A stretch of DNA of 64,000 bases. It comes from Afipia sp. 1NLS2. GTDB taxonomy: Bacteria; Pseudomonadota; Alphaproteobacteria; Rhizobiales; Xanthobacteraceae. The notes below the pieces were generated by a model, which was given only the letters and a program-made list of their open reading frames with translations, was not told the DNA's origin and did not search any database. Location of the stretch: NCBI RefSeq assembly GCF_000178995.1, contig NZ_ADVZ01000004.1:310001-374000 (forward strand), read 5' to 3'. A program made the translations under genes and the position numbers. Positions 1-64,000 of the stretch are shown one piece after another (the stretch's first letter is position 1; each line of letters starts with the position of its first letter).

Positions 1-13
1 AAAGGACGGCAAC

Positions 14-1954
14 ATGAGCAACGTTGCGGTAGTGACGCCAGAACGTATCGCGGAAACAGCGAAGACCGGCGGTGGATCGTCGAAGGAAGCGGCCACGCAT
101 ATGCGCGCCCGCGCGATCGCGAAGGCCGGATCGTTAAGCGATGCGTTGGCTGACGGCACACTTGAAAAGTCGGCTGTATTGTCGCTGTCCGAGGCCCTCG
201 TTCTGGGGCTTCTGAAGCAGGGTGTCCGGACGTTTTTCGCGATCTTCGGTCATGGTTCGACCGATATCGCGAACGTCCTGGCGATCTACGATGCGGAAGG
301 CGTCACGCGCACCATCAATTGCCGCAATGAGGTCGAGATGGCGCACGCGGCCACCGCGTTGCGCTGGACCTATGGCGAGACGCCCGCCGTCATCACGTCC
401 ATCGGTCCGGGCGCGTTGCAGGCGATGGCCGGATCGCTTGCCGCCGCGTCGAACGGCGTGGGCGTCTATCACATCTATGGTGACGAGACGACTTACGGCG
501 AAGGCTACAACATGCAACAGGTGCCGAAGCCTGCGCAGGGCGTGTTCGGGCGCATGACGGCGGATATGGGTGAGTCCTACACCCTGCATACGCCGCAGGC
601 GTTGCGCGAGGCTTTGCGCCGGGGCGCGAACCGCGTGTTCCACCCTTACAAGGCCGGTCCGTTCTACCTGATGCTGCCGATCAACACGCAGCCTGTGCAG
701 ACGGAGGTTAATCTTGCCTCGTTGCCGGAACGGCCGGTGCTGCCGCTTGTCGCGCCGACGGATGCGCGCGCCTATGACGAGGCTTGCGATCTTATTGACG
801 GGCACGCCCGCGTCATGATCAAGGCGGGCGGCGGCACGCGCGGGCACGATGCAGCGATCCGTCGCCTTGCCGAGGCGGCGGGTGCGGTTGTCGTGGTGTC
901 GCCGGGCTCGACCGGTGTGCTGGCGGACAATGATCCGAAGAACATGCATGTCGGTGGCTCGAAGGGATCGATCTCCGGCAATCACGCGATGCGGAATGCG
1001 GACCTTGTGATCGTGATCGGGTCGCGCGCGGTGTGCCAGGCCGATTGCTCGGGCACTGGCTACAAATCCGCGCGCCATGTCATCAACATCAACGGCGATA
1101 TCGCCGACGCCACGCACTACAATCACACAACGGCCCTGATCGGCGACATCTCGGTTATCGCCAATGCGCTGTCCGAACGCCTCGAAGGCCGCACGTCCGC
1201 CAATGCAGCCGCCAAGCAGAACTGGCTGAAGGCGTGCGCCGCCAAGAAGAAGGAATGGGCGGATTACAAGGCCGAGCGTTATGCGGCGGCGCCGATCAAG
1301 GACGCCGTCTGGCAGCAGCCCGCGCTGGCGCAGCCGGCTGCGATCAAGGTGGTCGCCGATTTCGCCAAGCGCATCAATGCTCCGAAGTATTTCGACGCGG
1401 GCAATGTCCAGGCGAACGGCTTCCAGATCGTCGAGGACGACAGGACCGGCGACACTTTCACCGAGAGCGGTGCGTCCTACATGGGCTTTGCGACCAGCGC
1501 GCTGCTCGCCGCCGCCGGCGCGTCATCTCCGCGATACGGAATTGCGTTCACGGGCGACGGCTCCTTCATGATGAATCCGCAGATCCTGATCGATGCTGTT
1601 GAGCATGGCGTGCACGGCATGGTCGTGATCTTCGACAATCGCAGGATGGCGGCGATCACCAGCCTGCAACTCGCGCAGTACGGCAAGGAATTCCGCACCA
1701 ACGATGCGGTGGCGGTCGATTACGTCCAGCTTGCATCGGCGGTGACGGGCGTGAGGGCGATCCACGGCGGCTGGACGGCAGGTGAACTCAAGGCAGCTCT
1801 CGAACAGGCTCACGCGCATCAGGGTCTCAGCGTCCTGCATGTGCCGGTTTATGCGGGTGAAGATCCGCTGGGCGAGCTTGGCGCGTGGGGCGAATGGAAT
1901 GTCGGCAACTGGTGCGAGAATGTTCAGGACCAGTGGCTCCAGCAGGATTTATAA
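14..1954 (+). CDS. IolD-like thiamine-diphosphate-dependent enzyme
   Basis: A 646-residue ThDP enzyme of the acetolactate synthase superfamily. It most resembles IolD, the trihydroxycyclohexane-dione hydrolase of inositol catabolism. The PYR domain carries an FFAIFGHGSTD segment (about residues 74-84) and the conserved Glu of NEVEMAHAA (about 105-113). The C-terminal PP domain has the ThDP/Mg motif GDGSF followed by a downstream Asn (FDNRRMAA). The ATG follows an AAAGGA-type ribosome site at the window edge. It is first in a tight operon with an aldehyde dehydrogenase and an IlvD/Edd dehydratase, which suggests breakdown of a sugar acid or cyclitol. The substrate is not readable from sequence, so IolD itself is not claimed. 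Confidence 0.8.
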   Translation: MSNVAVVTPERIAETAKTGGGSSKEAATHMRARAIAKAGSLSDALADGTLEKSAVLSLSEALVLGLLKQGVRTFFAIFGHGSTDIANVLAIYDAEGVTRTINCRNEVEMAHAATALRWTYGETPAVITSIGPGALQAMAGSLAAASNGVGVYHIYGDETTYGEGYNMQQVPKPAQGVFGRMTADMGESYTLHTPQALREALRRGANRVFHPYKAGPFYLMLPINTQPVQTEVNLASLPERPVLPLVAPTDARAYDEACDLIDGHARVMIKAGGGTRGHDAAIRRLAEAAGAVVVVSPGSTGVLADNDPKNMHVGGSKGSISGNHAMRNADLVIVIGSRAVCQADCSGTGYKSARHVININGDIADATHYNHTTALIGDISVIANALSERLEGRTSANAAAKQNWLKACAAKKKEWADYKAERYAAAPIKDAVWQQPALAQPAAIKVVADFAKRINAPKYFDAGNVQANGFQIVEDDRTGDTFTESGASYMGFATSALLAAAGASSPRYGIAFTGDGSFMMNPQILIDAVEHGVHGMVVIFDNRRMAAITSLQLAQYGKEFRTNDAVAVDYVQLASAVTGVRAIHGGWTAGELKAALEQAHAHQGLSVLHVPVYAGEDPLGELGAWGEWNVGNWCENVQDQWLQQDL

Positions 1955-1970
1955 CTCGACGGAAGCGAAC

Positions 1971-3416
1971 ATGTATCACGAGCGCAATTACGGACTTTAC
2001 ATCGGCGGCAGGTGGACCTGGGGAACAGGCTCCCAGAAAAAGGGCGTTCTCGATCCGGCAACGGGCGAGACCATCGGCCACATTCCCGATGCAACGCCGG
2101 AAGACATCGATCAGGCGCTCGCGGCGGCACAGGCAGGTTTTGAGACGTGGCGGAAAACCCCGCCATGGGAGCGCGCGGTGAAGCTGCGCAAGGTCTCGGA
2201 CCTGCTTCTCGAGCGGATCGACGAACTCTGCATCGTGATGGCGACCGAGGCGGGCAAGCCGCTCGCGGAAGCCAAGGGCGAATGGCTCGCCTGTGCCGAA
2301 CAGTTCGAATGGTATGGCGAGGAAGCCAAGCGCATCTTCGGCCAGGCCTACAATGGCCGCGATGCGGCCACGCGCATGGCAGTGATCTACCAGCCGGTCG
2401 GCGTGGTCGCGGCATTCTCGGCCTGGAATTTCCCGGCACTTCTACCCGCTCGCAAGATCGCAGCGGCGCTGGCGGCTGGATGTTCGGTGATCCTCAAGCC
2501 CGCCGGTGAAACGCCCGCGAGTGCGGCGGCGATCCTGCGCGCCTGCCACGAGGCAGGCATTCCGCCCGGCGTGGCCAACATGGTGACCGGAAATTCGGCG
2601 CGGATCGCGCAGCAGTTGATCGCGTCGCCGATCGTGCGGAAGGTGTCGCTCACCGGCTCGACTCCGGTCGGCAAGCAGTTGCTGCATCTGTGCGCGGACG
2701 GCGTGAAGAAGGCGACGATGGAGCTCGGCGGGCACGCGCCGGTTCTGGTGTTCGAGGATGCGGACGTCGAGGCCGCCGCCGAAGCCTGCGCGCGCGGTAA
2801 ATTCCGCAATTGCGGGCAGGTCTGCGCTTCGCCGAGCCGATTCTATGTTCAGGATGCGGCCTATGATCGCTTTGCTAAGGTGTTCGTCGATGTCGCCAAG
2901 CAGCTTAAGATCGGCCGCTTCGATCAGGCCGGCGTGACGCTCGGCCCGATGGCGAATGCGCGCGGGCTGGATCACGCCAAGAAGCTCGTCGCGGATGCGG
3001 TCGAGAAGGGCGCCAAGCTGTTGACCGGGGGCAGGGTGCCTGTGGGATTTCTGCGGGGCTACTTCTATGAGCCGACCGTGCTCGGCGAAGTGCCGGATGA
3101 AGCGCGGATCATGCAGGACGAACCGTTCTCGCCGATCGCTCCAATTGCGCGTTTCAAGACTCTTGAAGAGGTGATAGAACGCGCCAATGCAACACCTTTC
3201 GGCCTGACCGGCTACGTTTTCTCGCGAAACCTGCGAACGGCGACTCTGGCTGCGGAAGCGCTGGAAGTCGGCATGGTGGGTGTGAACGAGGTCGGCATCG
3301 CTTCTGCGGAATCGCCGTTCGGCGGCATCAAGGAAAGTGGCATGGGGCGTGAAGGTGGCAGCATTGGCATCAAGGATTATCTCGAAGCCAAGTTCATCAA
3401 GACGCGCCTGATCTAG
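1971..3416 (+). CDS. NAD(P)-dependent aldehyde dehydrogenase, succinate-semialdehyde dehydrogenase type
   Basis: A 481-residue aldehyde dehydrogenase, normal length for the family. The start is taken at 1971 (MYHERNYG), 16 bases after the upstream stop; longer readings run into the preceding gene. The oxyanion/NAD segment FSAWNFPALLPARK lies at about residues 149-162, the general base Glu in MELGG (E251), and the nucleophile Cys in GQVCASPSR (C285). It oxidises an aldehyde to a carboxylate in the cytoplasm. Position between a ThDP lyase and a dehydratase suggests it handles a semialdehyde made by the same pathway. Closest in style to GabD/SSADH enzymes; substrate inferred only. Confidence 0.85.
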   Translation: MYHERNYGLYIGGRWTWGTGSQKKGVLDPATGETIGHIPDATPEDIDQALAAAQAGFETWRKTPPWERAVKLRKVSDLLLERIDELCIVMATEAGKPLAEAKGEWLACAEQFEWYGEEAKRIFGQAYNGRDAATRMAVIYQPVGVVAAFSAWNFPALLPARKIAAALAAGCSVILKPAGETPASAAAILRACHEAGIPPGVANMVTGNSARIAQQLIASPIVRKVSLTGSTPVGKQLLHLCADGVKKATMELGGHAPVLVFEDADVEAAAEACARGKFRNCGQVCASPSRFYVQDAAYDRFAKVFVDVAKQLKIGRFDQAGVTLGPMANARGLDHAKKLVADAVEKGAKLLTGGRVPVGFLRGYFYEPTVLGEVPDEARIMQDEPFSPIAPIARFKTLEEVIERANATPFGLTGYVFSRNLRTATLAAEALEVGMVGVNEVGIASAESPFGGIKESGMGREGGSIGIKDYLEAKFIKTRLI

Positions 3417-3429
3417 GATATAAAAAACA

Positions 3430-5130
3430 ATGAGTGACGAGACCGTCCGTGGCCTGGCCAACGGATTGACGAATTACGGCGACAAGGACTTTGCACTTTA
3501 CCTCCGCAAGTCGTTTGCCCGATCGATGGGATATTCCGATGCGATGCTGGCGCGACCGACGGTCGGCATCGCCTACACGCAATCCGGCTTCAACAATTGC
3601 CACCGGCATTTTCCCGAGATGCTCGACGCCGTGAAGCGGGGCGTGATCGCGGCGGGCGGCCTGCCGCTCGAATTTCCCACGGTTTCGCTCGGCGAGGTGT
3701 TTCTCAACCCGACCAGCCTGCGCTTCCGCAACCTGATGTCGATGGACACCGAGGAGATGATCCGTGCCCAGCCGATGGACTCCGTCGTGCTGATGGGCGG
3801 TTGCGACAAGACGGTGCCCGCGCAGTTGATGGGCGCGCTGTCGGCGGGCCGACCCGCAATCCAGCTCGTCGGCGGGCCGATGATGACCGGCCGCCACAAG
3901 GGCGAGCGGCTTGGGGCCTGCACGGATTGCCGCCGCTTCTGGGCGCAGTATCGCGCGGGCACGGTTGACGACCGTGAGATCAACCAGATCGAGGGCCGCC
4001 TTTCCACCACCAGCGGCACCTGCGCGGTGATGGGGACGGCCTCGACCATGGCCTGTATCGCCGAAGCGCTCGGAATGATGATTCCGGGCACGGCCGCGAT
4101 CCCGGCAGTGCATGCCGATCGCCTGCGCGCGGCGGAGGCGACCGGCATCGCCGCCGTGGGATTGATCGGCAGCGGACGGACGCCCGACAAGATCATCACC
4201 GCAAAGTCGGTCGAGAATGCGCTGCGCGTGCTGCTCGCCATCGGCGGTTCGACCAATGCGATCATTCACCTTACCGCCATCGCGGGGCGTGCGGGCATTC
4301 GGATTTCGCTGAAGCGGCTGAACGAATTGTCCGACTCGACGCCGGTGCTGGTCAATCTGAAGCCGACCGGCGCCAATTACATGGAAGATTTCTTCGCGGC
4401 CGGCGGGGTCGGTGCGGTGCTGCGTGAGATCAAGAATAGCCTTCATCTGGATTGTCTGACGATCACCGGCGAAACCCTCGGGGAGCGTCTGGCAGCCGAT
4501 GACGGATGGGTCGATCATGAGGTGGTCGCCAGCGCAGCCAAGCCGATCGAGCCGGTCGGCGGGTTGGTTGCTCTGTTCGGCAGCCTCGCACCGAAGGGTG
4601 CGATCCTGAAGCGCTCGGCGGCCGACGAAAAGCTGTTCGAAGGCGAGGGGCGGGCGGTGGTGTTCGATTCACTTGAAGACATGGCGAACCGGATTGATGA
4701 TCCTAATCTCGACGTCAATCCCGACGACTATCTCGTGCTGCAGAACGCGGGGCCGTTTTCGGCAAGCTGCATGCCCGAAGCAGGCTACATTCCAATTCCG
4801 AAGAAGCTTGCGTCCAAGGGCGTCAAGGATATGGTTCGCCTGTCCGATGCCCGCATGAGCGGCACGGCATTCGGCACCGTCATTCTGCACATCACGCCCG
4901 ACACCGCGTCGGGCGGTCCGCTGGCTTTCGTTCGCAATGGCGATCGGATCCGGCTTTCGGTGAAGAACCGCGCGATCGATCTTCTGATCTCTCCCGAAGA
5001 ATTCGCCAAGCGCAAGGCAGCCGCAGGCCCGTTCAAGCCGCCGGTGCCGGAGCGGGGCTACGGAAAACTCTACGCGCAGGAAATTCTCGGCGCGGACGAG
5101 GGATGCGACTTCAAGTTTCTCAAGCCTTAA
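3430..5130 (+). CDS. IlvD/Edd-family dehydratase (sugar-acid or dihydroxy-acid dehydratase)
   Basis: A 566-residue Fe-S dehydratase of the IlvD/Edd family. Cluster-ligand segments are visible as GGCDKTVPA (about residues 118-126) and TSGTCAVMGTAST (about 196-208); ACTDCRRFW lies between them. The end LVxRxSDARMSG-like segment typical of the family appears as VRLSDARMSGTAFG. It removes water from a dihydroxy acid or aldonic acid to give a 2-keto acid. It lies 13 bases after the aldehyde dehydrogenase and closes the operon. The sugar-acid dehydratase branch (arabinonate/xylonate type) is more likely than housekeeping IlvD because of the catabolic neighbours. Confidence 0.85.
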   Translation: MSDETVRGLANGLTNYGDKDFALYLRKSFARSMGYSDAMLARPTVGIAYTQSGFNNCHRHFPEMLDAVKRGVIAAGGLPLEFPTVSLGEVFLNPTSLRFRNLMSMDTEEMIRAQPMDSVVLMGGCDKTVPAQLMGALSAGRPAIQLVGGPMMTGRHKGERLGACTDCRRFWAQYRAGTVDDREINQIEGRLSTTSGTCAVMGTASTMACIAEALGMMIPGTAAIPAVHADRLRAAEATGIAAVGLIGSGRTPDKIITAKSVENALRVLLAIGGSTNAIIHLTAIAGRAGIRISLKRLNELSDSTPVLVNLKPTGANYMEDFFAAGGVGAVLREIKNSLHLDCLTITGETLGERLAADDGWVDHEVVASAAKPIEPVGGLVALFGSLAPKGAILKRSAADEKLFEGEGRAVVFDSLEDMANRIDDPNLDVNPDDYLVLQNAGPFSASCMPEAGYIPIPKKLASKGVKDMVRLSDARMSGTAFGTVILHITPDTASGGPLAFVRNGDRIRLSVKNRAIDLLISPEEFAKRKAAAGPFKPPVPERGYGKLYAQEILGADEGCDFKFLKP

Positions 5131-5131
5131 A

Positions 5132-5211
5132 GGGTGTCTGAAGACACCCGATCTGCGGGTCGCAAGACCATTATGGGCCGTCCATCATGCATGGGCGGCC
5201 CAATTGTTTTT
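5132..5211 (+). terminator. Two hairpins after the first operon; second is a Rho-independent terminator
   Basis: A perfect hairpin (arms of 8 bases, 5132-5139 and 5142-5149) follows the dehydratase stop directly. A second, GC-rich hairpin spans 5175-5201 with one G-T wobble and is followed by a T-run (5205-5211). The second has the layout of an intrinsic terminator for the operon at 14-5130. Confidence 0.7.
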
Positions 5212-5369
5212 GACCTCTTCCGCCGTGGCCAGGTGCCTTGGCAGGATTGCCGTTTGGCCGCCTAAACCGCTCATTTCCCTGATGTTTCAGCGCAATTTCG
5301 CGCGTAAAATCCGCTTTGCCGGTTGAAACCACGGCGCGGTGCCTATAGACAGCGCTCTGCCGGGTCTGT

Positions 5370-5444
5370 TGGGGCGTAGCCAAGCGGTAAGGCAGGGGAT
5401 TTTGATTCCCCCATTCGGAGGTTCGATCCCTCCCGCCCCAGCCA
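5370..5444 (+). tRNA. tRNA-Gln (anticodon TTG)
   Basis: A full cloverleaf is readable. The acceptor stem TGGGGCG pairs with CGCCCCA, the D-arm is GCCAAGCGGTAAGGC, and the anticodon stem GGGGA/TCCCC encloses loop TTTTGAT with anticodon TTG. The T-arm is GGAGG-TTCGATC-CCTCC. Discriminator G5441 is followed by an encoded CCA. It sits directly upstream of a scar of gene and IS fragments, and tRNA 3' ends are common integration sites. Confidence 0.95.
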
Positions 5445-5709
5445 TCGGCTCTGGAAATCGCTCTGCTTTGGCAAGCACAGCTAGGCTGTCTGTTCTTCTA
5501 TCTTTGTTTTCAGGATGCTTAGCGTTGATCCGGATGTGCCTGCTTGACGGGTTAAAGGTAAGCCAGCAAGCAAAGGGTGTTTGTTGCAATAGCGGTTGCA
5601 AGCATGACCACGATCAGTCCTCGGATGCGAGGCGCTTGATCATCTATCCCTGAAAGTCGACTCTCAATCATCAGGCCAAGGAATGAGATTCGGCGACCGG
5701 AGTCTCGGG

Positions 5710-5861
5710 GATTCGGTCACTTTACGCGACATTCCTCGGGTTCGTGATCGGCTCTGTGGGAGGCGTGATCGGCGGCATCTGGCTCGGTATATCGCCATTC
5801 TTCAGCCGGCTGCTGAATCCTTATATCTGGGCATTCAATGCTCTTCCCAAGGTGGCACTGG
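5710..5861 (+). pseudogene. Internal fragment of an ABC transporter permease
   Basis: About 150 bases align clearly with the internal part of the intact permease gene at 20189-21028 (around 20447-20600). Shared stretches include tacgcgacatt, ggcggcatctggctcgg and ccttatatctggg. The fragment has no start and no end of its own. It ends abruptly where IS3-type sequence begins (5862). It is a relic of a paralogous SsuC/TauC-like permease cut by an insertion or deletion. Confidence 0.75.
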
Positions 5862-6123
5862 ATCACGTGATCGACGCACGCGCGGCGTCAGGAGGGGCTT
5901 AGAAGTTTCCCTTTGCGGCCTCCGCAAGGATCAGCTTGTCCAGCGTCAGATCCGATACCACACGACGAAGCCGGGTGTTCTCAGTCTCCAGCTCTGCTAC
6001 TTGCGGCCCTGTGCCATCAGCACATTAACCTGCCAAAGCTTCGCTACGATCTCTTCAGCCGTATGCCTCTTCCTTGCCATCGATCTTATCCTCCATCCGA
6101 AAACCATACTTCAGGGAGGACCA
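5862..6123 (-). mobile_element. Remnant of an IS3-family insertion sequence (orfA plus start of orfB)
   Basis: Read on the minus strand, the sequence encodes the start of an IS3-type OrfA (MARKRHTAEEIVAKL, then an internal deletion), its end (LDKLILAEAAKGNF) and the first codons of OrfB (LSPS, a stop, then RRACVDHVI). The left end begins near 6123 with TGGTCCTCCCTGAAG. The same left-end and orfA sequence occurs in the second remnant at 31510-32060. It is non-functional because of internal deletion and loss of most of orfB. Confidence 0.8.
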
Positions 6124-6282
6124 CTTCAAAGGGCGCAGGTCAAAGGCCGTCGCATAAGTCTCTTTGAGTTGCTTCATCTGCATGCTGGCGGCGGACAGCG
6201 TCAGATTCAGTCGCCTAGCGGCTGCCTGGAATGAGCCCTCGTCGTGAATCGCCAGAAGTGTTTTCAGGGCTCGAACCGACAT
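6124..6282 (-). pseudogene. Truncated LysR-type regulator (N-terminal helix-turn-helix only)
   Basis: Starting at 6282 the minus strand encodes SVRALKTLLAIHDEGSFQAAARRL followed by LTLSAASMQMKQLKE, a typical LysR winged-helix start. The reading stays open for about 50 codons and then runs into the left end of the IS3 remnant at 6123, so the effector-binding domain is missing. It ends two bases from the start of the IclR stop region. Most likely a dead gene. Confidence 0.75.
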
Positions 6283-6284
6283 CG

Positions 6285-7064
6285 CTACAGCCCAAGCTCG
6301 GTAACAATTTCTTTCGCCGATTCTTTCAGGAGCGGCGCATAGCTGAGCGCTGTTTCAACGGACATTCTGAAACTTGGCGCGTGGATCGAAAGAGTGGCGA
6401 TGACCGTGTTGTCCGAACGTCGTAATGGAACGGAAACGCCTATCAGTCCGCGATGATATTCTTCCTTGTTCATCGACAGGTCATTTTTTCGGATGGTGCG
6501 GCATTCCTCTTCCATCTCATCCAGGTCGACGATAGTGGAGTCGGTAAATTTTTCACGGTGAATGCTGTTGAGGAGCGCCCGCCGGTTTTTCTCCGACATC
6601 TGGGCGATCAGTAGCTTGCCTGATGCAGTCGCGTGGACAGGAACGCGGGAACCGGATTGCAATTGCATGCGCAACGGCCAATCGCATTCCACGCGCTCGA
6701 GATAGAGCACTTCGTGATTTTGCAGAACCGAAAGGTTGCAGGATTCTTTCACGCGGTCGACGAGCTTCTGCATGATACCGCGAACGATTGGCTGACGAGC
6801 CTGAGCGACGAGCGCATCGACCGAGAGACGGAGCCATGATGCTCCGACTGTGTAGCCCTTGCCGCTGAGATCGCGCTGGACGAACCCGACATCTTCAAGT
6901 TGCAGGAGCAGGCGATGAACCGATGGCTTCGGCATCTTCGCCTGCTCAGCGAGATCAGCGAGTGATTTCGATTCTTCGGCGGAGGCAATGGCTTGAAGCA
7001 GACGCGCGGCCTTTTGAACCGCGGTCATCTTGCTGTCTGCGTCGTCGTTCGCTTTTGTCACCAT
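6285..7064 (-). CDS. IclR-family transcriptional regulator
   Basis: A 259-residue IclR regulator. The N-terminal winged helix (about residues 10-75, AARLLQAIASAEESKSLADLAE) is followed by the C-terminal effector domain (about 85-255) with the usual GKLLIAQM and GLIGVSVPLRR segments. It is transcribed in the same direction as, and directly downstream of, the enolase-superfamily gene. It probably controls that gene and the divergent tctCBA operon in response to a catabolic substrate. Members act as repressors or activators; which applies here is unknown. Confidence 0.88.
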   Translation of the reverse strand: MVTKANDDADSKMTAVQKAARLLQAIASAEESKSLADLAEQAKMPKPSVHRLLLQLEDVGFVQRDLSGKGYTVGASWLRLSVDALVAQARQPIVRGIMQKLVDRVKESCNLSVLQNHEVLYLERVECDWPLRMQLQSGSRVPVHATASGKLLIAQMSEKNRRALLNSIHREKFTDSTIVDLDEMEEECRTIRKNDLSMNKEEYHRGLIGVSVPLRRSDNTVIATLSIHAPSFRMSVETALSYAPLLKESAKEIVTELGL

Positions 7065-7096
7065 CGTTCACCTAACGCCGGGATCAGAGTTTTGCT

Positions 7097-8185
7097 TCAG
7101 CCCAATTCTTTCCAGTCGCCGGCGCGTTCAACCGCATTGTGCCTCACAGCGTCTAGATCAATCTCTGGCATGCTGCCATCGATAACGACGGACGCGCCTT
7201 CGCATTTCAGGGCTGGCTTAAGAAGCTGGATAGGGGTCTTGAGAAACCCATTCATTTCACCGGCAGTTGTGACGTTGCCGAGTGCTACGCAAAGCTCCAT
7301 CCAGCAGCCGAGGTCTGTTGCGACGCCGTTTCCGAGAACTGCGGTCATACCATGGTCGGAAATCTGCCGAAGCCCGTTCTCCAAAGTATTCAATCGACCC
7401 AATTTCATGAGTTTGAGTTTGATGTAATTGGCGCATTTTAGACCGGCTGCTCGATCTATGTCACGCAGAGTGTAGATCGATTCGTCGAGCATCAACGGCA
7501 CTTTGCTGACACCTGCGATGGCGGCAGCCGAGTCCCAGTCTTCCGCGGCACAAGGCTGTTCGACCAGTTCGATATCTTCCGGTTCGAGCCGGCTCAGAAA
7601 ATGAATTGCTTGCTCGCGATTGTAGCCCTGATTCCCGTCGACGCGTAATTTTGCACGCCCACTCACGATATCCCGGACCACATTGACCTGCCTGAGATCT
7701 ACCTCGGGCTCCCATCCGATTTTAACCTTCAGCGTTTTGTAGCCGCGGTTGAGCAACGTCTCGACTTCGTGCTCGAGCTTGTCGCGATAGTCGGCCTTGC
7801 CGTTGACAGTGCCGAGCAATTCGAAGCGGCCACGACGCTGTAGGATTGGATTTCCTGCCAACCAATCGAGCGCGGTTAGAAATGCCGTCGCAGTGAAAGG
7901 GGCGCTGTCCAGCATTTTATCGCATGCCGACATAAGTTCGTGGGTCGTTTTACAGCGATCTGTCAGATCTTTCGCCAGCGACCAGCCTTGTTCGATCGTT
8001 TCGTCGGTATAGCCGGGAAGGATGGTCGCTTCACCCCAGCTCACAGCGCCATTGCTGAGTACTGCCACGAGCAGAACGTCGAAATGTGTCTGCTCACCGA
8101 ATGCCAGTCGATAGGGGACCGTGAGGGGAAGCCGCAACCGGGCGGCGGCGAGGGTGATTTTGGAATTGGAAAGGACGGAGGACAT
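7097..8185 (-). CDS. Mandelate racemase/muconate lactonizing enzyme family protein
   Basis: A 362-residue enolase-superfamily enzyme. The capping domain (about 1-120) is followed by a TIM barrel with the catalytic pattern: LKVKIG (KxK), metal ligands Asp in RVDGNQGY, Glu in ELVEQP and Asp/Glu in MLDES, and a second base Lys in YIKLKLMKLG. This double-Lys pattern fits the MLE/dipeptide-epimerase subgroup. It abstracts a proton alpha to a carboxylate. Divergent from the tctC gene, with which it shares a promoter region; it may isomerise the imported acid. Substrate not assigned. Confidence 0.82.
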   Translation of the reverse strand: MSSVLSNSKITLAAARLRLPLTVPYRLAFGEQTHFDVLLVAVLSNGAVSWGEATILPGYTDETIEQGWSLAKDLTDRCKTTHELMSACDKMLDSAPFTATAFLTALDWLAGNPILQRRGRFELLGTVNGKADYRDKLEHEVETLLNRGYKTLKVKIGWEPEVDLRQVNVVRDIVSGRAKLRVDGNQGYNREQAIHFLSRLEPEDIELVEQPCAAEDWDSAAAIAGVSKVPLMLDESIYTLRDIDRAAGLKCANYIKLKLMKLGRLNTLENGLRQISDHGMTAVLGNGVATDLGCWMELCVALGNVTTAGEMNGFLKTPIQLLKPALKCEGASVVIDGSMPEIDLDAVRHNAVERAGDWKELG

Positions 8186-8324
8186 GAGTTCAGCGTTCCA
8201 TTTTATAATATATAACGTACCATTTTTTTGTAGACTCGCCGGAGATTTGCTGTCAAGTTTTGATCCAGATCAAAAGAGGCAAAACGCCTTTCCAAAAAAC
8301 CTAAATAAATCAGGGAGTACGCTA
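8186..8324 (+). promoter_or_regulatory. Divergent promoter region between the enolase-family gene and tctC
   Basis: A 139-base AT-rich stretch separates the two divergent genes. A perfect TATAAT lies at 8204-8209 in a run of alternating A/T. A CAGGGAG ribosome site (8311-8317) serves the ATG at 8325. The nearby IclR regulator would be expected to bind here, but no convincing palindrome was found. Confidence 0.45.
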
Positions 8325-9290
8325 ATGAGGGGTCTTCTGTGGGCTTTCGCTGCAGGCTTGGCCGGTATTGTGGCCGCTTCGCCAGTTGCATCTGTGGCGG
8401 CCGATTTTCCGTCTCGTCCAATTACCTTCATTGTGCCTTGGGGGCCGGGCGGCGGCGCTGATCAGGTGGCGCGGATCATCAGCAAACTGATTGAGCCGGA
8501 GCTGAAGGCCTCCGTGCCAGTGGTGAACATGCCGGGCGCGACCGGGCAAACCGGCCTGACCAAGCTCGTGACCTCGCCGGCGGACGGCTACACCATCGAG
8601 GTAATGACCGGCGATACCTTTGCATTGTTCGCTGCGAAGAATTCTCGCTTCAAGCTTGAGCAGATCACGCCGCTTGCGGTGATGATTCAGCAGCCATCTG
8701 GCTTCTTCTCGAACGCAACCGGCCCATTGCAGACCTGGGACGATGTGCAAAAGGCGGTGAAGGACAAGGAGATGCGCGTGGCGGTGACGGGCTATGGCAG
8801 CCCGGACGATATGTCGGTCAATTTCTTCAAAAACATGGGCATGAAATTCCAGAGCGTTGGCTTTGCCGAGCCCGGCATGCGTTACGCATCGGTGGTCGGC
8901 GGGCAGAGCGATCTGCTTTACGAACAGGCTGGTGACGTCCGCAGTTTCATTGACGGCAAACAGATCAAGCCGGTGCTGTTCTTCAGCAAGAAACCGGTCG
9001 AGGGCTTCGAGGACGTCGCTTACTCGGGCAAGCTCGGCCACAAGGTTCTGCTGCCGCAGTTCCGTGTCGTTATTGTTCGCTCCGGCACAGATCCGGCGAT
9101 CGTCAAGACCTTGTCGGATGCGTTGGCCAAAGTCGCGCAGGCCAAAGAATACCGCGACTATCTCAAGCTGCAGTATGCCGAATCCGACAGCTTCATCGGT
9201 TCTGAGAACAGTGTGAAGTTCATGAAGGAATGGCTGAGCGAGGCGGATGCCCTCTCACAGTCCAACGCCGCCACCGCGGCCGCCAAGTAA
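8325..9290 (+). CDS. Tripartite tricarboxylate transporter substrate-binding protein (Bug/TctC family)
   Basis: A 321-residue periplasmic binding protein. The ATG at 8325 is chosen because it follows CAGGGAG and gives a clean signal peptide (about residues 1-25, ending ASVAA before DFPSRP). The Bug hallmark FPSRPITFIVPWGPGGGADQVAR opens the mature protein. It captures a carboxylic acid in the periplasm for the TctB-TctA membrane pair encoded next. Bug proteins bind varied aromatic and dicarboxylic acids, so the ligand is probably the substrate of the surrounding catabolic genes. Confidence 0.88.
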   Translation: MRGLLWAFAAGLAGIVAASPVASVAADFPSRPITFIVPWGPGGGADQVARIISKLIEPELKASVPVVNMPGATGQTGLTKLVTSPADGYTIEVMTGDTFALFAAKNSRFKLEQITPLAVMIQQPSGFFSNATGPLQTWDDVQKAVKDKEMRVAVTGYGSPDDMSVNFFKNMGMKFQSVGFAEPGMRYASVVGGQSDLLYEQAGDVRSFIDGKQIKPVLFFSKKPVEGFEDVAYSGKLGHKVLLPQFRVVIVRSGTDPAIVKTLSDALAKVAQAKEYRDYLKLQYAESDSFIGSENSVKFMKEWLSEADALSQSNAATAAAK

Positions 9291-9304
9291 TTGCGTCTGT
9301 AACC

Positions 9305-9910
9305 ATGTCTGGTGACGCAATGTCCAGTAAACCAATGCATGGGGGCGCCGAGTCCGGCGCTCCTGTGTCTCCGCTGAAATGGCTCCGCGAACTCGGGCCT
9401 TATATTCTCATTATCGGCGCCGCTATCTATTTCTATCGCGTCGCGTCCGAGATTCCCTATACGGAGATTCCCGGCCAAATGGGACCGGAGCGATGGCCCA
9501 AGATCATCATCGCTTTGCTGATCGCCGTTTGCGCATTCGAGGTTGTGCGTCGGATTTTCGTGTCGGTCAGGCCGCGTCCCGTTTCGGATGCTGCGAGCGA
9601 GGCGGATGAAGGCTTCTCGCAACAGATGGAAGCCCATCCGCTTCTGGTCGCTGCTGCGACTGCCGCCACGGTCGGCTATCTGCTGCTGTTCGACCTTGTC
9701 GGGTTCTTCGTCGCGACGGCCCTGTACCTCGTCGCTGTGATGTGGATCGGTGGGGTTCGCAGGCCCGTGTTTCTCGGCTTGTTGTCGCTGGCGATCAGCT
9801 TCGCATTCTCATTCTTCTTCATGAAACTGATCTACGTCGCCCTGCCGCTCGGGGAGGGGCCATTCGCCCGGATTTCCCTGATCGTCATGAAACTCGTCGG
9901 CGCTAACTGA
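9305..9910 (+). CDS. Tripartite tricarboxylate transporter small membrane subunit (TctB family)
   Basis: A 201-residue membrane protein with about four hydrophobic segments, two in each half (for example YILIIGAAIYFYRVAS and VGYLLLFDLVGFFVATALYL). The segment MGPERWPKIIIALLIAVCAFE is typical of TctB, the poorly conserved small subunit. The ATG at 9305 is 14 bases after tctC; an in-frame ATG at 9320 is an alternative start. It forms the permease with TctA. Confidence 0.82.
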   Translation: MSGDAMSSKPMHGGAESGAPVSPLKWLRELGPYILIIGAAIYFYRVASEIPYTEIPGQMGPERWPKIIIALLIAVCAFEVVRRIFVSVRPRPVSDAASEADEGFSQQMEAHPLLVAAATAATVGYLLLFDLVGFFVATALYLVAVMWIGGVRRPVFLGLLSLAISFAFSFFFMKLIYVALPLGEGPFARISLIVMKLVGAN

Positions 9911-9920
9911 GGGCAGCGGA

Positions 9921-11474
9921 ATGGATACCTTTCACCTTCTGATCGCAGGCTTCGCCGAAGTTTTCAAATGGCAGGATATGGTTGCCCTGGTGATTGGCTT
10001 GTGCGTCGGCATGGCCGTGTCCGTGCTGCCGGGTCTTGGCCTTGTCATGGGTGTCGTGCTCGCGCTGCCCTTTACCTATTCGATGAGTCTCGAGACCTCG
10101 ATCATCCTGCTCACTGCCATCTACATGTCCGGCACCTATGCCGGCTGTTACACGGCGATCCTCTACAAGATTCCAGGCGAGCCGATGGACGTTCCACTGC
10201 TTTGGGACGGTTGGGCTATGACGATGCGTGGTGATGCCGCGAAGGCCCTCGGCTGGGCGCTGGTTGCGGCTCTCACCGGAGGCCTCGTGTCCTCGGCGGT
10301 GATGGTTAGTCTCGCCGGCCCGCTCAGCAAAGTTGCTTTGAGCTTCGGTGCGCCGGAATATTTCGCGGCCGTCTTCTTCGGATTGACGACCGTGGTCGCG
10401 CTGGCAGGAAAGTCCTTGCCGAATGCGCTGATCAGCATGTGCATTGGCCTGCTGGTATCCACGGTCGGCATCGATGCCACCTACGGCTCGGAACGCTTCG
10501 CCTTCGGCTCCGATGTGCTCATCAATGGCGTGCCGTTCGTGATGGTGCTGGTCGGCATGTACGGTTTTGGCGAAATCCTCGACAAGATCGGGCAAGGCTC
10601 GAAGTCCGTCTCTTTGCCGGGCAACAGCAGCACAGCGACCAGCCTGCCGTCGTGGAAGGAATTGTGGGGACTGCGTGCGACCCTGCTGCGGAGCACGACC
10701 ATCGGCACGCTGCTTGGTCTCATTCCGGGGGCGGGCGCGACGATCTCTTCTTTCGTGTCCTACGGCGTCGAACGGCAGTACGGCAAGCGGGGCCGCCAGA
10801 TTGGCACCGGCATTCCGGAAGGTATTGTTGCTCCGCAAATCGCGTCTACTGCATCGGTGGCCGGGCATATGGTGCCGCTGTTGACGCTCGGCCTGCCGGG
10901 TAGCGGTGCGACTGCAGTGATCCTTGCGGCGTTCCTGCTGCATGGCGTGCAGCCCGGACCGTTCATGCTGAAGAATCCGGAATCGGCGCTCACCGTTTAC
11001 ACTATCCTGGCATCCATGTTCGTGTCGGTGATTGGCATGTGCCTGCTCGGCTTTGTCTGGATACGGCTTGTGATCAAGGTGCTCAAGGTCCCGCCGGGAA
11101 TCCTGATCGCCATCATCGCTATGTTCGCGCTGATTGGTGCGTTCGCCGACCGCAACGCCATGTCAGATCTGTGGGTAGTGGTAATCTTCGGCGTGCTCGC
11201 CTGGATCATGGAACGGGTCAAACTGCCAGTGGCTCCGATGGTGCTCGGCGCCATCCTCGGACCCATTGCCGAGGACTCGTTCACGCGCAGCATGATCACC
11301 TATCACGACGACTGGACGATGTTCTTCCGGTCGCCAATTAGCGCAACGCTGATGTTCCTGGCGTTGCTATCGCTCGTGTTCCCGACGCTGAAGAAGATGA
11401 TTTTCCGTTCTCCAAAAGAGACGCGTCCTGACATGAAGATAGCTGAAGCGGCCGCAGCGGCGAATTCCAACTGA
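9921..11474 (+). CDS. Tripartite tricarboxylate transporter large permease (TctA family)
   Basis: A 517-residue polytopic membrane protein. The family signature is visible in the GxxxGxxxSVLPGLG region near residue 35, the YAGCYTAILYKIPGEP segment, and the internal LLGLIPGAGATISSFVSYG and VPLLTLGLPGSGATAV repeats. It is the ion-coupled channel subunit of the TTT transporter. It lies 10 bases after tctB and is followed by an amidohydrolase after 34 bases, so uptake and metabolism are probably one transcript. Confidence 0.92.
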   Translation: MDTFHLLIAGFAEVFKWQDMVALVIGLCVGMAVSVLPGLGLVMGVVLALPFTYSMSLETSIILLTAIYMSGTYAGCYTAILYKIPGEPMDVPLLWDGWAMTMRGDAAKALGWALVAALTGGLVSSAVMVSLAGPLSKVALSFGAPEYFAAVFFGLTTVVALAGKSLPNALISMCIGLLVSTVGIDATYGSERFAFGSDVLINGVPFVMVLVGMYGFGEILDKIGQGSKSVSLPGNSSTATSLPSWKELWGLRATLLRSTTIGTLLGLIPGAGATISSFVSYGVERQYGKRGRQIGTGIPEGIVAPQIASTASVAGHMVPLLTLGLPGSGATAVILAAFLLHGVQPGPFMLKNPESALTVYTILASMFVSVIGMCLLGFVWIRLVIKVLKVPPGILIAIIAMFALIGAFADRNAMSDLWVVVIFGVLAWIMERVKLPVAPMVLGAILGPIAEDSFTRSMITYHDDWTMFFRSPISATLMFLALLSLVFPTLKKMIFRSPKETRPDMKIAEAAAAANSN

Positions 11475-11478
11475 TTGA

Positions 11479-12582
<1,104 letters not shown>

Positions 12583-12585
12583 TTT

Positions 12586-12951
12586 ATGGCTAAGCATGTT
12601 GTTTGTGAGGTATCGGACCTCGAGATCGGAAAGATTGTTCCAGCCAAAATTGGCCGTTCGCCGATCATCGTCTCCAAGCTGCCGTCCGGAGAAATCCGGG
12701 TTGTCGGAGGGCGCTGCCCGCATCAGGGAGCCGAGCTAGAGCACGGCTGCATCTCCGGGACGACCGAAAGCGATGCTGTGAATGAAATGACATTCTGCAA
12801 CTACGGCGAGACGCTGCGCTGCCCGTGGCATGGGTTTGAGTTCTCACTCGTCGATGGCCTACCTACAGTGAGGGACACAACCCAGTTGCCGATGAAGCTG
12901 CGCATCTACGACGTTCACGTCGAAGGCAATCAGGTTGTGGTCACCACATGA
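12586..12951 (+). CDS. Rieske-type [2Fe-2S] ferredoxin
   Basis: A 121-residue single-domain Rieske protein. The cluster motifs are C-P-H (RCPHQGAELEHG, about residues 45-56) and C-P-W-H (LRCPWHGFEFSL). The spacing between them is longer than usual because of an insert (TTESDAVNEMTFCNYGE). It starts 3 bases after the amidohydrolase stop, and its stop overlaps the start of the reductase gene. It probably shuttles electrons from the reductase to an oxygenase, but no oxygenase large subunit is encoded nearby. Confidence 0.85.
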   Translation: MAKHVVCEVSDLEIGKIVPAKIGRSPIIVSKLPSGEIRVVGGRCPHQGAELEHGCISGTTESDAVNEMTFCNYGETLRCPWHGFEFSLVDGLPTVRDTTQLPMKLRIYDVHVEGNQVVVTT

Positions 12952-14003
12952 TGTTGGTTGAGGTGGTTGATCGGAAAGGCGAACGAACTGCCTTCACAGC
13001 CGAACCTGGTCAACGGCTACTTCATGCCGGCCTGATGAAGGGGATCGGTCTGCCGCATGAATGCGGAACGGGGACCTGCGGCAACTGCAAGGCATCGGTC
13101 GTGACTGGTATGGTCAGCAATCTCTGGCCGCAAGCGCCCGGCACGAAGGTTTGCCGCCGCTCGGGAGAGGTTCTGTTGTGCCAGACAGCGGCAACCAGTC
13201 CGCTGCAGGTCAAGCTGAGTTCGGCATTTCTCGCTCCCTGTCAGCCACCCTGCGCAACCAGAAGCGGGCGCCTGACGCTCAAGCGCATGCTGACGCCTGA
13301 CGTTGGTTTGTTCGATGTCTCGCTTAACGAGTCCCCTATAAAATACCAGCCGGGGCAATTCGTTCTTCTGTCTATTCCGGGCGTTGAGGGGCCGCGCGCT
13401 TATTCCATGATCAGCCATGAGCCGAATGAGGCGCGCTTGAGCCTGCTCATTCGACGCAGCCAGGATGGCATGTTTACGTCGCGAATATTCGAGGGCGAAT
13501 GCGATGAGGACGTCGAGGTTTTCGGTCCGCTTGGCCGCGCGACTTTTACAACCTCTGAACAGCGGCCGTTTATCGCGGTAGCCGGAGGTTCCGGCATCGC
13601 GGGGATGATGGCGATCATTCGACATGCGCTCGCCGACGGTCACTTTGATGGATATCCCTCGCATTTGTTTTTTGGTCTGCGTCATCCCGATGCGAGCTAT
13701 TTGCTCGATGAGCTTTCGGAGTTTGTCGAAAGATCGTCCGGGAAACTGCAGGTTACCGTGGCGTTTTCGGATGCTTTGAGTGCCGAATCCGTCACTTCGC
13801 GATATCCGGCACTCGGGTTTAGTTTTGGCCCTGTTCATGAAGTCGCGCGCGATTATGTTCGAGGCGTGGTCAAGGCGAGTGACGTGCAGAAACCTCTGTT
13901 CTTCGTGGGCGGTCCGCCGCCAATGGTGGACGCAACCATGCGTGCGCTGATCACCGAGTGCAAGATTAGTCCAACAGAGATTCGTTATGACCGTTTCGGC
14001 TGA
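12948..14003 (+). CDS. Oxygenase-type NAD(P)H reductase with N-terminal plant-type [2Fe-2S] domain
   Basis: A 351-residue three-domain reductase. The N-terminal ferredoxin domain (about 1-90) has CGTGTCGNC and a distal Cys (LLCQ). The FAD domain has RAYSMIS, the flavin RxYS motif. The NAD domain has AVAGGSGIAGMMAI, and the C-terminus ends IRYDRFG. It passes electrons from NAD(P)H through FAD to its own cluster and then to a partner. Its start overlaps the upstream Rieske stop by 4 bases and its end overlaps the next Rieske gene by 17, so the three are translationally coupled. Confidence 0.88.
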   Translation: MMLVEVVDRKGERTAFTAEPGQRLLHAGLMKGIGLPHECGTGTCGNCKASVVTGMVSNLWPQAPGTKVCRRSGEVLLCQTAATSPLQVKLSSAFLAPCQPPCATRSGRLTLKRMLTPDVGLFDVSLNESPIKYQPGQFVLLSIPGVEGPRAYSMISHEPNEARLSLLIRRSQDGMFTSRIFEGECDEDVEVFGPLGRATFTTSEQRPFIAVAGGSGIAGMMAIIRHALADGHFDGYPSHLFFGLRHPDASYLLDELSEFVERSSGKLQVTVAFSDALSAESVTSRYPALGFSFGPVHEVARDYVRGVVKASDVQKPLFFVGGPPPMVDATMRALITECKISPTEIRYDRFG

Positions 14004-14307
14004 GATATGGTTGCCCTTGGGGCCTCTCGATGACATGGAGGACGGTGAACGGCGAGAAGTCACGCTGCCGACCGGAAAGATCATCCTACTGATAAGGGCA
14101 GAAGGAAAAATCCATGCGGTCTGCGCCGATTGCCCTCATCAAGAGACGCCGCTCGCAGAAGGCTCCGTCGATGGGACGATCCTGACCTGTCCGCTGCACT
14201 TTTGGCAGTGGGATATCCGAACGGGCGAGGAGATCGGCCTCGCAGAGCTTCCGCTGGAGATTTTCGAGATTCGCTATGACAACGGCGAGTGGTTCGTTCG
14301 CGCTTAA
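13987..14307 (+). CDS. Second Rieske-type [2Fe-2S] ferredoxin
   Basis: A 106-residue Rieske ferredoxin with motifs CPHQ (CADCPHQETPLAEG, about residues 49-62) and CPLH (LTCPLHFWQWD). The spacing is normal for ring-hydroxylase or toluene-monooxygenase ferredoxins (T4moC type). It overlaps the reductase gene. Two different small Rieske proteins flanking one reductase suggest two acceptor enzymes or a two-step electron chain. No terminal oxygenase is found in the window. Confidence 0.85.
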   Translation: MTVSAEIWLPLGPLDDMEDGERREVTLPTGKIILLIRAEGKIHAVCADCPHQETPLAEGSVDGTILTCPLHFWQWDIRTGEEIGLAELPLEIFEIRYDNGEWFVRA

Positions 14308-14353
14308 ATAACACCGCTCTTGATCAGAAGGGCGGAAGAACAGGGAAACGACG

Positions 14354-14971
14354 ATGAAGTTATTGGGGCGGGCAGACTCGCTGAACGTGCGCAAGGTGCT
14401 CTGGGCTGTATCCGAACTTGGGACGAGTATTGACCGGGAAGATTACGGCGGCCCATTCGGAAAAAACGATACGCCGGAATATCTGAAAATGAATCCGAAC
14501 GGACTCGTACCAATTCTCGTCGATGGCGAAACCGCGATCTGGGAATCCAATACGATCATTCGCTATCTGGCAGCAGTTACGCCAAATGACGGGTTTTTCG
14601 GTCGGGATGCCGCGAGCACCGCGCAAATTTCGCAGTGGATGGATTGGCAGCTGACGTCTCTCAATCCTCACATGCAGGTCCTGTTCGCCCAGATCGTCAA
14701 GCTCGGCGACAAACGAAACGAAAAGGTCGTCGAGGACAATACGACAACGATAAACAAGTTACTGAATGAAGTTCTCGCAAAGAGCTTGCCTGATCAAGGC
14801 TTTCTTACTGGTTCCAAGGTCACGGCCGGCGACGTTTGTGTCGGGGTCATGCTGCATCGTTATGTTTCGTTGCTGGGGGCGTCGGGACTTGCCGACCGGG
14901 TGATAGCTTATCACAGGGCGTTGGCTGATCGGCTGGGGTTCAAAACTTACGTCGCGATCGGGAAGCCGTAA
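14354..14971 (+). CDS. Glutathione S-transferase family protein
   Basis: A 205-residue GST. The thioredoxin-fold domain (about 1-80) has LGRADSLNVRKVLWAVSELG, the cis-Pro segment NGLVPILVDG and the glutathione-binding WESNTIIRYLA. The all-helical domain follows. Bacterial GSTs in catabolic clusters act in dehalogenation, ether cleavage or maleyl-type isomerisation; the exact role is open. It lies 46 bases after the Rieske gene on the same strand. Confidence 0.88.
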   Translation: MKLLGRADSLNVRKVLWAVSELGTSIDREDYGGPFGKNDTPEYLKMNPNGLVPILVDGETAIWESNTIIRYLAAVTPNDGFFGRDAASTAQISQWMDWQLTSLNPHMQVLFAQIVKLGDKRNEKVVEDNTTTINKLLNEVLAKSLPDQGFLTGSKVTAGDVCVGVMLHRYVSLLGASGLADRVIAYHRALADRLGFKTYVAIGKP

Positions 14972-14981
14972 GGCGAGCGAG

Positions 14982-15722
14982 ATGGACTGGCTGGCCGTAT
15001 CAGGGGCGGTATTGGCGGTCACCGTCGCATCCTTCGTGCGCGGACTGACGGGGTTTGGCTTTGCCATTGTCGCGATGCCGCTGCTCGCACTTGTTTATCC
15101 GCCGGTTGTAGCAGTCCCTGTTGCCACGCTGCTTCAGATTCCCTCCGGCTTGCCGACCGTTCTGCGTGACTGGTGCGACACGAATTTTCGCGCGGCGACG
15201 ATCGCATGGATCGGTGGCATGCCTGCTTTGATTCCGGGCGTCTTTCTTCTCGGCGTCGTTCCGGCCGACATTATGAGGTTGATTGTAGGTGGTGCAGTTG
15301 TTTTCTCGACCGTAGCGCTCGCCTTTGCTCCTAAACTTGAACGCGATCCAAAATCATATGAACTGGTAGGAGCAGGAGCCCTTAGCGGATTAATGCAGGG
15401 TGCGGTGGCAATGGCGGGTCCGCCGATCATCCTGCTCATCCTGTCATCATCATGGAATGCTGCGCGTTGCCGCGCCACGCTATCCTTTATTTTTCTTCTC
15501 CTTGGCACGGCAAGTCTGGCGTTCGGAACCATCCACGGCATCGTGAACAGGGAGAGTGTGGTGATCGCGACCATTACAGTGCCCGGGCTTTTGTTGGGCC
15601 AGGCGATCGGTACGCATCTCTTCGTACGCATTGATGGCAAACGATACCGGAGTGTTTCAACGTTTTGTGTTGCGGCAGCGGGGTTCATGGTCGTCGTGCG
15701 CGGTCTGATGTCGCTTTTTTGA
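14982..15722 (+). CDS. TSUP (TauE/SafE) family sulfite/organosulfonate exporter-like membrane protein
   Basis: A 246-residue polytopic protein with about eight hydrophobic helices in two related halves. The first repeat has the family motif RGLTGFGFAIVAMPLLALVYPP and the second has GALSGLMQGAVAMAGPPIILL. TSUP proteins move sulfite, sulfonates, thiosulfate or small carboxylates. It lies 10 bases after the GST gene within the same operon-like run, so it may export a product of the pathway. Confidence 0.85.
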   Translation: MDWLAVSGAVLAVTVASFVRGLTGFGFAIVAMPLLALVYPPVVAVPVATLLQIPSGLPTVLRDWCDTNFRAATIAWIGGMPALIPGVFLLGVVPADIMRLIVGGAVVFSTVALAFAPKLERDPKSYELVGAGALSGLMQGAVAMAGPPIILLILSSSWNAARCRATLSFIFLLLGTASLAFGTIHGIVNRESVVIATITVPGLLLGQAIGTHLFVRIDGKRYRSVSTFCVAAAGFMVVVRGLMSLF

Positions 15723-15736
15723 GAAGGCTTGGAGTA

Positions 15737-16729
15737 ATGAGAGCAATCAATATCCATCAGTTTGGCGGTCCCGAGGTTTGTGAAATTCAGGAGACAGCCA
15801 TTCCGACACCTGCCGAGGGCGAGGCGCTTGTCCGCGTGGCCTATGCCGGCGTCAACTTTATCGATATCTATATGCGGAACGGGACGTATGCCCGATCTCA
15901 TACATACAAAACGCCTCTGCCGATGGTCATCGGTATGGAGGCGTCCGGCACCATCGAGGCGGTTGGCAGCGGCGTAGCCGACTTGAAGGTGGGGCAGCGC
16001 GTCGCGTTTTGTTTGTCGCGCGGTTCGTATGCTGAATATGTCGCGGTGCCCGCATGGAAACTGGTCCCGCTACCTGATGACATCTCCTTCGAGCTTGGCG
16101 CAGCTGTCATGCTGCAAGGGTGTACGGCGCATTATCTGAGTCACTCTGCCTTTCCTTTGCAGCACGGGCAAAGCTGTCTGGTTCACGCCGGAGCGGGTGG
16201 TGTCGGACAATTGCTAATCCAGCTCGCGAAAAATCTAGGTGCCACAGTCTTTACAACTGTGAGCACGCGGGAAAAGGCTGATATCGCCCGAAGCCGGGGC
16301 GCCGACCACTGCATTCTCTACCGCGATACGGACTTCCGCGAAGAAATTATGAAGCTGACATCCGGCAAGGGTGTCGATGTGGTCTACGACTCGGTCGGCA
16401 AAACGACAATTACCGATAGTATCCGGTGTATCCGCCGTAGAGGCCTTTGCGTGTTGTTCGGAGCGAGTTCGGGTGTTGTGGATGCGATCGAACCGCTTGC
16501 GCTTGCAGAAGCCGGCTCAGTGTTTTTTACGCGTCCCCATCTGGCAGATTACATGGCGACCGCCGAGGAAATCCGTGGGCGGGCCGGAGATCTCTTCAGG
16601 ATGGTGAAAGAGAAGCGGTTGTCGATGGCGATCGATACCGTCTTCCCGTTGGCCGATGTGGCCGCTGCCCATCGTTACATCGAAGACGGAAAGACCCGCG
16701 GAAAGCTCTTACTCCAGGTCAACCAATAA
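15737..16729 (+). CDS. Quinone-oxidoreductase-like medium-chain dehydrogenase/reductase
   Basis: A 330-residue MDR protein. The start at 15737 (MRAINIHQFGG) follows GGAG and matches the usual family N-terminus. It lacks structural-zinc cysteines, as in NADPH:quinone reductases (QOR/Qor type). The nucleotide-binding segment HAGAGGVGQLLIQLAKNLGA lies at about residues 152-171, and the Qor-type YDSVGKTT segment is present. It reduces quinones or conjugated ketones with NADPH in the cytoplasm. Confidence 0.87.
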   Translation: MRAINIHQFGGPEVCEIQETAIPTPAEGEALVRVAYAGVNFIDIYMRNGTYARSHTYKTPLPMVIGMEASGTIEAVGSGVADLKVGQRVAFCLSRGSYAEYVAVPAWKLVPLPDDISFELGAAVMLQGCTAHYLSHSAFPLQHGQSCLVHAGAGGVGQLLIQLAKNLGATVFTTVSTREKADIARSRGADHCILYRDTDFREEIMKLTSGKGVDVVYDSVGKTTITDSIRCIRRRGLCVLFGASSGVVDAIEPLALAEAGSVFFTRPHLADYMATAEEIRGRAGDLFRMVKEKRLSMAIDTVFPLADVAAAHRYIEDGKTRGKLLLQVNQ

Positions 16730-16755
16730 AAATCAACACAAGAAGGATATAGAAG

Positions 16756-17514
16756 ATGCGTCTAAAAGATAAGGTAGCAATCGTCACCGGTGGCGCCAGC
16801 GGAATTGGCAAGGCGATGTGCAAGGCGCTCGCGGGAGAAGGTGCGAACGTTGTCGTGGTTGATCTTGACGGACAGAAGGGTAAAGAGGCCGCGAAGGAAA
16901 TCGGCGGAAAGAGCATCAGTCTGCAGGCCGATGTGACCAGCTCCGCTTCCATGAACAAGATGGCGGAAGAAGTCGACAGTCAGTTCGGACGTATCGACAT
17001 TCTCATTAATAATGTTGGCGTCCGCATTACCAAGCCGTTTCTGGATCACACCGATGCCGACTGGAATACGATGATCCAGACCAATCTCACCGGGCCATTT
17101 CTCTGCTCCCGCGCGGTAGTGCCGTTCATGAAACGTGCGGGGAAGGGCCGGATCATCAATACCGCTTCAATCGCGAGCTTCGTCGGACGACCGAACCGCG
17201 TCGCCTACGTTTCGGCGAAGGCCGGTCTTCTCGGCATGACGCGAGCAATGGCGATTGATCTCGGCCCGATGGGCATTACCTGTAATGCCATTGCTCCTGG
17301 TTCGATCAACTCGCCAATGAACGCCAGTCAAGCAGCTGACGCCGAGAACGATTGGGGCAAGGAAACGCCTATGGGCCGCTGGGGAACAGCGGAAGATATC
17401 GCGAATGCCGCAGTTTTTCTGGCACTCGATGAATCGAGCTACATCACGGGCGCCGAACTAAAGGTCGATGGCGGCTGGGTTTCTACCAAGGCCAGAGCGG
17501 GCGAATTGGTTTAA
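16756..17514 (+). CDS. SDR family NAD(P)-dependent oxidoreductase
   Basis: A 252-residue classical short-chain dehydrogenase. The cofactor motif TGGASGIG is near residue 12, NNVG near 90, the catalytic Ser in TASIA, and the intact YVSAK catalytic motif. The GG-W end (KVDGGW) is typical. It is the last gene of the run that began with tctC and converges with the GntR gene. Probably oxidises or reduces an alcohol/ketone intermediate of the pathway. Confidence 0.88.
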   Translation: MRLKDKVAIVTGGASGIGKAMCKALAGEGANVVVVDLDGQKGKEAAKEIGGKSISLQADVTSSASMNKMAEEVDSQFGRIDILINNVGVRITKPFLDHTDADWNTMIQTNLTGPFLCSRAVVPFMKRAGKGRIINTASIASFVGRPNRVAYVSAKAGLLGMTRAMAIDLGPMGITCNAIAPGSINSPMNASQAADAENDWGKETPMGRWGTAEDIANAAVFLALDESSYITGAELKVDGGWVSTKARAGELV

Positions 17515-17563
17515 ATGCCCCCGGGTCAGCGAACAGATTATCGTTCTTAATGCGGATGCAGCG

Positions 17564-18265
17564 TCAGGCGTTCAACCCAAAAGCCGTGTTGGGCAGTTGA
17601 AGAATCCAGTCCGCCGAACCCTTGAGGTGGTTTTCCATAGCGGATTGCGCGGCCTTGGCATCTCCGGCCAAAATAGCTTCCGCGATCTGAGCATGATCGT
17701 GATGCGAACGCGCGGAATTTTCCGGCTGCATCGATTGCCCCACCTGAAACATTACGATGGGAAGTTGCAGGTTGTCGATCAGCTGCGTCAGTTGTTTATT
17801 GCCGCCGAGGCTTACGATCGTGCGATGATAGAGCCTGTTCTGCCGCATGAAGAGCGGCCAGGCGCGTGCAGATCCATCGGGCTTCACTTCATCCCAGACG
17901 GCGAGAAACTGCTCGCGATGATCCGCATCATGGATGCGCTCCGCGGCGAGCCTTGCGCCGAGCCCTTCAAGATTGATGCGGATTTGAAACAGGTCGCGCA
18001 CCTGCTCGCGGGATAGCCGGCGCACCATTGCGCCGCGGTTGGGTGTGATATCGACCAATCCTTCCGCTGACAGGCGTTGAAACGCTTCGCGGATCGAGCC
18101 ACGGCTAACGCCGAGTTGCTCCACCAGATCGTTTGCGACCAGCCGTTGGCCGGGGACGATGCGGCCCGCGAGAATGGCATTGCGGACACGCTCAATAATG
18201 TCGTCGACGGTTTGCCCGCGCCGTTGATTGGGTTCCTCCTTCACGACGATATCCGCGCTCTGCAT
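17564..18265 (-). CDS. GntR-family transcriptional regulator (FadR/FCD subfamily)
   Basis: A 233-residue regulator. The N-terminal winged helix (about 15-80) has RNAILAGRIVPGQRL and LGVSRGSIREAFQRLSAEGLV. The C-terminal all-helical FCD ligand domain follows, with the metal-binding His residues typical of the fold (LYHRTI, SHHDHAQI). It is divergent from the SDR/ABC operon starting at 18564 and probably regulates it. The effector is likely a carboxylic acid, from family knowledge only. Confidence 0.88.
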   Translation of the reverse strand: MQSADIVVKEEPNQRRGQTVDDIIERVRNAILAGRIVPGQRLVANDLVEQLGVSRGSIREAFQRLSAEGLVDITPNRGAMVRRLSREQVRDLFQIRINLEGLGARLAAERIHDADHREQFLAVWDEVKPDGSARAWPLFMRQNRLYHRTIVSLGGNKQLTQLIDNLQLPIVMFQVGQSMQPENSARSHHDHAQIAEAILAGDAKAAQSAMENHLKGSADWILQLPNTAFGLNA

Positions 18266-18563
18266 GGGTCCGGTCCTTGGGTCGCGTTGTGAAGACTATA
18301 TCCAATGCTTGACTCTCTGGAAGGTCCGAAAATAGTGTAGGGCAATCTTGTAGAACAAAATAGCCGCAGGCTCGATCCTGCGCGGGGAAGCGAAACACCA
18401 AGGAAAGGATGGCCTCGCCGACAGCGGCTAACTCCTCTGACTGCTCGCAATTCACTTTGAGAATCCACGTGCCGGTTTTGCGCTGCTGATCCAGCGAAAG
18501 CCGATCGTGATCGCTTGGGCCAGCGCTCGGGCGGAACGCAATGTCAAAGATCAGGAGCCATCG

Positions 18564-19358
18564 ATGGATTTAGGAATTAAGGATCGCGTCGCCATCGTCA
18601 CCGGCGGAAGTCGCGGCATCGGCCGGGAAAGTGCCCGCGAGTTTCTGCAGGCCGGGGCCAAGGTAATGATCTGCTCGCGCACCAGGGACGAGCTGGAGAA
18701 AACCCGTGACGAACTCGCCAAGCAGACCGGCGGCGAGATCAAGTGCATTGTTGCGGACACCACGAAGCCTGCCGACATCGCGCGGGTCGTGGATGAAACA
18801 GTCAAGACGTTCGGGACGGTCGATATTCTCGTCAACTGCGCCGGCACGATGTATTCCGGCCGTTTCGAGGAAATGACCGATGAGGGCCTGCAGAAACAGC
18901 TCGACACCAAGCTGTTCGGTTTCATGCGGATGATCCGCACCGTCGCCCCGATCATGCGGAAGAAGAAATGGGGCCGCATCATCAGCATGATCGGCGGGGC
19001 GGGCAAGGAGCCGGATCCGTACATGTTCGGATCGGCTATTACCAACAGCGCGTTGCTCAACATGACGAAGTCGCTTTCCACCGAATTCGGTCCCGACAAC
19101 GTGATGGTGAACGCCGTATGTCCGGGTTGGGTGGCGACCGCGTTATGGCGGCAGCATGCGGACGGCCTGCAGAGAGAGCTTGGCGTCAAAGACGAGGAAG
19201 AAGCGCGGCGTTTGGCCGCGAAGAAAAACGCGCTTGGACGCTTCGGCAAGCCGGAAGAGCTTGCAAGCGCGATTGCGTTTTTGTGCTCGGAGCGTGCAAG
19301 CTACATCACCGGCGTTTCGCTCAACGTCGATGGAGGCCGGTTGAAGGGGCTCTGGTAA
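18564..19358 (+). CDS. SDR family protein with atypical active site (YxxxS)
   Basis: A 264-residue SDR; the start at 18564 (MDLGIKDR) follows AGGAG. The Rossmann motif TGGSRGIG is near residue 13 and NCAG near 91, and Ser141 and Tyr153 fall where the catalytic Ser and Tyr are expected. The position four residues after Tyr153 is Ser157, so the usual catalytic Lys is absent. A subset of SDR proteins has this arrangement and its activity is uncertain. It is followed 63 bases later by an ABC importer operon, which may supply its substrate. Confidence 0.82.
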   Translation: MDLGIKDRVAIVTGGSRGIGRESAREFLQAGAKVMICSRTRDELEKTRDELAKQTGGEIKCIVADTTKPADIARVVDETVKTFGTVDILVNCAGTMYSGRFEEMTDEGLQKQLDTKLFGFMRMIRTVAPIMRKKKWGRIISMIGGAGKEPDPYMFGSAITNSALLNMTKSLSTEFGPDNVMVNAVCPGWVATALWRQHADGLQRELGVKDEEEARRLAAKKNALGRFGKPEELASAIAFLCSERASYITGVSLNVDGGRLKGLW

Positions 19359-19421
19359 GAGGCTTTTGTGGGCGGTCCGTGAGCGGGCCGTCTATCCTGA
19401 TCAAGCGAGGCGAGCGGTGAG

Positions 19422-20192
19422 ATGATCGAACTGCAGGGCATCGGGAAAACGTTCGGCGCCGGCGCAAGCAGGACGCTGGCGGTTGCCGACGTCAACCTAA
19501 AGATCAAGCCGCGTTCGATCGTCGCTCTGATCGGTCCGTCCGGTTGCGGCAAGTCCACGCTCCTCAACATGGTCGCGGGCCTTTACAGGCCGAGTAGCGG
19601 CCAGGTCGTATACGACGGCCGCAGCGTATCCGACGTCAACACCGATGTCGGATATATGACGCAGAAAGACAACCTTCTGCCTTGGCGCAATGTTCTCGAC
19701 AACATTTCGCTACCTCTTGAATTGATCGGCACCGCACGCGAGGCACGGTACGAGCAGGCGAGTGAACTGATCCGCCAAGTCGGCCTCGAAGGCTTCGAGG
19801 ACAAATTCCCCAGCAGTCTTTCGGGCGGCATGCGCAAGCGTGTCTCTCTGGCACGGATGCTGCTGTACCGGCCAAAGACGTTGCTGCTGGATGAGCCTTT
19901 CGCCGCGCTTGATGCGCAGCTCCGGCTCGCGATGCATGATCTTCTTCTCAAGCTGTGGTCGGAACAGCAACAGACCATCATTCTCGTTACGCACGATCTG
20001 GTGGAAGCCGTGACGCTCGCGGATCGCGTCGTGGTATTCACCAAGCGGCCCGCGATGGTGGCGATGGATCAGGCGGTCGATCTGCCGCGCCCACGCGATG
20101 TTCGCGAGGTTCGTTTCACCAAGTCATTTCACGACATCCACAATTCGATCTGGGATCGCCTTCGCGAGGAATATGACGAGGACAAGGTTTGA
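19422..20192 (+). CDS. ABC transporter ATP-binding protein (nitrate/sulfonate/taurine type)
   Basis: A 256-residue ATPase with all motifs: Walker A GPSGCGKST (about 38-46), Q-loop MTQKDNLLPW, signature LSGGMRKR, Walker B LLLDEPFAALD and the H-loop VTHD. It matches SsuB/TauB-like energisers of SBP-dependent importers. Its TGA stop overlaps the TTG start of the permease gene, showing translational coupling. Confidence 0.92.
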   Translation: MIELQGIGKTFGAGASRTLAVADVNLKIKPRSIVALIGPSGCGKSTLLNMVAGLYRPSSGQVVYDGRSVSDVNTDVGYMTQKDNLLPWRNVLDNISLPLELIGTAREARYEQASELIRQVGLEGFEDKFPSSLSGGMRKRVSLARMLLYRPKTLLLDEPFAALDAQLRLAMHDLLLKLWSEQQQTIILVTHDLVEAVTLADRVVVFTKRPAMVAMDQAVDLPRPRDVREVRFTKSFHDIHNSIWDRLREEYDEDKV

Positions 20193-21028
20193 GCGAGCAA
20201 GCCGCACTTGAGAACGTCAGGGTTCAAGCCGGCCCTACTGATGCCGATCAGAGCGACGGACTCGCGGCTGTCAGTACACCGGTGATGGCGGCCTGCCAGA
20301 TTGTCTTCGGCATTGTTTTGCTGGTGATCTGGCAAGCCGCATCCACCTGGCTGATCGATCCGTTCTTCATCAGCAGCCCGACCGAGGTGCTGGCACGGCT
20401 ATGGGCCTGGACTCGCGATGGCAGCATTTTCGTTCATATCTGGGCGACACTGTACGCGACATTTCTCGGCTTCATCATTGGGTCTGTGGCCGGTGTGATC
20501 GGCGGAATCTGGCTCGGCATGTCGCCGTTCGTCAGTCGGTTGCTAAACCCTTATATCTGGGCCTTCAACGCTCTTCCGAAGGTGGCACTGGCGCCGCTCC
20601 TGATCTTGTGGTTCGGCCTTGGCATCCAGTCAAAGGTCGCGCTCGCGGCGGTACTTGTCGTGTTTTTGGTTTTCGTCAACACGTTTTCCGGCGTGCGTGA
20701 GGTCGACCGAGATTTGATCGACGGCGTCCGGCTGATGAAGGCGAACCGCTCGCAAATCCTGATGAAGGTCATTCTGCCCTCAGCGATGTCGTGGATTTTT
20801 GTTGGTTTGAAGTCGGCCCTGCCTTTCGCGCTGATTGGCGTGATCATTGGAGAGATGATCGCTTCCAACAAGGGGCTTGGATACCTCGTTCAACGCGCGG
20901 GCAGCGAGTTTGATACGGCGGGTGCTTTTGCCGCGCTGACGATTATCGCGGTGATCGCTGCTGTTCTCAATGAACTTGTTCAGGCGGCGCAGTCGCGGCT
21001 GGAACGCTGGAAGATCGTAAGTCGATAA
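20189..21028 (+). CDS. ABC transporter permease (SsuC/TauC type)
   Basis: A 279-residue permease of the BPD_transp_1 type, beginning with TTG at 20189 overlapping the ATPase stop. About six hydrophobic segments are visible; the cytoplasmic EAA-like loop is around VDRDLIDGVRLMKANRSQILMKV. A fragment closely related to its central part occurs at 5710-5861, so a second copy of this system once existed upstream. Confidence 0.9.
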   Translation: MSEQAALENVRVQAGPTDADQSDGLAAVSTPVMAACQIVFGIVLLVIWQAASTWLIDPFFISSPTEVLARLWAWTRDGSIFVHIWATLYATFLGFIIGSVAGVIGGIWLGMSPFVSRLLNPYIWAFNALPKVALAPLLILWFGLGIQSKVALAAVLVVFLVFVNTFSGVREVDRDLIDGVRLMKANRSQILMKVILPSAMSWIFVGLKSALPFALIGVIIGEMIASNKGLGYLVQRAGSEFDTAGAFAALTIIAVIAAVLNELVQAAQSRLERWKIVSR

Positions 21029-21071
21029 AACAGAAAGCACCTCAAGGGTGCAAACAGGAGGAGGCGCTAAG

Positions 21072-22058
21072 ATGAGAATTATCAAGTGTGCGGTCCTAGC
21101 CATGTTTGCGGTTATCGGTGCGACATGTGCCAATGCCCAGGAAGCTGTTCGTATCACCAATATCGGGCACGGCTATTATGCAGGCCCGCTTTACGTGGCG
21201 ATGCGCGAGAAGCTGTTCGAGAAGCATGGGTTGAAGGCCAACGTCACCTTCGTTAAGGGTGGTGCGCTCGTGCTGCAGTCGCTGCTCAGCAAGGATGCCG
21301 ATTTCGGCGTGTTGAGTTATGAGCACGTCATTACGGCTGCAGCGCAGGGCAAGGACCTCGTGGAGGTCTTCAATATTACGACGCGGCCGATCAACAATGT
21401 GATCGCCAACAACGATATGCTGAAGTCTGACGCCAAAATGTCATTAAAGGACAAGATTCTGTCCTTGAAAGGCAAACGTGTCGGCACGCCTTCGGCCGGC
21501 GGGTCCGGAGAAAAGATGCTCGGCGTTCTCGCCAAGAAGTATGGATTGAATCTGCCGGGAGACATCCAGCTTGTCTATCTTGGTGCGGATGCCGGCGGCT
21601 ATGTCGGTGCGTTTCAGGCCAAGATGATCGACGCAGCGATGCCGTTCGAACCGGCGGGCGCCATGCTCGAACAGAAGAAGCTCGGCGGTATTCTCGTCAA
21701 CCTGATGAGCGGTGACGTCGAGCAGTTCCGCGATCTGAATTTCATGGGCGTGGCGACAAGCCCCGATCTCATCAAGAGCAATCCGGCACTCGTGAAGAAA
21801 GTGGTGGCTGTGTTCGCCGAGGCCCAGCAGATCCTGCTCGATCCGTCGCGGGGCAAGAAGATCATGGCTCAGGAATTTCCGCAGATGGAGGCTGCTACCA
21901 ATGAGCGGTCTTACGAAATTCTGTCTCAGATCTGGAGCAAGGATGGACGGATGAGCGTTGCTGGCGGCAAAAAGGTCTACGACTTCCTGCAGCCAAATGG
22001 CGACAAGAAGATCGAGTTCGAGAAGACGTTCACCAACGATTTCCTTCCTGCAAAGTAG
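21072..22058 (+). CDS. ABC transporter substrate-binding protein (SsuA/NMT1-like)
   Basis: A 328-residue periplasmic protein. The ATG at 21072 is preceded by a strong AGGAGGAG site and gives a signal peptide ending near ATCANA-QE. The mature start VRITNIGHGYYAGPLYVAMREKLFEKHG is typical of SsuA/TauA/NMT1 solute receptors. It completes the importer with the two genes upstream. The ligand cannot be predicted; family members bind sulfonates, taurine, thiamine precursors and aromatic acids. Confidence 0.88.
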   Translation: MRIIKCAVLAMFAVIGATCANAQEAVRITNIGHGYYAGPLYVAMREKLFEKHGLKANVTFVKGGALVLQSLLSKDADFGVLSYEHVITAAAQGKDLVEVFNITTRPINNVIANNDMLKSDAKMSLKDKILSLKGKRVGTPSAGGSGEKMLGVLAKKYGLNLPGDIQLVYLGADAGGYVGAFQAKMIDAAMPFEPAGAMLEQKKLGGILVNLMSGDVEQFRDLNFMGVATSPDLIKSNPALVKKVVAVFAEAQQILLDPSRGKKIMAQEFPQMEAATNERSYEILSQIWSKDGRMSVAGGKKVYDFLQPNGDKKIEFEKTFTNDFLPAK

Positions 22059-22065
22059 GTCAAAC

Positions 22066-22983
22066 ATGACCGCCGATCCGCACCTCGTCAGCGAAGAGCA
22101 TTGGGCGCAGAAGGGGGATGTGTCGCTGTTCGTGGCGCGCAAGCGGTTGCGCGAGCGCTCTGCGGATCAGAGACAGCGTCTCCCCGTGATTCTGGTGCAT
22201 GGTTCGTCGAATTCGGCGCTGCCGACGTTCGACCTCACCGTGCCCGGACATCCTGACTATTCGCTAATGGACTGGCTGGCGTTGCGCGGATGGGATGTCT
22301 GGGCGATGGACCATGAGGGATATGGCCGTTCCACCGTTACGTCCGGCAATTCGGATATTGCGACCAGTGTCGAAGACCTCAAGGCGATGGGCAACGTGAT
22401 TGCGGCCGAGACAGGTACTACGGCATTCAATTTGTACGGTCTGTCGTCGGGTTCGCTGCGGGTTGCAGCCTTCGCACAGTCCGCGCCCGATCGCGCTGCG
22501 CGGATCGTGCTGGATGCGTTCGTGTGGACGGGCGAGGGCTCGCCGACGCTGGAGAAGCGCAAGGAGGGAGTCGCGCAATTCAGGGCGTCCAACCGGCGCG
22601 CGATCGATCTGGATTATCTTGTTGGAATTTTTCTGCGTGACGGGCCGGGGACAACCCATCCTGCCGTCGCCGAGGCGTGTGCGCTTGCGCAACTCAAGTA
22701 CGACAATTCCGTTCCAACAGGAACCTATCTGGACATGACGACCAAACTGCCGCTGGTCGATCCCGCGAAAATTTCCTCGCCTACCTTCGTCGTGCGCGGT
22801 GAGCACGACAGCCTGGCCACCATGAGCGATCTTCTGGCGTTTTTCGATCGCTTGTCGACAAACGATAAGAGGTTTGCGGTTCTACCGCATCTCGCTCATG
22901 TTGCCACGCTCGGCAAAAATCGCCACGTGCTTTGGAATGCTGTCGACGAATTCTTTCAGGCGGGATTCGTCTCACACCGGTAG
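22066..22983 (+). CDS. Alpha/beta hydrolase
   Basis: A 305-residue alpha/beta-fold hydrolase. The oxyanion segment VILVHGSS is at about residue 43. The nucleophile elbow GLSSG carries the catalytic Ser, the acid is likely in VRGEHDSLA, and the final His is in LPHLAHVA. It starts 7 bases after the solute-binding protein gene, so it probably cleaves an ester or amide brought in by the importer. No signal peptide is visible. Confidence 0.83.
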   Translation: MTADPHLVSEEHWAQKGDVSLFVARKRLRERSADQRQRLPVILVHGSSNSALPTFDLTVPGHPDYSLMDWLALRGWDVWAMDHEGYGRSTVTSGNSDIATSVEDLKAMGNVIAAETGTTAFNLYGLSSGSLRVAAFAQSAPDRAARIVLDAFVWTGEGSPTLEKRKEGVAQFRASNRRAIDLDYLVGIFLRDGPGTTHPAVAEACALAQLKYDNSVPTGTYLDMTTKLPLVDPAKISSPTFVVRGEHDSLATMSDLLAFFDRLSTNDKRFAVLPHLAHVATLGKNRHVLWNAVDEFFQAGFVSHR

Positions 22984-23433
22984 CGCGATCGAATATTTTA
23001 CCTGACTGAGGGCAAAGCTCGATTCGATCGATGCAATTCCATTGAGCCGTGTCAGCTTGGTTTTGAGGAATGTCTCGTACGAGGCCAGATCGGCCGCAAC
23101 CACGCGCAGTAAATAATCGCGGTTTCCGGTCATCAGATAGCACTCGAGCACCTCGCTCCATCCCGAAATCGCCTTGGCGAAGCGATTGAGGTCTTCCTCC
23201 TTCTGGCGCTCAAGCTTGATCGAGATGAAAACGCTCACGTGCAGGCCGAGCGATTTCTGATCGACCATCGCGCCATAGCGCGTGATGATTCCGTTTTCTT
23301 CGAGCAGCTTCACGCGGCGATGGCAAGGCGAAACCGATAGGCCCACGCGCTCGGCGAGATCCTGCATTGTAATCCGACTGTCTGTTTGGAGAATTGAAAG
23401 GATTTTGCGGTCGATCGCATCGAGTTTCGACAT
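22972..23433 (-). CDS. Lrp/AsnC-family transcriptional regulator
   Basis: A 153-residue Lrp protein. The N-terminal helix-turn-helix (about 4-60) has LDAIDRKILSILQTDSRITMQDLAE and LSVSPCHRRVKLLEE; the C-terminal RAM ligand domain follows. It ends overlapping the hydrolase gene by 12 bases and is divergent from the AceE-like gene, with AT-rich palindromes between them. In Pseudomonas putida the Lrp homologue MdeR controls mdeB, an AceE-like 2-oxobutyrate dehydrogenase E1; the arrangement here is similar. Confidence 0.92.
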   Translation of the reverse strand: MSKLDAIDRKILSILQTDSRITMQDLAERVGLSVSPCHRRVKLLEENGIITRYGAMVDQKSLGLHVSVFISIKLERQKEEDLNRFAKAISGWSEVLECYLMTGNRDYLLRVVAADLASYETFLKTKLTRLNGIASIESSFALSQVKYSIALPV

Positions 23434-23443
23434 TGGAATATAT

Positions 23444-23514
23444 CCATAATATTTATGGTCGAAGTGTTATTATATCCCAATATTGTGGGTCTTATTGTAA
23501 TATTTTGAAATATT
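23444..23514. promoter_or_regulatory. AT-rich palindrome set between lrp-like gene and AceE-like gene
   Basis: Three palindromes lie in the divergent spacer: CCATAA-TAT-TTATGG (23444-23458), CCCAATATTGTGGG with one mismatch pair (23476-23489), and AATATTT-TG-AAATATT (23499-23514). Lrp-type regulators bind arrays of AT-rich palindromes, so these are good operator candidates. Binding is inferred, not shown. Confidence 0.5.
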
Positions 23515-23572
23515 TGAAGCCCGCTATGGGATTAGGCTGGGTGCCATGATGTAAAATTATAGGACACAGCAG

Positions 23573-25981
23573 ATGGCAGCCCACGATGATCGACTGGCAG
23601 TTCTCGCCGAGCTTGAGCGACGCGTTCTGTGGCTGGCGTCGTGGACTATTCATCAGGCCAACCATGTCCGCGAGCCTGGCGAGGTGAAGGTCGGGGGCCA
23701 TCAGGCATCGTCGGCCTCGCTCGCGACCATCATGACCGCACTCTATTTCGATGTGTTGCGGCCGCAGGATCGCGTTGCGGTCAAGCCGCACGCTTCGCCG
23801 ATCTTTCATGCCATCCAGTATCTCGCCGGCAACCAGTCGCTGGAGAAGCTGCAGAATTTCCGCGGTTTCAAGGGCGCGCAAAGCTATCCATCGAGGACCA
23901 AGGATACCGACGATGTCGACTTCTCCACAGGCTCTGTCGGTCTTGGGGTGGCGCAGACGTTGTTCTCGTCACTTGTGCAAGATTATGTCCGGGCTCATGG
24001 CTGGATGAAGGATCGCCCCGAGGGGCGGATGGTCGCGCTCGTCGGCGATGCCGAAATGGACGAGGGCAATATCTATGAGGCCCTGATCGAGGGCTGGAAG
24101 CATGGCCTGCGGAATTGCTGGTGGGTTGTCGATTACAACCGCCAGTCGCTCGATGCCGTCATCCGCGAAGGGTTGTGGCAGAAATTTGAACAGATGTTCG
24201 CGAATTTCGGCTGGGATGTCGTCATTCTCAAGCATGGCAATCTGCAGCAGCAGGCGTTTGCGGAGCCTGGTGGCGAAGTGCTGCGCAACTGGATCGACCG
24301 TTGTCCTAATCAGCTTTATTCGGCGTTGACCTTTCAGGGCGGTGCGGCGTGGCGGAAGAAATTGCTCGACGAGATCGGCGATCAGGGGCCTGTCAGTGCC
24401 TTGATAGAGCGCCGCAGCGATGCCGAACTGGCGGCGCTGATGAACAATCTCGGCGGGCACGACATGCCTAGCCTTCTCGACGCGTTCGAGAAGGCATCAT
24501 CGCATGACCGGCCGACATGCTTCATCTGCTATACTATTAAAGGCTTCAGCCTGCCGCTCGCGGGCCACAAGGACAACCATGCAGGATTGATGACGCCTGC
24601 GCAGTTGGCGACTTTCCAGCAAAGCGCGGGCGTCCGCTTCGGCCATGAATGGGACAAATGGGAAGGCGCGACGCTGGATGCGGCGAAACTGGAATCCTTC
24701 GTGCGCGCCGCGCCATTCTTCGCCAAAGGGCGGCGACGGCATTCTGCGCCCAATGTTCCTGTCCCGGACAAGCTTGCGATCCCGGCCAATGCCGGGAAGG
24801 TCGTTTCGACGCAAATGGGCTTCGGCCAGATCCTGAACGAGATCGCGCGCGAGGATAGTGAATTCGCGTCGCATATTGTCACCACGTCGCCTGACGTTAC
24901 CGTTTCGACCAACCTCGGTCCCTGGGTAAACCGTCGCGGCTTGTTTGCGCGTGCTGCGCTTGCCGACACCTTCAAGGCGGAGCGAATTCCATCGACTTAT
25001 AATTGGGAGTTCGGTCCCGTCGGCCAGCATCTCGAACTCGGAATTGCGGAATCGAATTTGATGATTATGCTGTCGGCGCTCGGGCTGTCGCACTTCATTA
25101 ATGGCGTGCGGCTGCTGCCTATAGGCACTGTCTATGATCCTTTCATCTATCGTTCGGCCGACCAATTGAATTATGCCTGTTATCAGGATGCACGCTTCAT
25201 GCTGGTGGCAACGCCGTCGGGGATTGCGCTGGCGCCGGAAGGCGGCGCACACCAGTCCATCGGCACGCCGCTGATCGGCATGGCGCAGGACGGCCTGTGT
25301 GCGTTCGAGCCAGCGTTCATCGACGAACTTGCGGTCATCATGCGGTTCGGCTTCGACTACATGCAGCGCAATGGCGACGGCGATCCGGACGAGAGGACAT
25401 GGCTGCGCGATCAGACCGGCGGCTCGGTCTATCTGCGTCTCTCCACCCGGCCATTGGAGCAGCCTGTGCGGGAGATGACAGACGAGCTCGCGAACGACAT
25501 TATTCGCGGTGCGTACTGGATGCGGCCGCCGACGCCGAATACATCGGTGATGATTGCCTATCAAGGCGTCGTCGCGCCGGAAGCCATCGCAGCGGCAGGC
25601 CTGCTGGCGGAAGACCGCCGTGACGTGGCGATTCTCGCGGTGACGTCCGCAGACCGGCTTAATGCAGGCGCTCAGGCCGCGGAGCGTGCGCGGCAGCGCG
25701 GGAACGCCGGTGCGGCGAGCCACGTCGAGCGCATGCTGTCGAAGCTAGACCGGAATTGCGGCATCGTCACCGTCATCGACGGGCATCCGCTGACGCTATC
25801 ATGGTTGGGCAGCGTGCAGGGGCATCGGGTCAAGGCGCTCGGGGTGGAGCATTTCGGTCAGACCGGGACGATCTCCGACCTCTATCATCACTACGGCATT
25901 GATACGAATGCGATCGTTCATGCGGCGCAAGCTGCATCGAACGGAAGGACGGTGAGGTATCTTCGGGCACTCGCGACGTAA
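23573..25981 (+). CDS. AceE-like 2-oxo acid dehydrogenase E1 (homodimeric type), N-terminally short
   Basis: An 802-residue ThDP enzyme resembling homodimeric pyruvate dehydrogenase E1. Transketolase-like domains are in order: GGHQASSASLATI near 45, the ThDP motif GDAEMDEGN...DYNRQSLD (about 160-195), the middle pyrimidine domain with LGIAESNLMIM, and the C-terminal domain. E. coli-type AceE is near 890 residues; here roughly 75-80 N-terminal residues, the part that contacts E2, are missing. No E2 or E3 gene is nearby. A MdeB-like 2-oxobutyrate dehydrogenase or a stand-alone decarboxylase/transketolase role are both possible. Confidence 0.82.
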   Translation: MAAHDDRLAVLAELERRVLWLASWTIHQANHVREPGEVKVGGHQASSASLATIMTALYFDVLRPQDRVAVKPHASPIFHAIQYLAGNQSLEKLQNFRGFKGAQSYPSRTKDTDDVDFSTGSVGLGVAQTLFSSLVQDYVRAHGWMKDRPEGRMVALVGDAEMDEGNIYEALIEGWKHGLRNCWWVVDYNRQSLDAVIREGLWQKFEQMFANFGWDVVILKHGNLQQQAFAEPGGEVLRNWIDRCPNQLYSALTFQGGAAWRKKLLDEIGDQGPVSALIERRSDAELAALMNNLGGHDMPSLLDAFEKASSHDRPTCFICYTIKGFSLPLAGHKDNHAGLMTPAQLATFQQSAGVRFGHEWDKWEGATLDAAKLESFVRAAPFFAKGRRRHSAPNVPVPDKLAIPANAGKVVSTQMGFGQILNEIAREDSEFASHIVTTSPDVTVSTNLGPWVNRRGLFARAALADTFKAERIPSTYNWEFGPVGQHLELGIAESNLMIMLSALGLSHFINGVRLLPIGTVYDPFIYRSADQLNYACYQDARFMLVATPSGIALAPEGGAHQSIGTPLIGMAQDGLCAFEPAFIDELAVIMRFGFDYMQRNGDGDPDERTWLRDQTGGSVYLRLSTRPLEQPVREMTDELANDIIRGAYWMRPPTPNTSVMIAYQGVVAPEAIAAAGLLAEDRRDVAILAVTSADRLNAGAQAAERARQRGNAGAASHVERMLSKLDRNCGIVTVIDGHPLTLSWLGSVQGHRVKALGVEHFGQTGTISDLYHHYGIDTNAIVHAAQAASNGRTVRYLRALAT

Positions 25982-25995
25982 GGCAAACTTGCCAT

Positions 25996-26451
25996 CATCC
26001 TTACATCTCGCTTGCGGGTTATCCCGAAGCGCAAATCGGCAACATGCCGGGAGATCGTGTTCCGGGATCTCCGACATTGATTGCTTCGGCAGGGATCACA
26101 TTAGGAGAAGCGACCGGGTGGTTTGGTGGATTGCGCTGGCGCTATCTGGGTGAGCGGCCACTGACAGAAGACAATGTATTTCGCTCGCCAGCGACAAGTT
26201 TGTTCAATGGCCGGATGGGTTATCGTTTCGAGAACGGCTGGCGCATCCAGTTAGATGTCCTCAATCTGTTTGATACCAAAGCTGACCAGATCACTTATGC
26301 TTATGGCTCCATGTTGAAGACTGACAACCTGTTCGCGATGTGCAAGCTAGGCGCGCCGCCAGCGGCAGTTTGCAGTAACGGTGCGATGGATCGCGTGCTT
26401 CACCCCGTTGAACCGCTGGCGGTTCGCTTAACGCTAGCGGGGCGATTCTGA
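25996..26451 (+). pseudogene. C-terminal fragment of a TonB-dependent receptor
   Basis: The frame from 25996 (HPYISLAGYPEAQIGN) to the stop at 26451 encodes the last beta-strands of a TonB receptor: RWRYLGERPLTEDN, MGYRFENGW, DVLNLFDTKADQI and the final HPVEPLAVRLTLAGRF ending in Phe. There is no start, plug or N-terminal barrel. It begins 15 bases after the AceE-like stop. It belongs to the same receptor family as the gene starting at 62558, judged by family-typical motifs, so it may be a displaced or degraded paralogue. Confidence 0.75.
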
Positions 26452-26832
26452 AAAGTCGCGATACCGGCGGTGAGGCCATCAATCTCAAATTGCGCTTGAA
26501 CGGTTCGACGCCAGCGCAGTGACTGTGGTGGTGTGGGATGAGAAGAAAAAGGCTTGGCGCAAACTATTCGCACTGAATGCGGTTTTCGTTCTTTGACGGA
26601 AGCCATCGGCACGATGAGCCCGACGGAGAGCTCGTATTCCATATTTTTAGTGCACTAACTGAATTTGGACGAAGCATCATTCGCACGGTCTTACTCGAAG
26701 TGCTTGATCATTACCCAATGAGTCGGTTGCTCGCCGCGGGCGAAAGGAGATAGGCGGCGGAGAGCTCGATCCTTTGAGTATTGCGTGGAATACGGCTGGG
26801 TGCGGTTCATTGTCACTTGCCTCAAGTGCGCT
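26452..26832. other. Intergenic stretch with decayed sequence
   Basis: No intact gene is seen in these 380 bases. Apart from the resolvase relic at 26619-26786, nothing was recognised. The stretch separates the TonB receptor fragment from ChaB and marks the left side of the accessory patch. Confidence 0.6.
26619..26786 (+). pseudogene. Relic of a serine resolvase/invertase
   Basis: From 26619 one frame reads PDGELVFHIFSALTEFGRSIIR, close to the conserved resolvase segment around the end of the catalytic domain. From about 26732, in another frame, RRGRKEIGGGELDPLSIA recalls the GRKGGRP..LDP hinge and start of the DNA-binding tail. Frameshift and missing ends show a decayed recombinase. Confidence 0.5.
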
Positions 26833-27054
26833 TCAGCCGAATTCGCGTGGAACCCAGTTGTCATCGTCCTTGAAATATTTGTGTTTTACCGCCGCCCACG
26901 CGACCCGGTGAGCTGTTTGCTCGCGCTGCCTAAGACTGCCCACTTGGTATTCCTCCCAGGCATTATTGAAGGCAGCCAGGTAAATCTCCTGAGCATGGAA
27001 CGGTAAATGCGCTTGTATGGATGCGGGCAGTTTGTCGACCGATGCATAGGGCAA
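26833..27054 (-). CDS. ChaB family protein
   Basis: A small protein matching the ChaB family (E. coli ChaB is about 76 residues). The core reads DKLPASIQAHLPFHAQEIYLAAFNNAW then AHRVAWAAVKHKYFKDDDNW, the full ChaB pattern. A TTG at 27054 gives a 73-residue product of normal size; an ATG at 27117 would add 21 residues and overlap the nitroreductase gene by 13 bases. ChaB is named after the ChaA cation antiporter but its function is poorly known; in rhizobia it often sits among stress genes. Confidence 0.75.
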   Translation of the reverse strand: MPYASVDKLPASIQAHLPFHAQEIYLAAFNNAWEEYQVGSLRQREQTAHRVAWAAVKHKYFKDDDNWVPREFG

Positions 27055-27104
27055 GGTAGTAGCCCTCCATATATTGATCAGGCGAAGCGCATGGTGGCGT
27101 TTCG

Positions 27105-27662
27105 TTATGATATCCAATCAATTCTCGGAGTCTTTCTCAATACTGCAGGTGGGGCTGATTTCGGATGGCCCACAATGATTGGAGCAACAGGCGCATATCC
27201 GTCCGGAAGTTTTATTGCCGAATTTCCGTTCCGAGTTCCGAGCCAGCCCTGCGCAAAACCGATCCAGCATGTCCCCATCCCCGCCGCATGCGCCGCCAGC
27301 ATCAAGTTTTCTGCGGCCAAGGAACAATCCTCGACAGCCCATGGACCTTTAGGTGCAGAGATAACGATCAGCGTGGGTGCGCCATAGAAGATATCGAAAG
27401 TCTCGTCATTGAGAATATTCAAGAAGTGATGCGAAGCCAGCGCGGTAGAAGATCTTTGAAGCATATAGGATTTTGCTTCAGTGGAAATCCGCGCCAGCAA
27501 TTCCTTGTTGCGGATAATTGTAAACAACCACGGTTGTTGATTGATGGCACTAGGAGCCTGAATCGCGGCGTCGACCAATTCGCGTAGAGTAGAGTCGTCC
27601 ATGGGCTGAGTCATGAATTCGCGAACAGCTCGCCGGCCGCGAATGGCCTCGCTGATATCCAT
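27105..27662 (-). CDS. Nitroreductase family protein
   Basis: A 185-residue flavin enzyme. The N-terminal SEAIRGRRAVREF carries the basic FMN-binding Arg residues. APSAINQQPWLF is the conserved Ser/Asn-Gln-Pro-Trp segment, and GMGTCWIGFAQGW near residue 130 is the usual FMN-contact region. It reduces nitro compounds, quinones or enones with NAD(P)H, or acts as a dehydrogenase. Upstream of and codirectional with ChaB. Confidence 0.88.
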   Translation of the reverse strand: MDISEAIRGRRAVREFMTQPMDDSTLRELVDAAIQAPSAINQQPWLFTIIRNKELLARISTEAKSYMLQRSSTALASHHFLNILNDETFDIFYGAPTLIVISAPKGPWAVEDCSLAAENLMLAAHAAGMGTCWIGFAQGWLGTRNGNSAIKLPDGYAPVAPIIVGHPKSAPPAVLRKTPRIDWIS

Positions 27663-27899
27663 CGTCGTCTCCGATCCAGCATAAATATAAAGCGCACCGC
27701 GGGCTGGCTTGTCTTGATATCGATCAAACCATTCGGCTGCTGATGGGAAAACTATAGTTAGTATTGGTCTCCTGCCGATTGGCTCTTTGATTCTTCATTC
27801 GGGATGTCGAATGTACCGCCGTTGGAGGCGCTCTACGAAATAGGGCAGGGGTTACTGGATTACTTTTCTAGTCTTCCACGAATCACAAAGAGCACCGCC

Positions 27900-29942
27900 A
27901 TGAATCACCCGGACTCCACTGAAGCTTATGCTGGCAGCGATTCATTTCAGTCTCGTCGTAAATGGATGGTCGAACACCATATTGCTGCTCGAGGCGTTCG
28001 CGATAAATTGGTGCTCGAAGCTATGGAGCGGGTGCCGCGTGAGCTGTTTTTGCCGGAAAAGCTGCGTGAATTTGCTTATGAAGATGCTCCGCTGCCGATT
28101 GCGGAAGAGCAGACAATCTCGCAGCCTTACATCGTAGCCTTCATGGCAGAAGCATTGCTGCTCAAAGGCGGGGAGCGAGTCCTCGAGATCGGTGCTGGAT
28201 CCGGCTATGCCGCAGCCGTATTGTCGGAGATCGCGGGGGCTGTTTACACCGTCGAGCGACTTGGGCCGCTTGCCGAGAGGGCTGCCATACTGCTCGCGGA
28301 GTTAGGCTATCATAATGTCCATGTATTGCATGGGGACGGAACCAAAGGATGGCCAAAGCATGCTCCCTTTGATGCGATCGTCGTGGCTGCCGGTGGGCCG
28401 AGAGTTCCGGAATCGCTTAAACATCAGTTGAAAATAGGAGGCCGGCTTGTGATGCCGGTTGGCAGCGACCGATCCGGCCAGGAGCTTGTACGGGTTACGC
28501 GCGTTTCGGCAAACGAATACCTGAGCGAAGATATCGCGGATGTCCGTTTCGTCCCATTGATCGGTGACGAAGGATGGACAAGCGCGCAAGAACAGAGACC
28601 AGCAGGTTTGCGTGGTGGCGTAACAAAGCCCCTAACGTCCGAAGTCGAAATGCTGGTCCGACATATTGGGGAAGCAGCAGAATCATTTCCATCCATTGAG
28701 GCGGCCGATCTCAACTCCATGCTGAGCAGAATTGGTTCTGCGCGAATTGTTCTGCTTGGCGAGTCAACTCACGGCACGTCTGAATTTTATCGGATGCGCG
28801 ACAGAATCACGCGCGATCTTATTATTAAGAAGGGATTTCGCTTTATCGCCGTCGAGGCGGATTGGCCGGATGCCGCCCGCGTCGATCATTATGTGCGGCA
28901 CTTCCAGTACCCACCTTCCGAATGGACCGCTTTCGCCAGATTCCCCACTTGGATGTGGCGAAATACTGAGGTTCGCGACTTCGTCAGTTGGCTACGGAAA
29001 TACAACGGAACGCTAGACCATGAAAAGCGCATCGCTTTTCATGGTCTAGATCTTTATAGCCTCTATGATTCGATTAGGTCGGTGCTGAACTATCTCGACG
29101 AGGTCGATCCGGATTCGGCACGGATTGCCCGCGAACGCTATGGTTGCTTGACGCCTTGGCAGCATGATCCGGCAACATATGGCCATGCAGCCCTAACCGG
29201 CTCTTATCCGCTATGCGAACCTCATGTTGTCCGCGCGCTTACCGATCTTTTGGCAAAACGCCGGGCATACGCAGAACATGATGGAGAGCGGTTTCTCGAC
29301 GCTGAACAGAATGCGCGCCTTGTGGCAAACGCGGAGCGCTACTATCGCATTATGTATTATGGCTCGCGGGCATCCTGGAATCTGCGCGACAGCCACATGT
29401 TCGAAACACTAACCAATTTACTCTCATTTCACGGCCCTGATAGCAAGGTGGTTGTCTGGGCGCACAACTCTCATATCGGCAATGCTGCAGCGACTGAAAT
29501 GGCCGCTCGTGGCGAGTATAATTTGGGGCAACTCTGCCGCAAGAAGTTTGGATCGCGGGCCTACTTGATTGGATTCGGTACCCATAGTGGGATGGTGACC
29601 GCGGCATCCGATTGGAATGGGCCGATGGAGATTAAAACGATCCGACCGTCGATTCCTGAAAGTTACGAACGCTTGTGTCATGCGACCGGCCTAGCGCGGT
29701 TTACACTGGGCCTGCGTAACGAGGGTTACTTGCGTGGATCAACAGCTCTTGGCAAGGAACGCCTTGAGCGTGCAATTGGCGTAATCTATCGGCCTGAAAC
29801 AGAACGGGAGAGTCATTATTTCCGGGCAAATTTGCCGCTGCAGTTCGACGAATATGTCTGGTTCGACAATACGCACGCTGTAACAGCTTTGGATACAGAA
29901 GCCGTCAAGGACCTGCCAGATACTTATCCCTTCGGAGTGTAG
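27900..29942 (+). CDS. Fusion: protein-L-isoaspartate O-methyltransferase + erythromycin-esterase-like domain
   Basis: A 680-residue two-domain protein (start at 27900, MNHPDSTEAY; an ATG at 27804 would add 32 residues). Residues about 20-225 are an isoaspartyl methyltransferase: RVPRELFLPEKLREFAYED, TISQPYIVAFM and SAM motif VLEIGAGSGYA (94-104). Residues about 250-670 are an erythromycin-esterase-like domain: LLGESTHGTSEF (286-296) with Glu288 and His291, VEADWPDAARVDHY, WMWRNTEVRDFV and VVWAHNSHIGN. The first domain repairs aged aspartyl residues; the second family includes macrolide esterases, but many members have unknown substrates. Antibiotic resistance is not implied. Confidence 0.85.
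   Translation: MNHPDSTEAYAGSDSFQSRRKWMVEHHIAARGVRDKLVLEAMERVPRELFLPEKLREFAYEDAPLPIAEEQTISQPYIVAFMAEALLLKGGERVLEIGAGSGYAAAVLSEIAGAVYTVERLGPLAERAAILLAELGYHNVHVLHGDGTKGWPKHAPFDAIVVAAGGPRVPESLKHQLKIGGRLVMPVGSDRSGQELVRVTRVSANEYLSEDIADVRFVPLIGDEGWTSAQEQRPAGLRGGVTKPLTSEVEMLVRHIGEAAESFPSIEAADLNSMLSRIGSARIVLLGESTHGTSEFYRMRDRITRDLIIKKGFRFIAVEADWPDAARVDHYVRHFQYPPSEWTAFARFPTWMWRNTEVRDFVSWLRKYNGTLDHEKRIAFHGLDLYSLYDSIRSVLNYLDEVDPDSARIARERYGCLTPWQHDPATYGHAALTGSYPLCEPHVVRALTDLLAKRRAYAEHDGERFLDAEQNARLVANAERYYRIMYYGSRASWNLRDSHMFETLTNLLSFHGPDSKVVVWAHNSHIGNAAATEMAARGEYNLGQLCRKKFGSRAYLIGFGTHSGMVTAASDWNGPMEIKTIRPSIPESYERLCHATGLARFTLGLRNEGYLRGSTALGKERLERAIGVIYRPETERESHYFRANLPLQFDEYVWFDNTHAVTALDTEAVKDLPDTYPFGV
29013..29049. 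repeat. Perfect 17-bp inverted repeat inside the esterase domain
   Basis: Arms 29013-29029 and 29033-29049 are exact reverse complements around the 3-base loop CAT. The hairpin lies wholly in coding sequence, over the codons for LDHEKRIAFHGL, near the conserved FHGLDLYS motif of erythromycin-esterase-like proteins. Confidence 0.9.
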
Positions 29943-30235
29943 GCCCGCCACCTTGCTTCAATTGGATCAGTCGCCTCCTAATATATGGCGGAGAGAGCAA
30001 TATCCGCTTCGTGCCACCAAAGTTCGCTCGCTGACGGCTGAGACGCGCGCGAGGCTCTGCAAGAGCATGATGGACTGAAATTCCATACGATTGCGCCTGC
30101 CGTAACCTGCAGCAAACTTGGCACCGGACACCTGAACATTATTGCAACAGGTTTAGGGGTGCTCTGATTTGAGTTATGTCAACATGCGGCGCTGCATTCA
30201 TCCTAGCTTTTATCGATCATACGGGAGACATAAAT

Positions 30236-30757
30236 ATGTATGCGCTCACTTCCAAGGCTTGGTCGCCATACGCAGCCGGACTGATAATTGGCCTGCTGCA
30301 AATCCCCGCATTTCTGTTGATTGAAACGGCGCTTGGCGCTTCGTCGGCTTATGTGACAGTGGGAGGAGCGGCTGTCAGCCTGATCGATCCGTCGTTACTG
30401 GTGAACGATTACGTTGCCAAGCACGTTGCCATTACCGCCAAAAATCTTTGGCAAGTTGCGATGGTTGGCGGCATTGCGATCGGTGCTTTTATTTCAATGA
30501 AGATGTCAGGAGCACAGCGAGAACCAATTTCTCCAATTTGGACACGTGCGTTGGGTTCGTCGTCTTGCGCCGTGCGCTACGCGGTCGCCTTTTCGGGAGG
30601 ATTTTTGATGTTGTTCGGCGCCCGCATAGCAGATGGTTGTACTAGCGGCCACGGCTTATCGGGAATTGCGCAGCTGTCTGTTGGATCAACTATCGCAGTG
30701 TTTGCCATGTTTGTCGGCGGAATTGCGACAGCATCGGTCGCGCTTCGGCGCATTTGA
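30236..30757 (+). CDS. YeeE/YedE-family membrane protein (first half-transporter)
   Basis: A 173-residue membrane protein; the ATG at 30236 follows GGGAGA. About four hydrophobic helices are visible. The C-terminal segment ADGCTSGHGLSGIAQLS contains the conserved Cys-Thr-Ser-Gly-His-Gly motif of YeeE/YedE (PmpA-like) transporters, which carry thiosulfate or other sulfur species. A partner half-transporter follows after 15 bases. Confidence 0.85.
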   Translation: MYALTSKAWSPYAAGLIIGLLQIPAFLLIETALGASSAYVTVGGAAVSLIDPSLLVNDYVAKHVAITAKNLWQVAMVGGIAIGAFISMKMSGAQREPISPIWTRALGSSSCAVRYAVAFSGGFLMLFGARIADGCTSGHGLSGIAQLSVGSTIAVFAMFVGGIATASVALRRI

Positions 30758-30772
30758 AAAAAGGAGGCAATT

Positions 30773-31405
30773 ATGTCGATCACAGCAGCTATCATGGTTG
30801 GCATTTTAATGGGGATAGTATTCGGATTTGCCTTGGAGAAATCGCGCGTATTTGAACCAGGGATGATTGTCGGCCAAATGCAGCTCCGCAATTTCATCAT
30901 GCTTAAGGTATTCCTCTCCGCCGTTGCCACCGGAGCCGTCGTGCTCGCGGTCCTCAATGGTTTTGGCTTTGTCAAGCTTCAACCTAAAGCAACGCTATAT
31001 GCAGCAGATTTGGTGGGAGGATTGTTGCTCGGCGCGGGAATTGCGCTGTCAGGTGCTTGTCCTGGGACAACACTCGCTCAAGTAGGTGTGGGTTACAAGG
31101 ACGCGTTGTTTACGCTTCTGGGAGGACTGTTTGGCGCGGTCGCTTTCTCCTACATGCAACCGTGGCTTGACCGCGAACTGATCGGTTCGGGACCAAAGCT
31201 GATCTTTACTGATCTCGCGGGCCTATCTTACTGGCAAGGCGCGCTAAGCTTAGCGGGAATTCTCATTATTGCGTTATTTTTACTGGAACGAGCACGGTCT
31301 TGGCGCAACGAACTCGGAAATAACCTCGATGGCGATAGTAGACTAGAATCAAGGCACCTGCTGGCAGCTCAGATTGAGCTTAGGGTTACGAGAAAGCAAC
31401 TATAG
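30773..31405 (+). CDS. YeeE/YedE-family membrane protein (second half-transporter)
   Basis: A 210-residue membrane protein with four to five helices. GGLLLGAGIALSGACPGTTLAQVGVGYKDAL holds the conserved Cys-Pro-Gly-Thr motif of the second half (PmpB-like). The ATG follows AAAGGAGG. With the preceding gene it should form a pore for a reduced sulfur compound. No sulfurtransferase or ArsR/BigR regulator is adjacent. Confidence 0.85.
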   Translation: MSITAAIMVGILMGIVFGFALEKSRVFEPGMIVGQMQLRNFIMLKVFLSAVATGAVVLAVLNGFGFVKLQPKATLYAADLVGGLLLGAGIALSGACPGTTLAQVGVGYKDALFTLLGGLFGAVAFSYMQPWLDRELIGSGPKLIFTDLAGLSYWQGALSLAGILIIALFLLERARSWRNELGNNLDGDSRLESRHLLAAQIELRVTRKQL

Positions 31406-31509
31406 TCGACGCCGCGCCCTATTCGAAACGAGTGAGGTATGAAAGGTGAGGCGTCGATATTCCAAATAAGGTTGCAGTATCGAAGTCGTAGCTGACATGA
31501 ATCATCAAG

Positions 31510-32060
31510 TGGTTCTCCCTGAAGTATGATTTTCGGATGGAAGATAGATCGATGGCAAGAAAGAAGCATACGGCTGAAGAGATCGTTGCGAAGCTTCGGC
31601 AGGTTGCTGTGTTGATGGCACAGGGCCGGCAGGTCGCAGACGCGGTCCGAGCGATAGGCGTGACGGAAGTCACGTACTATCGATGACGAAACGAGTACGG
31701 TGGCCTGAAGGGCGATCAGGTGAAGCGACTCAACGAGCTGGAGACTGAGAACAATCGTCTCCGACGAGCGGTGTCGGATCTGCAGCCCAACCATGTCTGG
31801 TCCTATGACTTCGTCGCTGACCGCACCGACGATGGTTAGGCGCTCCAGATGTTGTGCATCATCGACAAGTTCAGTCGTGAGAGCCTGGCCATCCGTGTGG
31901 CACGGAAGCTCAAGGCCACCGACGTCATCGAGGCATTCTGCGAGTTGTTCGTCTCGCGGGGCATCCCTGCGCACATACGTTCAGACAATGGCCCTGAGTT
32001 CGTCGCCGAGGCGCTTCGGGATTGGATCGCCACCGTCGGAGCCATGCGAATCGCGGCAAC
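31510..32060 (+). mobile_element. Remnant of an IS3-family insertion sequence (orfA and rve core of orfB)
   Basis: The left end TGGTTCTCCCTGAAG (31510) is followed by orfA from 31552: ARKKHTAEEIVAKLRQVAVLM. A TGG-to-TGA nonsense change interrupts it after VTEVTYYR. OrfA breaks off at AVSDL and joins directly to the integrase core of orfB (QPNHVWSYDFVADR, then RSDNGPEFVAEALRDW), which has its own in-frame stop near 31836. The element is dead. It shares left end and orfA with the remnant at 5862-6123. Confidence 0.85.
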
Positions 32061-32071
32061 TGCGATAGGTC

Positions 32072-32113
32072 AGCCCGGCCGAGCAGGGGTACCCTTTAAA
32101 TCCCGGCCGGGCT
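32072..32113. repeat. GC-rich inverted repeat next to the IS3 remnant
   Basis: AGCCCGGCCG (32072-32081) and CGGCCGGGCT (32104-32113) are exact reverse complements, with a small GGGTACCC palindrome between them. It lies just beyond the orfB remnant and could be a terminator-like stem or part of an element end. Confidence 0.6.
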
Positions 32114-32186
32114 CTAGCCGCCATCATATGCCCAAGCGGCGAGCCCAGGTTACCGACCTTCCAACCATCAAAATTGAGGTATGTTA

Positions 32187-32354
32187 ATGAAAGGCGCGAT
32201 TGTCGCGATGCTCGCGTTTATCTGCGCTGTATTGATATTCAAACACGCACGCGTCACACCGCGTACCAGACTATGCGCCAGCGCCGATGGGGCGATTACG
32301 TTACTTGCGCGCAATCAAGGCATCACAGATTTATCGACAGAGTCCGCAGGATGA
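32187..32354 (+). CDS. Possible 55-residue membrane-anchored small protein
   Basis: An ATG at 32187 with GAGG upstream opens a 55-codon frame. It begins with a hydrophobic helix (KGAIVAMLAFICAVLIF) and has a polar tail. It overlaps the end of the oppositely oriented small gene at 32315-32482. No family recognised; may be a chance frame. Confidence 0.3.
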   Translation: MKGAIVAMLAFICAVLIFKHARVTPRTRLCASADGAITLLARNQGITDLSTESAG

Positions 32355-32482
32355 CCGGCAATAGCTTTGGCTTCTTCTTCTGCCAGAAGCTTATGGAGGA
32401 TGTTTCGCTTTTCCTCGTTTCGCTCTTCTTCCAGCAGCTTTCGGTAGTGGCGGATGTTCTCGAAGTGAATGAACTGATCCAT
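32315..32482 (-). CDS. Small conserved hypothetical protein (MDQF type, 55 aa)
   Basis: The minus strand from the ATG at 32482 encodes 55 residues beginning MDQFIHFENIRHYRKLLEEE and continuing RNEEKRNILHKLLAEEEAK. A GGGAGG site sits just upstream of the ATG. The pattern (short, charged, helical, LLAEEEAK near the end) resembles small proteins common in Bradyrhizobium and relatives, from memory. Function unknown. Confidence 0.65.
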   Translation of the reverse strand: MDQFIHFENIRHYRKLLEEERNEEKRNILHKLLAEEEAKAIAGHPADSVDKSVMP

Positions 32483-32632
32483 CGAAACCTCCCATACCCG
32501 CTCAGGAGATAGGATGGACGATATCGGTACTTAAAAACCTCCCCAATAACGACTGCGTGAAAGAAGCTGGCCTCTCAAGTTAATTCTCTACCCCTAGAAG
32601 GTGAAAAGCTCCGCATTCTACCCGTAGCGTAT

Positions 32633-32917
32633 CTATTTTTTCCTATTTTCTGGAGCGGGTCGTTGGACGTTGATGCCATCGCACCCGTGGCAATCTTGGC
32701 ACTTATTAGCAATATCTCGAAGGGCCACTTCCGAGAGATCTTCAATGCTACGAATCTTGTTGGCCATAGCCAGTGACGCAAGCTGTTGTGCTAGGCAAGC
32801 CTTTATGGACGGAGTTCGTTGCGAGAGCGGGAGACTATCGACGAGACCATCAAGCGCTCGCCTAAGCTCATCAACCCCGAACGGTCCTCGAGTTGGATTT
32901 GAGCATTTCATAGCCAA
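32633..32917 (-). CDS. Hypothetical protein, 94 aa
   Basis: A 94-residue frame with a GGAGAA site before its ATG. The product is mostly helical and polar, with two closely spaced Cys-containing groups near the end (NKCQDCHGCDG). No family is recognised. The Cys-rich tail could bind a metal, but this is speculation. Confidence 0.45.
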   Translation of the reverse strand: MAMKCSNPTRGPFGVDELRRALDGLVDSLPLSQRTPSIKACLAQQLASLAMANKIRSIEDLSEVALRDIANKCQDCHGCDGINVQRPAPENRKK

Positions 32918-33044
32918 GTTCTCCGCGCCGAAAATAAAAGCGTGTCGATTCGGCTACTGATTGATCCATATCAATCAGGGAGCGCTTATCGTTTACGTAT
33001 CTAACTTTCATTTAGTGCCCTCCGCACTTGGGCGAAGCTCACGG

Positions 33045-33476
33045 TCAGGGTTTTCGGACCGCCAGTTTGATATCGGTCCGATAGATTCGATTGAGCGTTT
33101 CCGATGGCAACTCTCCGAACATAGTCCAGTAATCGTGCGCGAAACGTCCCGGGTTAAGAAATCCATGCGCAAGAGCCACGCCTGTCACCGTGGTAGACGC
33201 ATTCGGTTTCCTGAGAATGGCGAGGGCGCGATCGATTCTGACTTTCTTAGCGAAGGCCATTGGCGAATAACCGCGAAGCTTCTCGAATGTCCGGAATAAG
33301 GTACGGGCGCTGACCCCGGTTACTTGGGTCAGGCTTTCCATAGTGATCGGCTGATCCCAGTTCGCCTCGATGAATTCCTCGGCTCGCTTAACATGTTCAG
33401 GAGATGTTTCAGATGGCGTGCGATGAAGCTGGTCGACGACCTGATGGCGAACGGTCATAAGAAATTGGATAATCAT
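33045..33476 (-). pseudogene. AraC-family regulator, DNA-binding domain only (probably truncated)
   Basis: A 143-residue product containing both helix-turn-helix motifs of an AraC regulator: ITMESLTQVTGVSARTLFRTFEKLRGYSP and VTGVALAHGFLNPGRFAHDY. Most members have an additional N-terminal ligand domain of about 150-200 residues, and no trace of one is visible upstream (33477-33598). It may be a remnant or a short stand-alone regulator. Confidence 0.65.
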
Positions 33477-33598
33477 AGCCTTCTTGAATTGGCGAATGGC
33501 TAGAGATGCAAGACGAGGGCGCTTGTCATTGAAGCAGGATGCCGGCGATCACGACATTATTTGCATCAACAAGTAAAGGGATGAGAAAGCCGAACTGT

Positions 33599-35806
33599 TT
33601 AACCTGGCGTGCTGCATGAGGCGTACACGGCTGCGACCCTAATCTGGCCATCGTTACGCAACACCTGAAGCGACACTTCCGTACCGTGACGGCGCACCAA
33701 CAGGTCCACCGACGACTGTCCCAGCTGCAGATTGCGCAGGGTCACATCTTCGAGAAAGTGCGGCAATCGGGGATTTTGGAGAAGGATTTCGTTGCGCCCG
33801 GGGTCGAACTCGAGTCCGAGCGATGCCTGCAAAAGAAGAAGTGGTGTGCCGGCCGCCCAGGCTTGCGGCGAACAGGCAACCGGATAAAGCGTCGGGCCAC
33901 GCTGCCGGCCGCGCTGAAAACCGCAATACAATTCAGGTAACCGCCGCAAATCCATGTAGCTCGCAGCGTCAAACAGACTCTTGAAGATGCGCTCCACCGC
34001 GCCCTTGTGCCCGTAACGCGCAAAACCGGCTGCGATGATAGAATTGTCGTGCGGCCAGATCGAACCGTTGTGATAGGACATCGGATTATAGCGGTGCTCT
34101 TCGCGCGCGACCGTGCGAATGCCCCATCCCGAAAAGGATGAGGGGCTCATCAGTCCGCCCACGATCCTTTCGGCCCGTTCCGGCGGCGCGATGCCACTGA
34201 ACAATACCTGGCCTGCATTCGAGGTGCGCACGCGGCACGGCTGCTTGTTGCCGTCAAGGGCGAGTGCATAGGTGCCGATTTCCTCGCACCAGAACGCCTG
34301 ATCAAATTTTTCGGCAAGCTCTGTCGCCTGAGCATCGAGCGTATCGGCGATGGCGTGCTTGCCAAGCTGACGTGCGCCCTGTGCTATCAAGCGTTTTGCC
34401 GCGTAGACATAGCCCTGCACTTCGCACAGTGCAATCGGCCCTTCGGCGAGCGATCCATCGGCATGAAAAATTGCATCCTGCGAATCTTTCCAGCCTTGGT
34501 TCGCGAGTCCGTTTTCGTTTGTCCGATAGTATTCAACGAAGCCGTCACCGTCGGGATCGCCCGGCCCATCAATCCAGCCGAGCGCGGCCTCCACGTTTGG
34601 CCAGAGATGACGCAAGGTTTCGATGTCGCCGGTGTGCGCGGCGTAGAGTCCCGCCAGCAGCACAAACAGCGGCGTGGAATCGGCGCTGCCGTAATAGAGG
34701 CCGAACGGCACCTCGTTCAAGGCGGCCATTTCACCGCCACGCATCTCATGCAGAATTTTCCCCGGCTGGGCATCCGCGAGTAAATCGTGATCTTTGGCTT
34801 GATAGGCGGCGAGCCGCTGCAATACGCCTCTGGCGATACTCGGATGGCACCACAACATCTGCAAAGCGGTGATAACCCCGTCACGTCCGAACGTGGTCGA
34901 GTACCAGGGAATGCCGGCATAGGGATAGGAACCCTGCGGCGTCTCGGTGGTGAGCATCGCAAGATCCGACATTGACCGGCATATCATCTCGTTGAAAATT
35001 GAATTCGACGATGTGATGGTTGCCACCCCGCGGCTCGCATTTTTCCGCTCCTGAAACGCTGCGCGCAAACCTTTCCGGAAGGGAAGGGGAGGCCCAGCTT
35101 CAATAGGGTCATCGCATTTCACCGTCAGGTAGACCGACCGGGATTCTTGAGGCAGAAGCTGGAAACGATAAGAGGCTTTGTTGCCGGACAGACTTTCCGG
35201 CGCGGGCTCGAAGAACAGGACAGTACGGCGACGATGGTCATCAAGGCCGAGATAGTTCAATGAAACCTCGGTCATCCCATGGACTACCGCACGCGCGATG
35301 CCGCGATGCGGCCGCTTCATCCCGCGAACTTCGAACAAGTCGGCAAAATCGCTGTCAAATGCGAGCGAGAGCCGCACGTCGAAAGGCCGGTCGTCATGGT
35401 TTTGCATGCGCAGCCGCTGGTAGGCCTTGCCGCCCCAGAGAAAGAATGTGCGCACCACATGCAGTACGTCCCTCGGTTGCACGAGCTTTCCGTTCAACTC
35501 GATGTCGGGATTGGTGAGATCGACAGTGAGGACGGAGTTATCGTCGCGAACGCTGGAGCCAAGCAACAACGGCTGGCTATCGTTTATCAAAAGTTCGAGT
35601 CGCGAGAGGTGACGCGTGTCGCGATAGAAAATCCCATCGGGACTTCCCAAGGCCGTCCCGATGTCGGCATGGCTATCCAGCACCGCGAAACAGTCGCCGT
35701 GCTTGAGAGTGCGCCGAGGCCGCGTGGAAGCGTCCGTCCCCGGAATATAAAACGGCGTCTCTTGGGCTTCCTCGACGAGCGGTTCAGCCGATTTTTGCCT
35801 ATGCAA
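33599..35806 (-). CDS. Glycogen-debranching-type glycosidase (amylo-alpha-1,6-glucosidase family)
   Basis: A 735-residue protein. The N-terminal beta-sandwich (about 30-240, HGDCFAVLDSHADIGTALGSPDGIFYRDTRHLSRLEL) is the bacterial GDE N-terminal domain. The C-terminal (alpha/alpha)6 barrel (about 290-700) has GIPWYSTTFGRDGVITALQ and the family segment SYHNGSIWPHDNSIIAAG. It probably hydrolyses alpha-glucans or related storage sugars. Its start overlaps the end of the glycosyltransferase gene by 8 bases, so the two form an operon. Confidence 0.87.
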   Translation of the reverse strand: MHRQKSAEPLVEEAQETPFYIPGTDASTRPRRTLKHGDCFAVLDSHADIGTALGSPDGIFYRDTRHLSRLELLINDSQPLLLGSSVRDDNSVLTVDLTNPDIELNGKLVQPRDVLHVVRTFFLWGGKAYQRLRMQNHDDRPFDVRLSLAFDSDFADLFEVRGMKRPHRGIARAVVHGMTEVSLNYLGLDDHRRRTVLFFEPAPESLSGNKASYRFQLLPQESRSVYLTVKCDDPIEAGPPLPFRKGLRAAFQERKNASRGVATITSSNSIFNEMICRSMSDLAMLTTETPQGSYPYAGIPWYSTTFGRDGVITALQMLWCHPSIARGVLQRLAAYQAKDHDLLADAQPGKILHEMRGGEMAALNEVPFGLYYGSADSTPLFVLLAGLYAAHTGDIETLRHLWPNVEAALGWIDGPGDPDGDGFVEYYRTNENGLANQGWKDSQDAIFHADGSLAEGPIALCEVQGYVYAAKRLIAQGARQLGKHAIADTLDAQATELAEKFDQAFWCEEIGTYALALDGNKQPCRVRTSNAGQVLFSGIAPPERAERIVGGLMSPSSFSGWGIRTVAREEHRYNPMSYHNGSIWPHDNSIIAAGFARYGHKGAVERIFKSLFDAASYMDLRRLPELYCGFQRGRQRGPTLYPVACSPQAWAAGTPLLLLQASLGLEFDPGRNEILLQNPRLPHFLEDVTLRNLQLGQSSVDLLVRRHGTEVSLQVLRNDGQIRVAAVYASCSTPG

Positions 35807-36911
35807 GGTGAAGTCCCAATTTTTCCGCTACAGTATCATCGGTCTGCAACGGCAGGAGGCGTCCGAACTCACTCGCCGATTTCGACTTGTGGAGCAGAGT
35901 GCGGTAGAGGTCTACATAATCTTCCGCCATCCGCGTGGAGGAGAAGCGGCGTTCGAAACGCTGGCGCACCTTCTGCCGGTCAAGTGCAACGACCCGAGGC
36001 AACGCTGCAATTGCATCCTCCATCGTCTCGACAACAATGCCGGTTACTCCTTCGTCGATGATTTCCGGCACCGAGCCGCAACGAAATGCCAGAACCGGCG
36101 TCCCGCAAGCCATCGCCTCGATCATCGAAAGACCGAACGGCTCCGGCCAGTCAACGGGAAACAGCAACGCCAGCGCGTCACCAAGAAATCGAGTCTTTTC
36201 CTGCTCATTAATCTCACCGATGAATTCCACACCAGGTTCTTTGAGGAGGGGCTCTATTTCTGTCCGGTAATACACTTCATCTACACGGTCCACTTTGGCT
36301 GCGATCTTGAGCGGAATACCAAGTGCCCGCGCAATCTGGATTGCGCGATCGACGCGTTTTTCAGGTGAGATCCGACCAAGGAAGGCCAAATATCCACCTT
36401 TTGGCTGGAAGGTCGGTGTATGCGCGTTGATCGGCAATCCGTGATAGATGGTCGCCGCGAAATTAGCCTTCGGCACCGGGCGGCGCTGGTCATTGGATAT
36501 CGAGACCAGCGGCATATCGTCGAAGCCGATATAAAGTGGCAGCAGGTCGGGCAAGTCCTGACGGCCGTGCAGAGTGGTGACTGTTCGTCCCGCAATCGAC
36601 CTGAACAACGGAAATTGAAACTGATCGATATGGAAATGTAGAATATCGAAATCGTCCGCAAGCTGCCGGACGCGATCCAGCATCAGCATATAATATGGAA
36701 TGGTGTCACGTATCCTACTATCCAATCGGAGCGCCGTCGGTACGCAGGGCACCAAGTTCGCCGCGCTGATCGAATCGCCGCTTGCGAATAAAGTGACATC
36801 ATGACCGAGATTCACTAGCTCTTCGGTCAGATAGGACACGATCCGCTCTGTGCCTCCATAAAGGAGCGGCGGCACGCTTTCCATAAGCGGCGCGATCTGT
36901 GCGATTTTCAT
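35799..36911 (-). CDS. Glycosyltransferase family 4 protein
   Basis: A 370-residue GT-B glycosyltransferase. The ATG at 36911 (MKIAQIAPLMESVPP) is preferred over a GTG at 36980 because the GT4 fold starts there. GGTERIVSYLTEELVNLGHDVTLFASG is the N-terminal acceptor loop, GRISPEKRVDRAIQIAR opens the C-terminal nucleotide-sugar domain, and EPFGLSMIEAMACGTPVLAF carries the E-x7-E motif. It makes a glycan or glycolipid. The pairing with a debranching-type enzyme is common in rhizobia and suggests a stress-linked storage or compatible sugar. Confidence 0.87.
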   Translation of the reverse strand: MKIAQIAPLMESVPPLLYGGTERIVSYLTEELVNLGHDVTLFASGDSISAANLVPCVPTALRLDSRIRDTIPYYMLMLDRVRQLADDFDILHFHIDQFQFPLFRSIAGRTVTTLHGRQDLPDLLPLYIGFDDMPLVSISNDQRRPVPKANFAATIYHGLPINAHTPTFQPKGGYLAFLGRISPEKRVDRAIQIARALGIPLKIAAKVDRVDEVYYRTEIEPLLKEPGVEFIGEINEQEKTRFLGDALALLFPVDWPEPFGLSMIEAMACGTPVLAFRCGSVPEIIDEGVTGIVVETMEDAIAALPRVVALDRQKVRQRFERRFSSTRMAEDYVDLYRTLLHKSKSASEFGRLLPLQTDDTVAEKLGLHLA

Positions 36912-36938
36912 TTTGTGCTTTCGGTCGTTGACGGGAGC

Positions 36939-36964
36939 AACTCCCCGATGGACCTGAATGTTCC
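36939..36964 (-). promoter_or_regulatory. Candidate EcfG-type stress promoter for the glycosyltransferase operon
   Basis: On the minus strand GGAAC (36960-36964) and AGTT (36939-36942) are 17 bases apart, one mismatch from GGAAC-N16/17-CGTT, the general stress sigma factor consensus in alphaproteobacteria. It is 28 bases from the ATG. Confidence 0.3.
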
Positions 36965-37186
36965 GGACCAGCGCCTTCACGACTTAGCGACACTGCCATA
37001 AGCGACAATCCGCGCCCAAAAGCCACACCGGATGCCCATAATGAGATAGGGCGTTGAGTAGCTTTTCCATCAAAAGAACCCATATCCAAGACGTGAGGCT
37101 GCTCTCCCGCAAAAGTAGCATCGCGACATCGGCCTCTAGGCCGCATCTTCGGCGAATACGGATTCCGCCGGCATAGGGAACCCAAA

Positions 37187-37411
37187 ATGAAAAAGCCTCT
37201 CCTGCTGCCTGAAGAGCAGCCGCGCAAAGCCCAGCGCGCCGATCGGGCACCCGCCAGTGGTTTTTCCCTGGTCGTAGATGGCCATTACAAAAACGAGTAC
37301 CCGGATGAAGCGGCGGCGAAAATCGCGGCAACTGAGCTATTGGGTCGATACCCGATGCTGCTAATCGAAATCTATGACGGCGAGAAGCAGACTCGGTCGA
37401 AGTTTTCCTGA
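37187..37411 (+). CDS. Hypothetical protein, 74 aa
   Basis: A 74-residue polar protein. The C-terminal half (FSLVVDGHYKNEYPDEAAAKIAATELLGRYPMLLIEIYD) is well-formed alpha/beta sequence with natural composition, supporting a real gene. No family is recognised. It sits between the glycosyltransferase operon and a secreted protein. Confidence 0.55.
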   Translation: MKKPLLLPEEQPRKAQRADRAPASGFSLVVDGHYKNEYPDEAAAKIAATELLGRYPMLLIEIYDGEKQTRSKFS

Positions 37412-37586
37412 GTGCTCGTGAATCAGTATGGCAGAAGGCCCTTAAGGACCTCAGCCTGATCGTGCTCGGTGAAGGGCTTTTTCAGAAGAGGCCGCTCCCG
37501 ATACTGGATCATTTCGATATTTGAAGCCGCGGATGGAACTTCTTGTGAAGCCTCGCATTGGCTTCGAGAATTCGCATGGAGATTGC

Positions 37587-38054
37587 ATGAGAAAGATCAT
37601 ATTCGCAGCCTCGCTTGTTTTAGGTGCTTCGCTCCTTTCGGGTCCAGCGATGGCGATTCCTGCCAGCGGTCCGGCGTCGATGCCGCTGCCAAGCGATACT
37701 CAGCAGATTCAGTTCTTTTTCGGTGGAAGAAATTACTGTTGGTATGACGATGGCTGGCACGGCCCTGGGTTCTATTGGTGCGGCTACGCATTCCGCCGGG
37801 GACTAGGTTGGGGTGGTGGCGTAGGTTGGCATGGCTGGCACCATCGGGGAGGCGGTCATATTGGCGGACACGGCGGTCGACATCCATCCAGCATGCATAG
37901 AGGGTCTCCGGGGCGCGTCGGTGCCGGTGCTGTTACACGCGGATCGCGTAGCGGAAGTGTGAACCGCGGTGCCGTTGGACGTGGCGGCGGGGCTCGTGGC
38001 GGTGGAGGTCATAGCAGCGGCGGTCACGGTGGTGGCAGTCACGGCCACCATTAG
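37587..38054 (+). CDS. Secreted Gly/His-rich protein
   Basis: A 155-residue protein. The ATG at 37587 gives a clear signal peptide (KIIFAASLVLGASLLSGPAMA). The mature part has a conserved-looking YCWYDDGWHGPGFYWCGYAFRRG segment with two Cys, then a long low-complexity tail of Gly, His, Arg and Ser. Proteins of this shape are common and unstudied in Bradyrhizobium. Metal binding by the His-Gly tail is plausible but unproven. Confidence 0.75.
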   Translation: MRKIIFAASLVLGASLLSGPAMAIPASGPASMPLPSDTQQIQFFFGGRNYCWYDDGWHGPGFYWCGYAFRRGLGWGGGVGWHGWHHRGGGHIGGHGGRHPSSMHRGSPGRVGAGAVTRGSRSGSVNRGAVGRGGGARGGGGHSSGGHGGGSHGHH

Positions 38055-38137
38055 GTGAGCTTAAATCCTGCGGAGCCCTGTTACGGCGCTCCGATATCGA
38101 CTCTGAGCAGGGGAGCCGGCAGAAGAGGATTGTTGCC

Positions 38138-38437
38138 ATGGTACTCGCTCAAGGCGAATTCAAAACTTACGATTCAGATCGAGACGTCGTACGGTTCACC
38201 ATGAAGAATGGAGACGCCGAGGTGCCTTGCGCTATCAGCACTTCGGCGATGGACAATCTCGATTCGCCGATAAAAGTAAGCGAAAGCCAGCGCGAAGCTC
38301 AGTTCATGCGATTGCGTCCACGCATCGAGGAGCGAGCCGCGCGGAAGATCCTCGATGCCGAGTTCGAGGGTAGGCCTGCAGGGATTATCCTGCGCAGCAT
38401 TGATTTTCGGACGTCAGACAAATTGCATGTCGCATAA
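38138..38437 (+). CDS. DUF1488 family protein
   Basis: A 99-residue protein. The segment RDVVRFTMKNGDAEVPCAISTSAMDNL near residues 10-37 matches the DUF1488 pattern, where the VxCxIS core recurs. The function of the family is unknown. The neighbours suggest a stress setting. Confidence 0.7.
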   Translation: MVLAQGEFKTYDSDRDVVRFTMKNGDAEVPCAISTSAMDNLDSPIKVSESQREAQFMRLRPRIEERAARKILDAEFEGRPAGIILRSIDFRTSDKLHVA

Positions 38438-38572
38438 GAGGTTGGCACGGTGCAGACGTGCACGATTTTATTTCAACAATCGCGATCCTGGTTGACCCGG
38501 TTCATATCTTCAGGATGGTTCGGGTGAAATGCACAATCAAAATTCTCCCGCTCCAAACGCTAGAAGCAGGTC

Positions 38573-38806
38573 ATGACCCAACAGGATTCCGGAATGCCTG
38601 TGAGGCCTAAAATGAAAATGGAGGTCTATTCACATGCAATCAACAACAATGCCCGGTTCGGGAAGGGCTTCCTGATTGGCGTTAGTACAGGCCTGGCTAT
38701 CTTCATCGCCAGTGTAATCTTGGCATATGCCTTCGATCTTAATGGAACCCAGCCTATGATCGACGGGCTATTTCAGAAGATCGTGAGTGGGAATTGGCGA
38801 TCCTGA
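38573..38806 (+). CDS. Small single-span membrane protein, 77 aa
   Basis: A 77-residue protein with a polar N-terminal half and one strong transmembrane helix (FLIGVSTGLAIFIASVILAYAF, about residues 34-55). No family is assigned with confidence. The preceding region holds only a weak ribosome site, so the start is provisional. Confidence 0.55.
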   Translation: MTQQDSGMPVRPKMKMEVYSHAINNNARFGKGFLIGVSTGLAIFIASVILAYAFDLNGTQPMIDGLFQKIVSGNWRS

Positions 38807-39098
38807 ACGAGCAAGCGCATTTCATTTTCACATTGCGCATGGACATCAGTCCTTCGGTGTTGGTGGCGTAGGACGCCAACAGTGGCCATGCATGGCCTTG
38901 ATTGCCGAAGTGAGGACTAACGGCTCGAATTAATTCTCCTCATTTAAGTTGGTTTTGTCCGCAGCATGGAAGTACCGTCCTTGGTATGTCGGAAGACGGC
39001 GGGTTTGGCGTCGGCTGCACACAAGTGTGACCTGGAAGAATCTTTCGCAACGATTCAAAACCAGCCTTTAAGGCTGAATCGAACCGCCGATCATCGGC

Positions 39099-39272
39099 TC
39101 ACGCTTTAAATATCGTAAGACCTAAAATCAGCAATACCAGGAAAATGACCACAAAAACGTAGAACAGGATTCTCGCAATATCAGCGCTCGCAGCTGATAC
39201 TCCAGTAAAGCCGAGCAATCCGGCTATAATAGATACAACTAAAAAAATCAGTGCCCATTTTAAAATTGACAT
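39099..39272 (-). CDS. DUF1328 (YtjA-like) small membrane protein, 57 aa
   Basis: The minus strand from the ATG at 39272 encodes 57 residues with two hydrophobic helices: [21 protein letters not shown] and [20 protein letters not shown]. This is the standard DUF1328 pattern (LKWALIFL..., GI.G..A.IA.ILF...). Members are stress-induced in several proteobacteria; function unknown. An EcfG-like promoter lies about 50-75 bases upstream. Confidence 0.85.
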
Positions 39273-39322
39273 GATCATTCCCGTAAAACTGTTCGCAGTA
39301 GGCTGGTAGATTTCGGCGAGTT

Positions 39323-39347
39323 AACCTTTCTTCTGTGTGATGGTTCC
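39323..39347 (-). promoter_or_regulatory. Candidate EcfG-type stress promoter for the DUF1328 gene
   Basis: On the minus strand GGAAC (39343-39347) and GGTT (39323-39326) are 16 bases apart, one mismatch from GGAAC-N16/17-CGTT. The position, 51 bases before the ATG at 39272, is suitable. Confidence 0.4.
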
Positions 39348-39623
39348 GTAAGGAGTTTAGAAGGCGCTCACGGTCCCGCGCGAAATGTCTGCCACTGTGT
39401 TAAATTTCGCGTTGCAGCGAGCCCCTGGTGACGATGCTGCTTGCGATATCAGGAAGCCACGGCAGGCTCGGTTTGACCTAAGCGCTTTCGCGTCCCGGAG
39501 GTTGGTTGGGCAAACAAGCGCCCGCGAAGCTGTGCTTGCAGGTGCTTCGCGGTGGAAAGTAATGTGGTGATGTCGCCGATGTTCCCTCTGGGCCGCAGCG
39601 ATGCCTGCCTTTATGATGGCGGA
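39348..39623. other. Intergenic stretch upstream of mmcB-like gene
   Basis: Together with 39273-39347 this forms a 350-base gap. A 61-codon frame at 39385-39570 is open but resembles nothing recognised and has no clear ribosome site. Otherwise nothing is seen apart from the promoter noted above. Confidence 0.5.
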
Positions 39624-40111
39624 ATGTCCCACCCCCCTTTCAATGCTGTGGTGCCTCTCGTCGATGGCCGCCAATCCGAAACTGCGCGTCTGGTGGCGCG
39701 GGGTACGTCGCGTTTCCTCGCCTCGCTCGGTTTTTTTGCATTGAGGAATTGCCGTTACCTTCTGGTGGCCGAGCCGATCTGGTGTCGATGAACGCGCAAG
39801 GCGATATCTGGATCGTTGAAATCAAGTCCTCTCGCGAGGATTTGCGCGCGGACCGAAAATGGCAGATCTACCGGGCACATTGCGACCGGCTGTTTTTTGC
39901 TTTTCCAGCTGAATTGCCCTGCGATCTTTTCCCGCCCGATACTGGATTGATCGTAGCCGACGGATACGGCGCCTATCAGCATTGTGAAGCGCCCGAACAT
40001 CGCCTGTCTGCTCCGACACGCAAGGCGATGATGATTCGTTTCGGGCTGGCTGCCGCACGGCGGATGAGCCGGTTGATCGACCCGCAGGGGCATAGCATCA
40101 TCGACGAATAG
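39624..40111 (+). pseudogene. mmcB: mmcB-family DNA repair gene, frameshifted at a T7 run
   Basis: The N-terminal half (from the ATG at 39624: SHPPFNAVVPLVDGRQSETARLVARGTSRFLASLGF) and the C-terminal half (EELPLPSGGRADLVSM, WIVEIKSSREDLRADRKWQ, YRAHCDRLFFAFP) are both clear MmcB, but lie in different frames. They would join as LGFFCIEELPLPSG if the T7 run at 39731-39737 had eight T. MmcB belongs to a PD-(D/E)xK-like family (here ADL...EIKSS) acting in mutagen resistance, SOS-controlled in Caulobacter. Loss of one T could be a real mutation, a phase-variable tract or a read error. Confidence 0.75.
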
Positions 40112-40535
40112 GATTATCGTCGGTTGTTGCGGCTTTTTATTGCTCTCCCGGAAACCTCAGTGAGGCCCAATTGTTCAAGCCGACGACAAATTGTCGGAGG
40201 TCGTTATGGGAAATGAACAAAATCGTTCGGGGCAGAAGCTCGCCACTCAAGGAATATCGCTGGATGATAAAGGCTCAGGAGTAACCGACGGATAAGGCTC
40301 GTGCCCAAAAAGCGAGCAGGAAGGATCGGGGTAGAGATCCTCCCGGTGAGTAGCAAGCTTCAAGCCCCAAAGGTAGCGATGACGATCCACACCACGGCTA
40401 ATTCAGGATAGCGACCGGAAAACCTCTGGCTCTGCGTCGTGGATCAAGCATTCAGTCTGGCTAAGGGTAGGGTGGAGGCGACAAGGAACTTGCGGAACAT
40501 GTAAGTGTTCAATGCCCATCATAAAGGAGTGACTC
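40112..40535. other. Intergenic stretch before the YciF-like gene
   Basis: About 420 bases without a clear gene. A 29-codon frame (40206-40295, beginning GNEQNRSGQKLATQGISLDD) has a GGAGG site six bases before its ATG and may be a small stress protein. An EcfG-like promoter match lies near the right end. Nothing else is recognised. Confidence 0.45.
40495..40519 (+). promoter_or_regulatory. Candidate EcfG-type stress promoter for the YciF-like gene
   Basis: GGAAC (40495-40499) and TGTT (40516-40519) are 16 bases apart, one mismatch from GGAAC-N16/17-CGTT, and 16 bases before the ATG at 40536. The leader would be very short, which lowers confidence. Confidence 0.3.
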
Positions 40536-41048
40536 ATGGGCATTTTCAGCAAAGACATCAAAACAATGGATGACCTGCTCCTGCATCAACTGCAGGACAT
40601 CTATTACGCAGAGCATCAGATCACCAAGGCACTTCCGAAGGTGATCGAAAAAGCGACCAATCGCGATCTGGTATCCGGCCTCAAGGCTCATCTGGAAGAA
40701 ACCTACAAACAGATCGAGCGCCTCGACAAAGTGTTCGCAAAACTCGGCCAGCAACCCAAGGGGACGTCCTGCCCGGCAATCGACGGGATCATCAAGGAGA
40801 CGGATGAGGTCGCGGGTGAGATAGAGGATAAGGCTGTGCTCGATGCCGCGATCGTTGCGAGTTGTCAGGCGGTCGAGCATTACGAGATTTGCCGATATGG
40901 CACGCTCATTGCGTGGGCCGAAAGCGCTGGCCATGATGAAATCGTCCGTCTTCTCACGACAAATCTCAACGAAGAGCATGGCGCCAACACCAAGCTGAAT
41001 ACCGTCGCGATGCGGAAGGGTGTGAACAAGAAGGCCTCTGCGGCCTGA
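40536..41048 (+). CDS. YciE/YciF ferritin-like family protein (DUF892)
   Basis: A 170-residue four-helix protein of the DUF892 family. DDLLLHQLQDIYYAEHQITKALPKVIEKA near the start carries the first Glu/His metal ligands. LKAHLEETYKQIERLDKVFAKLG, AVEHYEICRYGTLIAWAE and TNLNEEHGANTKL give the rest of the di-iron pattern. It has an AAAGGAG ribosome site. Members are induced by osmotic, oxidative and general stress; the reaction is unknown. Confidence 0.9.
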   Translation: MGIFSKDIKTMDDLLLHQLQDIYYAEHQITKALPKVIEKATNRDLVSGLKAHLEETYKQIERLDKVFAKLGQQPKGTSCPAIDGIIKETDEVAGEIEDKAVLDAAIVASCQAVEHYEICRYGTLIAWAESAGHDEIVRLLTTNLNEEHGANTKLNTVAMRKGVNKKASAA

Positions 41049-41225
41049 CCCTGCGGTTATTCGGGACAGCAGGTTCGCGCGAGCCTGCTGTCCCGAGAGT
41101 ATATGGTGGCTTGCACACATAGCTCTGCGTAGAAGCTGTGGCGAAGACACATAACCAGTTGAGCCGCGCATTAATTCCAAGTGCGATTTGTTTTTTTGGC
41201 TTGGCCCGAGCAGTTTGTTGGCCGC

Positions 41226-41921
41226 TCAATAGCACCGCGCGGCTGTGATGCGATGGACTTGGCGATCGCCGAGAAGATGAGCCATGAAAGCGGAGGTCTG
41301 GAAGATCGCCTTGAACGCTTCATCGCGGATGCTGAGTCCGCCGGTATAGGCGCCAAACGAGGGCATCACCGCGCGCAAGCCGTCGCTGGCAAAACATCGG
41401 CGCTCAACTGAACGGCCGCGCTGGCTGACCCGCGCCTTTGGATGAAGATGGCCGGCGATCTCGCCGTGCGCCCCCGTCGGTTCATGACGGAAGGTCAGCG
41501 GCCCCATTCGTACTTCCTTGGCAACCGTACCGCCGATCTCGCGCGGCAAGGCTGGATCGTGATTACCGGCGATCCAGATCCAGTCGCGTCCCGTCTGCAA
41601 TTTGGTCAGCGTTGCGCGATTAGCCATATCGAGCCGTTGATGCGCGTCGCGGTCATGAAAGCTGTCGCCGAGTGAAATCACTCTGCGCGGATCGTGGCGT
41701 GCGATTACCGCACACAGCTTCGCCAGTGTCGCGGCCGTATCGTAAGGCGGCAGCAGCACGCGGCGGGTGGCGAAGCTCGAACCCTTTTCCAGATGCAGAT
41801 CGGAAACGACGAGCAGACGCTCTTCGGCCCAGAACAGCGCGCCAGACAGATCGGCGATCATGTCGATTCCGGCAATGCGCACGACATTCAGCGCAGCCGA
41901 TGTAGCTGAAGCAATCGTCAT
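41226..41921 (-). CDS. pdeM: Ligase-associated metallophosphoesterase PdeM
   Basis: A 231-residue calcineurin-like phosphoesterase. The motifs are LLVVSDLHLEKGSSF (D-x-H), LGDSFHD, AGNHDP, FRHEP and GHLHPK, the full two-metal set. Its ATG overlaps the stop of the helicase gene (ATGA at 41918-41921), so the two are cotranscribed. PdeM is a member of the conserved ligase-associated DNA repair group with helicase, exonuclease and ligase, all present here. It probably processes 3' ends or damaged nucleotides; the in vivo substrate is unsettled. Confidence 0.9.
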   Translation of the reverse strand: MTIASATSAALNVVRIAGIDMIADLSGALFWAEERLLVVSDLHLEKGSSFATRRVLLPPYDTAATLAKLCAVIARHDPRRVISLGDSFHDRDAHQRLDMANRATLTKLQTGRDWIWIAGNHDPALPREIGGTVAKEVRMGPLTFRHEPTGAHGEIAGHLHPKARVSQRGRSVERRCFASDGLRAVMPSFGAYTGGLSIRDEAFKAIFQTSAFMAHLLGDRQVHRITAARCY

Positions 41922-44482
41922 GAATCCCGCGCCATCGCCTCTTTCACGAGTTCCTCGGCGGCTTCCGCCAAGAGTACGTCGGAGGCTTCGCCATAGACCG
42001 CCTCGCGTCCGATTTCCAGCATCACCGGCACCGCCAGCGGCGAAACCCGATCGAGTTCCCGATGGGTGATTCGCCGCTTGATGCGCGCCAGCATATCGCT
42101 GAGACGGCGGATGTCCAAAAGGCCGGTAGCGGCATCGGCGCGGGCGGCGCGCAACAGCACATGATCGGGCTGGTGCTTGCGCAACACATCGTAAACGAGA
42201 TCGGTCGAGAACAGTACCTGCCGCCGTGACTTCTCCTCGCCGGCAAAACGGCGCGGGATCAGGCCGGAGATCACCGCGCAGGTGCGGAACGTGCGTTTCA
42301 TCAGAGCGGATTCGGCGAGCCATGCTTCGAGATCGTCGCCAAGCATGTCGGGATTGAACAGCTCATCGAGATCGAGCCTGTCGTTTCGGATCGCGGCCGA
42401 GGCATCGCCCAGCATCCACACCGCCAGGGCATATTCGTTGGCGACAAATCCCAGTGGCCGCATGCGAGCGCGCTCCAGCCGCCGCGTCAGCAGCATGCCA
42501 AGCGTCTGGTGCGCCAGACGGCCCTCGAACGGATAGCAGACGAGATAATGCTTGTCGGCGCGCGGGAAGGTTTCGACCACCAGCTCGCGCGGGCCGGGGA
42601 TTTGCGAGAAGGCCGCCTGCAGCGACAGCCACTCGCGCACCTGCTCGGGCAGATGCGCCCACGCTGTGCGGTCCGCCAGCAACAGCCGCACGCGCTCGGC
42701 AAGGTAGGTCGAGAGCGGAAACTTGCCGCCCATATAGGACGGCACCTTGGCGTCAGCGTCATTGGCGCGAGAGACATAGACCTGATCTTCCATCAGCGCC
42801 TCGTAACGCACGATCTCGCCGCCGAACACGAAGGTGTCGCCGCTCACAAGTCCCTCGATAAAATATTCCTCGATCTCGCCGAGCAGCCGTCCGCCGCGCG
42901 CAATTGGTCCGGTCACGCCGCTACCACCACGCCGCGCACGCACGAGACGCACCTTCAGCATCGGCTCCTCGACGATGGTGCCGACATTGAGCCGGTAGCT
43001 CTGCCGCACTTTCGGATTGGCGACGCGCCAGCGTCCGGTCTTGTCCTGCCTGATGCGCGCGAAACGCTCGTAGCTTTTCAGCGCGTAGCCGCCGGTGGCG
43101 ACGAAATCAATCACATCGTCGAAATCGGCACGCGCGATGTCCGCATAGGGCGCGGCGCTGCGAATCTCGTCGTAGAGTTCGTCCGCGAGAAACGGCTCGC
43201 CGCAGGCGCGGCCAAGCACATGCTGCGCCAGCACGTCGAGCGCGCCTGCGCGCAGTGGCGGGGTGTCTTGCGCATTCTCCGCCACCGCATCGATGGCGGC
43301 GCGGCATTCCAGCACTTCGAAGCGGTTGGCTGGCACCATCACCGCGCGCGAGGGCTCGTCCAGGCGATGGTTGGCACGGCCGATCCGCTGCATCAGGCGC
43401 GAGGCGCCTTTCGGCGCGCCGACGTTGATGACGAGGTCGATGTCGCCCCAGTCGATGCCGAGATCGAGCGAGGAAGTGCAGACCACGCCGCGCAGTTTGC
43501 CAGCCGCCATCGCGTCCTCGACCTTGCGCCGCTGCGCGACATCGAGCGATCCGTGATGCAGGGCGATGGCGAGATTATCGTCGTTGATGCGCCACAGCTC
43601 CTGAAACAGCATCTCCGCCTGCGAGCGGGTGTTGACGAACATCAGCGTCGTCTTGTTGGCTTTCACGAGATCATAGATTTCGTGCAGCGCATGGCGCGCC
43701 GAATGCCCGGCCCAAGGCAGGCGCTCGCGTGTGTCGAGCATCTCGACGATCGGCGCCGCTCCGGCATCGGCGATTACGAGATCTGCGGCGCGAACCTCGC
43801 TCTGTTTTTGCGGGACCAGAAAACGGCACAGCGATTGCGGATCAGCGACCGTGGCCGAGAGGCCGATGGTCGTCGCCTGTGGCGCGAGCGTCCACAGCCG
43901 CGTGAGACCGAGAGCAAGCAGGTCGCCGCGCTTTGAAGTGACCAGCGCATGTAGTTCGTCGAGGACGATGCGCTTGAGCGAGGAAAACATATATGGTGCA
44001 TCGTCGGACGACAGCAGCAGCGCGAGTTGTTCCGGCGTCGTCAGCATGATGTCGGGTGGATAACGGCGCTGGCGCTGGCGGCGCGAGGCGGGCGTGTCGC
44101 CGGTGCGGGTCTCGACCCGGATCGGCAGATTCATATCGACAATCGGACGCTCGAGGTTGCGCGCGATGTCCACCGCGAGCGCCTTTAGAGGCGAGATGTA
44201 GAGGGTGTGGAGGCCTTCACCTTGCCGCACGTCGCGTCCGGTAGAAACCAGCTTGGGGCGCGAGGGTTTGGGCGAGCCCAGTTCCACCAGCGTCGGCAGA
44301 AAGCCCGCCAGCGTCTTGCCGGCACCGGTCGGCGCGATCAGTAGCGCGGAGCGGCCCTCGAAAGCCTTTTCCAACAGCGCGAGCTGATGCACCCGTGGCG
44401 CCCAGCCGCGCGCGGCGAACCAGCGCGCGAAACCGTCCGGCAAGCAGGGAAATGATCGATCGTCGGGGAAGGGTGCCGCCAC
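41918..44482 (-). CDS. Ligase-associated DEXH-box DNA helicase (Lhr-core type)
   Basis: An 854-residue superfamily-2 helicase. Motif I is LLIAPTGAGKTLAGFLP (about 34-50), motif II is VLDELHAL (DELH), motif III is GLSATV, and motif VI is RLMQRIGRANHR; the Lhr-type winged-helix and C-terminal core domains follow. It translocates 3'-5' on single-stranded DNA in family members. It is divergent from the exonuclease-ligase pair across a 137-base shared promoter region. Confidence 0.92.
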   Translation of the reverse strand: MAAPFPDDRSFPCLPDGFARWFAARGWAPRVHQLALLEKAFEGRSALLIAPTGAGKTLAGFLPTLVELGSPKPSRPKLVSTGRDVRQGEGLHTLYISPLKALAVDIARNLERPIVDMNLPIRVETRTGDTPASRRQRQRRYPPDIMLTTPEQLALLLSSDDAPYMFSSLKRIVLDELHALVTSKRGDLLALGLTRLWTLAPQATTIGLSATVADPQSLCRFLVPQKQSEVRAADLVIADAGAAPIVEMLDTRERLPWAGHSARHALHEIYDLVKANKTTLMFVNTRSQAEMLFQELWRINDDNLAIALHHGSLDVAQRRKVEDAMAAGKLRGVVCTSSLDLGIDWGDIDLVINVGAPKGASRLMQRIGRANHRLDEPSRAVMVPANRFEVLECRAAIDAVAENAQDTPPLRAGALDVLAQHVLGRACGEPFLADELYDEIRSAAPYADIARADFDDVIDFVATGGYALKSYERFARIRQDKTGRWRVANPKVRQSYRLNVGTIVEEPMLKVRLVRARRGGSGVTGPIARGGRLLGEIEEYFIEGLVSGDTFVFGGEIVRYEALMEDQVYVSRANDADAKVPSYMGGKFPLSTYLAERVRLLLADRTAWAHLPEQVREWLSLQAAFSQIPGPRELVVETFPRADKHYLVCYPFEGRLAHQTLGMLLTRRLERARMRPLGFVANEYALAVWMLGDASAAIRNDRLDLDELFNPDMLGDDLEAWLAESALMKRTFRTCAVISGLIPRRFAGEEKSRRQVLFSTDLVYDVLRKHQPDHVLLRAARADAATGLLDIRRLSDMLARIKRRITHRELDRVSPLAVPVMLEIGREAVYGEASDVLLAEAAEELVKEAMARDS

Positions 44483-44619
44483 GTACTCTAGCTAAACACA
44501 GCCATGCCCAAGGTCGAGTCCGCTTTGGCGGGGCAGATCGGGCTTGGAACCTTAATCTATGTTGAGAGCGAGGTCCCCGCCGGGCTCGCCTGGCAGGAAT
44601 AGCCTCCTATATACCGGGC

Positions 44620-45654
44620 ATGCGTTCACCCTCCCTCTTGAAGCCGGTTGCCGCCGGGCTCTGCTGCGAAGGCGGAGGCTTTCATATCGATCCGGTCAGG
44701 GCGGTGGAGCGCGCGCTGATTACGCATGGCCATTCCGACCATGCCCGCCCCGGACACCGCGCGGTGCTGGCGACGCAGGAAACGCTCGACATCATGCGGC
44801 TACGCTATGGCGATGATTTCGCCGGTTCGACACAGGCGATTTCCTACGGCGAGGAAATCCGGCTCAACGACGTGACCGTGGCCTTCCATCCCGCCGGGCA
44901 TGTCCTGGGCTCGGCCCAGATCATGGTGACGGATGGACAAACCCGCATTGTCGCATCCGGCGATTATAAAGACGCACCCGACCCGACCTGCGCGCTGTTC
45001 GAGATCGTGCCTTGTGATATTTTCATCACGGAGGCGACCTTCGGCCTGCCGATCTTCCGCCATGGGGAGGCAGAGGGTGAAATCCGCAAGCTGCTGGATT
45101 CGGTCGCCTTGTTTCCGGAGCGCGCACATCTGGTCGGTGCTTATTCGCTCGGCAAGGCACAACGGATCATCGCTCTGTTGCGCAAGGCGGGCTACACCGC
45201 GCCGATCTATCTTCATGGCGCGATGGAAAAGATCACGCGCTATTATGAGAGTCGCGGCATCGCGCTTGGCGAGCTACGGCTGGTGAAAGGCGTGAAGAAG
45301 GCCGATCTTGCCGGCACCATCACGCTGGCGCCGCCATCGGCCATTACCGACATTTGGACGCGCCGTTTCCCGGATCCTGTTGCGGCCTTCGCTTCGGGCT
45401 GGATGCGCACGCGCGCCCGTGCGCGGCAGAAGGGCATCGAACTGCCGCTGGTGATTTCCGATCATGCCGATTGGGAGGGCCTGACCACCACGATTACCGC
45501 GACGGGTGCGGGTGAAGTCTGGGTTACCCACGGGCAGGAAGATGCCCTGGTGCATTGGTGCAAGGCTAAAGGCTTGAAAGCGCGGCCGCTCGATCTCGTC
45601 GGCTACGGCGATGAGGACGAACCTTCGACGATGGGGGAAGGCGAACGGCCATGA
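44620..45654 (+). CDS. Ligase-associated DNA exonuclease (metallo-beta-lactamase fold)
   Basis: A 344-residue MBL/beta-CASP protein. The metal motif is THGHSDHARPGH (about 32-43), then FHPAGHVLGSAQI, the Asp motif SGDYKDAPD, and C-terminal DHADWEGL and THGQEDALVHW. It resembles SNM1/Pso2-type nucleases, which digest DNA 5'-3' and act in cross-link repair. Its stop overlaps the ligase start by 4 bases, so the nuclease and ligase are coupled. Confidence 0.9.
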   Translation: MRSPSLLKPVAAGLCCEGGGFHIDPVRAVERALITHGHSDHARPGHRAVLATQETLDIMRLRYGDDFAGSTQAISYGEEIRLNDVTVAFHPAGHVLGSAQIMVTDGQTRIVASGDYKDAPDPTCALFEIVPCDIFITEATFGLPIFRHGEAEGEIRKLLDSVALFPERAHLVGAYSLGKAQRIIALLRKAGYTAPIYLHGAMEKITRYYESRGIALGELRLVKGVKKADLAGTITLAPPSAITDIWTRRFPDPVAAFASGWMRTRARARQKGIELPLVISDHADWEGLTTTITATGAGEVWVTHGQEDALVHWCKAKGLKARPLDLVGYGDEDEPSTMGEGERP

Positions 45655-47360
45655 ACCGCTTCGCGCATCTGCTCAATCGGCTGGCCTATGAGCCCGGCCG
45701 CAATAACAAGCTGCGGCTGATCGTGAATTATTTCCGCGAGGTCGAAGATCCCGATCGCGGCTATGCGCTTGCGGCGCTCACCGGCGCCTTGTCGTTTCGA
45801 CATGCCAAGCCGGGACTGATCCGCGACCTGATTGCGGCGCGCACCGATCCGGTGCTGTTCGATCTGTCCTACGATTATGTTGGCGACCTGTCGGAAACCG
45901 TCGCGCTGATGTGGCCGATGCCGGAACGCGGCGGCGCCGGTCACAACCAGCCACCACCGACATTGAGTGATGTCGTCACGACCTTTCATACGCTCGGAAA
46001 GACCGAGATCCCCGCCCAACTCGTCCGATGGCTCGACCAGCTCGACGAGACCGGGCGCTGGGCGCTGTTGAAGCTCGTCACCGGAGGATTGCGCATCGGC
46101 ATTTCCGCGCGACTGGCCAAGACCGCCGCGGCCGCGCTCGGCGACAAGGACCCGCATGAGATCGAACTGATCTGGCCCGGCCTCACCCCGCCTTATCTCG
46201 ATCTGTTCGCCTGGCTGGAGGGCCGCGCCGACAAGCCGGTCAATCGCGATCCCGCGCCGTTCCGCCCGGTGATGCTGGCGCATGCGGTGGAGGATGCCGA
46301 TTTTGCCGCTCTCGATCCCACCGACTTTATCGCCGAATGGAAATGGGACGGCATCCGTGTGCAGGCGGTGAGCGGCCGCGACGAGGATGGCGAGATCGTT
46401 ACACGACTTTATTCGCGCAGCGGCGAGGACATCACCAGGAGCTTTCCGGATTTGTTGCCGTCGCTTCGCCTGCCGGGCGCGATCGACGGTGAACTGCTGG
46501 TGTTGCGCGAAGGCCGCGTGCAGAGCTTCAACGTGTTGCAGCAAAGGCTCAACCGCAAAAGCGTGACGCCGAAGTTGATCAAGGACTATCCGATCCATCT
46601 GCGTGCCTACGATCTGTTGGCGGACGACGAAAGCGACCTGCGTGAATTGCCGTTCGCCGAGCGGCGCGAACATCTGGAATCTTTCATCGCGCGGCTGGAC
46701 GACCCGCGCATCGATCTGTCGCCGTGTGTCCCTTTTTCGACATGGCCCGAGCTGACGGCCGCCCGCGCCGATCCATCGAGCGCGGGTGCGGGCGATGATG
46801 CAGATGCGGTGGAGGGCGTGATGTTGAAGCGCCGCGACGCGCTCTATCTGCCGGGCCGCCCCAAAGGCCAATGGTGGAAATGGAAGCGCGACCCGCACAT
46901 CATCGATGCCGTGCTGATGTATGCGCAGCGCGGCCATGGCAAGCGTTCGTCTTATTATTCGGATTACACGTTCGGCGTCTGGACGGAGGGTGAGGAGGGC
47001 GAGCAGCTCGTGCCGGTAGGTAAGGCCTATTTCGGCTTCACCGATGAGGAGTTGATCCAGATCGACCGTTTCGTCCGCCGTAACACCACGGAAAAATTCG
47101 GCCCCGTGCGTCATGTGGTGCACGAGCCGGATAAGGGACTCGTGCTGGAAGTCGCGTTTGAAGGATTGGCGCGCTCACCGCGCCACAAGTCCGGCGTTGC
47201 GATGCGTTTCCCGCGCATCAATCGGCTGCGCTGGGACAAGCCGCCCGGCGAAGCTGACAGGCTGGAGACGCTTGAACGGATGCTTAAACCTGTGCCGGCT
47301 TCGGCTGAAATTGATGCGTGTTACGAAACTAGCGCGATTCGTTTGGATCCCGGTGAATAG
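45651..47360 (+). CDS. Cisplatin-resistance/ligase-associated ATP-dependent DNA ligase
   Basis: A 569-residue ATP-dependent ligase with an N-terminal DNA-binding domain (about 1-200), the nucleotidyltransferase domain with motif I KWDG (Lys231-Gly234), and a C-terminal OB domain ending near RLRWDKPPGEADRLETLERML. EGVMLKRRDALY carries motif IV and WWKWKR motif V. It seals nicks using ATP and works with the helicase, exonuclease and PdeM genes. Its end overlaps the cupin gene on the other strand by 32 bases. Confidence 0.92.
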   Translation: MNRFAHLLNRLAYEPGRNNKLRLIVNYFREVEDPDRGYALAALTGALSFRHAKPGLIRDLIAARTDPVLFDLSYDYVGDLSETVALMWPMPERGGAGHNQPPPTLSDVVTTFHTLGKTEIPAQLVRWLDQLDETGRWALLKLVTGGLRIGISARLAKTAAAALGDKDPHEIELIWPGLTPPYLDLFAWLEGRADKPVNRDPAPFRPVMLAHAVEDADFAALDPTDFIAEWKWDGIRVQAVSGRDEDGEIVTRLYSRSGEDITRSFPDLLPSLRLPGAIDGELLVLREGRVQSFNVLQQRLNRKSVTPKLIKDYPIHLRAYDLLADDESDLRELPFAERREHLESFIARLDDPRIDLSPCVPFSTWPELTAARADPSSAGAGDDADAVEGVMLKRRDALYLPGRPKGQWWKWKRDPHIIDAVLMYAQRGHGKRSSYYSDYTFGVWTEGEEGEQLVPVGKAYFGFTDEELIQIDRFVRRNTTEKFGPVRHVVHEPDKGLVLEVAFEGLARSPRHKSGVAMRFPRINRLRWDKPPGEADRLETLERMLKPVPASAEIDACYETSAIRLDPGE

Positions 47361-47829
47361 GGTCGATCCATAATACAGTCTCTGGTTTCTCGATGGGTTC
47401 GATGTCGAGATTGATTGCAACAGCTTCACCGTCGCTTCGGACCAAAACGCATTCCAGTACTTCGTCGGTGCTGGCGTTGATCTCTTGATGCGGTACGTAA
47501 GGCGGCACAAAAATAAAATCACCCGGATTGGCTTCTGCCGTAAACTGAAGATGTTCGCCCCAACGCATCCGCGCCTTGCCTTTTACGACGTAGATGATGC
47601 TCTCTAAATGGCCGTGGTGATGGGCTCCGGTCTTGGCGTCGGGTTTGATGGTGACGGTGCCAGCCCATAATTTTTGCGCGCCGGCGCGCGCAAAATTAAT
47701 TGCAGCTTTACGGTCCATTCCGGGAGTGGACGGGACGTTCGGGTCGAGCTGATTGCCGGGAATGACCCGCACGCCGTCGTGCTTCCAGCGATCATGGTCG
47801 TGAGAATGGGAATGATCGTGTTCGGACAT
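47329..47829 (-). CDS. Cupin domain protein with His-rich N-terminus
   Basis: A 166-residue cupin. The ATG at 47829 (MSEHDHSHSHDHDRW) is preferred because upstream codons look non-coding. The metal-binding cupin motifs are GAHHHGHLESIIYVVKGKARMRWGE and GDFIFVPPYVPHQEIN. Such small cupins may be dioxygenases, isomerases or sensors. The N-terminal His run could bind metal. It converges with the ligase gene and the ends overlap. Confidence 0.82.
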   Translation of the reverse strand: MSEHDHSHSHDHDRWKHDGVRVIPGNQLDPNVPSTPGMDRKAAINFARAGAQKLWAGTVTIKPDAKTGAHHHGHLESIIYVVKGKARMRWGEHLQFTAEANPGDFIFVPPYVPHQEINASTDEVLECVLVRSDGEAVAINLDIEPIEKPETVLWIDPIHRDPNESR

Positions 47830-47893
47830 GTTTATCCCGCCTTGAATTGTCGCGTAGTGATCTAGCTGACGACATTTTATTCCAAAATAAGCC

Positions 47894-48547
47894 TTAGGTA
47901 GCTTTCTCCTTGTGATGGATATACTCAAACGCCAGCTTAAGGTCGCTGACAAAATGCGCGTATTCGCGAGCCTTGGCGTCTGCATCGGGCAGCCGCAACA
48001 GATAGGACGGATGCACCGTCACCAAAGCCTTGGTATCTTCAGTCAAATCCAGAAAGTGTCCGCGGTTTTTCCCGATCGGTGTGATCTTGCCGAAAACGCA
48101 TTGCGCAGCCGTGGCTCCCATAGCGACCACCAGAGCAGGCTTCACCGCTAGAAGCTCGCGCTCGTACCATTGCCGGCAGGCTCTGATTTCGGATGTGTTC
48201 GGTTTTTGATGCAGACGGACTTTTCCGCGTAGGACGAATTTGAAATGCTTCACTGCATTGGTGATGTAGACCTTGTTGCGCGGAATTTTGGCTTCGTCCA
48301 AACCACGAGCCAGAACCTGACCCGCGGGGCCGACAAATGGCTTGCCGGCCAGGTCTTCCTTGTCGCCGGGCTGTTCGCCGACCAACATGATGGGGGCATG
48401 AGCTGCGCCTTCACCGAACACGGTTTGCGTGGCGTCCTTGTAAAGATGGCAGGCCCGGCAATGCGCGGCTTCCTCGCGTAGATCCGCAAGGCTCTCTGTT
48501 CCAAAAAGGTCGGGGTCGGGGTCGAGGTCGCGGGCAGCGTGGCGCAT
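47894..48547 (-). CDS. UdgX-type uracil-DNA glycosylase
   Basis: A 217-residue family-4-like UDG. The start at 48547 is preferred over 48577 because of the strong GGAGAGAGGA site. Motif A is GEQPGDKED, motif B the VHPSYLLR segment, and Fe-S cysteines are at about C30, C33, C124 and C150. The UdgX-specific insert appears as KVRLHQKP (residues 109-116) rather than the published KRRIH, and its His113 matches the covalently reacting His. UdgX forms a covalent bond with the abasic site after removing uracil. It lies between the ligase group and the mutasome. Confidence 0.85.
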   Translation of the reverse strand: MRHAARDLDPDPDLFGTESLADLREEAAHCRACHLYKDATQTVFGEGAAHAPIMLVGEQPGDKEDLAGKPFVGPAGQVLARGLDEAKIPRNKVYITNAVKHFKFVLRGKVRLHQKPNTSEIRACRQWYERELLAVKPALVVAMGATAAQCVFGKITPIGKNRGHFLDLTEDTKALVTVHPSYLLRLPDADAKAREYAHFVSDLKLAFEYIHHKEKAT

Positions 48548-48613
48548 GGGTCCTCTCTCCGGCTTTCTGAAGTTCAATCAAGAGAGCCGCGGCAAGTTTC
48601 CGCGTCAAAAGTC

Positions 48614-48630
48614 AGAACCTCATTGGTTCT
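48614..48630. promoter_or_regulatory. AGAACC-N5-GGTTCT palindrome between udgX and imuA
   Basis: A perfect 6-base inverted repeat with a 5-base centre in the divergent spacer. It contains GAAC-N7-GTTC, the same half-sites as the alphaproteobacterial LexA box but inverted. It may serve either direction; role uncertain. Confidence 0.4.
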
Positions 48631-48692
48631 GTTGATAAAAATCTGGCTCCGAGACTCTGGTTGACTCGCTGGGGCTGGGCAGGATTATATTA

Positions 48693-48718
48693 GAATATAA
48701 CGTGAACATAACGTGAGC
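48693..48718 (+). promoter_or_regulatory. Tandem LexA-like boxes upstream of imuA
   Basis: The 11-base unit GAAyATAACGT is repeated directly: GAAT-N7-GAAC (48693-48707) and GAAC-N7-GAGC (48704-48718), sharing the middle GAAC. Alphaproteobacterial LexA binds GAAC-N7-GAAC direct repeats. The site is 62-87 bases before the imuA start, in promoter position for an SOS operon. Confidence 0.6.
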
Positions 48719-48779
48719 ATAACGGCTGGTCCGTCGTTAGAGGAAAACGAAGGGCTGCCTCGATCTCTGGGAGCGGCGC

Positions 48780-49592
48780 ATGACCGGCGCGCGTGTGAGT
48801 ACGCTTGCGTCCTTGCGGGACGCTATCCGCCATCTTGAGGCGCAAACCATGCCCCAGCAGATGGCGCGCGTGGCGCTCGGCCATCCCGGTGTGGATGCGA
48901 CGCTGCAGGGCGGCCTGCTGCGCGGCGCGCTGCATGAGGTGTTCGCGACCGAGACCCGGCAGTCGGCTTCTGCGACCGGTTTTGCCGCAGGTCTGGTTCA
49001 GTGTCTGGCGAGCCATCGGCCGATTTTTTGGGTGCAGCAGGATTTCGCGGAAGCCGAAGCCGGTGCCTTGTCGATGAACGGGTTTGCCGAACTGGGTCTT
49101 GATCCGTGCCGTTTGGTGTTGGTGCGGGTGCTAAATGCGGAAACCGCGCTGAAGGTCACCGCCGATGCGCTGGCCTGCGACGCACTCGGTGCGGTGGTGT
49201 GTGAACTGTGGGGCGAAACGAAAACATTCGATCTCACCGCCAGCCGGCGGCTGACACTGGCGGCCCAATCGTCCGGCGTATCCTGCGTGCTGCTTTGTAC
49301 ATCGAGCCAGCCTGTTAGCAGCACGGCGGAGACGCGATGGGTGGTGCGGGCCGCGCGCTCGCTTCCTGGACCGGAATGGAACGCCTGGGGCGAGCCGATG
49401 CTCGATGCAGAACTTGTCCGCAATCGTCATGGGCAGCTAGGCCGATGGATCATGGAGTGGAATTGTGACGAGCGTATCTTCCGTGAACCGGCGACGTATT
49501 CTCAGCCTTTGGTTGCCGCGCCTGCCGACCGACCGCATCAAACGCCGGCTCGCGCAGGAGGATCGATCGCGCGCTTGCGACGGACTGGATGA
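48780..49592 (+). CDS. imuA: Inducible mutagenesis protein ImuA
   Basis: A 270-residue RecA-like protein of the ImuA family (SulA/ImuA type), starting with ATG at 48780 after GGGAGCG. TMPQQMARVALGHPGVDATLQGGLLRGALHEVF near residues 22-55 is the typical opening. ImuA partners ImuB and DnaE2 in SOS-induced error-prone synthesis. It overlaps the next gene by 128 bases, which implies coupled translation. Confidence 0.88.
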   Translation: MTGARVSTLASLRDAIRHLEAQTMPQQMARVALGHPGVDATLQGGLLRGALHEVFATETRQSASATGFAAGLVQCLASHRPIFWVQQDFAEAEAGALSMNGFAELGLDPCRLVLVRVLNAETALKVTADALACDALGAVVCELWGETKTFDLTASRRLTLAAQSSGVSCVLLCTSSQPVSSTAETRWVVRAARSLPGPEWNAWGEPMLDAELVRNRHGQLGRWIMEWNCDERIFREPATYSQPLVAAPADRPHQTPARAGGSIARLRRTG

Positions 49593-51087
49593 CGCGTTTT
49601 TCCGCAGACCTTGGATCATTGCGGACAGGCAGCATAACGCGCTGCAGATCGTCGCCATGAATGATGCGGCGGCGGCCATCGGGCTTGAGATCGGCATGCC
49701 GGTTGCCAATGCACGGGCGATCTGTCCCGACATCGAGGTGTTCGATGCCGATGCAGGAGCGGATGCGCAGGCTCTCGCTCATATCGCGGACTGGTGCGAT
49801 CGCTTCACGCCGCTTGTCGCGCTCGATTCGCCTTACGGACTGTTTCTCGACATCAGCGGGTGCGCGCATCTGTTCGGCGGCGAAGCCAAGATGCTGGCGC
49901 TGGTGTGCGATTCACTGACGCGGCAAGGGTTCGTCGTCAATGCGGCGATTGCCGGAACGTCGGCTTGCGCGCGGGCGCTGACGCGCGCAGTGCGCGGCCG
50001 GATCGTGCCGGAAGGGCAAGAGTCTGCAGCTGTTGAGAACTTGCCTGTGTTCGCGCTCGGCGCGGAGGATGCCATCACACGCGGATTGCGCCGTGCCGGG
50101 CTGAAGACTATTGGCGACGTTGCCTCTCGTGAGCCCCGCGAGATCGCCGCGCGGTTCGGCAAGGCGTTCACGGATGTGTTGCGGGAAGTGCTCGGGCAAT
50201 CCGATGCGCCGATCAGTCCGCGGCGGCTGCCGCCTGACTTCTTGGTCGAGAGGCATTTTGCCGAGCCGGTTGCGACCGAAGATGCGATTTCCGCGACCGT
50301 ATCGGGCTTGGCGCAAAAACTCGTGGTTGCGATGGAGCAGCAAGGCAAGGGCGCCCGTCGGCTGGAGGCCAGTTTCTTTCGTGTCGATGGCGTGGTGCGG
50401 ACCATCGCAGTCGATGCGGGGCAGCCGGTCACGCGTGCCGGCCTGATCGATCGCCTGTTTCGGGAACGGTTTGATGTGCTGGCCGACCCGCTCGATCCGG
50501 GTTTCGGATTCGATCTCATCCGTCTGTCCGCAAGTCGTGTCGAGGCTGTGGTGCAGGAGCAGCGCGATCTCGATGCGCGGACGCAGGACAATGACGAGAT
50601 GGCGGCATTGATCGATCGCCTTGCGGCTCGTCTCGGCGGACAGCGGATCATGATCTACCTGCCGCAGGATACGCACATTCCCGAACGCGCTGCCCGGGCC
50701 ATGCCGGCGCAGGTTTATCTGCCGAAGGCTTTATCCGCGCAATGGCCGCGACGCTGCGAGAGCGAACCCCCGTTGCGGCCATTGCGGATGTTCGAAAGGC
50801 CCGAGGAAATCAAGGTCATAGCGGCGTCCGTTCCGGATGGTCCGCCACCTCGTTTTACATGGCGGCGTGCGACCCATGCGGTCGTGCGGGCGGAAGGGCC
50901 AGAACGCATTGCGATGGAGTGGTGGAAGAACGAGACGTCTGTCCTCACACGCGATTATTTTCGTGTCGAGGACACGGAAGGCCTGCGTTTCTGGATCTAT
51001 CGCGATGGTCTCTACGGAAGCGAGTCTGTCGATGACAAAGGCGAGCGTATCGACCCTAAATGGTACGTCCATGGGGTGTTCGCATGA
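49465..51087 (+). CDS. imuB: ImuB, Y-family DNA polymerase-like mutasome hub
   Basis: A 540-residue Y-family-like protein beginning at GTG 49465, since RRILSLWLPRLPTDRIKRRLA, the family N-terminus, follows directly. The palm and little-finger parts are present (FDADAGADAQALAHIADWCDRFTPLVALDSPYGLFLDISG; SPRRLPPDFLVERHF). ImuB normally lacks full polymerase catalytic residues and acts as a beta-clamp-binding adaptor. It overlaps imuA by 128 bases and dnaE2 by 4 bases (ATGA). Confidence 0.9.
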   Translation: MTSVSSVNRRRILSLWLPRLPTDRIKRRLAQEDRSRACDGLDDAFFRRPWIIADRQHNALQIVAMNDAAAAIGLEIGMPVANARAICPDIEVFDADAGADAQALAHIADWCDRFTPLVALDSPYGLFLDISGCAHLFGGEAKMLALVCDSLTRQGFVVNAAIAGTSACARALTRAVRGRIVPEGQESAAVENLPVFALGAEDAITRGLRRAGLKTIGDVASREPREIAARFGKAFTDVLREVLGQSDAPISPRRLPPDFLVERHFAEPVATEDAISATVSGLAQKLVVAMEQQGKGARRLEASFFRVDGVVRTIAVDAGQPVTRAGLIDRLFRERFDVLADPLDPGFGFDLIRLSASRVEAVVQEQRDLDARTQDNDEMAALIDRLAARLGGQRIMIYLPQDTHIPERAARAMPAQVYLPKALSAQWPRRCESEPPLRPLRMFERPEEIKVIAASVPDGPPPRFTWRRATHAVVRAEGPERIAMEWWKNETSVLTRDYFRVEDTEGLRFWIYRDGLYGSESVDDKGERIDPKWYVHGVFA

Positions 51088-54000
51088 AGGTCACCGATTA
51101 TGCGGAAATCGGCATCACCACCAATTTTTCGTTTCTGCGCGGAGGGTCTCAGCCGCAGGAATATGTGCATCAGGCCAGCGAACACCGGCTACCGGTGATC
51201 GGCATCGCCGACCGCAATACCTTGGCTGGCGTTGTGCGTGCCTATAGCGAGCTTGCAAACCATGAGGTCAAATACAAGCCCAGACTCCTGATCGGTGCGC
51301 GCCTCGTCTTCACCGACGGAACGCCGGACATTCTGGTCTATCCGCGCGACCGCGCCGCCTATGGTCGCCTCTGCCAGTTGCTGTCGCACGGGAAGCTGCA
51401 AGCGGAGAAGGGTGAGTGCCTTCTCACGCTCGATGATCTTCTGGATTTTTCCGAGGGGCAATTGCTGGTTCTGACGTTGCCGCATCGGTTTGAAACGACG
51501 GTTGCGTTGAAGGTGCTCGGCCGGCTGAAGCAAAGCCGCGCCGATGGAGTCTGGCTGGCTGCAAGCCTGCTGTATCGTGGCGACGATAGGCGGCGCCTCT
51601 CCCGTCTGTACCAGATCGCAGCGACGGGACGCGTGCCGCTGCTCGCCACAAACGACGTTCTGTATCATCATCCGGCGCGCCGTCCGCTGCAGGACGTGCT
51701 GACCTGCATCCTCGAAAAGACGACGATCCACGCCATCGGCAAAAAGCTGCAGGCTAATGCCGAGCGACATATGAAGCCCGGCTACGAGATGGTGCGGCTT
51801 TTCCGCGATCTGCCGGAGGCGGTCGCGGAGACCATGAGGTTCGCGGATCGCATCACCTTCGCTCTCGACGAATTGAAATATCAATATCCCGATGAGCCCG
51901 TGCCGCTTGGCAAGACGGCACAAGAACATCTCACGGATCTCGTTAACGCAGGAATCCAGTCTTATTTTCCCAGCGGCATCGACGAAAAATTGCAAGCAAC
52001 CATTGAGAAGGAACTGCGCCTGATCGAGAAACTCGGTTATGCGCATTACTTCCTGACGGTGCATGACATCGTTCAGTATGCCCGCTCGCAGAACGTTCTG
52101 TGCCAGGGGCGCGGGTCGGCGGCGAATTCCGCCGTCTGCTACATGCTCGGCATCACCTCGGTGAATCCCGCCGAAACCGATGTGCTGTTCGAGCGGTTCA
52201 TCTCCGAGAAGCGGTTGGAGCCGCCCGACATCGATGTCGATTTCGAGCATTCCCGCCGCGAAGAGGTGATGCAGTATGTCTACCGGCGTTATGGCCGCCA
52301 TCGCGCGGCGATTGTCGCGACTGTCATTCATTACCGGCCGCGCAGCGCCATTCGGGATGTCGGCAAGGCGCTCGGGCTGACGGAAGACGTCACCGCTGCG
52401 TTGGCCGATACGGTGTGGGGAAGCTGGGGCACGGGCGTCAGCGACATGCAGATCAGGCAGGCAGGCTTCGATCCGCAGAACGGAATGATCCGTCGCGCCG
52501 TCGAGCTTGCCACCGAGCTGATCGAATTTCCACGCCACCTGTCCCAGCATGTCGGCGGCTATGTCCTGACGCAGGATAGTCTCAATACCTACGTGCCGAT
52601 CGGTAATGCCGCGATGGAAGACCGCACCTTCATCGAGTGGGATAAGGACGACATCGATACGTTGAAGATGATGAAGGTCGATGTGCTGGCGCTCGGCATG
52701 TTGACCTGCATCCGCAAGTGCTTCGATCTGGTCGCGGATCATAAAGGGAAGCGCTATCAGCTTTCGGACATCAATGCGGAAAAGGATGATAGCGGCCCGG
52801 TGTTCGACATGCTGTGCCGTGGCGAGTCACTCGGCGTGTTTCAGGTCGAGAGCCGCGCGCAGATGAATATGCTGCCGCGCCTGAAGCCGCGAACCTTCTA
52901 CGATCTTGTTATCGAGGTCGCGATCGTCCGGCCCGGCCCGATCCAGGGCAATATGGTGCATCCGTATCTGAAGCGGCGGCAGATGAAGCCGGAAGAGATC
53001 GAATATCCTTATCCGAAGAGCGGCAACAAGAATGAACTGAAGGACGTGCTGTGCAAGACGCTCGGCGTTCCGCTATTTCAAGAGCAGGCCATGCGCATCG
53101 CCATGGCGGCGGCAGAATTCACGCCCGAGGAAGCCAATGGTTTGCGGCGTGCGATGGCGACGTTCCGCAACGTCGGCACCATGCCGAAATTTGAGAAACG
53201 CATGGTTGGCCGCATGATTAAGCGCGGCTACGATCCCGCATTTGCGCAAAGCTGCTTCGATCAGATCAAGGGTTTCGGCAGCTACGGCTTTCCTGAAAGT
53301 CACGCCGCGGCTTTCGCCCAGCTCGTCTATGTGTCCGCTTGGCTGAAATGTTTCCATCCCGATGCTTTTGCCTGCGGTCTTTTGAACTCGCAGCCGATGG
53401 GATTTTATGCGCCGGCACAGATCGTCGGCGATGCGCGCCAGAACGGCGTCGAGGTCCGTGAGATTGATGTGTCTCACAGCTTTTCACAGAACACTCTGGG
53501 AGAGCGAAGCGGCAAATACCATGTGCTGCACCTCGGCTTCCGGCAGATCGATGGATTCAAATGCGCCGATCCGGATGAGGAGAGGTGGCGCCGGATACAA
53601 GGCAAGACAAAATCGGAGGACTGGGGCGAGGCGATCGTCGCGGCGCGGTTGAGGCAGTCATTCACATCACTGGAGGATTTCGCGCGGGAGACTAAGTTGC
53701 CGAAACGTGCGCTGATCCTCTTGGCTGATGCCGATGCCTTCCGTTCGCTTGGACTGGATCGCCGCAGCGCGCTGTGGGCCATTCGCCGCCTGCCGGACAA
53801 TGTGTCGCTGCCGCTTTTTCAATCGACGGCTGCTCGCGAACAGCCTGACGAAGACAGCGCTCCGTTGCCGCAGATGCCGCTGCCGGAAGAAGTGGTAGCC
53901 GATTATCAGACCATACGGTTGTCCTTGAAGGGGCATCCGATGGAATTCCTTCGCGCGACATTTACGAAGCAGGGGATTGTTTCCTGTGCGGCCATTGCCC

Positions 54001-54410
54001 ATGAGAATGATAAACGGCGCGTGCGCTGTGCGGGCGTTGTGCTGGTGCGTCAGCGGCCGGGCAGTTCCAAAGGCGTTGTGTTCATGACGCTGGAGGATGA
54101 AACCGGAATTGCCAACATTGTGGTCTGGCCGAAAGTGATGGAGAAATTCCGCAAGGAAGTGATGGGTGCGCGGTTGATCGAGGTTGAGGGCTTCATCCAG
54201 AGTAGCCCGGACCGGGTGGTTCATCTGATTGCAGATCGTTTGTTCGACCGTACGTCCGATCTGATCGGACTCTCCAACGACGCTTTACGTCCATATCTGC
54301 AAGCGCAGAATTCTGCTGAAGGGGAGCAGAAGTTGATTTCTTCGGCTTCAGCCAAAGCCCGTCACCCGCGCCAGGTACGGATTCTTCCTGCTTCCCGGGA
54401 CTTCCATTGA
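51084..54410 (+). CDS. dnaE2: Error-prone DNA polymerase DnaE2
   Basis: A 1108-residue C-family polymerase starting at ATG 51084. The PHP domain (about 1-220) opens with YAEIGITTNFSFLRGGS and IADRNTLAGVVRAY. The catalytic Asp pair is in PPDIDVDFEHSRREEVMQY and further palm residues are in GRGSAANSAVCYMLGI. The C-terminal OB domain has VFMTLEDETGIANIVVWP. DnaE2 extends past lesions with ImuA and ImuB; the three genes form one SOS operon here. Confidence 0.95.
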   Translation: MKVTDYAEIGITTNFSFLRGGSQPQEYVHQASEHRLPVIGIADRNTLAGVVRAYSELANHEVKYKPRLLIGARLVFTDGTPDILVYPRDRAAYGRLCQLLSHGKLQAEKGECLLTLDDLLDFSEGQLLVLTLPHRFETTVALKVLGRLKQSRADGVWLAASLLYRGDDRRRLSRLYQIAATGRVPLLATNDVLYHHPARRPLQDVLTCILEKTTIHAIGKKLQANAERHMKPGYEMVRLFRDLPEAVAETMRFADRITFALDELKYQYPDEPVPLGKTAQEHLTDLVNAGIQSYFPSGIDEKLQATIEKELRLIEKLGYAHYFLTVHDIVQYARSQNVLCQGRGSAANSAVCYMLGITSVNPAETDVLFERFISEKRLEPPDIDVDFEHSRREEVMQYVYRRYGRHRAAIVATVIHYRPRSAIRDVGKALGLTEDVTAALADTVWGSWGTGVSDMQIRQAGFDPQNGMIRRAVELATELIEFPRHLSQHVGGYVLTQDSLNTYVPIGNAAMEDRTFIEWDKDDIDTLKMMKVDVLALGMLTCIRKCFDLVADHKGKRYQLSDINAEKDDSGPVFDMLCRGESLGVFQVESRAQMNMLPRLKPRTFYDLVIEVAIVRPGPIQGNMVHPYLKRRQMKPEEIEYPYPKSGNKNELKDVLCKTLGVPLFQEQAMRIAMAAAEFTPEEANGLRRAMATFRNVGTMPKFEKRMVGRMIKRGYDPAFAQSCFDQIKGFGSYGFPESHAAAFAQLVYVSAWLKCFHPDAFACGLLNSQPMGFYAPAQIVGDARQNGVEVREIDVSHSFSQNTLGERSGKYHVLHLGFRQIDGFKCADPDEERWRRIQGKTKSEDWGEAIVAARLRQSFTSLEDFARETKLPKRALILLADADAFRSLGLDRRSALWAIRRLPDNVSLPLFQSTAAREQPDEDSAPLPQMPLPEEVVADYQTIRLSLKGHPMEFLRATFTKQGIVSCAAIAHENDKRRVRCAGVVLVRQRPGSSKGVVFMTLEDETGIANIVVWPKVMEKFRKEVMGARLIEVEGFIQSSPDRVVHLIADRLFDRTSDLIGLSNDALRPYLQAQNSAEGEQKLISSASAKARHPRQVRILPASRDFH

Positions 54411-54984
54411 ACCCGCAAAATGGTCCCCGAAAAGTTGCAGAAATCCCCTGATTTGGAGAAGGGTTTTCTCTGCAAATTTCCTTCGGGCAGCTTCAGATTC
54501 TTCCGCATGAGCTGAACCTTGTGCTGCATCGTGACGAAGGCGAATGCACTGTATTTCCATCGCTTGGATCGCGCAGGAGACACGGCCCCGAATGGGCCGC
54601 GCGTTTCCAGGCTGAGACATGCGCTCGACTACAAATCAGCATTTTGAGCAGCACGTCTTCGTATCATAGCGACGCGCCATCGGGGTTTGATCTGAATTTT
54701 ACCCATAGCCGTTCGAATATCGAATTATCAGTCGTGGCTCCTCATCCCGATTTAATTGCGATCTTCTGTCTCAACATCCAGAAAAGCCGCTGAAGCATGC
54801 AGCTTGCGTCGGATATTGACTTCCCCATTTGTTGTACTCAGAATTTAATACGACGTTTCAATATATAGAACGTGCATGAGGTTCTTTTGAAACCCAAAGC
54901 TCTTCAAGGACTGCCGCGTGATCCTTCATCTAAAATTGTTGGAGACAATGCGTCGCTTTTGAGAACGTGTGTTGGATGGTGAAG
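54411..54984. other. Long intergenic gap between dnaE2 and the nickel-pincer locus
   Basis: About 570 bases with no gene I can support. A 90-codon minus-strand frame (54348-54620) overlaps the dnaE2 end and resembles no family I know. The right half (54680-54960) is AT-rich and probably contains the promoter of the ligase-larA operon, but no clear operator was found. Confidence 0.5.
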
Positions 54985-56511
54985 ATGCAGCTTGGTGAGA
55001 TTCTTCGCAAACATGATCCAGCTTCGACGGCGGTGCTGTTTGAAGATCGGGCGCACTCTTACGGAGAGCTGGAATCTCTCTCAAATCGCTTCGCGCAAAT
55101 GCTTCTCTCGGTCGGCGTCAAAGCTGGAGATGCTGTTTCCTATTTGTTGGGCAATGATCCCCTGCTGATAGCGGCCTACATTGCCGGTTTTAAAACCGGT
55201 ATCGTTACCAATCCTCTTCACGACAGACTGACCGCGGATGAGATCGCCTACATCGTCAACCATGCGGGTAGCAAGGTCGTGGTGGTTGGAGAACCATATG
55301 CGGCGACACTTGCGGAAGCATTGAAGAACATCAGCAACGTTCGCGTGGTTTGTTTTGGCAATCCGGGCGTTTTGCAGAATGTGGCCGTTCCTGATCTGGA
55401 TTCTTTTTCATCAGAGACGATTAGTCCGGGTGTGAACCCGAACGATGTCGCGCTGCTTCTCTATACATCTGGAACGACGGGGCGGCCGAAAGGCGTAATG
55501 CTGACGCATGGTAATGTCTCGTCCGGTATCGCGGCTGTAGCTGATGGTTTTCATCTCAAGCCATCCGATCGGACGCTATGTATCATGTCGCTGTCGCATA
55601 CTAATGCGCTGATGTTCAGTACACTGCCATATCTGTTGTCCGGCGCGTCGGTTGCGCTGTGCAAACGCTTCAGCGCTTCGAACCTATGGGATCTTTGCGA
55701 GCACTACGAGGTTAACAGCTTCAGTGCTTCGCCGACCATCCTAAGCATTCTGCTGGAAGACGCGACCGGAAAGACTGGTTACCCGAAGCTTGAGTTCGTG
55801 AAGGTAGCGTCCGCGCCTACTTCGGTTGATCTGTCGAACCAATTTCACGCCCGTTTCGGACAAGATTTACTTATTGAAACTTACGGTCTGACGGAAACCA
55901 CATCCATCAATGTGATGAATCCGCTTCGCGGTCCGCGCAAACCTGGGTCCATCGGAAGGCCGTTGCCGCCGAGCGAGATTCGCATCGTTGATGGTCAGGG
56001 CAAGGAACTGCCAGCAGGCGCAACAGGTGAGATCGAAATCCGCGGCCCGACTGTGATGAAGGGCTATTACAAAGACCCCGATGCGACGGCTGCGACGATC
56101 AGAGGCGGCTGGGTGAGATCGGGTGATCTGGCGAAGGTTGACGATGATGGTTACATTTTCATCGTCGGTCGGAAAAAGGAAACGATCATTCGCGGTGGTG
56201 AAAACATTTCGCCGCTTGAAGTCGAGCAAATCATCGCACGACATCCGGCGGTGCGGGAAGCCGCGGCGGTCGGAATTCCCGATCGCATTTATGGTGAGGT
56301 TGTCGCGGCCTGCGTCGTCAAGCGCGACGATGTAACGGAGAGCGAATTGATCCGGCACTGCAGCGAGTATCTTGCCTCTTTTAAAGTGCCGGCTCGCATC
56401 GCTTTCGTTGACGAATTGCCGCGCAATCCGATCGGAAAGTTTATCCGCCGGGCCTTGCTGCCATATTTTAAAGACGAGAGTACGCCGATTGCCAGCAAGA
56501 GGAACGCATGA
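54985..56511 (+). CDS. AMP-forming acyl-CoA synthetase/ligase
   Basis: A 508-residue ANL-superfamily ligase; the start at 54985 (MQLGEILRKHDP) is chosen, with in-frame ATG 54976 and GTG 54967 as alternatives. The P-loop is LLYTSGTTGRPKG (about 159-171). The hinge and adenylate motifs are GWVRSGDLAKVDDDGYIFIVGRKKETIIRGGENI, and the catalytic Lys is in RNPIGKFIRR. It activates a carboxylic acid to its CoA thioester. Its stop overlaps the larA-like start by 4 bases, so its substrate probably relates to the LarA reaction. Confidence 0.87.
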   Translation: MQLGEILRKHDPASTAVLFEDRAHSYGELESLSNRFAQMLLSVGVKAGDAVSYLLGNDPLLIAAYIAGFKTGIVTNPLHDRLTADEIAYIVNHAGSKVVVVGEPYAATLAEALKNISNVRVVCFGNPGVLQNVAVPDLDSFSSETISPGVNPNDVALLLYTSGTTGRPKGVMLTHGNVSSGIAAVADGFHLKPSDRTLCIMSLSHTNALMFSTLPYLLSGASVALCKRFSASNLWDLCEHYEVNSFSASPTILSILLEDATGKTGYPKLEFVKVASAPTSVDLSNQFHARFGQDLLIETYGLTETTSINVMNPLRGPRKPGSIGRPLPPSEIRIVDGQGKELPAGATGEIEIRGPTVMKGYYKDPDATAATIRGGWVRSGDLAKVDDDGYIFIVGRKKETIIRGGENISPLEVEQIIARHPAVREAAAVGIPDRIYGEVVAACVVKRDDVTESELIRHCSEYLASFKVPARIAFVDELPRNPIGKFIRRALLPYFKDESTPIASKRNA

Positions 56512-57923
56512 ACACAAAAAGAGTAGCCGTCGATTTCGGTGATAAAAAGATCGACATTGATGTCCCGGATCATGCGTCGGTCGTCGAGTTCGAGGATCCT
56601 CCGTTCCTGCAGGATCCCGCAGCGTCCATACGCGAAACGCTGGCGAAGCCATATAGTTCTCCACCTCTGGCTGAACTTATCAAACCTGGCATGCGGGTCG
56701 CGATCGGATTTGACGACATTACCCGGCCCAACATACCCCCGCGAACCATCTTGCCGATCATCGTTGAGGAATTGCTCGCGAAAGGCGTGAAACAGCGCGA
56801 CATTCTGTTTGTTAATGCCTGCAGCAATCATCGTAAGAATACGCGTGCAGAGTTGGCCAATCATCTCGGCCCGGAGATTTTCGGCACGTTCTGGGGGACG
56901 GGTCAGATTCTCAATCACGATTGTACCGATCCGGAGCAGTTACAGTATTTCGGCGTCACGGATGGCGGTCGCTACGTCGAGATGAACAAGCATTTCGTCA
57001 ACGCGGATCTGATGATCTATCAGGGGAACGTCGCCGCCGGTGCGTGGCGCAGTTATACCGGGACAGGCGTTGCCGTCGGCCTCGCATCGACACGCAGCAT
57101 CGCGTCTCATCATAGTTTCCATGGGATTCCCGAGCCTGCCGTCAAGGTCAACGCAGAGAAGAAGGCCGCCGCCGCGCCACGCAGGCGCATTCCGAGCGTC
57201 AAGGAAGAGATGACGGATTACCTCGATCAGGCTCTTGGTCGGAAGGTTTTCTATATTAATTCCTTCAACGGTAGTGGTGGGCGCATGGCGGGCGTCTTTG
57301 CGGGCTATGCGGATGGTGTGAAGCCGCCGGCATGGGAATTGGCCGAGAAATACGTTCGCCGGCCGACACCGGAAGCGGATGTTCTAATCGTGGGTCTGCC
57401 TGCGAGCTATTCCTACGGCAGTTCGAACAATACTCTGATCGCAACCGTCGGCGCGACTGTACCTCCGCGTTATTGCCCGGAAGCGCCGGTTCTGCGCGAG
57501 GGCGGGGTCGTGATCGCGTGCTCGCCGGCCAACGGCCATATCGATGCCGATCGCTTTCCGTCATATCAGCCAGCCATCGATCTCTACGCGCGCTATTTCT
57601 CTTCGCGGGACATGGTTGATCACGAGGATGAATTCGATCATCGCCCTGACTTCCGGCACAAATATACGCATGGCTACGGCTATCCGCCGCTGCACGCATT
57701 CTGGCTATTCTACGAGAACGAGTATCTGCTGAAGCGAGCCGGTGCGGTCATTATGGCGGGCACGCCAAACCCAGGTGCATTCCGTGCGCTGGGTCTCACC
57801 CCCGCGCGTAATTTCGACGAGGCGTGGCAGATCGCGAAGAAATACGTCGGCACAAACCCCCGGACGGTGGTTGCGCCGACCTTCTGGAGCAAGCCCCGCA
57901 TCAAGTTTGATGTGCCGAGGTGA
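56508..57923 (+). CDS. Divergent LarA homologue (nickel-pincer-nucleotide enzyme)
   Basis: A 471-residue protein of the LarA (nickel-dependent lactate racemase, DUF2088) family. Conserved parts are FDDITRPNIP (about 68-77; SDHTRP in LarA), His108 in ACSNHRKNT, and His201/His202 in SIASHHSF (the nickel-ligand His200 of LarA). The LarA stretch ESHFFAGFSGGRKSVLPG is replaced here by NVAAGAWRSYTGTGVAVG. No Lys or His occurs between residues 163 and 200, so the cofactor-tethering Lys and one catalytic His appear missing. It lies with larB, larC and larE, so use of the pincer cofactor is likely. Reaction unknown. Confidence 0.82.
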   Translation: MNTKRVAVDFGDKKIDIDVPDHASVVEFEDPPFLQDPAASIRETLAKPYSSPPLAELIKPGMRVAIGFDDITRPNIPPRTILPIIVEELLAKGVKQRDILFVNACSNHRKNTRAELANHLGPEIFGTFWGTGQILNHDCTDPEQLQYFGVTDGGRYVEMNKHFVNADLMIYQGNVAAGAWRSYTGTGVAVGLASTRSIASHHSFHGIPEPAVKVNAEKKAAAAPRRRIPSVKEEMTDYLDQALGRKVFYINSFNGSGGRMAGVFAGYADGVKPPAWELAEKYVRRPTPEADVLIVGLPASYSYGSSNNTLIATVGATVPPRYCPEAPVLREGGVVIACSPANGHIDADRFPSYQPAIDLYARYFSSRDMVDHEDEFDHRPDFRHKYTHGYGYPPLHAFWLFYENEYLLKRAGAVIMAGTPNPGAFRALGLTPARNFDEAWQIAKKYVGTNPRTVVAPTFWSKPRIKFDVPR

Positions 57924-57943
57924 TCCGTTAACGGAGAGATCCC

Positions 57944-58657
57944 ATGCTGTCAGATCAGGTCAAACTCGATTTTCAGCGGCGCGAGCGGATCGGCTTCGAT
58001 GAGGCGGTGCTTTGCGAATGGAAAAGCGTAGAGCAGATCGCCTATATTCTGCAGACGGCCATTGAGACGAAAAATCCGCTGCTCCTGACTCGGTTGACGG
58101 ATATCAAGCTTGCAGCCTTACCAGAAATGCAGCGAAAGAATATCGATTATGATCCGGTCTCCCGCACCGGGTTCTTTGCTGCGGAACTCTTTATTCCCGC
58201 TCATGCTGAGGTGAGTGTGGTGAGTGCGGGAAGTTCGGATATTCCCGTTGCACATGAAGCGATCCGCACGCTGCAGTATTTCGGCATTGGTGCGTCCGAA
58301 ATTTCAGATGTCGGTGTTGCAGGTCTTTGGCGGCTCATGGAGCGGCTCGAGGGCATCCGGGCGAGCAAAGTCATCATCGTGGCTGCTGGAATGGACGGGG
58401 CATTGCCGAGCGTTGTCGGTGGTCTTGTGCCGGGCAGCGTGATCGCGGTGCCGACTTCGGTTGGCTATGGCGCGTCCGACAGCGGGCGCACGGCAATGAA
58501 TGCGTGCCTGGCGAGCTGCGCCGCAGGCCTAGCAGTCGTGAATATCGATAATGGCTTCGGAGCGGCCTGTGTTGCGTTGCGCGTGCTGCGCGATACGAAG
58601 GCTCCGCAATATCGAATGCTGTTTGAAGCAGCTCAGGGAGTGAATTTGTCGAAATAA
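57944..58657 (+). CDS. larB: Nickel pincer cofactor biosynthesis protein LarB
   Basis: A 237-residue protein: a variable N-terminal part and a C-terminal AIR-carboxylase (PurE-like) domain with AGSSDIPVAHEA, GMDGALPSVVGGL and PTSVGYGASDSG. The SCAAGLAVVNIDNGFGAAC end holds conserved Cys residues. LarB carboxylates and hydrolyses nicotinic acid adenine dinucleotide to begin synthesis of the pincer. It is 20 bases after the larA-like gene. Confidence 0.9.
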   Translation: MLSDQVKLDFQRRERIGFDEAVLCEWKSVEQIAYILQTAIETKNPLLLTRLTDIKLAALPEMQRKNIDYDPVSRTGFFAAELFIPAHAEVSVVSAGSSDIPVAHEAIRTLQYFGIGASEISDVGVAGLWRLMERLEGIRASKVIIVAAGMDGALPSVVGGLVPGSVIAVPTSVGYGASDSGRTAMNACLASCAAGLAVVNIDNGFGAACVALRVLRDTKAPQYRMLFEAAQGVNLSK

Positions 58658-58684
58658 TCAAAAGCGACCAAGGGAGGACAGGAC

Positions 58685-59701
58685 ATGCTTCGAGGGAAAA
58701 CTATCGCCGGGCTAAGTGGGTTGATATTCGCGAGCGCGTTCATGCTGGGGGGAGCCATCAGACCGGCAGTAGCGGAGGTCAGTGAAGTCAAGATCGCCAT
58801 GCAATATGGCCTCGGGCATTTGCCGGTCATGGTGATGCGCGACAAGAAGCTGGTTGAGAAGCACCTCAAGGAAGAAGGCCTCACCAGCACCACCAAATAT
58901 TTTCAGCTTGCTGGGTCTGCAGCGATGAATGACGCGCTGTTGTCGGGAAGCGTCGATTTCACCAGTGGCGGCCTGACAGGCATTGCCACGTTATGGGGAG
59001 CTTCAAAGGGGCGTGTGAAGGCGCTCTCGGCGGTCAATGCCTTCCCGATGTACCTCAACACGATCAATCCGAAGATCAAGTCGCTGAAGGATTTTACACC
59101 AGCGGATAAGATTGCCCTGCCGGCCGTTCGCGTTTCCCCGCAGGCAATCGTGCTCGGCATGGCAGCCCAGAAGGAACTGGGCGACGCCAGCAAGCTTGAT
59201 CCCCTGACCGTGACGATGAACCATCCCGATGCGATGGCGGCGTTGTTGTCGAAATCCGGGGCGGTCAACAGTCATCTGGGCTTCTCGCCGTATCAGGAGG
59301 CTGAATTGAAGCATCCGGGCGTGCACCGGGTTTTTAGTTCCTACGATATTATGGGCGGCCCGGCGACCATCGTCGTTATCGGAACGCGTCAGGATTTCTA
59401 TGATCAGAATCCGAAAACGGTGAAGGCCGTCCTGGCTGCACTCAACGATGCGCTTGCTTTTATCAATAATGATAAGGAAGGGGCGGCAAAATTCTATGTT
59501 GAAAATAGTGGCGACAAGAGCTCGACTTACGACGAGGTGCTAGGTCTTTTGAAGAATCCGGAGATCATTTTCTCCAACGTCCCGTCAGGAACCATGAAGT
59601 TTGTGTCTTTCATGTATGACCGAGGCATCGTCAAGCAAAAGCCGACTTCGTGGAAGGACCTTTACTTCCCGACGGCCTATAACATCAAGGGTGCAAACTG
59701 A
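58685..59701 (+). CDS. ABC-type solute-binding protein (SsuA/NMT1-like), orphan
   Basis: A 338-residue periplasmic binding protein with a signal peptide (about 1-30, FASAFMLGGAIRPAVA-EV). VKIAMQYGLGHLPVMVMRDKKLVEKHLKEEG is the usual first lobe. AGGGAGGA is a strong ribosome site. No permease or ATPase is encoded beside it. Its place inside the lar genes suggests it captures the LarA substrate or a related acid; it could share membrane parts with another system such as that at 19422-21028. Confidence 0.85.
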   Translation: MLRGKTIAGLSGLIFASAFMLGGAIRPAVAEVSEVKIAMQYGLGHLPVMVMRDKKLVEKHLKEEGLTSTTKYFQLAGSAAMNDALLSGSVDFTSGGLTGIATLWGASKGRVKALSAVNAFPMYLNTINPKIKSLKDFTPADKIALPAVRVSPQAIVLGMAAQKELGDASKLDPLTVTMNHPDAMAALLSKSGAVNSHLGFSPYQEAELKHPGVHRVFSSYDIMGGPATIVVIGTRQDFYDQNPKTVKAVLAALNDALAFINNDKEGAAKFYVENSGDKSSTYDEVLGLLKNPEIIFSNVPSGTMKFVSFMYDRGIVKQKPTSWKDLYFPTAYNIKGAN

Positions 59702-61009
59702 GTGTCTGAACGGCTTCACATTCACCTCGATGTCGTCGGCGGTATCGCCGGCGACATCTTCGCTGCGGGAATGATCGATGCTTTCCCGAAGCTAAGAGAC
59801 GCTGTTCTCAGGAACATATCGGCTGTACTCCCAGCGAATTGTGGAACGCCCATCTTTTCTGAGGGCAAGAGCGGCGCGATCCGGGCGCTACGGTTTGCGC
59901 TCGCGCCTTCTGATAAGAAGGCCACTCACACTCACACTCATCACCACCATGATCACGGGCATCACCATCATCACGCGACGGACTCCCACAATCACGACGT
60001 CAAAACCATGCAGCCTAATCATGCAACGACCGATCATCACGATCACCACCATGGTACAGGCTCCTATCTGGAAATCGTCAATCTGATCGAGGCGGCCGAT
60101 CTTGCTCCGAATGTTCGTGTGCAAGCTCTGGGAATTTTGCGCCTCCTGGCTGAATCAGAGGCCCATATCCATCAGGTCGAAATCGATCACGTGCATTTTC
60201 ATGAAATCGCGGGTTGGGATTCGATCATGGATGTGATCGCCGCGGGAACGATCATTGCGGCCCTCGATGGAGCGCGATGGTCGGTTTCAAGCCTTCCCTT
60301 GGGCGGCGGCCTGATTCAAACTCAGCATGGTCTGTTGCCTGTGCCCGCGCCTGCAACTGCGGCGCTGCTCAAGGATTTCCAATGGCGCAACGACGGCGTT
60401 TCGGGCGAACGCATTACACCGACTGGTGCAGCCATACTGAAACACCTGATCAGCATGCCTGCGACCCAGCTGCCGGAAGGGCGATTGATGTCGACCGGCA
60501 TCGGCGCGGGAACACGCGAATTCGAGCAACTGCCGAACATCTTGCGGGTACTTGTTTTTGAAGCTGGCACGCAGGCAGAGAGCATGGTGGTCGCGACAAT
60601 CAATTTCGATATTGACGACATGACAGGAGAGGAGATTCAGGTCGCGGCCGACAGGATTCGTCAGGTGGATGGAGTGATCGACGTCACAACCGGGCAGCGG
60701 ACTGGAAAGAAGGGCCGGGTCGCGACATCGTTCCGTGTTTTGGCGCAACCTGACAGGCTTGATGAGATCAACCGGCAGATTTTCACGGAAACCTCGACGA
60801 TCGGTCTGCGTTGGCATCTTGAGCAGCGCGCCTGCCTGTTCCGCAAATCCGACTCTATCCCGCAGGAGGAGGGCATCTTGCGAGTCAAGGAAGTGAAACG
60901 TCCTGACGGCTCCTTGAGCCGAAAAATAGAGAGCGACGACGTGGCCTTGCATTCTGGGCTTGAAAAGCGCCGGGCGCTCAAGGCCAAAGCGGAGCGAAAT
61001 CAGGAATGA
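59702..61009 (+). CDS. larC: Nickel pincer cofactor biosynthesis protein LarC (single frame)
   Basis: A 435-residue LarC starting at GTG directly after the upstream stop. The N-terminal LHIHLDVVGGIAGDIFAAG is typical. A His-rich stretch fills residues 75-118 and VEIDHVHFHEIAGWDSIMDVI follows. The C-terminal nucleotide-binding domain (about 300-435) has NFDIDDMTGEEI. LarC inserts nickel into the dithiocarboxylate pincer. In Lactobacillus plantarum the gene is split and needs a ribosomal frameshift; here it is one continuous frame. Confidence 0.92.
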   Translation: MSERLHIHLDVVGGIAGDIFAAGMIDAFPKLRDAVLRNISAVLPANCGTPIFSEGKSGAIRALRFALAPSDKKATHTHTHHHHDHGHHHHHATDSHNHDVKTMQPNHATTDHHDHHHGTGSYLEIVNLIEAADLAPNVRVQALGILRLLAESEAHIHQVEIDHVHFHEIAGWDSIMDVIAAGTIIAALDGARWSVSSLPLGGGLIQTQHGLLPVPAPATAALLKDFQWRNDGVSGERITPTGAAILKHLISMPATQLPEGRLMSTGIGAGTREFEQLPNILRVLVFEAGTQAESMVVATINFDIDDMTGEEIQVAADRIRQVDGVIDVTTGQRTGKKGRVATSFRVLAQPDRLDEINRQIFTETSTIGLRWHLEQRACLFRKSDSIPQEEGILRVKEVKRPDGSLSRKIESDDVALHSGLEKRRALKAKAERNQE

Positions 61010-61794
61010 AGGCATCCGCAAACGAAGCCGGCTTGGTGTCGGTGCTGAACAGATATAACGAGATTGCGATTGCGGTGAGCGGCGGCGTTGACAGTATGGT
61101 CCTGGCCTACGTCGCGCATCGCTTCTCGTGCACGAAAGCGGTGATGCTGCATGCGATCTCACCCGCCGTGCCGCAGGCTGCAACCGCTCGTGTCAGGCGT
61201 TACGCGGACAGCGAGGACTGGAATGTCGTCTGGCTCGATGCCGGTGAATTCGACGATCCAAATTATCGCGCTAATCCGATTAACCGTTGCTATTACTGCA
61301 AATCCAATCTGTACGATCGTATTCGCGATGCGACATCCTTCCAAATAGCATCGGGAACGAACACCGACGACCTCGGCGATTTTCGCCCAGGACTGAAAGC
61401 TGCATCAGAGCGCGCGGTGGTCCATCCTTATGTTGAAGCCGGTTTGGGGAAAGCAGCCATCTATAGCTTGGCTGAAAGGCATGGGCTGACCGATCTTGCC
61501 GAGCTTCCGGCGCAGCCATGCCTTGCCAGCCGTGTTGAAACCGGCATAGCGATCAATCCAGATGATCTCACTTTCATCGAAATGATGGAGGACAGGGCTG
61601 CTTCGTTCGCGCCTGTTACTGCCGATATTCGGTGCCGTACCACGGCCACAGGCGTCGTCATCGAAGTCGGTACGACGTTCCCACGATCCCAACGTGACTT
61701 TCTGGCAGAGGATGCCGCAAAGCTATGTGCGGCTCACGGACGTACCTTTGCGGGTGTGCGAGACTATCGTCGCGGGTCCGCGTTTCTGCGCTGA
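61006..61794 (+). CDS. larE: Pincer cofactor sulfur transferase LarE
   Basis: A 262-residue PP-loop ATPase with SGGVDSMVLAY at residues 25-35. CYYCK (Cys95, Cys98) and PCLASR (Cys172) hold three conserved cysteines. LarE adenylates the cofactor carboxylates and installs the two sulfurs; some forms sacrifice one Cys while others use three Cys to hold a [4Fe-4S] cluster. The start overlaps the larC stop by 4 bases. Confidence 0.92.
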   Translation: MKASANEAGLVSVLNRYNEIAIAVSGGVDSMVLAYVAHRFSCTKAVMLHAISPAVPQAATARVRRYADSEDWNVVWLDAGEFDDPNYRANPINRCYYCKSNLYDRIRDATSFQIASGTNTDDLGDFRPGLKAASERAVVHPYVEAGLGKAAIYSLAERHGLTDLAELPAQPCLASRVETGIAINPDDLTFIEMMEDRAASFAPVTADIRCRTTATGVVIEVGTTFPRSQRDFLAEDAAKLCAAHGRTFAGVRDYRRGSAFLR

Positions 61795-61826
61795 CAGTAT
61801 TGAAACGCTGGCTTTTGGGGGGGCTT

Positions 61827-62525
61827 ATGTTCGGAATCCTGACGCTTGGTTTTCTGCTCGGTATGCATCATGCGCTCGAGGCCGATCATATAGCTGCCGT
61901 GTCGAGCATCGCCGCCCGCCGCTCCAGTGTCCGCGACATCGTGAAGCACGGTCTGACCTGGGGTATTGGCCATACCATAACGCTGTCTTTATTCGCTGGG
62001 GCAGCTTTACTGCTTGGGCAGATGATTTCGGATCATCTTGCTGAACGGCTGGAATTTGCGGTCGGCGTCATGCTGGTTGTCATGGGTGGGTATGTGTTGT
62101 GGCAGCTTTGGCGTGATCGGATACATTTCCATGGCCACGTTCACGATGGAGTTATGCACTTTCATGCTCACAGTCATCGTGGGGAATCCATGCCTCATAA
62201 ACAGAGCGCGCATGAGCATGAACACGGGTTCCGCTGGCGGACATTGCTTGTTGGTTTGATCCACGGAATGGCCGGCTCAGCGGCGCTGCTCGTTATCGCA
62301 ATGTCGCAGGTGAACAATCCGGTTTATGGGCTCCTCTATCTGATTTTATTTGGTCTCGGATCAATGATCGGCATGGGGGTGCTTTCGGCGGTTATCGCCG
62401 TGCCATTGGCGATTTCTGCGCGGTCGTTGACTTGGGCAAATCGTACCCTGCAGGTAGTTGTGGGGATGGTGACGGTCGGTATAGGCGCCTCGACAATTTA
62501 TGCGACGATGTTTTCTCATGCGTAG
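61827..62525 (+). CDS. Nickel/cobalt permease (UreH/HupE-NicO-like, NiCoT signature)
   Basis: A 232-residue membrane protein with about six helices. The Ni/Co signature HALEADH lies in helix I (His15-x4-Asp20-His21, inside LGFLLGMHHALEADHIAAVS). A His-rich cytoplasmic or periplasmic loop (FHGHVHDGVMHFHAHSHRG) occupies about residues 105-140. It brings nickel into the cytoplasm, needed by LarC. It follows larE by 32 bases. Confidence 0.85.
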   Translation: MFGILTLGFLLGMHHALEADHIAAVSSIAARRSSVRDIVKHGLTWGIGHTITLSLFAGAALLLGQMISDHLAERLEFAVGVMLVVMGGYVLWQLWRDRIHFHGHVHDGVMHFHAHSHRGESMPHKQSAHEHEHGFRWRTLLVGLIHGMAGSAALLVIAMSQVNNPVYGLLYLILFGLGSMIGMGVLSAVIAVPLAISARSLTWANRTLQVVVGMVTVGIGASTIYATMFSHA

Positions 62526-62557
62526 CAAGATCAAAAAGGCGCTGATCGGTATAGCCG

Positions 62558-64000
62558 ATGACGTCTGGTAAATCGGCTTGCGTCGTTGGCATCCTGCCAA
62601 TAGCCAAATTTTCACTTGCCACGTTGCTGCTTTTTCACGCATCACCCGTATCGGCTCAGGATGTCGCTGAGGAAGAAACCTCCGTCTTGTCGCCAATCGA
62701 AATTATGCCCGCTTCTGTAACTCAGAAGCGAAAGAGACATGTGCGGTCCAAACAGGCTATCGCGCCGCGCAATGCGCTTGTGCAGCCGAATCAAAAGCTG
62801 ACGCCGATCAATACCGCGTGGACCGGAGCACCGAATGTTGCGGGCGGGTCGCCGCCGATACCAGCGATGGCCAGCGAAATGATCGCTTCTGGCAAGGACA
62901 TCAATGATCGCCCAGTGACGCGGCCCGGTGAAGTGCTGGAGGTGGTGCCGGGATTGATCGTCACCCAGCACAGCGGCGAGGGCAAGGCCAACCAGTACTT
63001 CCTGCGCGGTTATAATCTCGATCACGGAACCGATATGGCAATCACGGTCGATGATATGCCGGTCAATATGCGTAGTCACGCACACGGCCAAGGTTACGCT
63101 GACCTGAACTTCCTGATGCCGGAAACTGTGAATGGCATGCGTATTCGTAAGGGACCTTATTATGCGGAGGAGGGCGATTTCAGTTCCGCTGGCGCTCTGC
63201 ATCTGGATCTGATCGATCGTGTCAGCAAGGGATTCGCGGAAGCGACCTTCGGAAGTTTCGGCTATCGGCGTGTGTTCGGAATGAATTCGGCAAAGGTTGG
63301 GGCGGGCGATCTGCTGTTTGCCGGAGAGGCCAACACCTACAACGGACCATGGAGCAGTCCTGACGAGGTGCGAAAGCTCAATGCCATGATCCGCTATACC
63401 CAAGGCACCGCGACAGATGGCTTTTCCACGACGGCGATGGCTTACGGCAATCGCTGGAATTCAACGGACCAGGTTCCGTTGCGTGCCATCACAAGCGGCT
63501 TGCTCGGTCGCTTCGATTCCGAAGATCCCAGTGACGGCGGTCGTGCCAATCGCTTCTCGCTCTCCACGCGCGTAGCCCGGACCGATGACCTCGGTTCGTG
63601 GAAAGCCAATGCTTATGTGATCAAGAGCGGTCTCGATCTCTACAATAATTTTACCTATTACCTCAGCAATCCGGCGCTGGGCGACCAATTCCATCAGCAT
63701 GATGATCGCATGCTTGCCGGTGGCGCTGTATCTCGTACCATTGTCGGAAGTTTTGCCGGAATCCCGGCGGAAACAACGGTCGGTCTGCAGACGCGTTATG
63801 ACGACATCAGCCTTGCGCTAACGACGACCTATCAACGCAGCTTTCTAGATAATATCCGTAGCGACCGGGTGAAGGAAGCAAGTGCCGCAGCTTACATCCA
63901 GAACACGATGCATTGGACGGACTGGTTCCGTACCACGCTGGGCTGGCGCGGCGATTACTACAATGCAACTGTGAATTCTCTGTTCGACGCCAATAATTCT
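62558..64000 (+). CDS. TonB-dependent receptor, cut by the window end
   Basis: At least 481 residues, continuing past the window. The ATG at 62558 gives a signal peptide (about 1-33, ending ASPVSA-QD). The plug contains PGEVLEVVPGLIVTQHSGEGKANQYFLRGYNLDHGTDMAITVDD and HAHGQGYADLNFL, a His-containing family signature. It sits after the nickel permease, which suggests outer-membrane nickel or ligand-bound metal uptake. The C-terminal fragment at 25996-26451 belongs to the same receptor family. Confidence 0.85.
   Translation, partial: MTSGKSACVVGILPIAKFSLATLLLFHASPVSAQDVAEEETSVLSPIEIMPASVTQKRKRHVRSKQAIAPRNALVQPNQKLTPINTAWTGAPNVAGGSPPIPAMASEMIASGKDINDRPVTRPGEVLEVVPGLIVTQHSGEGKANQYFLRGYNLDHGTDMAITVDDMPVNMRSHAHGQGYADLNFLMPETVNGMRIRKGPYYAEEGDFSSAGALHLDLIDRVSKGFAEATFGSFGYRRVFGMNSAKVGAGDLLFAGEANTYNGPWSSPDEVRKLNAMIRYTQGTATDGFSTTAMAYGNRWNSTDQVPLRAITSGLLGRFDSEDPSDGGRANRFSLSTRVARTDDLGSWKANAYVIKSGLDLYNNFTYYLSNPALGDQFHQHDDRMLAGGAVSRTIVGSFAGIPAETTVGLQTRYDDISLALTTTYQRSFLDNIRSDRVKEASAAAYIQNTMHWTDWFRTTLGWRGDYYNATVNSLFDANNS

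Follow-up and report, generated by a model that had tools for sequence, protein, structure and literature searches.

The locus analysed here raises the question of whether a dense block of DNA repair genes works as one unit, or consists of separate parts that have come to lie side by side. The window, by which we mean the whole 64,000-nucleotide stretch of DNA that was studied, carries within 13 kb a ligase-associated repair module, a gene for the uracil-DNA glycosylase UdgX and the ImuA-ImuB-DnaE2 mutasome. An earlier note on this DNA had counted nine repair genes in the block, and took their tight association as a hint that uracil or cross-link processing is linked with mutagenic synthesis. 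The repair block does exist, with eight such genes rather than nine by profile search, and its tight association resolves into two: UdgX and the mutasome form a conserved divergent locus, as the idea supposed, whereas the joining of the ligase module to them is rare. Read along the window, the block switches strand three times: pdeM and the helicase gene are encoded on minus, the exonuclease and ligase genes on plus, a cupin gene and udgX again on minus, and imuA, imuB and dnaE2 again on plus. In window coordinates, the features are as follows:

39570..40111, plus strand, mmcB, with one frame break in a T run; outside the conserved unit
40536-41048, DUF892 gene, between mmcB and pdeM
41226..41927, minus strand, pdeM, ligase-associated metallophosphoesterase; TIGR04123 at 226.5 bits (cut-off 150)
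41918..44482, minus strand, Lhr-core type DEXH helicase of the ligase-associated module; TIGR04121 at 1110 bits (cut-off 850)
44620..45654, plus strand, ligase-associated exonuclease of the metallo-beta-lactamase type; TIGR04122 at 468 bits (cut-off 325)
45651..47360, plus strand, ATP-dependent DNA ligase of the cisplatin damage response type; TIGR04120 at 818 bits (cut-off 400)
about 47329-47829, minus strand, cupin-domain gene (Cupin_2), non-repair, between ligase and udgX
47894..48547, minus strand, udgX, stand-alone; TIGR03914 at 300.7 bits (cut-off 189.95)
48693..48718, plus strand, predicted imperfect LexA-type operator, between udgX and imuA
48780..49592, plus strand, imuA, named also from its place upstream of imuB; NF033429 at 37.5 bits, below the cut-off of 150
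49465..51087, plus strand, imuB, Y-family-like accessory protein (IMS, IMS_C), conserved beside dnaE2
51060..54410, plus strand, dnaE2, error-prone polymerase; PRK05672 at 1514 bits (cut-off 939)

The ligase-associated module is complete, with PdeM (its start placed at the Met that precedes the domain), the DEXH helicase (DEAD, Helicase_C, WH_Lhr and DEAD_assoc domains by profile search), the exonuclease and the ligase each above its profile cut-off. The mutasome is recognised by its gene order, by a DnaE2 above cut-off and by the Y-family domains of ImuB, with ImuA below its own cut-off; ImuB also matches seven Pol IV models, each below cut-off. The cupin gene, which adjoins UdgX in another genome of the same genus as well (G537, locus L191), means that the block is not composed of repair genes alone. 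Farther downstream of dnaE2, at 56508-61009, lies a gene group for the nickel-pincer cofactor, comprising LarA-like, LarB and LarC1/LarC2 genes together with a binding protein of the SsuA type.

At the left edge, mmcB was described earlier as broken and outside the block, and so it is: to the left of the DUF892 gene, its reading frame changes once around a run of seven T, so that N-terminal part and body do not share a frame, and PF06319 is matched by the in-frame body at profile positions 27-147 only. This break may be an assembly error or a real loss. MmcB is present in 107 of the 119 genomes of our family sample, and of these 107 the window's genome is the sole one with mmcB on the same contig as dnaE2, UdgX or the ligase at a distance of up to 80 kb. 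A DUF892 gene stands beside udgX in congeners and was considered as an old edge of the locus, a candidate that we rejected: the window's DUF892 gene is another paralogue (44%), this genome has its closest copy on contig C8 (70%), and the 16-kb stretch around that copy gave no match to the GMC or M20 neighbours seen in locus L014.

The association of UdgX with the mutasome extends well beyond this genome. In the family sample, UdgX scores above the cut-off in at least 63 genomes, DnaE2 is found in at least 102 and the ligase in at least 92. Score limits were set at the cut-off or 1e-60 for UdgX, at 1e-200 or 1e-270 for DnaE2 and at 1e-80 or 1e-100 for the ligase, and adjacency was counted within single contigs and among the matches listed, so that all adjacency counts are lower bounds. 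UdgX lies within 6 kb of dnaE2, always divergently, in at least 24 of the 57 family genomes that have both, where random placement would by our own arithmetic give well under one of 57. The distance is about 2.5 kb for stand-alone UdgX; longer cases span 4.3 to 5.6 kb, and their gaps hold a DUF4130 and a radical SAM gene when the loci are inspected; the two distances thus fit a stand-alone and a fused form. From 577 named UdgX loci we took the 80 best, nearest to the window's UdgX and so leaning towards near relatives. The closest of them by UdgX come from Afipia (the nearest rows), Bradyrhizobium, Rhodopseudomonas and Tardiphaga records, and in 34 of the 80 the stretch also contains imuA or imuB. 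Outside the family this adjacency is uncommon: in the sample of the order, UdgX and DnaE2 lie within 6 kb of each other in at least two of the 41 genomes with both, and 10 to 15 kb apart in at least three more, among the matches listed.

Does the gap between the two divergent units carry a regulatory site? The alphaproteobacterial LexA operator is GTTC-N7-GTTC. A strict search of the window found no exact LexA box in this gap, which had at one point suggested a locus outside SOS control; comparison with relatives and a score matrix replaced that view with a degenerate, overlapping site. In 36 of 36 comparison loci (23 with UdgX beside imuABC, and 13 other, hand-picked DnaE2 loci), imuB is preceded at 697 to 851 bases by an exact GAAC-N7-GAAC box, and in 19 of them the sequence of the box is GAACATATCATGAAC. 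At the corresponding place, some 770 bases ahead of imuB, the window has three half-sites (GAAT, GAAC and GAGC) in direct repeat at 11-bp spacing, with two overlapping boxes of one mismatch each. With a matrix made from the 36 sites, which themselves score 25.4 to 41.5 bits, the window's site reaches 28.6 bits and is the best in the 64 kb, the next non-overlapping one scoring 14.4. Together with the conserved divergent arrangement, this LexA-type box upholds the proposed link between uracil processing and the mutasome at the level of anatomy, and the UdgX-mutasome half of the block is a conserved and probably SOS-controlled locus.

Moreover, the box accompanies UdgX itself. Of the 34 loci with imuA or imuB, 31 have an exact box where the UdgX operon begins, against 10 of 1443 control windows from the same loci, and so do 33 of the 46 loci without imuABC nearby, against 23 of 1931 (34 and 46 being the best 80 of the 577 named loci). 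UdgX therefore appears linked to the SOS response with or without a neighbouring mutasome, and this regulatory link is independent of adjacency. Six of the 13 box-less loci among the 46 are beta- and gammaproteobacterial records, classes in which the LexA motif differs from the alphaproteobacterial one. The box is there too in the 13 comparison loci where no intact UdgX adjoins imuABC, so it is primarily the operator of imuA; as the sole exact box near both units, it would govern udgX as well. Two loci of another family (L172 and L173, from genomes G284 and G257) have three exact LexA-type boxes between imuA and the UdgX operon, and the two sides may be served separately there.

In the window, UdgX stands alone, and the radical SAM protein TIGR03916, which we take to be COG4277, and the DUF4130 protein TIGR03915 are missing from its operon. 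The full set is found within the genus in G106 (L015), G087 (L031) and G537 (L191). The UdgX tree comprised 94 of 145 rows, with three large groups thinned, five individually chosen loci and some short-flank loci left out and the first ten letters of the window's row trimmed. On it, adjacency to imuABC takes three changes, and the stand-alone form beside imuABC nine, at least four of them forced by starred branches; the label of L181 as adjacent without radical SAM is unreliable, its imuB being about 15 kb off and its stretch ending inside DUF4130. The window's UdgX groups with the fused-form L031 of the same genus and with L056, named Afipia. In five Bradyrhizobium loci (L053, L062, L079, L082 and L083), tblastn found no radical SAM gene while DUF4130-UdgX is kept, and from such partial operons UdgX emerges as the longest-kept part. 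UdgX has also been lost, as shown by a remnant in G525, by G065, without a match over the cut-off, and by L043 (G019), where udgX matches beside imuB fall in two pieces at 3114-3546, probably a decaying copy. The terminal branch of the window's own UdgX is long (0.23, against 0.03-0.05 in the nearest rows), which could reflect relaxed selection. On the same tree, L087, a record titled Arthrobacter, has a UdgX locus that groups with Sphingomonas and probably comes from a mislabelled genome.

UdgX is in use in genome methods. The protein encoded in the window matches the solved UdgX structures at E about 1e-54. Its translation has GEQPG as motif A, a motif defined in the accessible part of PMC10359453. 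Aligned to the solved UdgX, its loop is KVRLH against KRRIH, keeping the histidine and changing the first Arg and the Ile. Its motif B is HPSYLLR against a consensus of HPS(S/A)(L/V)(L/V)R, with a Tyr at the fourth place that L015 and L014 share. A loop with this histidine, following a K-x-R-[ILV]-H type pattern, occurs in 140 of the 145 UdgX rows. In the studied UdgX, the loop histidine captures the abasic site, and the accessible text of PMC10359453 reports a proposal of AP-site protection and terms the physiological role largely unknown. Judged from its residues, the window's UdgX would also capture abasic sites. Some stand-alone forms have a short xxLF before the UdgX domain (at about 48490-48547 in the window, and in L014, L028, L052, L140, L142 and L144). 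The xxLF resembles a sliding-clamp binding motif. As a general trait of UdgX adjacent to the mutasome, such a motif was discarded: by eye, none is present in the linkers of the fused forms, and xxLF is found in some stand-alone forms only.

In a DNA search of 29 genomes of the window's genus with window positions 46300-51000 as query, and counting by eye from match rows, imuA-imuB was matched in 27 genomes, with udgX beside it in 15 of the 27. The ligase is joined to imuAB in three of the 24 genomes that match both (the window's genome G000, G522 and G525), one of the 24 ligase matches, in G530, being only about 110 bases long. The block of G522 has no cupin gene. Judged by the identity of its ligase and ImuB, G525 is the closest relative that carries the block; its ligase module and imuABC are otherwise complete, but UdgX survives only as a short remnant (L190, about 9605-9644); this remnant, and the presence of udgX beside imuAB in only 15 of 27 genomes, indicate that UdgX is dispensable. 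G537 has radical SAM, DUF4130, UdgX and cupin genes beside imuABC and its ligase on another contig. These four genomes form one group with full support in the ImuB tree, so that a single join of ligase and mutasome is the simplest reading, the position of G537 being left aside.

A survey of related genomes, proposed earlier as the check on whether the association is peculiar to this genome, thus found the ligase module beside the mutasome in G522 and G525 of the same genus, and in G104 of another, so that the objection foreseen in the earlier note, an adjacency confined to this genome, does not apply. It is nevertheless a rare join. Across the family, the ligase lies within 10 kb of dnaE2 in at least four of the 88 genomes with both (G000, G104, G053 and G100), about 0.4 being expected from random placement, and UdgX lies within 1 kb of the ligase in at least two of 58 (G000 and G104). 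Outside the family, the order sample gives at least one of 93 for DnaE2 and ligase within 10 kb, among the matches listed: this is G254, of another family, where the two genes are on the same strand, 812 bases apart (L180), and where the exonuclease, helicase and pdeM had no match in the 19.5-kb stretch around them. The class sample, limited to genomes of 90% completeness or more, adds no case within 10 kb among the matches listed for the 48 further genomes that have both genes; in two of them the distance is about 22 kb. The lineages examined with the join are four (the genus group, G104, G053 with G100, and G254) and show three arrangements. G104 repeats the gene order of the window with a full UdgX operon, while G023 and G063, of the genus of G104, have ligase and dnaE2 on different contigs; in G053 and G100 (L038 and L039), imuABC is followed by pdeM-lhr and exo-lig, the ligase module coming after dnaE2. 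No exact LexA box was found at the promoters of the ligase module in the window, L030, L038, L130, L131, L133, L189 or L190, and the single boxes in L132, L138 and L139 are away from them. The ligase half is a rare join that a few lineages have, and nothing points to its being controlled together with the mutasome. Neither conserved adjacency (at least 4/88, at least 1/93 and 3/24) nor shared regulation places the ligase module within the SOS mutasome unit, and the coupling of cross-link repair to the mutasome that had been suggested comes down mostly to position.

These data bear on two opposite accounts of the block. If all nine genes made up one cross-link repair pathway, with nucleases, helicase and ligase unhooking and sealing and with UdgX and the mutasome handling the remnant, one could point to the joins in four lineages, random placement giving about 0.4 cases in the family, and to the associated presence of ligase and DnaE2 in the class sample (both in 49 genomes, one only in 50 and 7, neither in 106, with descent and genome size uncontrolled). 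MmcB, for its part, is said to act in resistance to mitomycin C and cisplatin, with the hypothesis that it works with TLS polymerases (accessible part of PMC9578287). The rarity of the join and its three arrangements, the ligase of G254 without other module genes, the ligase-module promoters without an exact LexA box and the distance of mmcB in other genomes nevertheless make this account very improbable in our view. At the other extreme, the adjacency would have no functional meaning, UdgX having been inherited in that place within one family and the ligase having come there by chance in a shuffled region. The three adjacency changes on the UdgX tree and the losses of UdgX in several genomes (G525, and the split copy of L043) would suit such an account, as would the edges compared, where no window gene from outside the block was matched, nor any flank gene of L014 apart from a different DUF892 paralogue. 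However, the UdgX operon retains its LexA-type box away from imuABC as well (33 of 46 loci), and several genera have preserved the divergent gap although the operon's two other genes were lost repeatedly; we consider this account unlikely.

What UdgX does beside the mutasome is a separate matter. We hold it moderately probable that the locus belongs to the SOS response, with udgX and imuA-imuB-dnaE2 diverging from one LexA-type operator, that UdgX shields uracil-derived abasic sites there, and that a rearrangement joined the ligase to it. LexA cleavage would induce the udgX and mutasome units together. The window's UdgX is what is left of a larger SOS operon (radical SAM protein, DUF4130 and UdgX) after loss of the two other parts; it would remove uracil in the single-stranded DNA where the mutasome works, and would stay covalently on the abasic site, protecting the site from cleavage for as long as the gap awaits filling or repair. 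The ligase module would have been moved beside the locus in a few lineages, would retain its own promoters and would not need to act jointly with the mutasome. The same gene facts would also fit a UdgX that acts after synthesis rather than on the template, clearing uracil that comes from the error-prone polymerase or from dUTP pools during the SOS response. A self-capturing glycosylase would, however, be a costly clean-up enzyme, and the window's genome has two further UDG-superfamily genes above the family cut-off that could do the turnover; we find post-synthesis clean-up doubtful. Somewhat more doubtful still is a UdgX that serves as the dedicated partner of ImuABC, a suicide cap for abasic sites derived from uracil at DnaE2-filled gaps in the manner of SRAP, left alone after the loss of its own partners and with an xxLF that could reach the clamp of ImuB.

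The shielding locus that we favour resembles several known systems. SOS control of a UDG pair is already published, and the UdgX-imuABC locus is a variant of it: for this COG1573-COG4277 pair, SOS regulation has been reported for Verrucomicrobia and for Alphaproteobacteria, with a prediction for Bacteroidetes, and SOS glycosylases have been proposed to handle misincorporation by error-prone polymerases (PMC8565304, accessible part). That part treats the pair as a uracil-DNA glycosylase repair system and does not name the cross-linking UdgX. The same proteins are present in the full-form L015, where the operon begins with a LexA-type box, whereas the window keeps UdgX only and has its gap in common with imuABC. 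In the open-access literature, subscription papers being outside our scope, we found no statement that the SOS glycosylase is UdgX, no report of UdgX sharing a divergent operator with imuABC, nothing linking UdgX with ImuB and no title on UdgX in the SOS response; searches there for ImuB with radical SAM and uracil-DNA glycosylase, or for COG4277 with LexA, led to PMC8565304 only.

The mutasome itself is of the Caulobacter type, with the same gene order, gene overlap and an upstream LexA-type operator, from which the window differs by its divergent UdgX across that operator. The known ligase-associated cluster (Lhr-core, MPE/PdeM, exonuclease and ligase) is represented by all four genes in two divergent pairs, and the difference in the window is that its copy is joined to udgX-imuABC. 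Ejaz and Shuman reportedly worked on this cluster in Pseudomonas putida, as cited in PMC8301817. SRAP proteins cross-link to abasic sites. Neighbourhoods of SRAP/YedK with ImuB-C, in the accessible part of PMC3765255, likewise have another protein beside imuABC, and the legend to its Figure 1 mentions DUF4130 with SplB-like radical SAM proteins and UDGs. In contrast to SRAP, UdgX is an unrelated protein and makes the abasic site itself (in part after PMC10359453, accessible part).

For the biology of these bacteria, the divergent gap with its LexA-type box points to when UdgX is made and with what, and the role of UdgX becomes testable by simple deletions in bradyrhizobia that are non-pathogenic. 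The comparison across genomes also separates a true unit from mere position within a striking block of genes.
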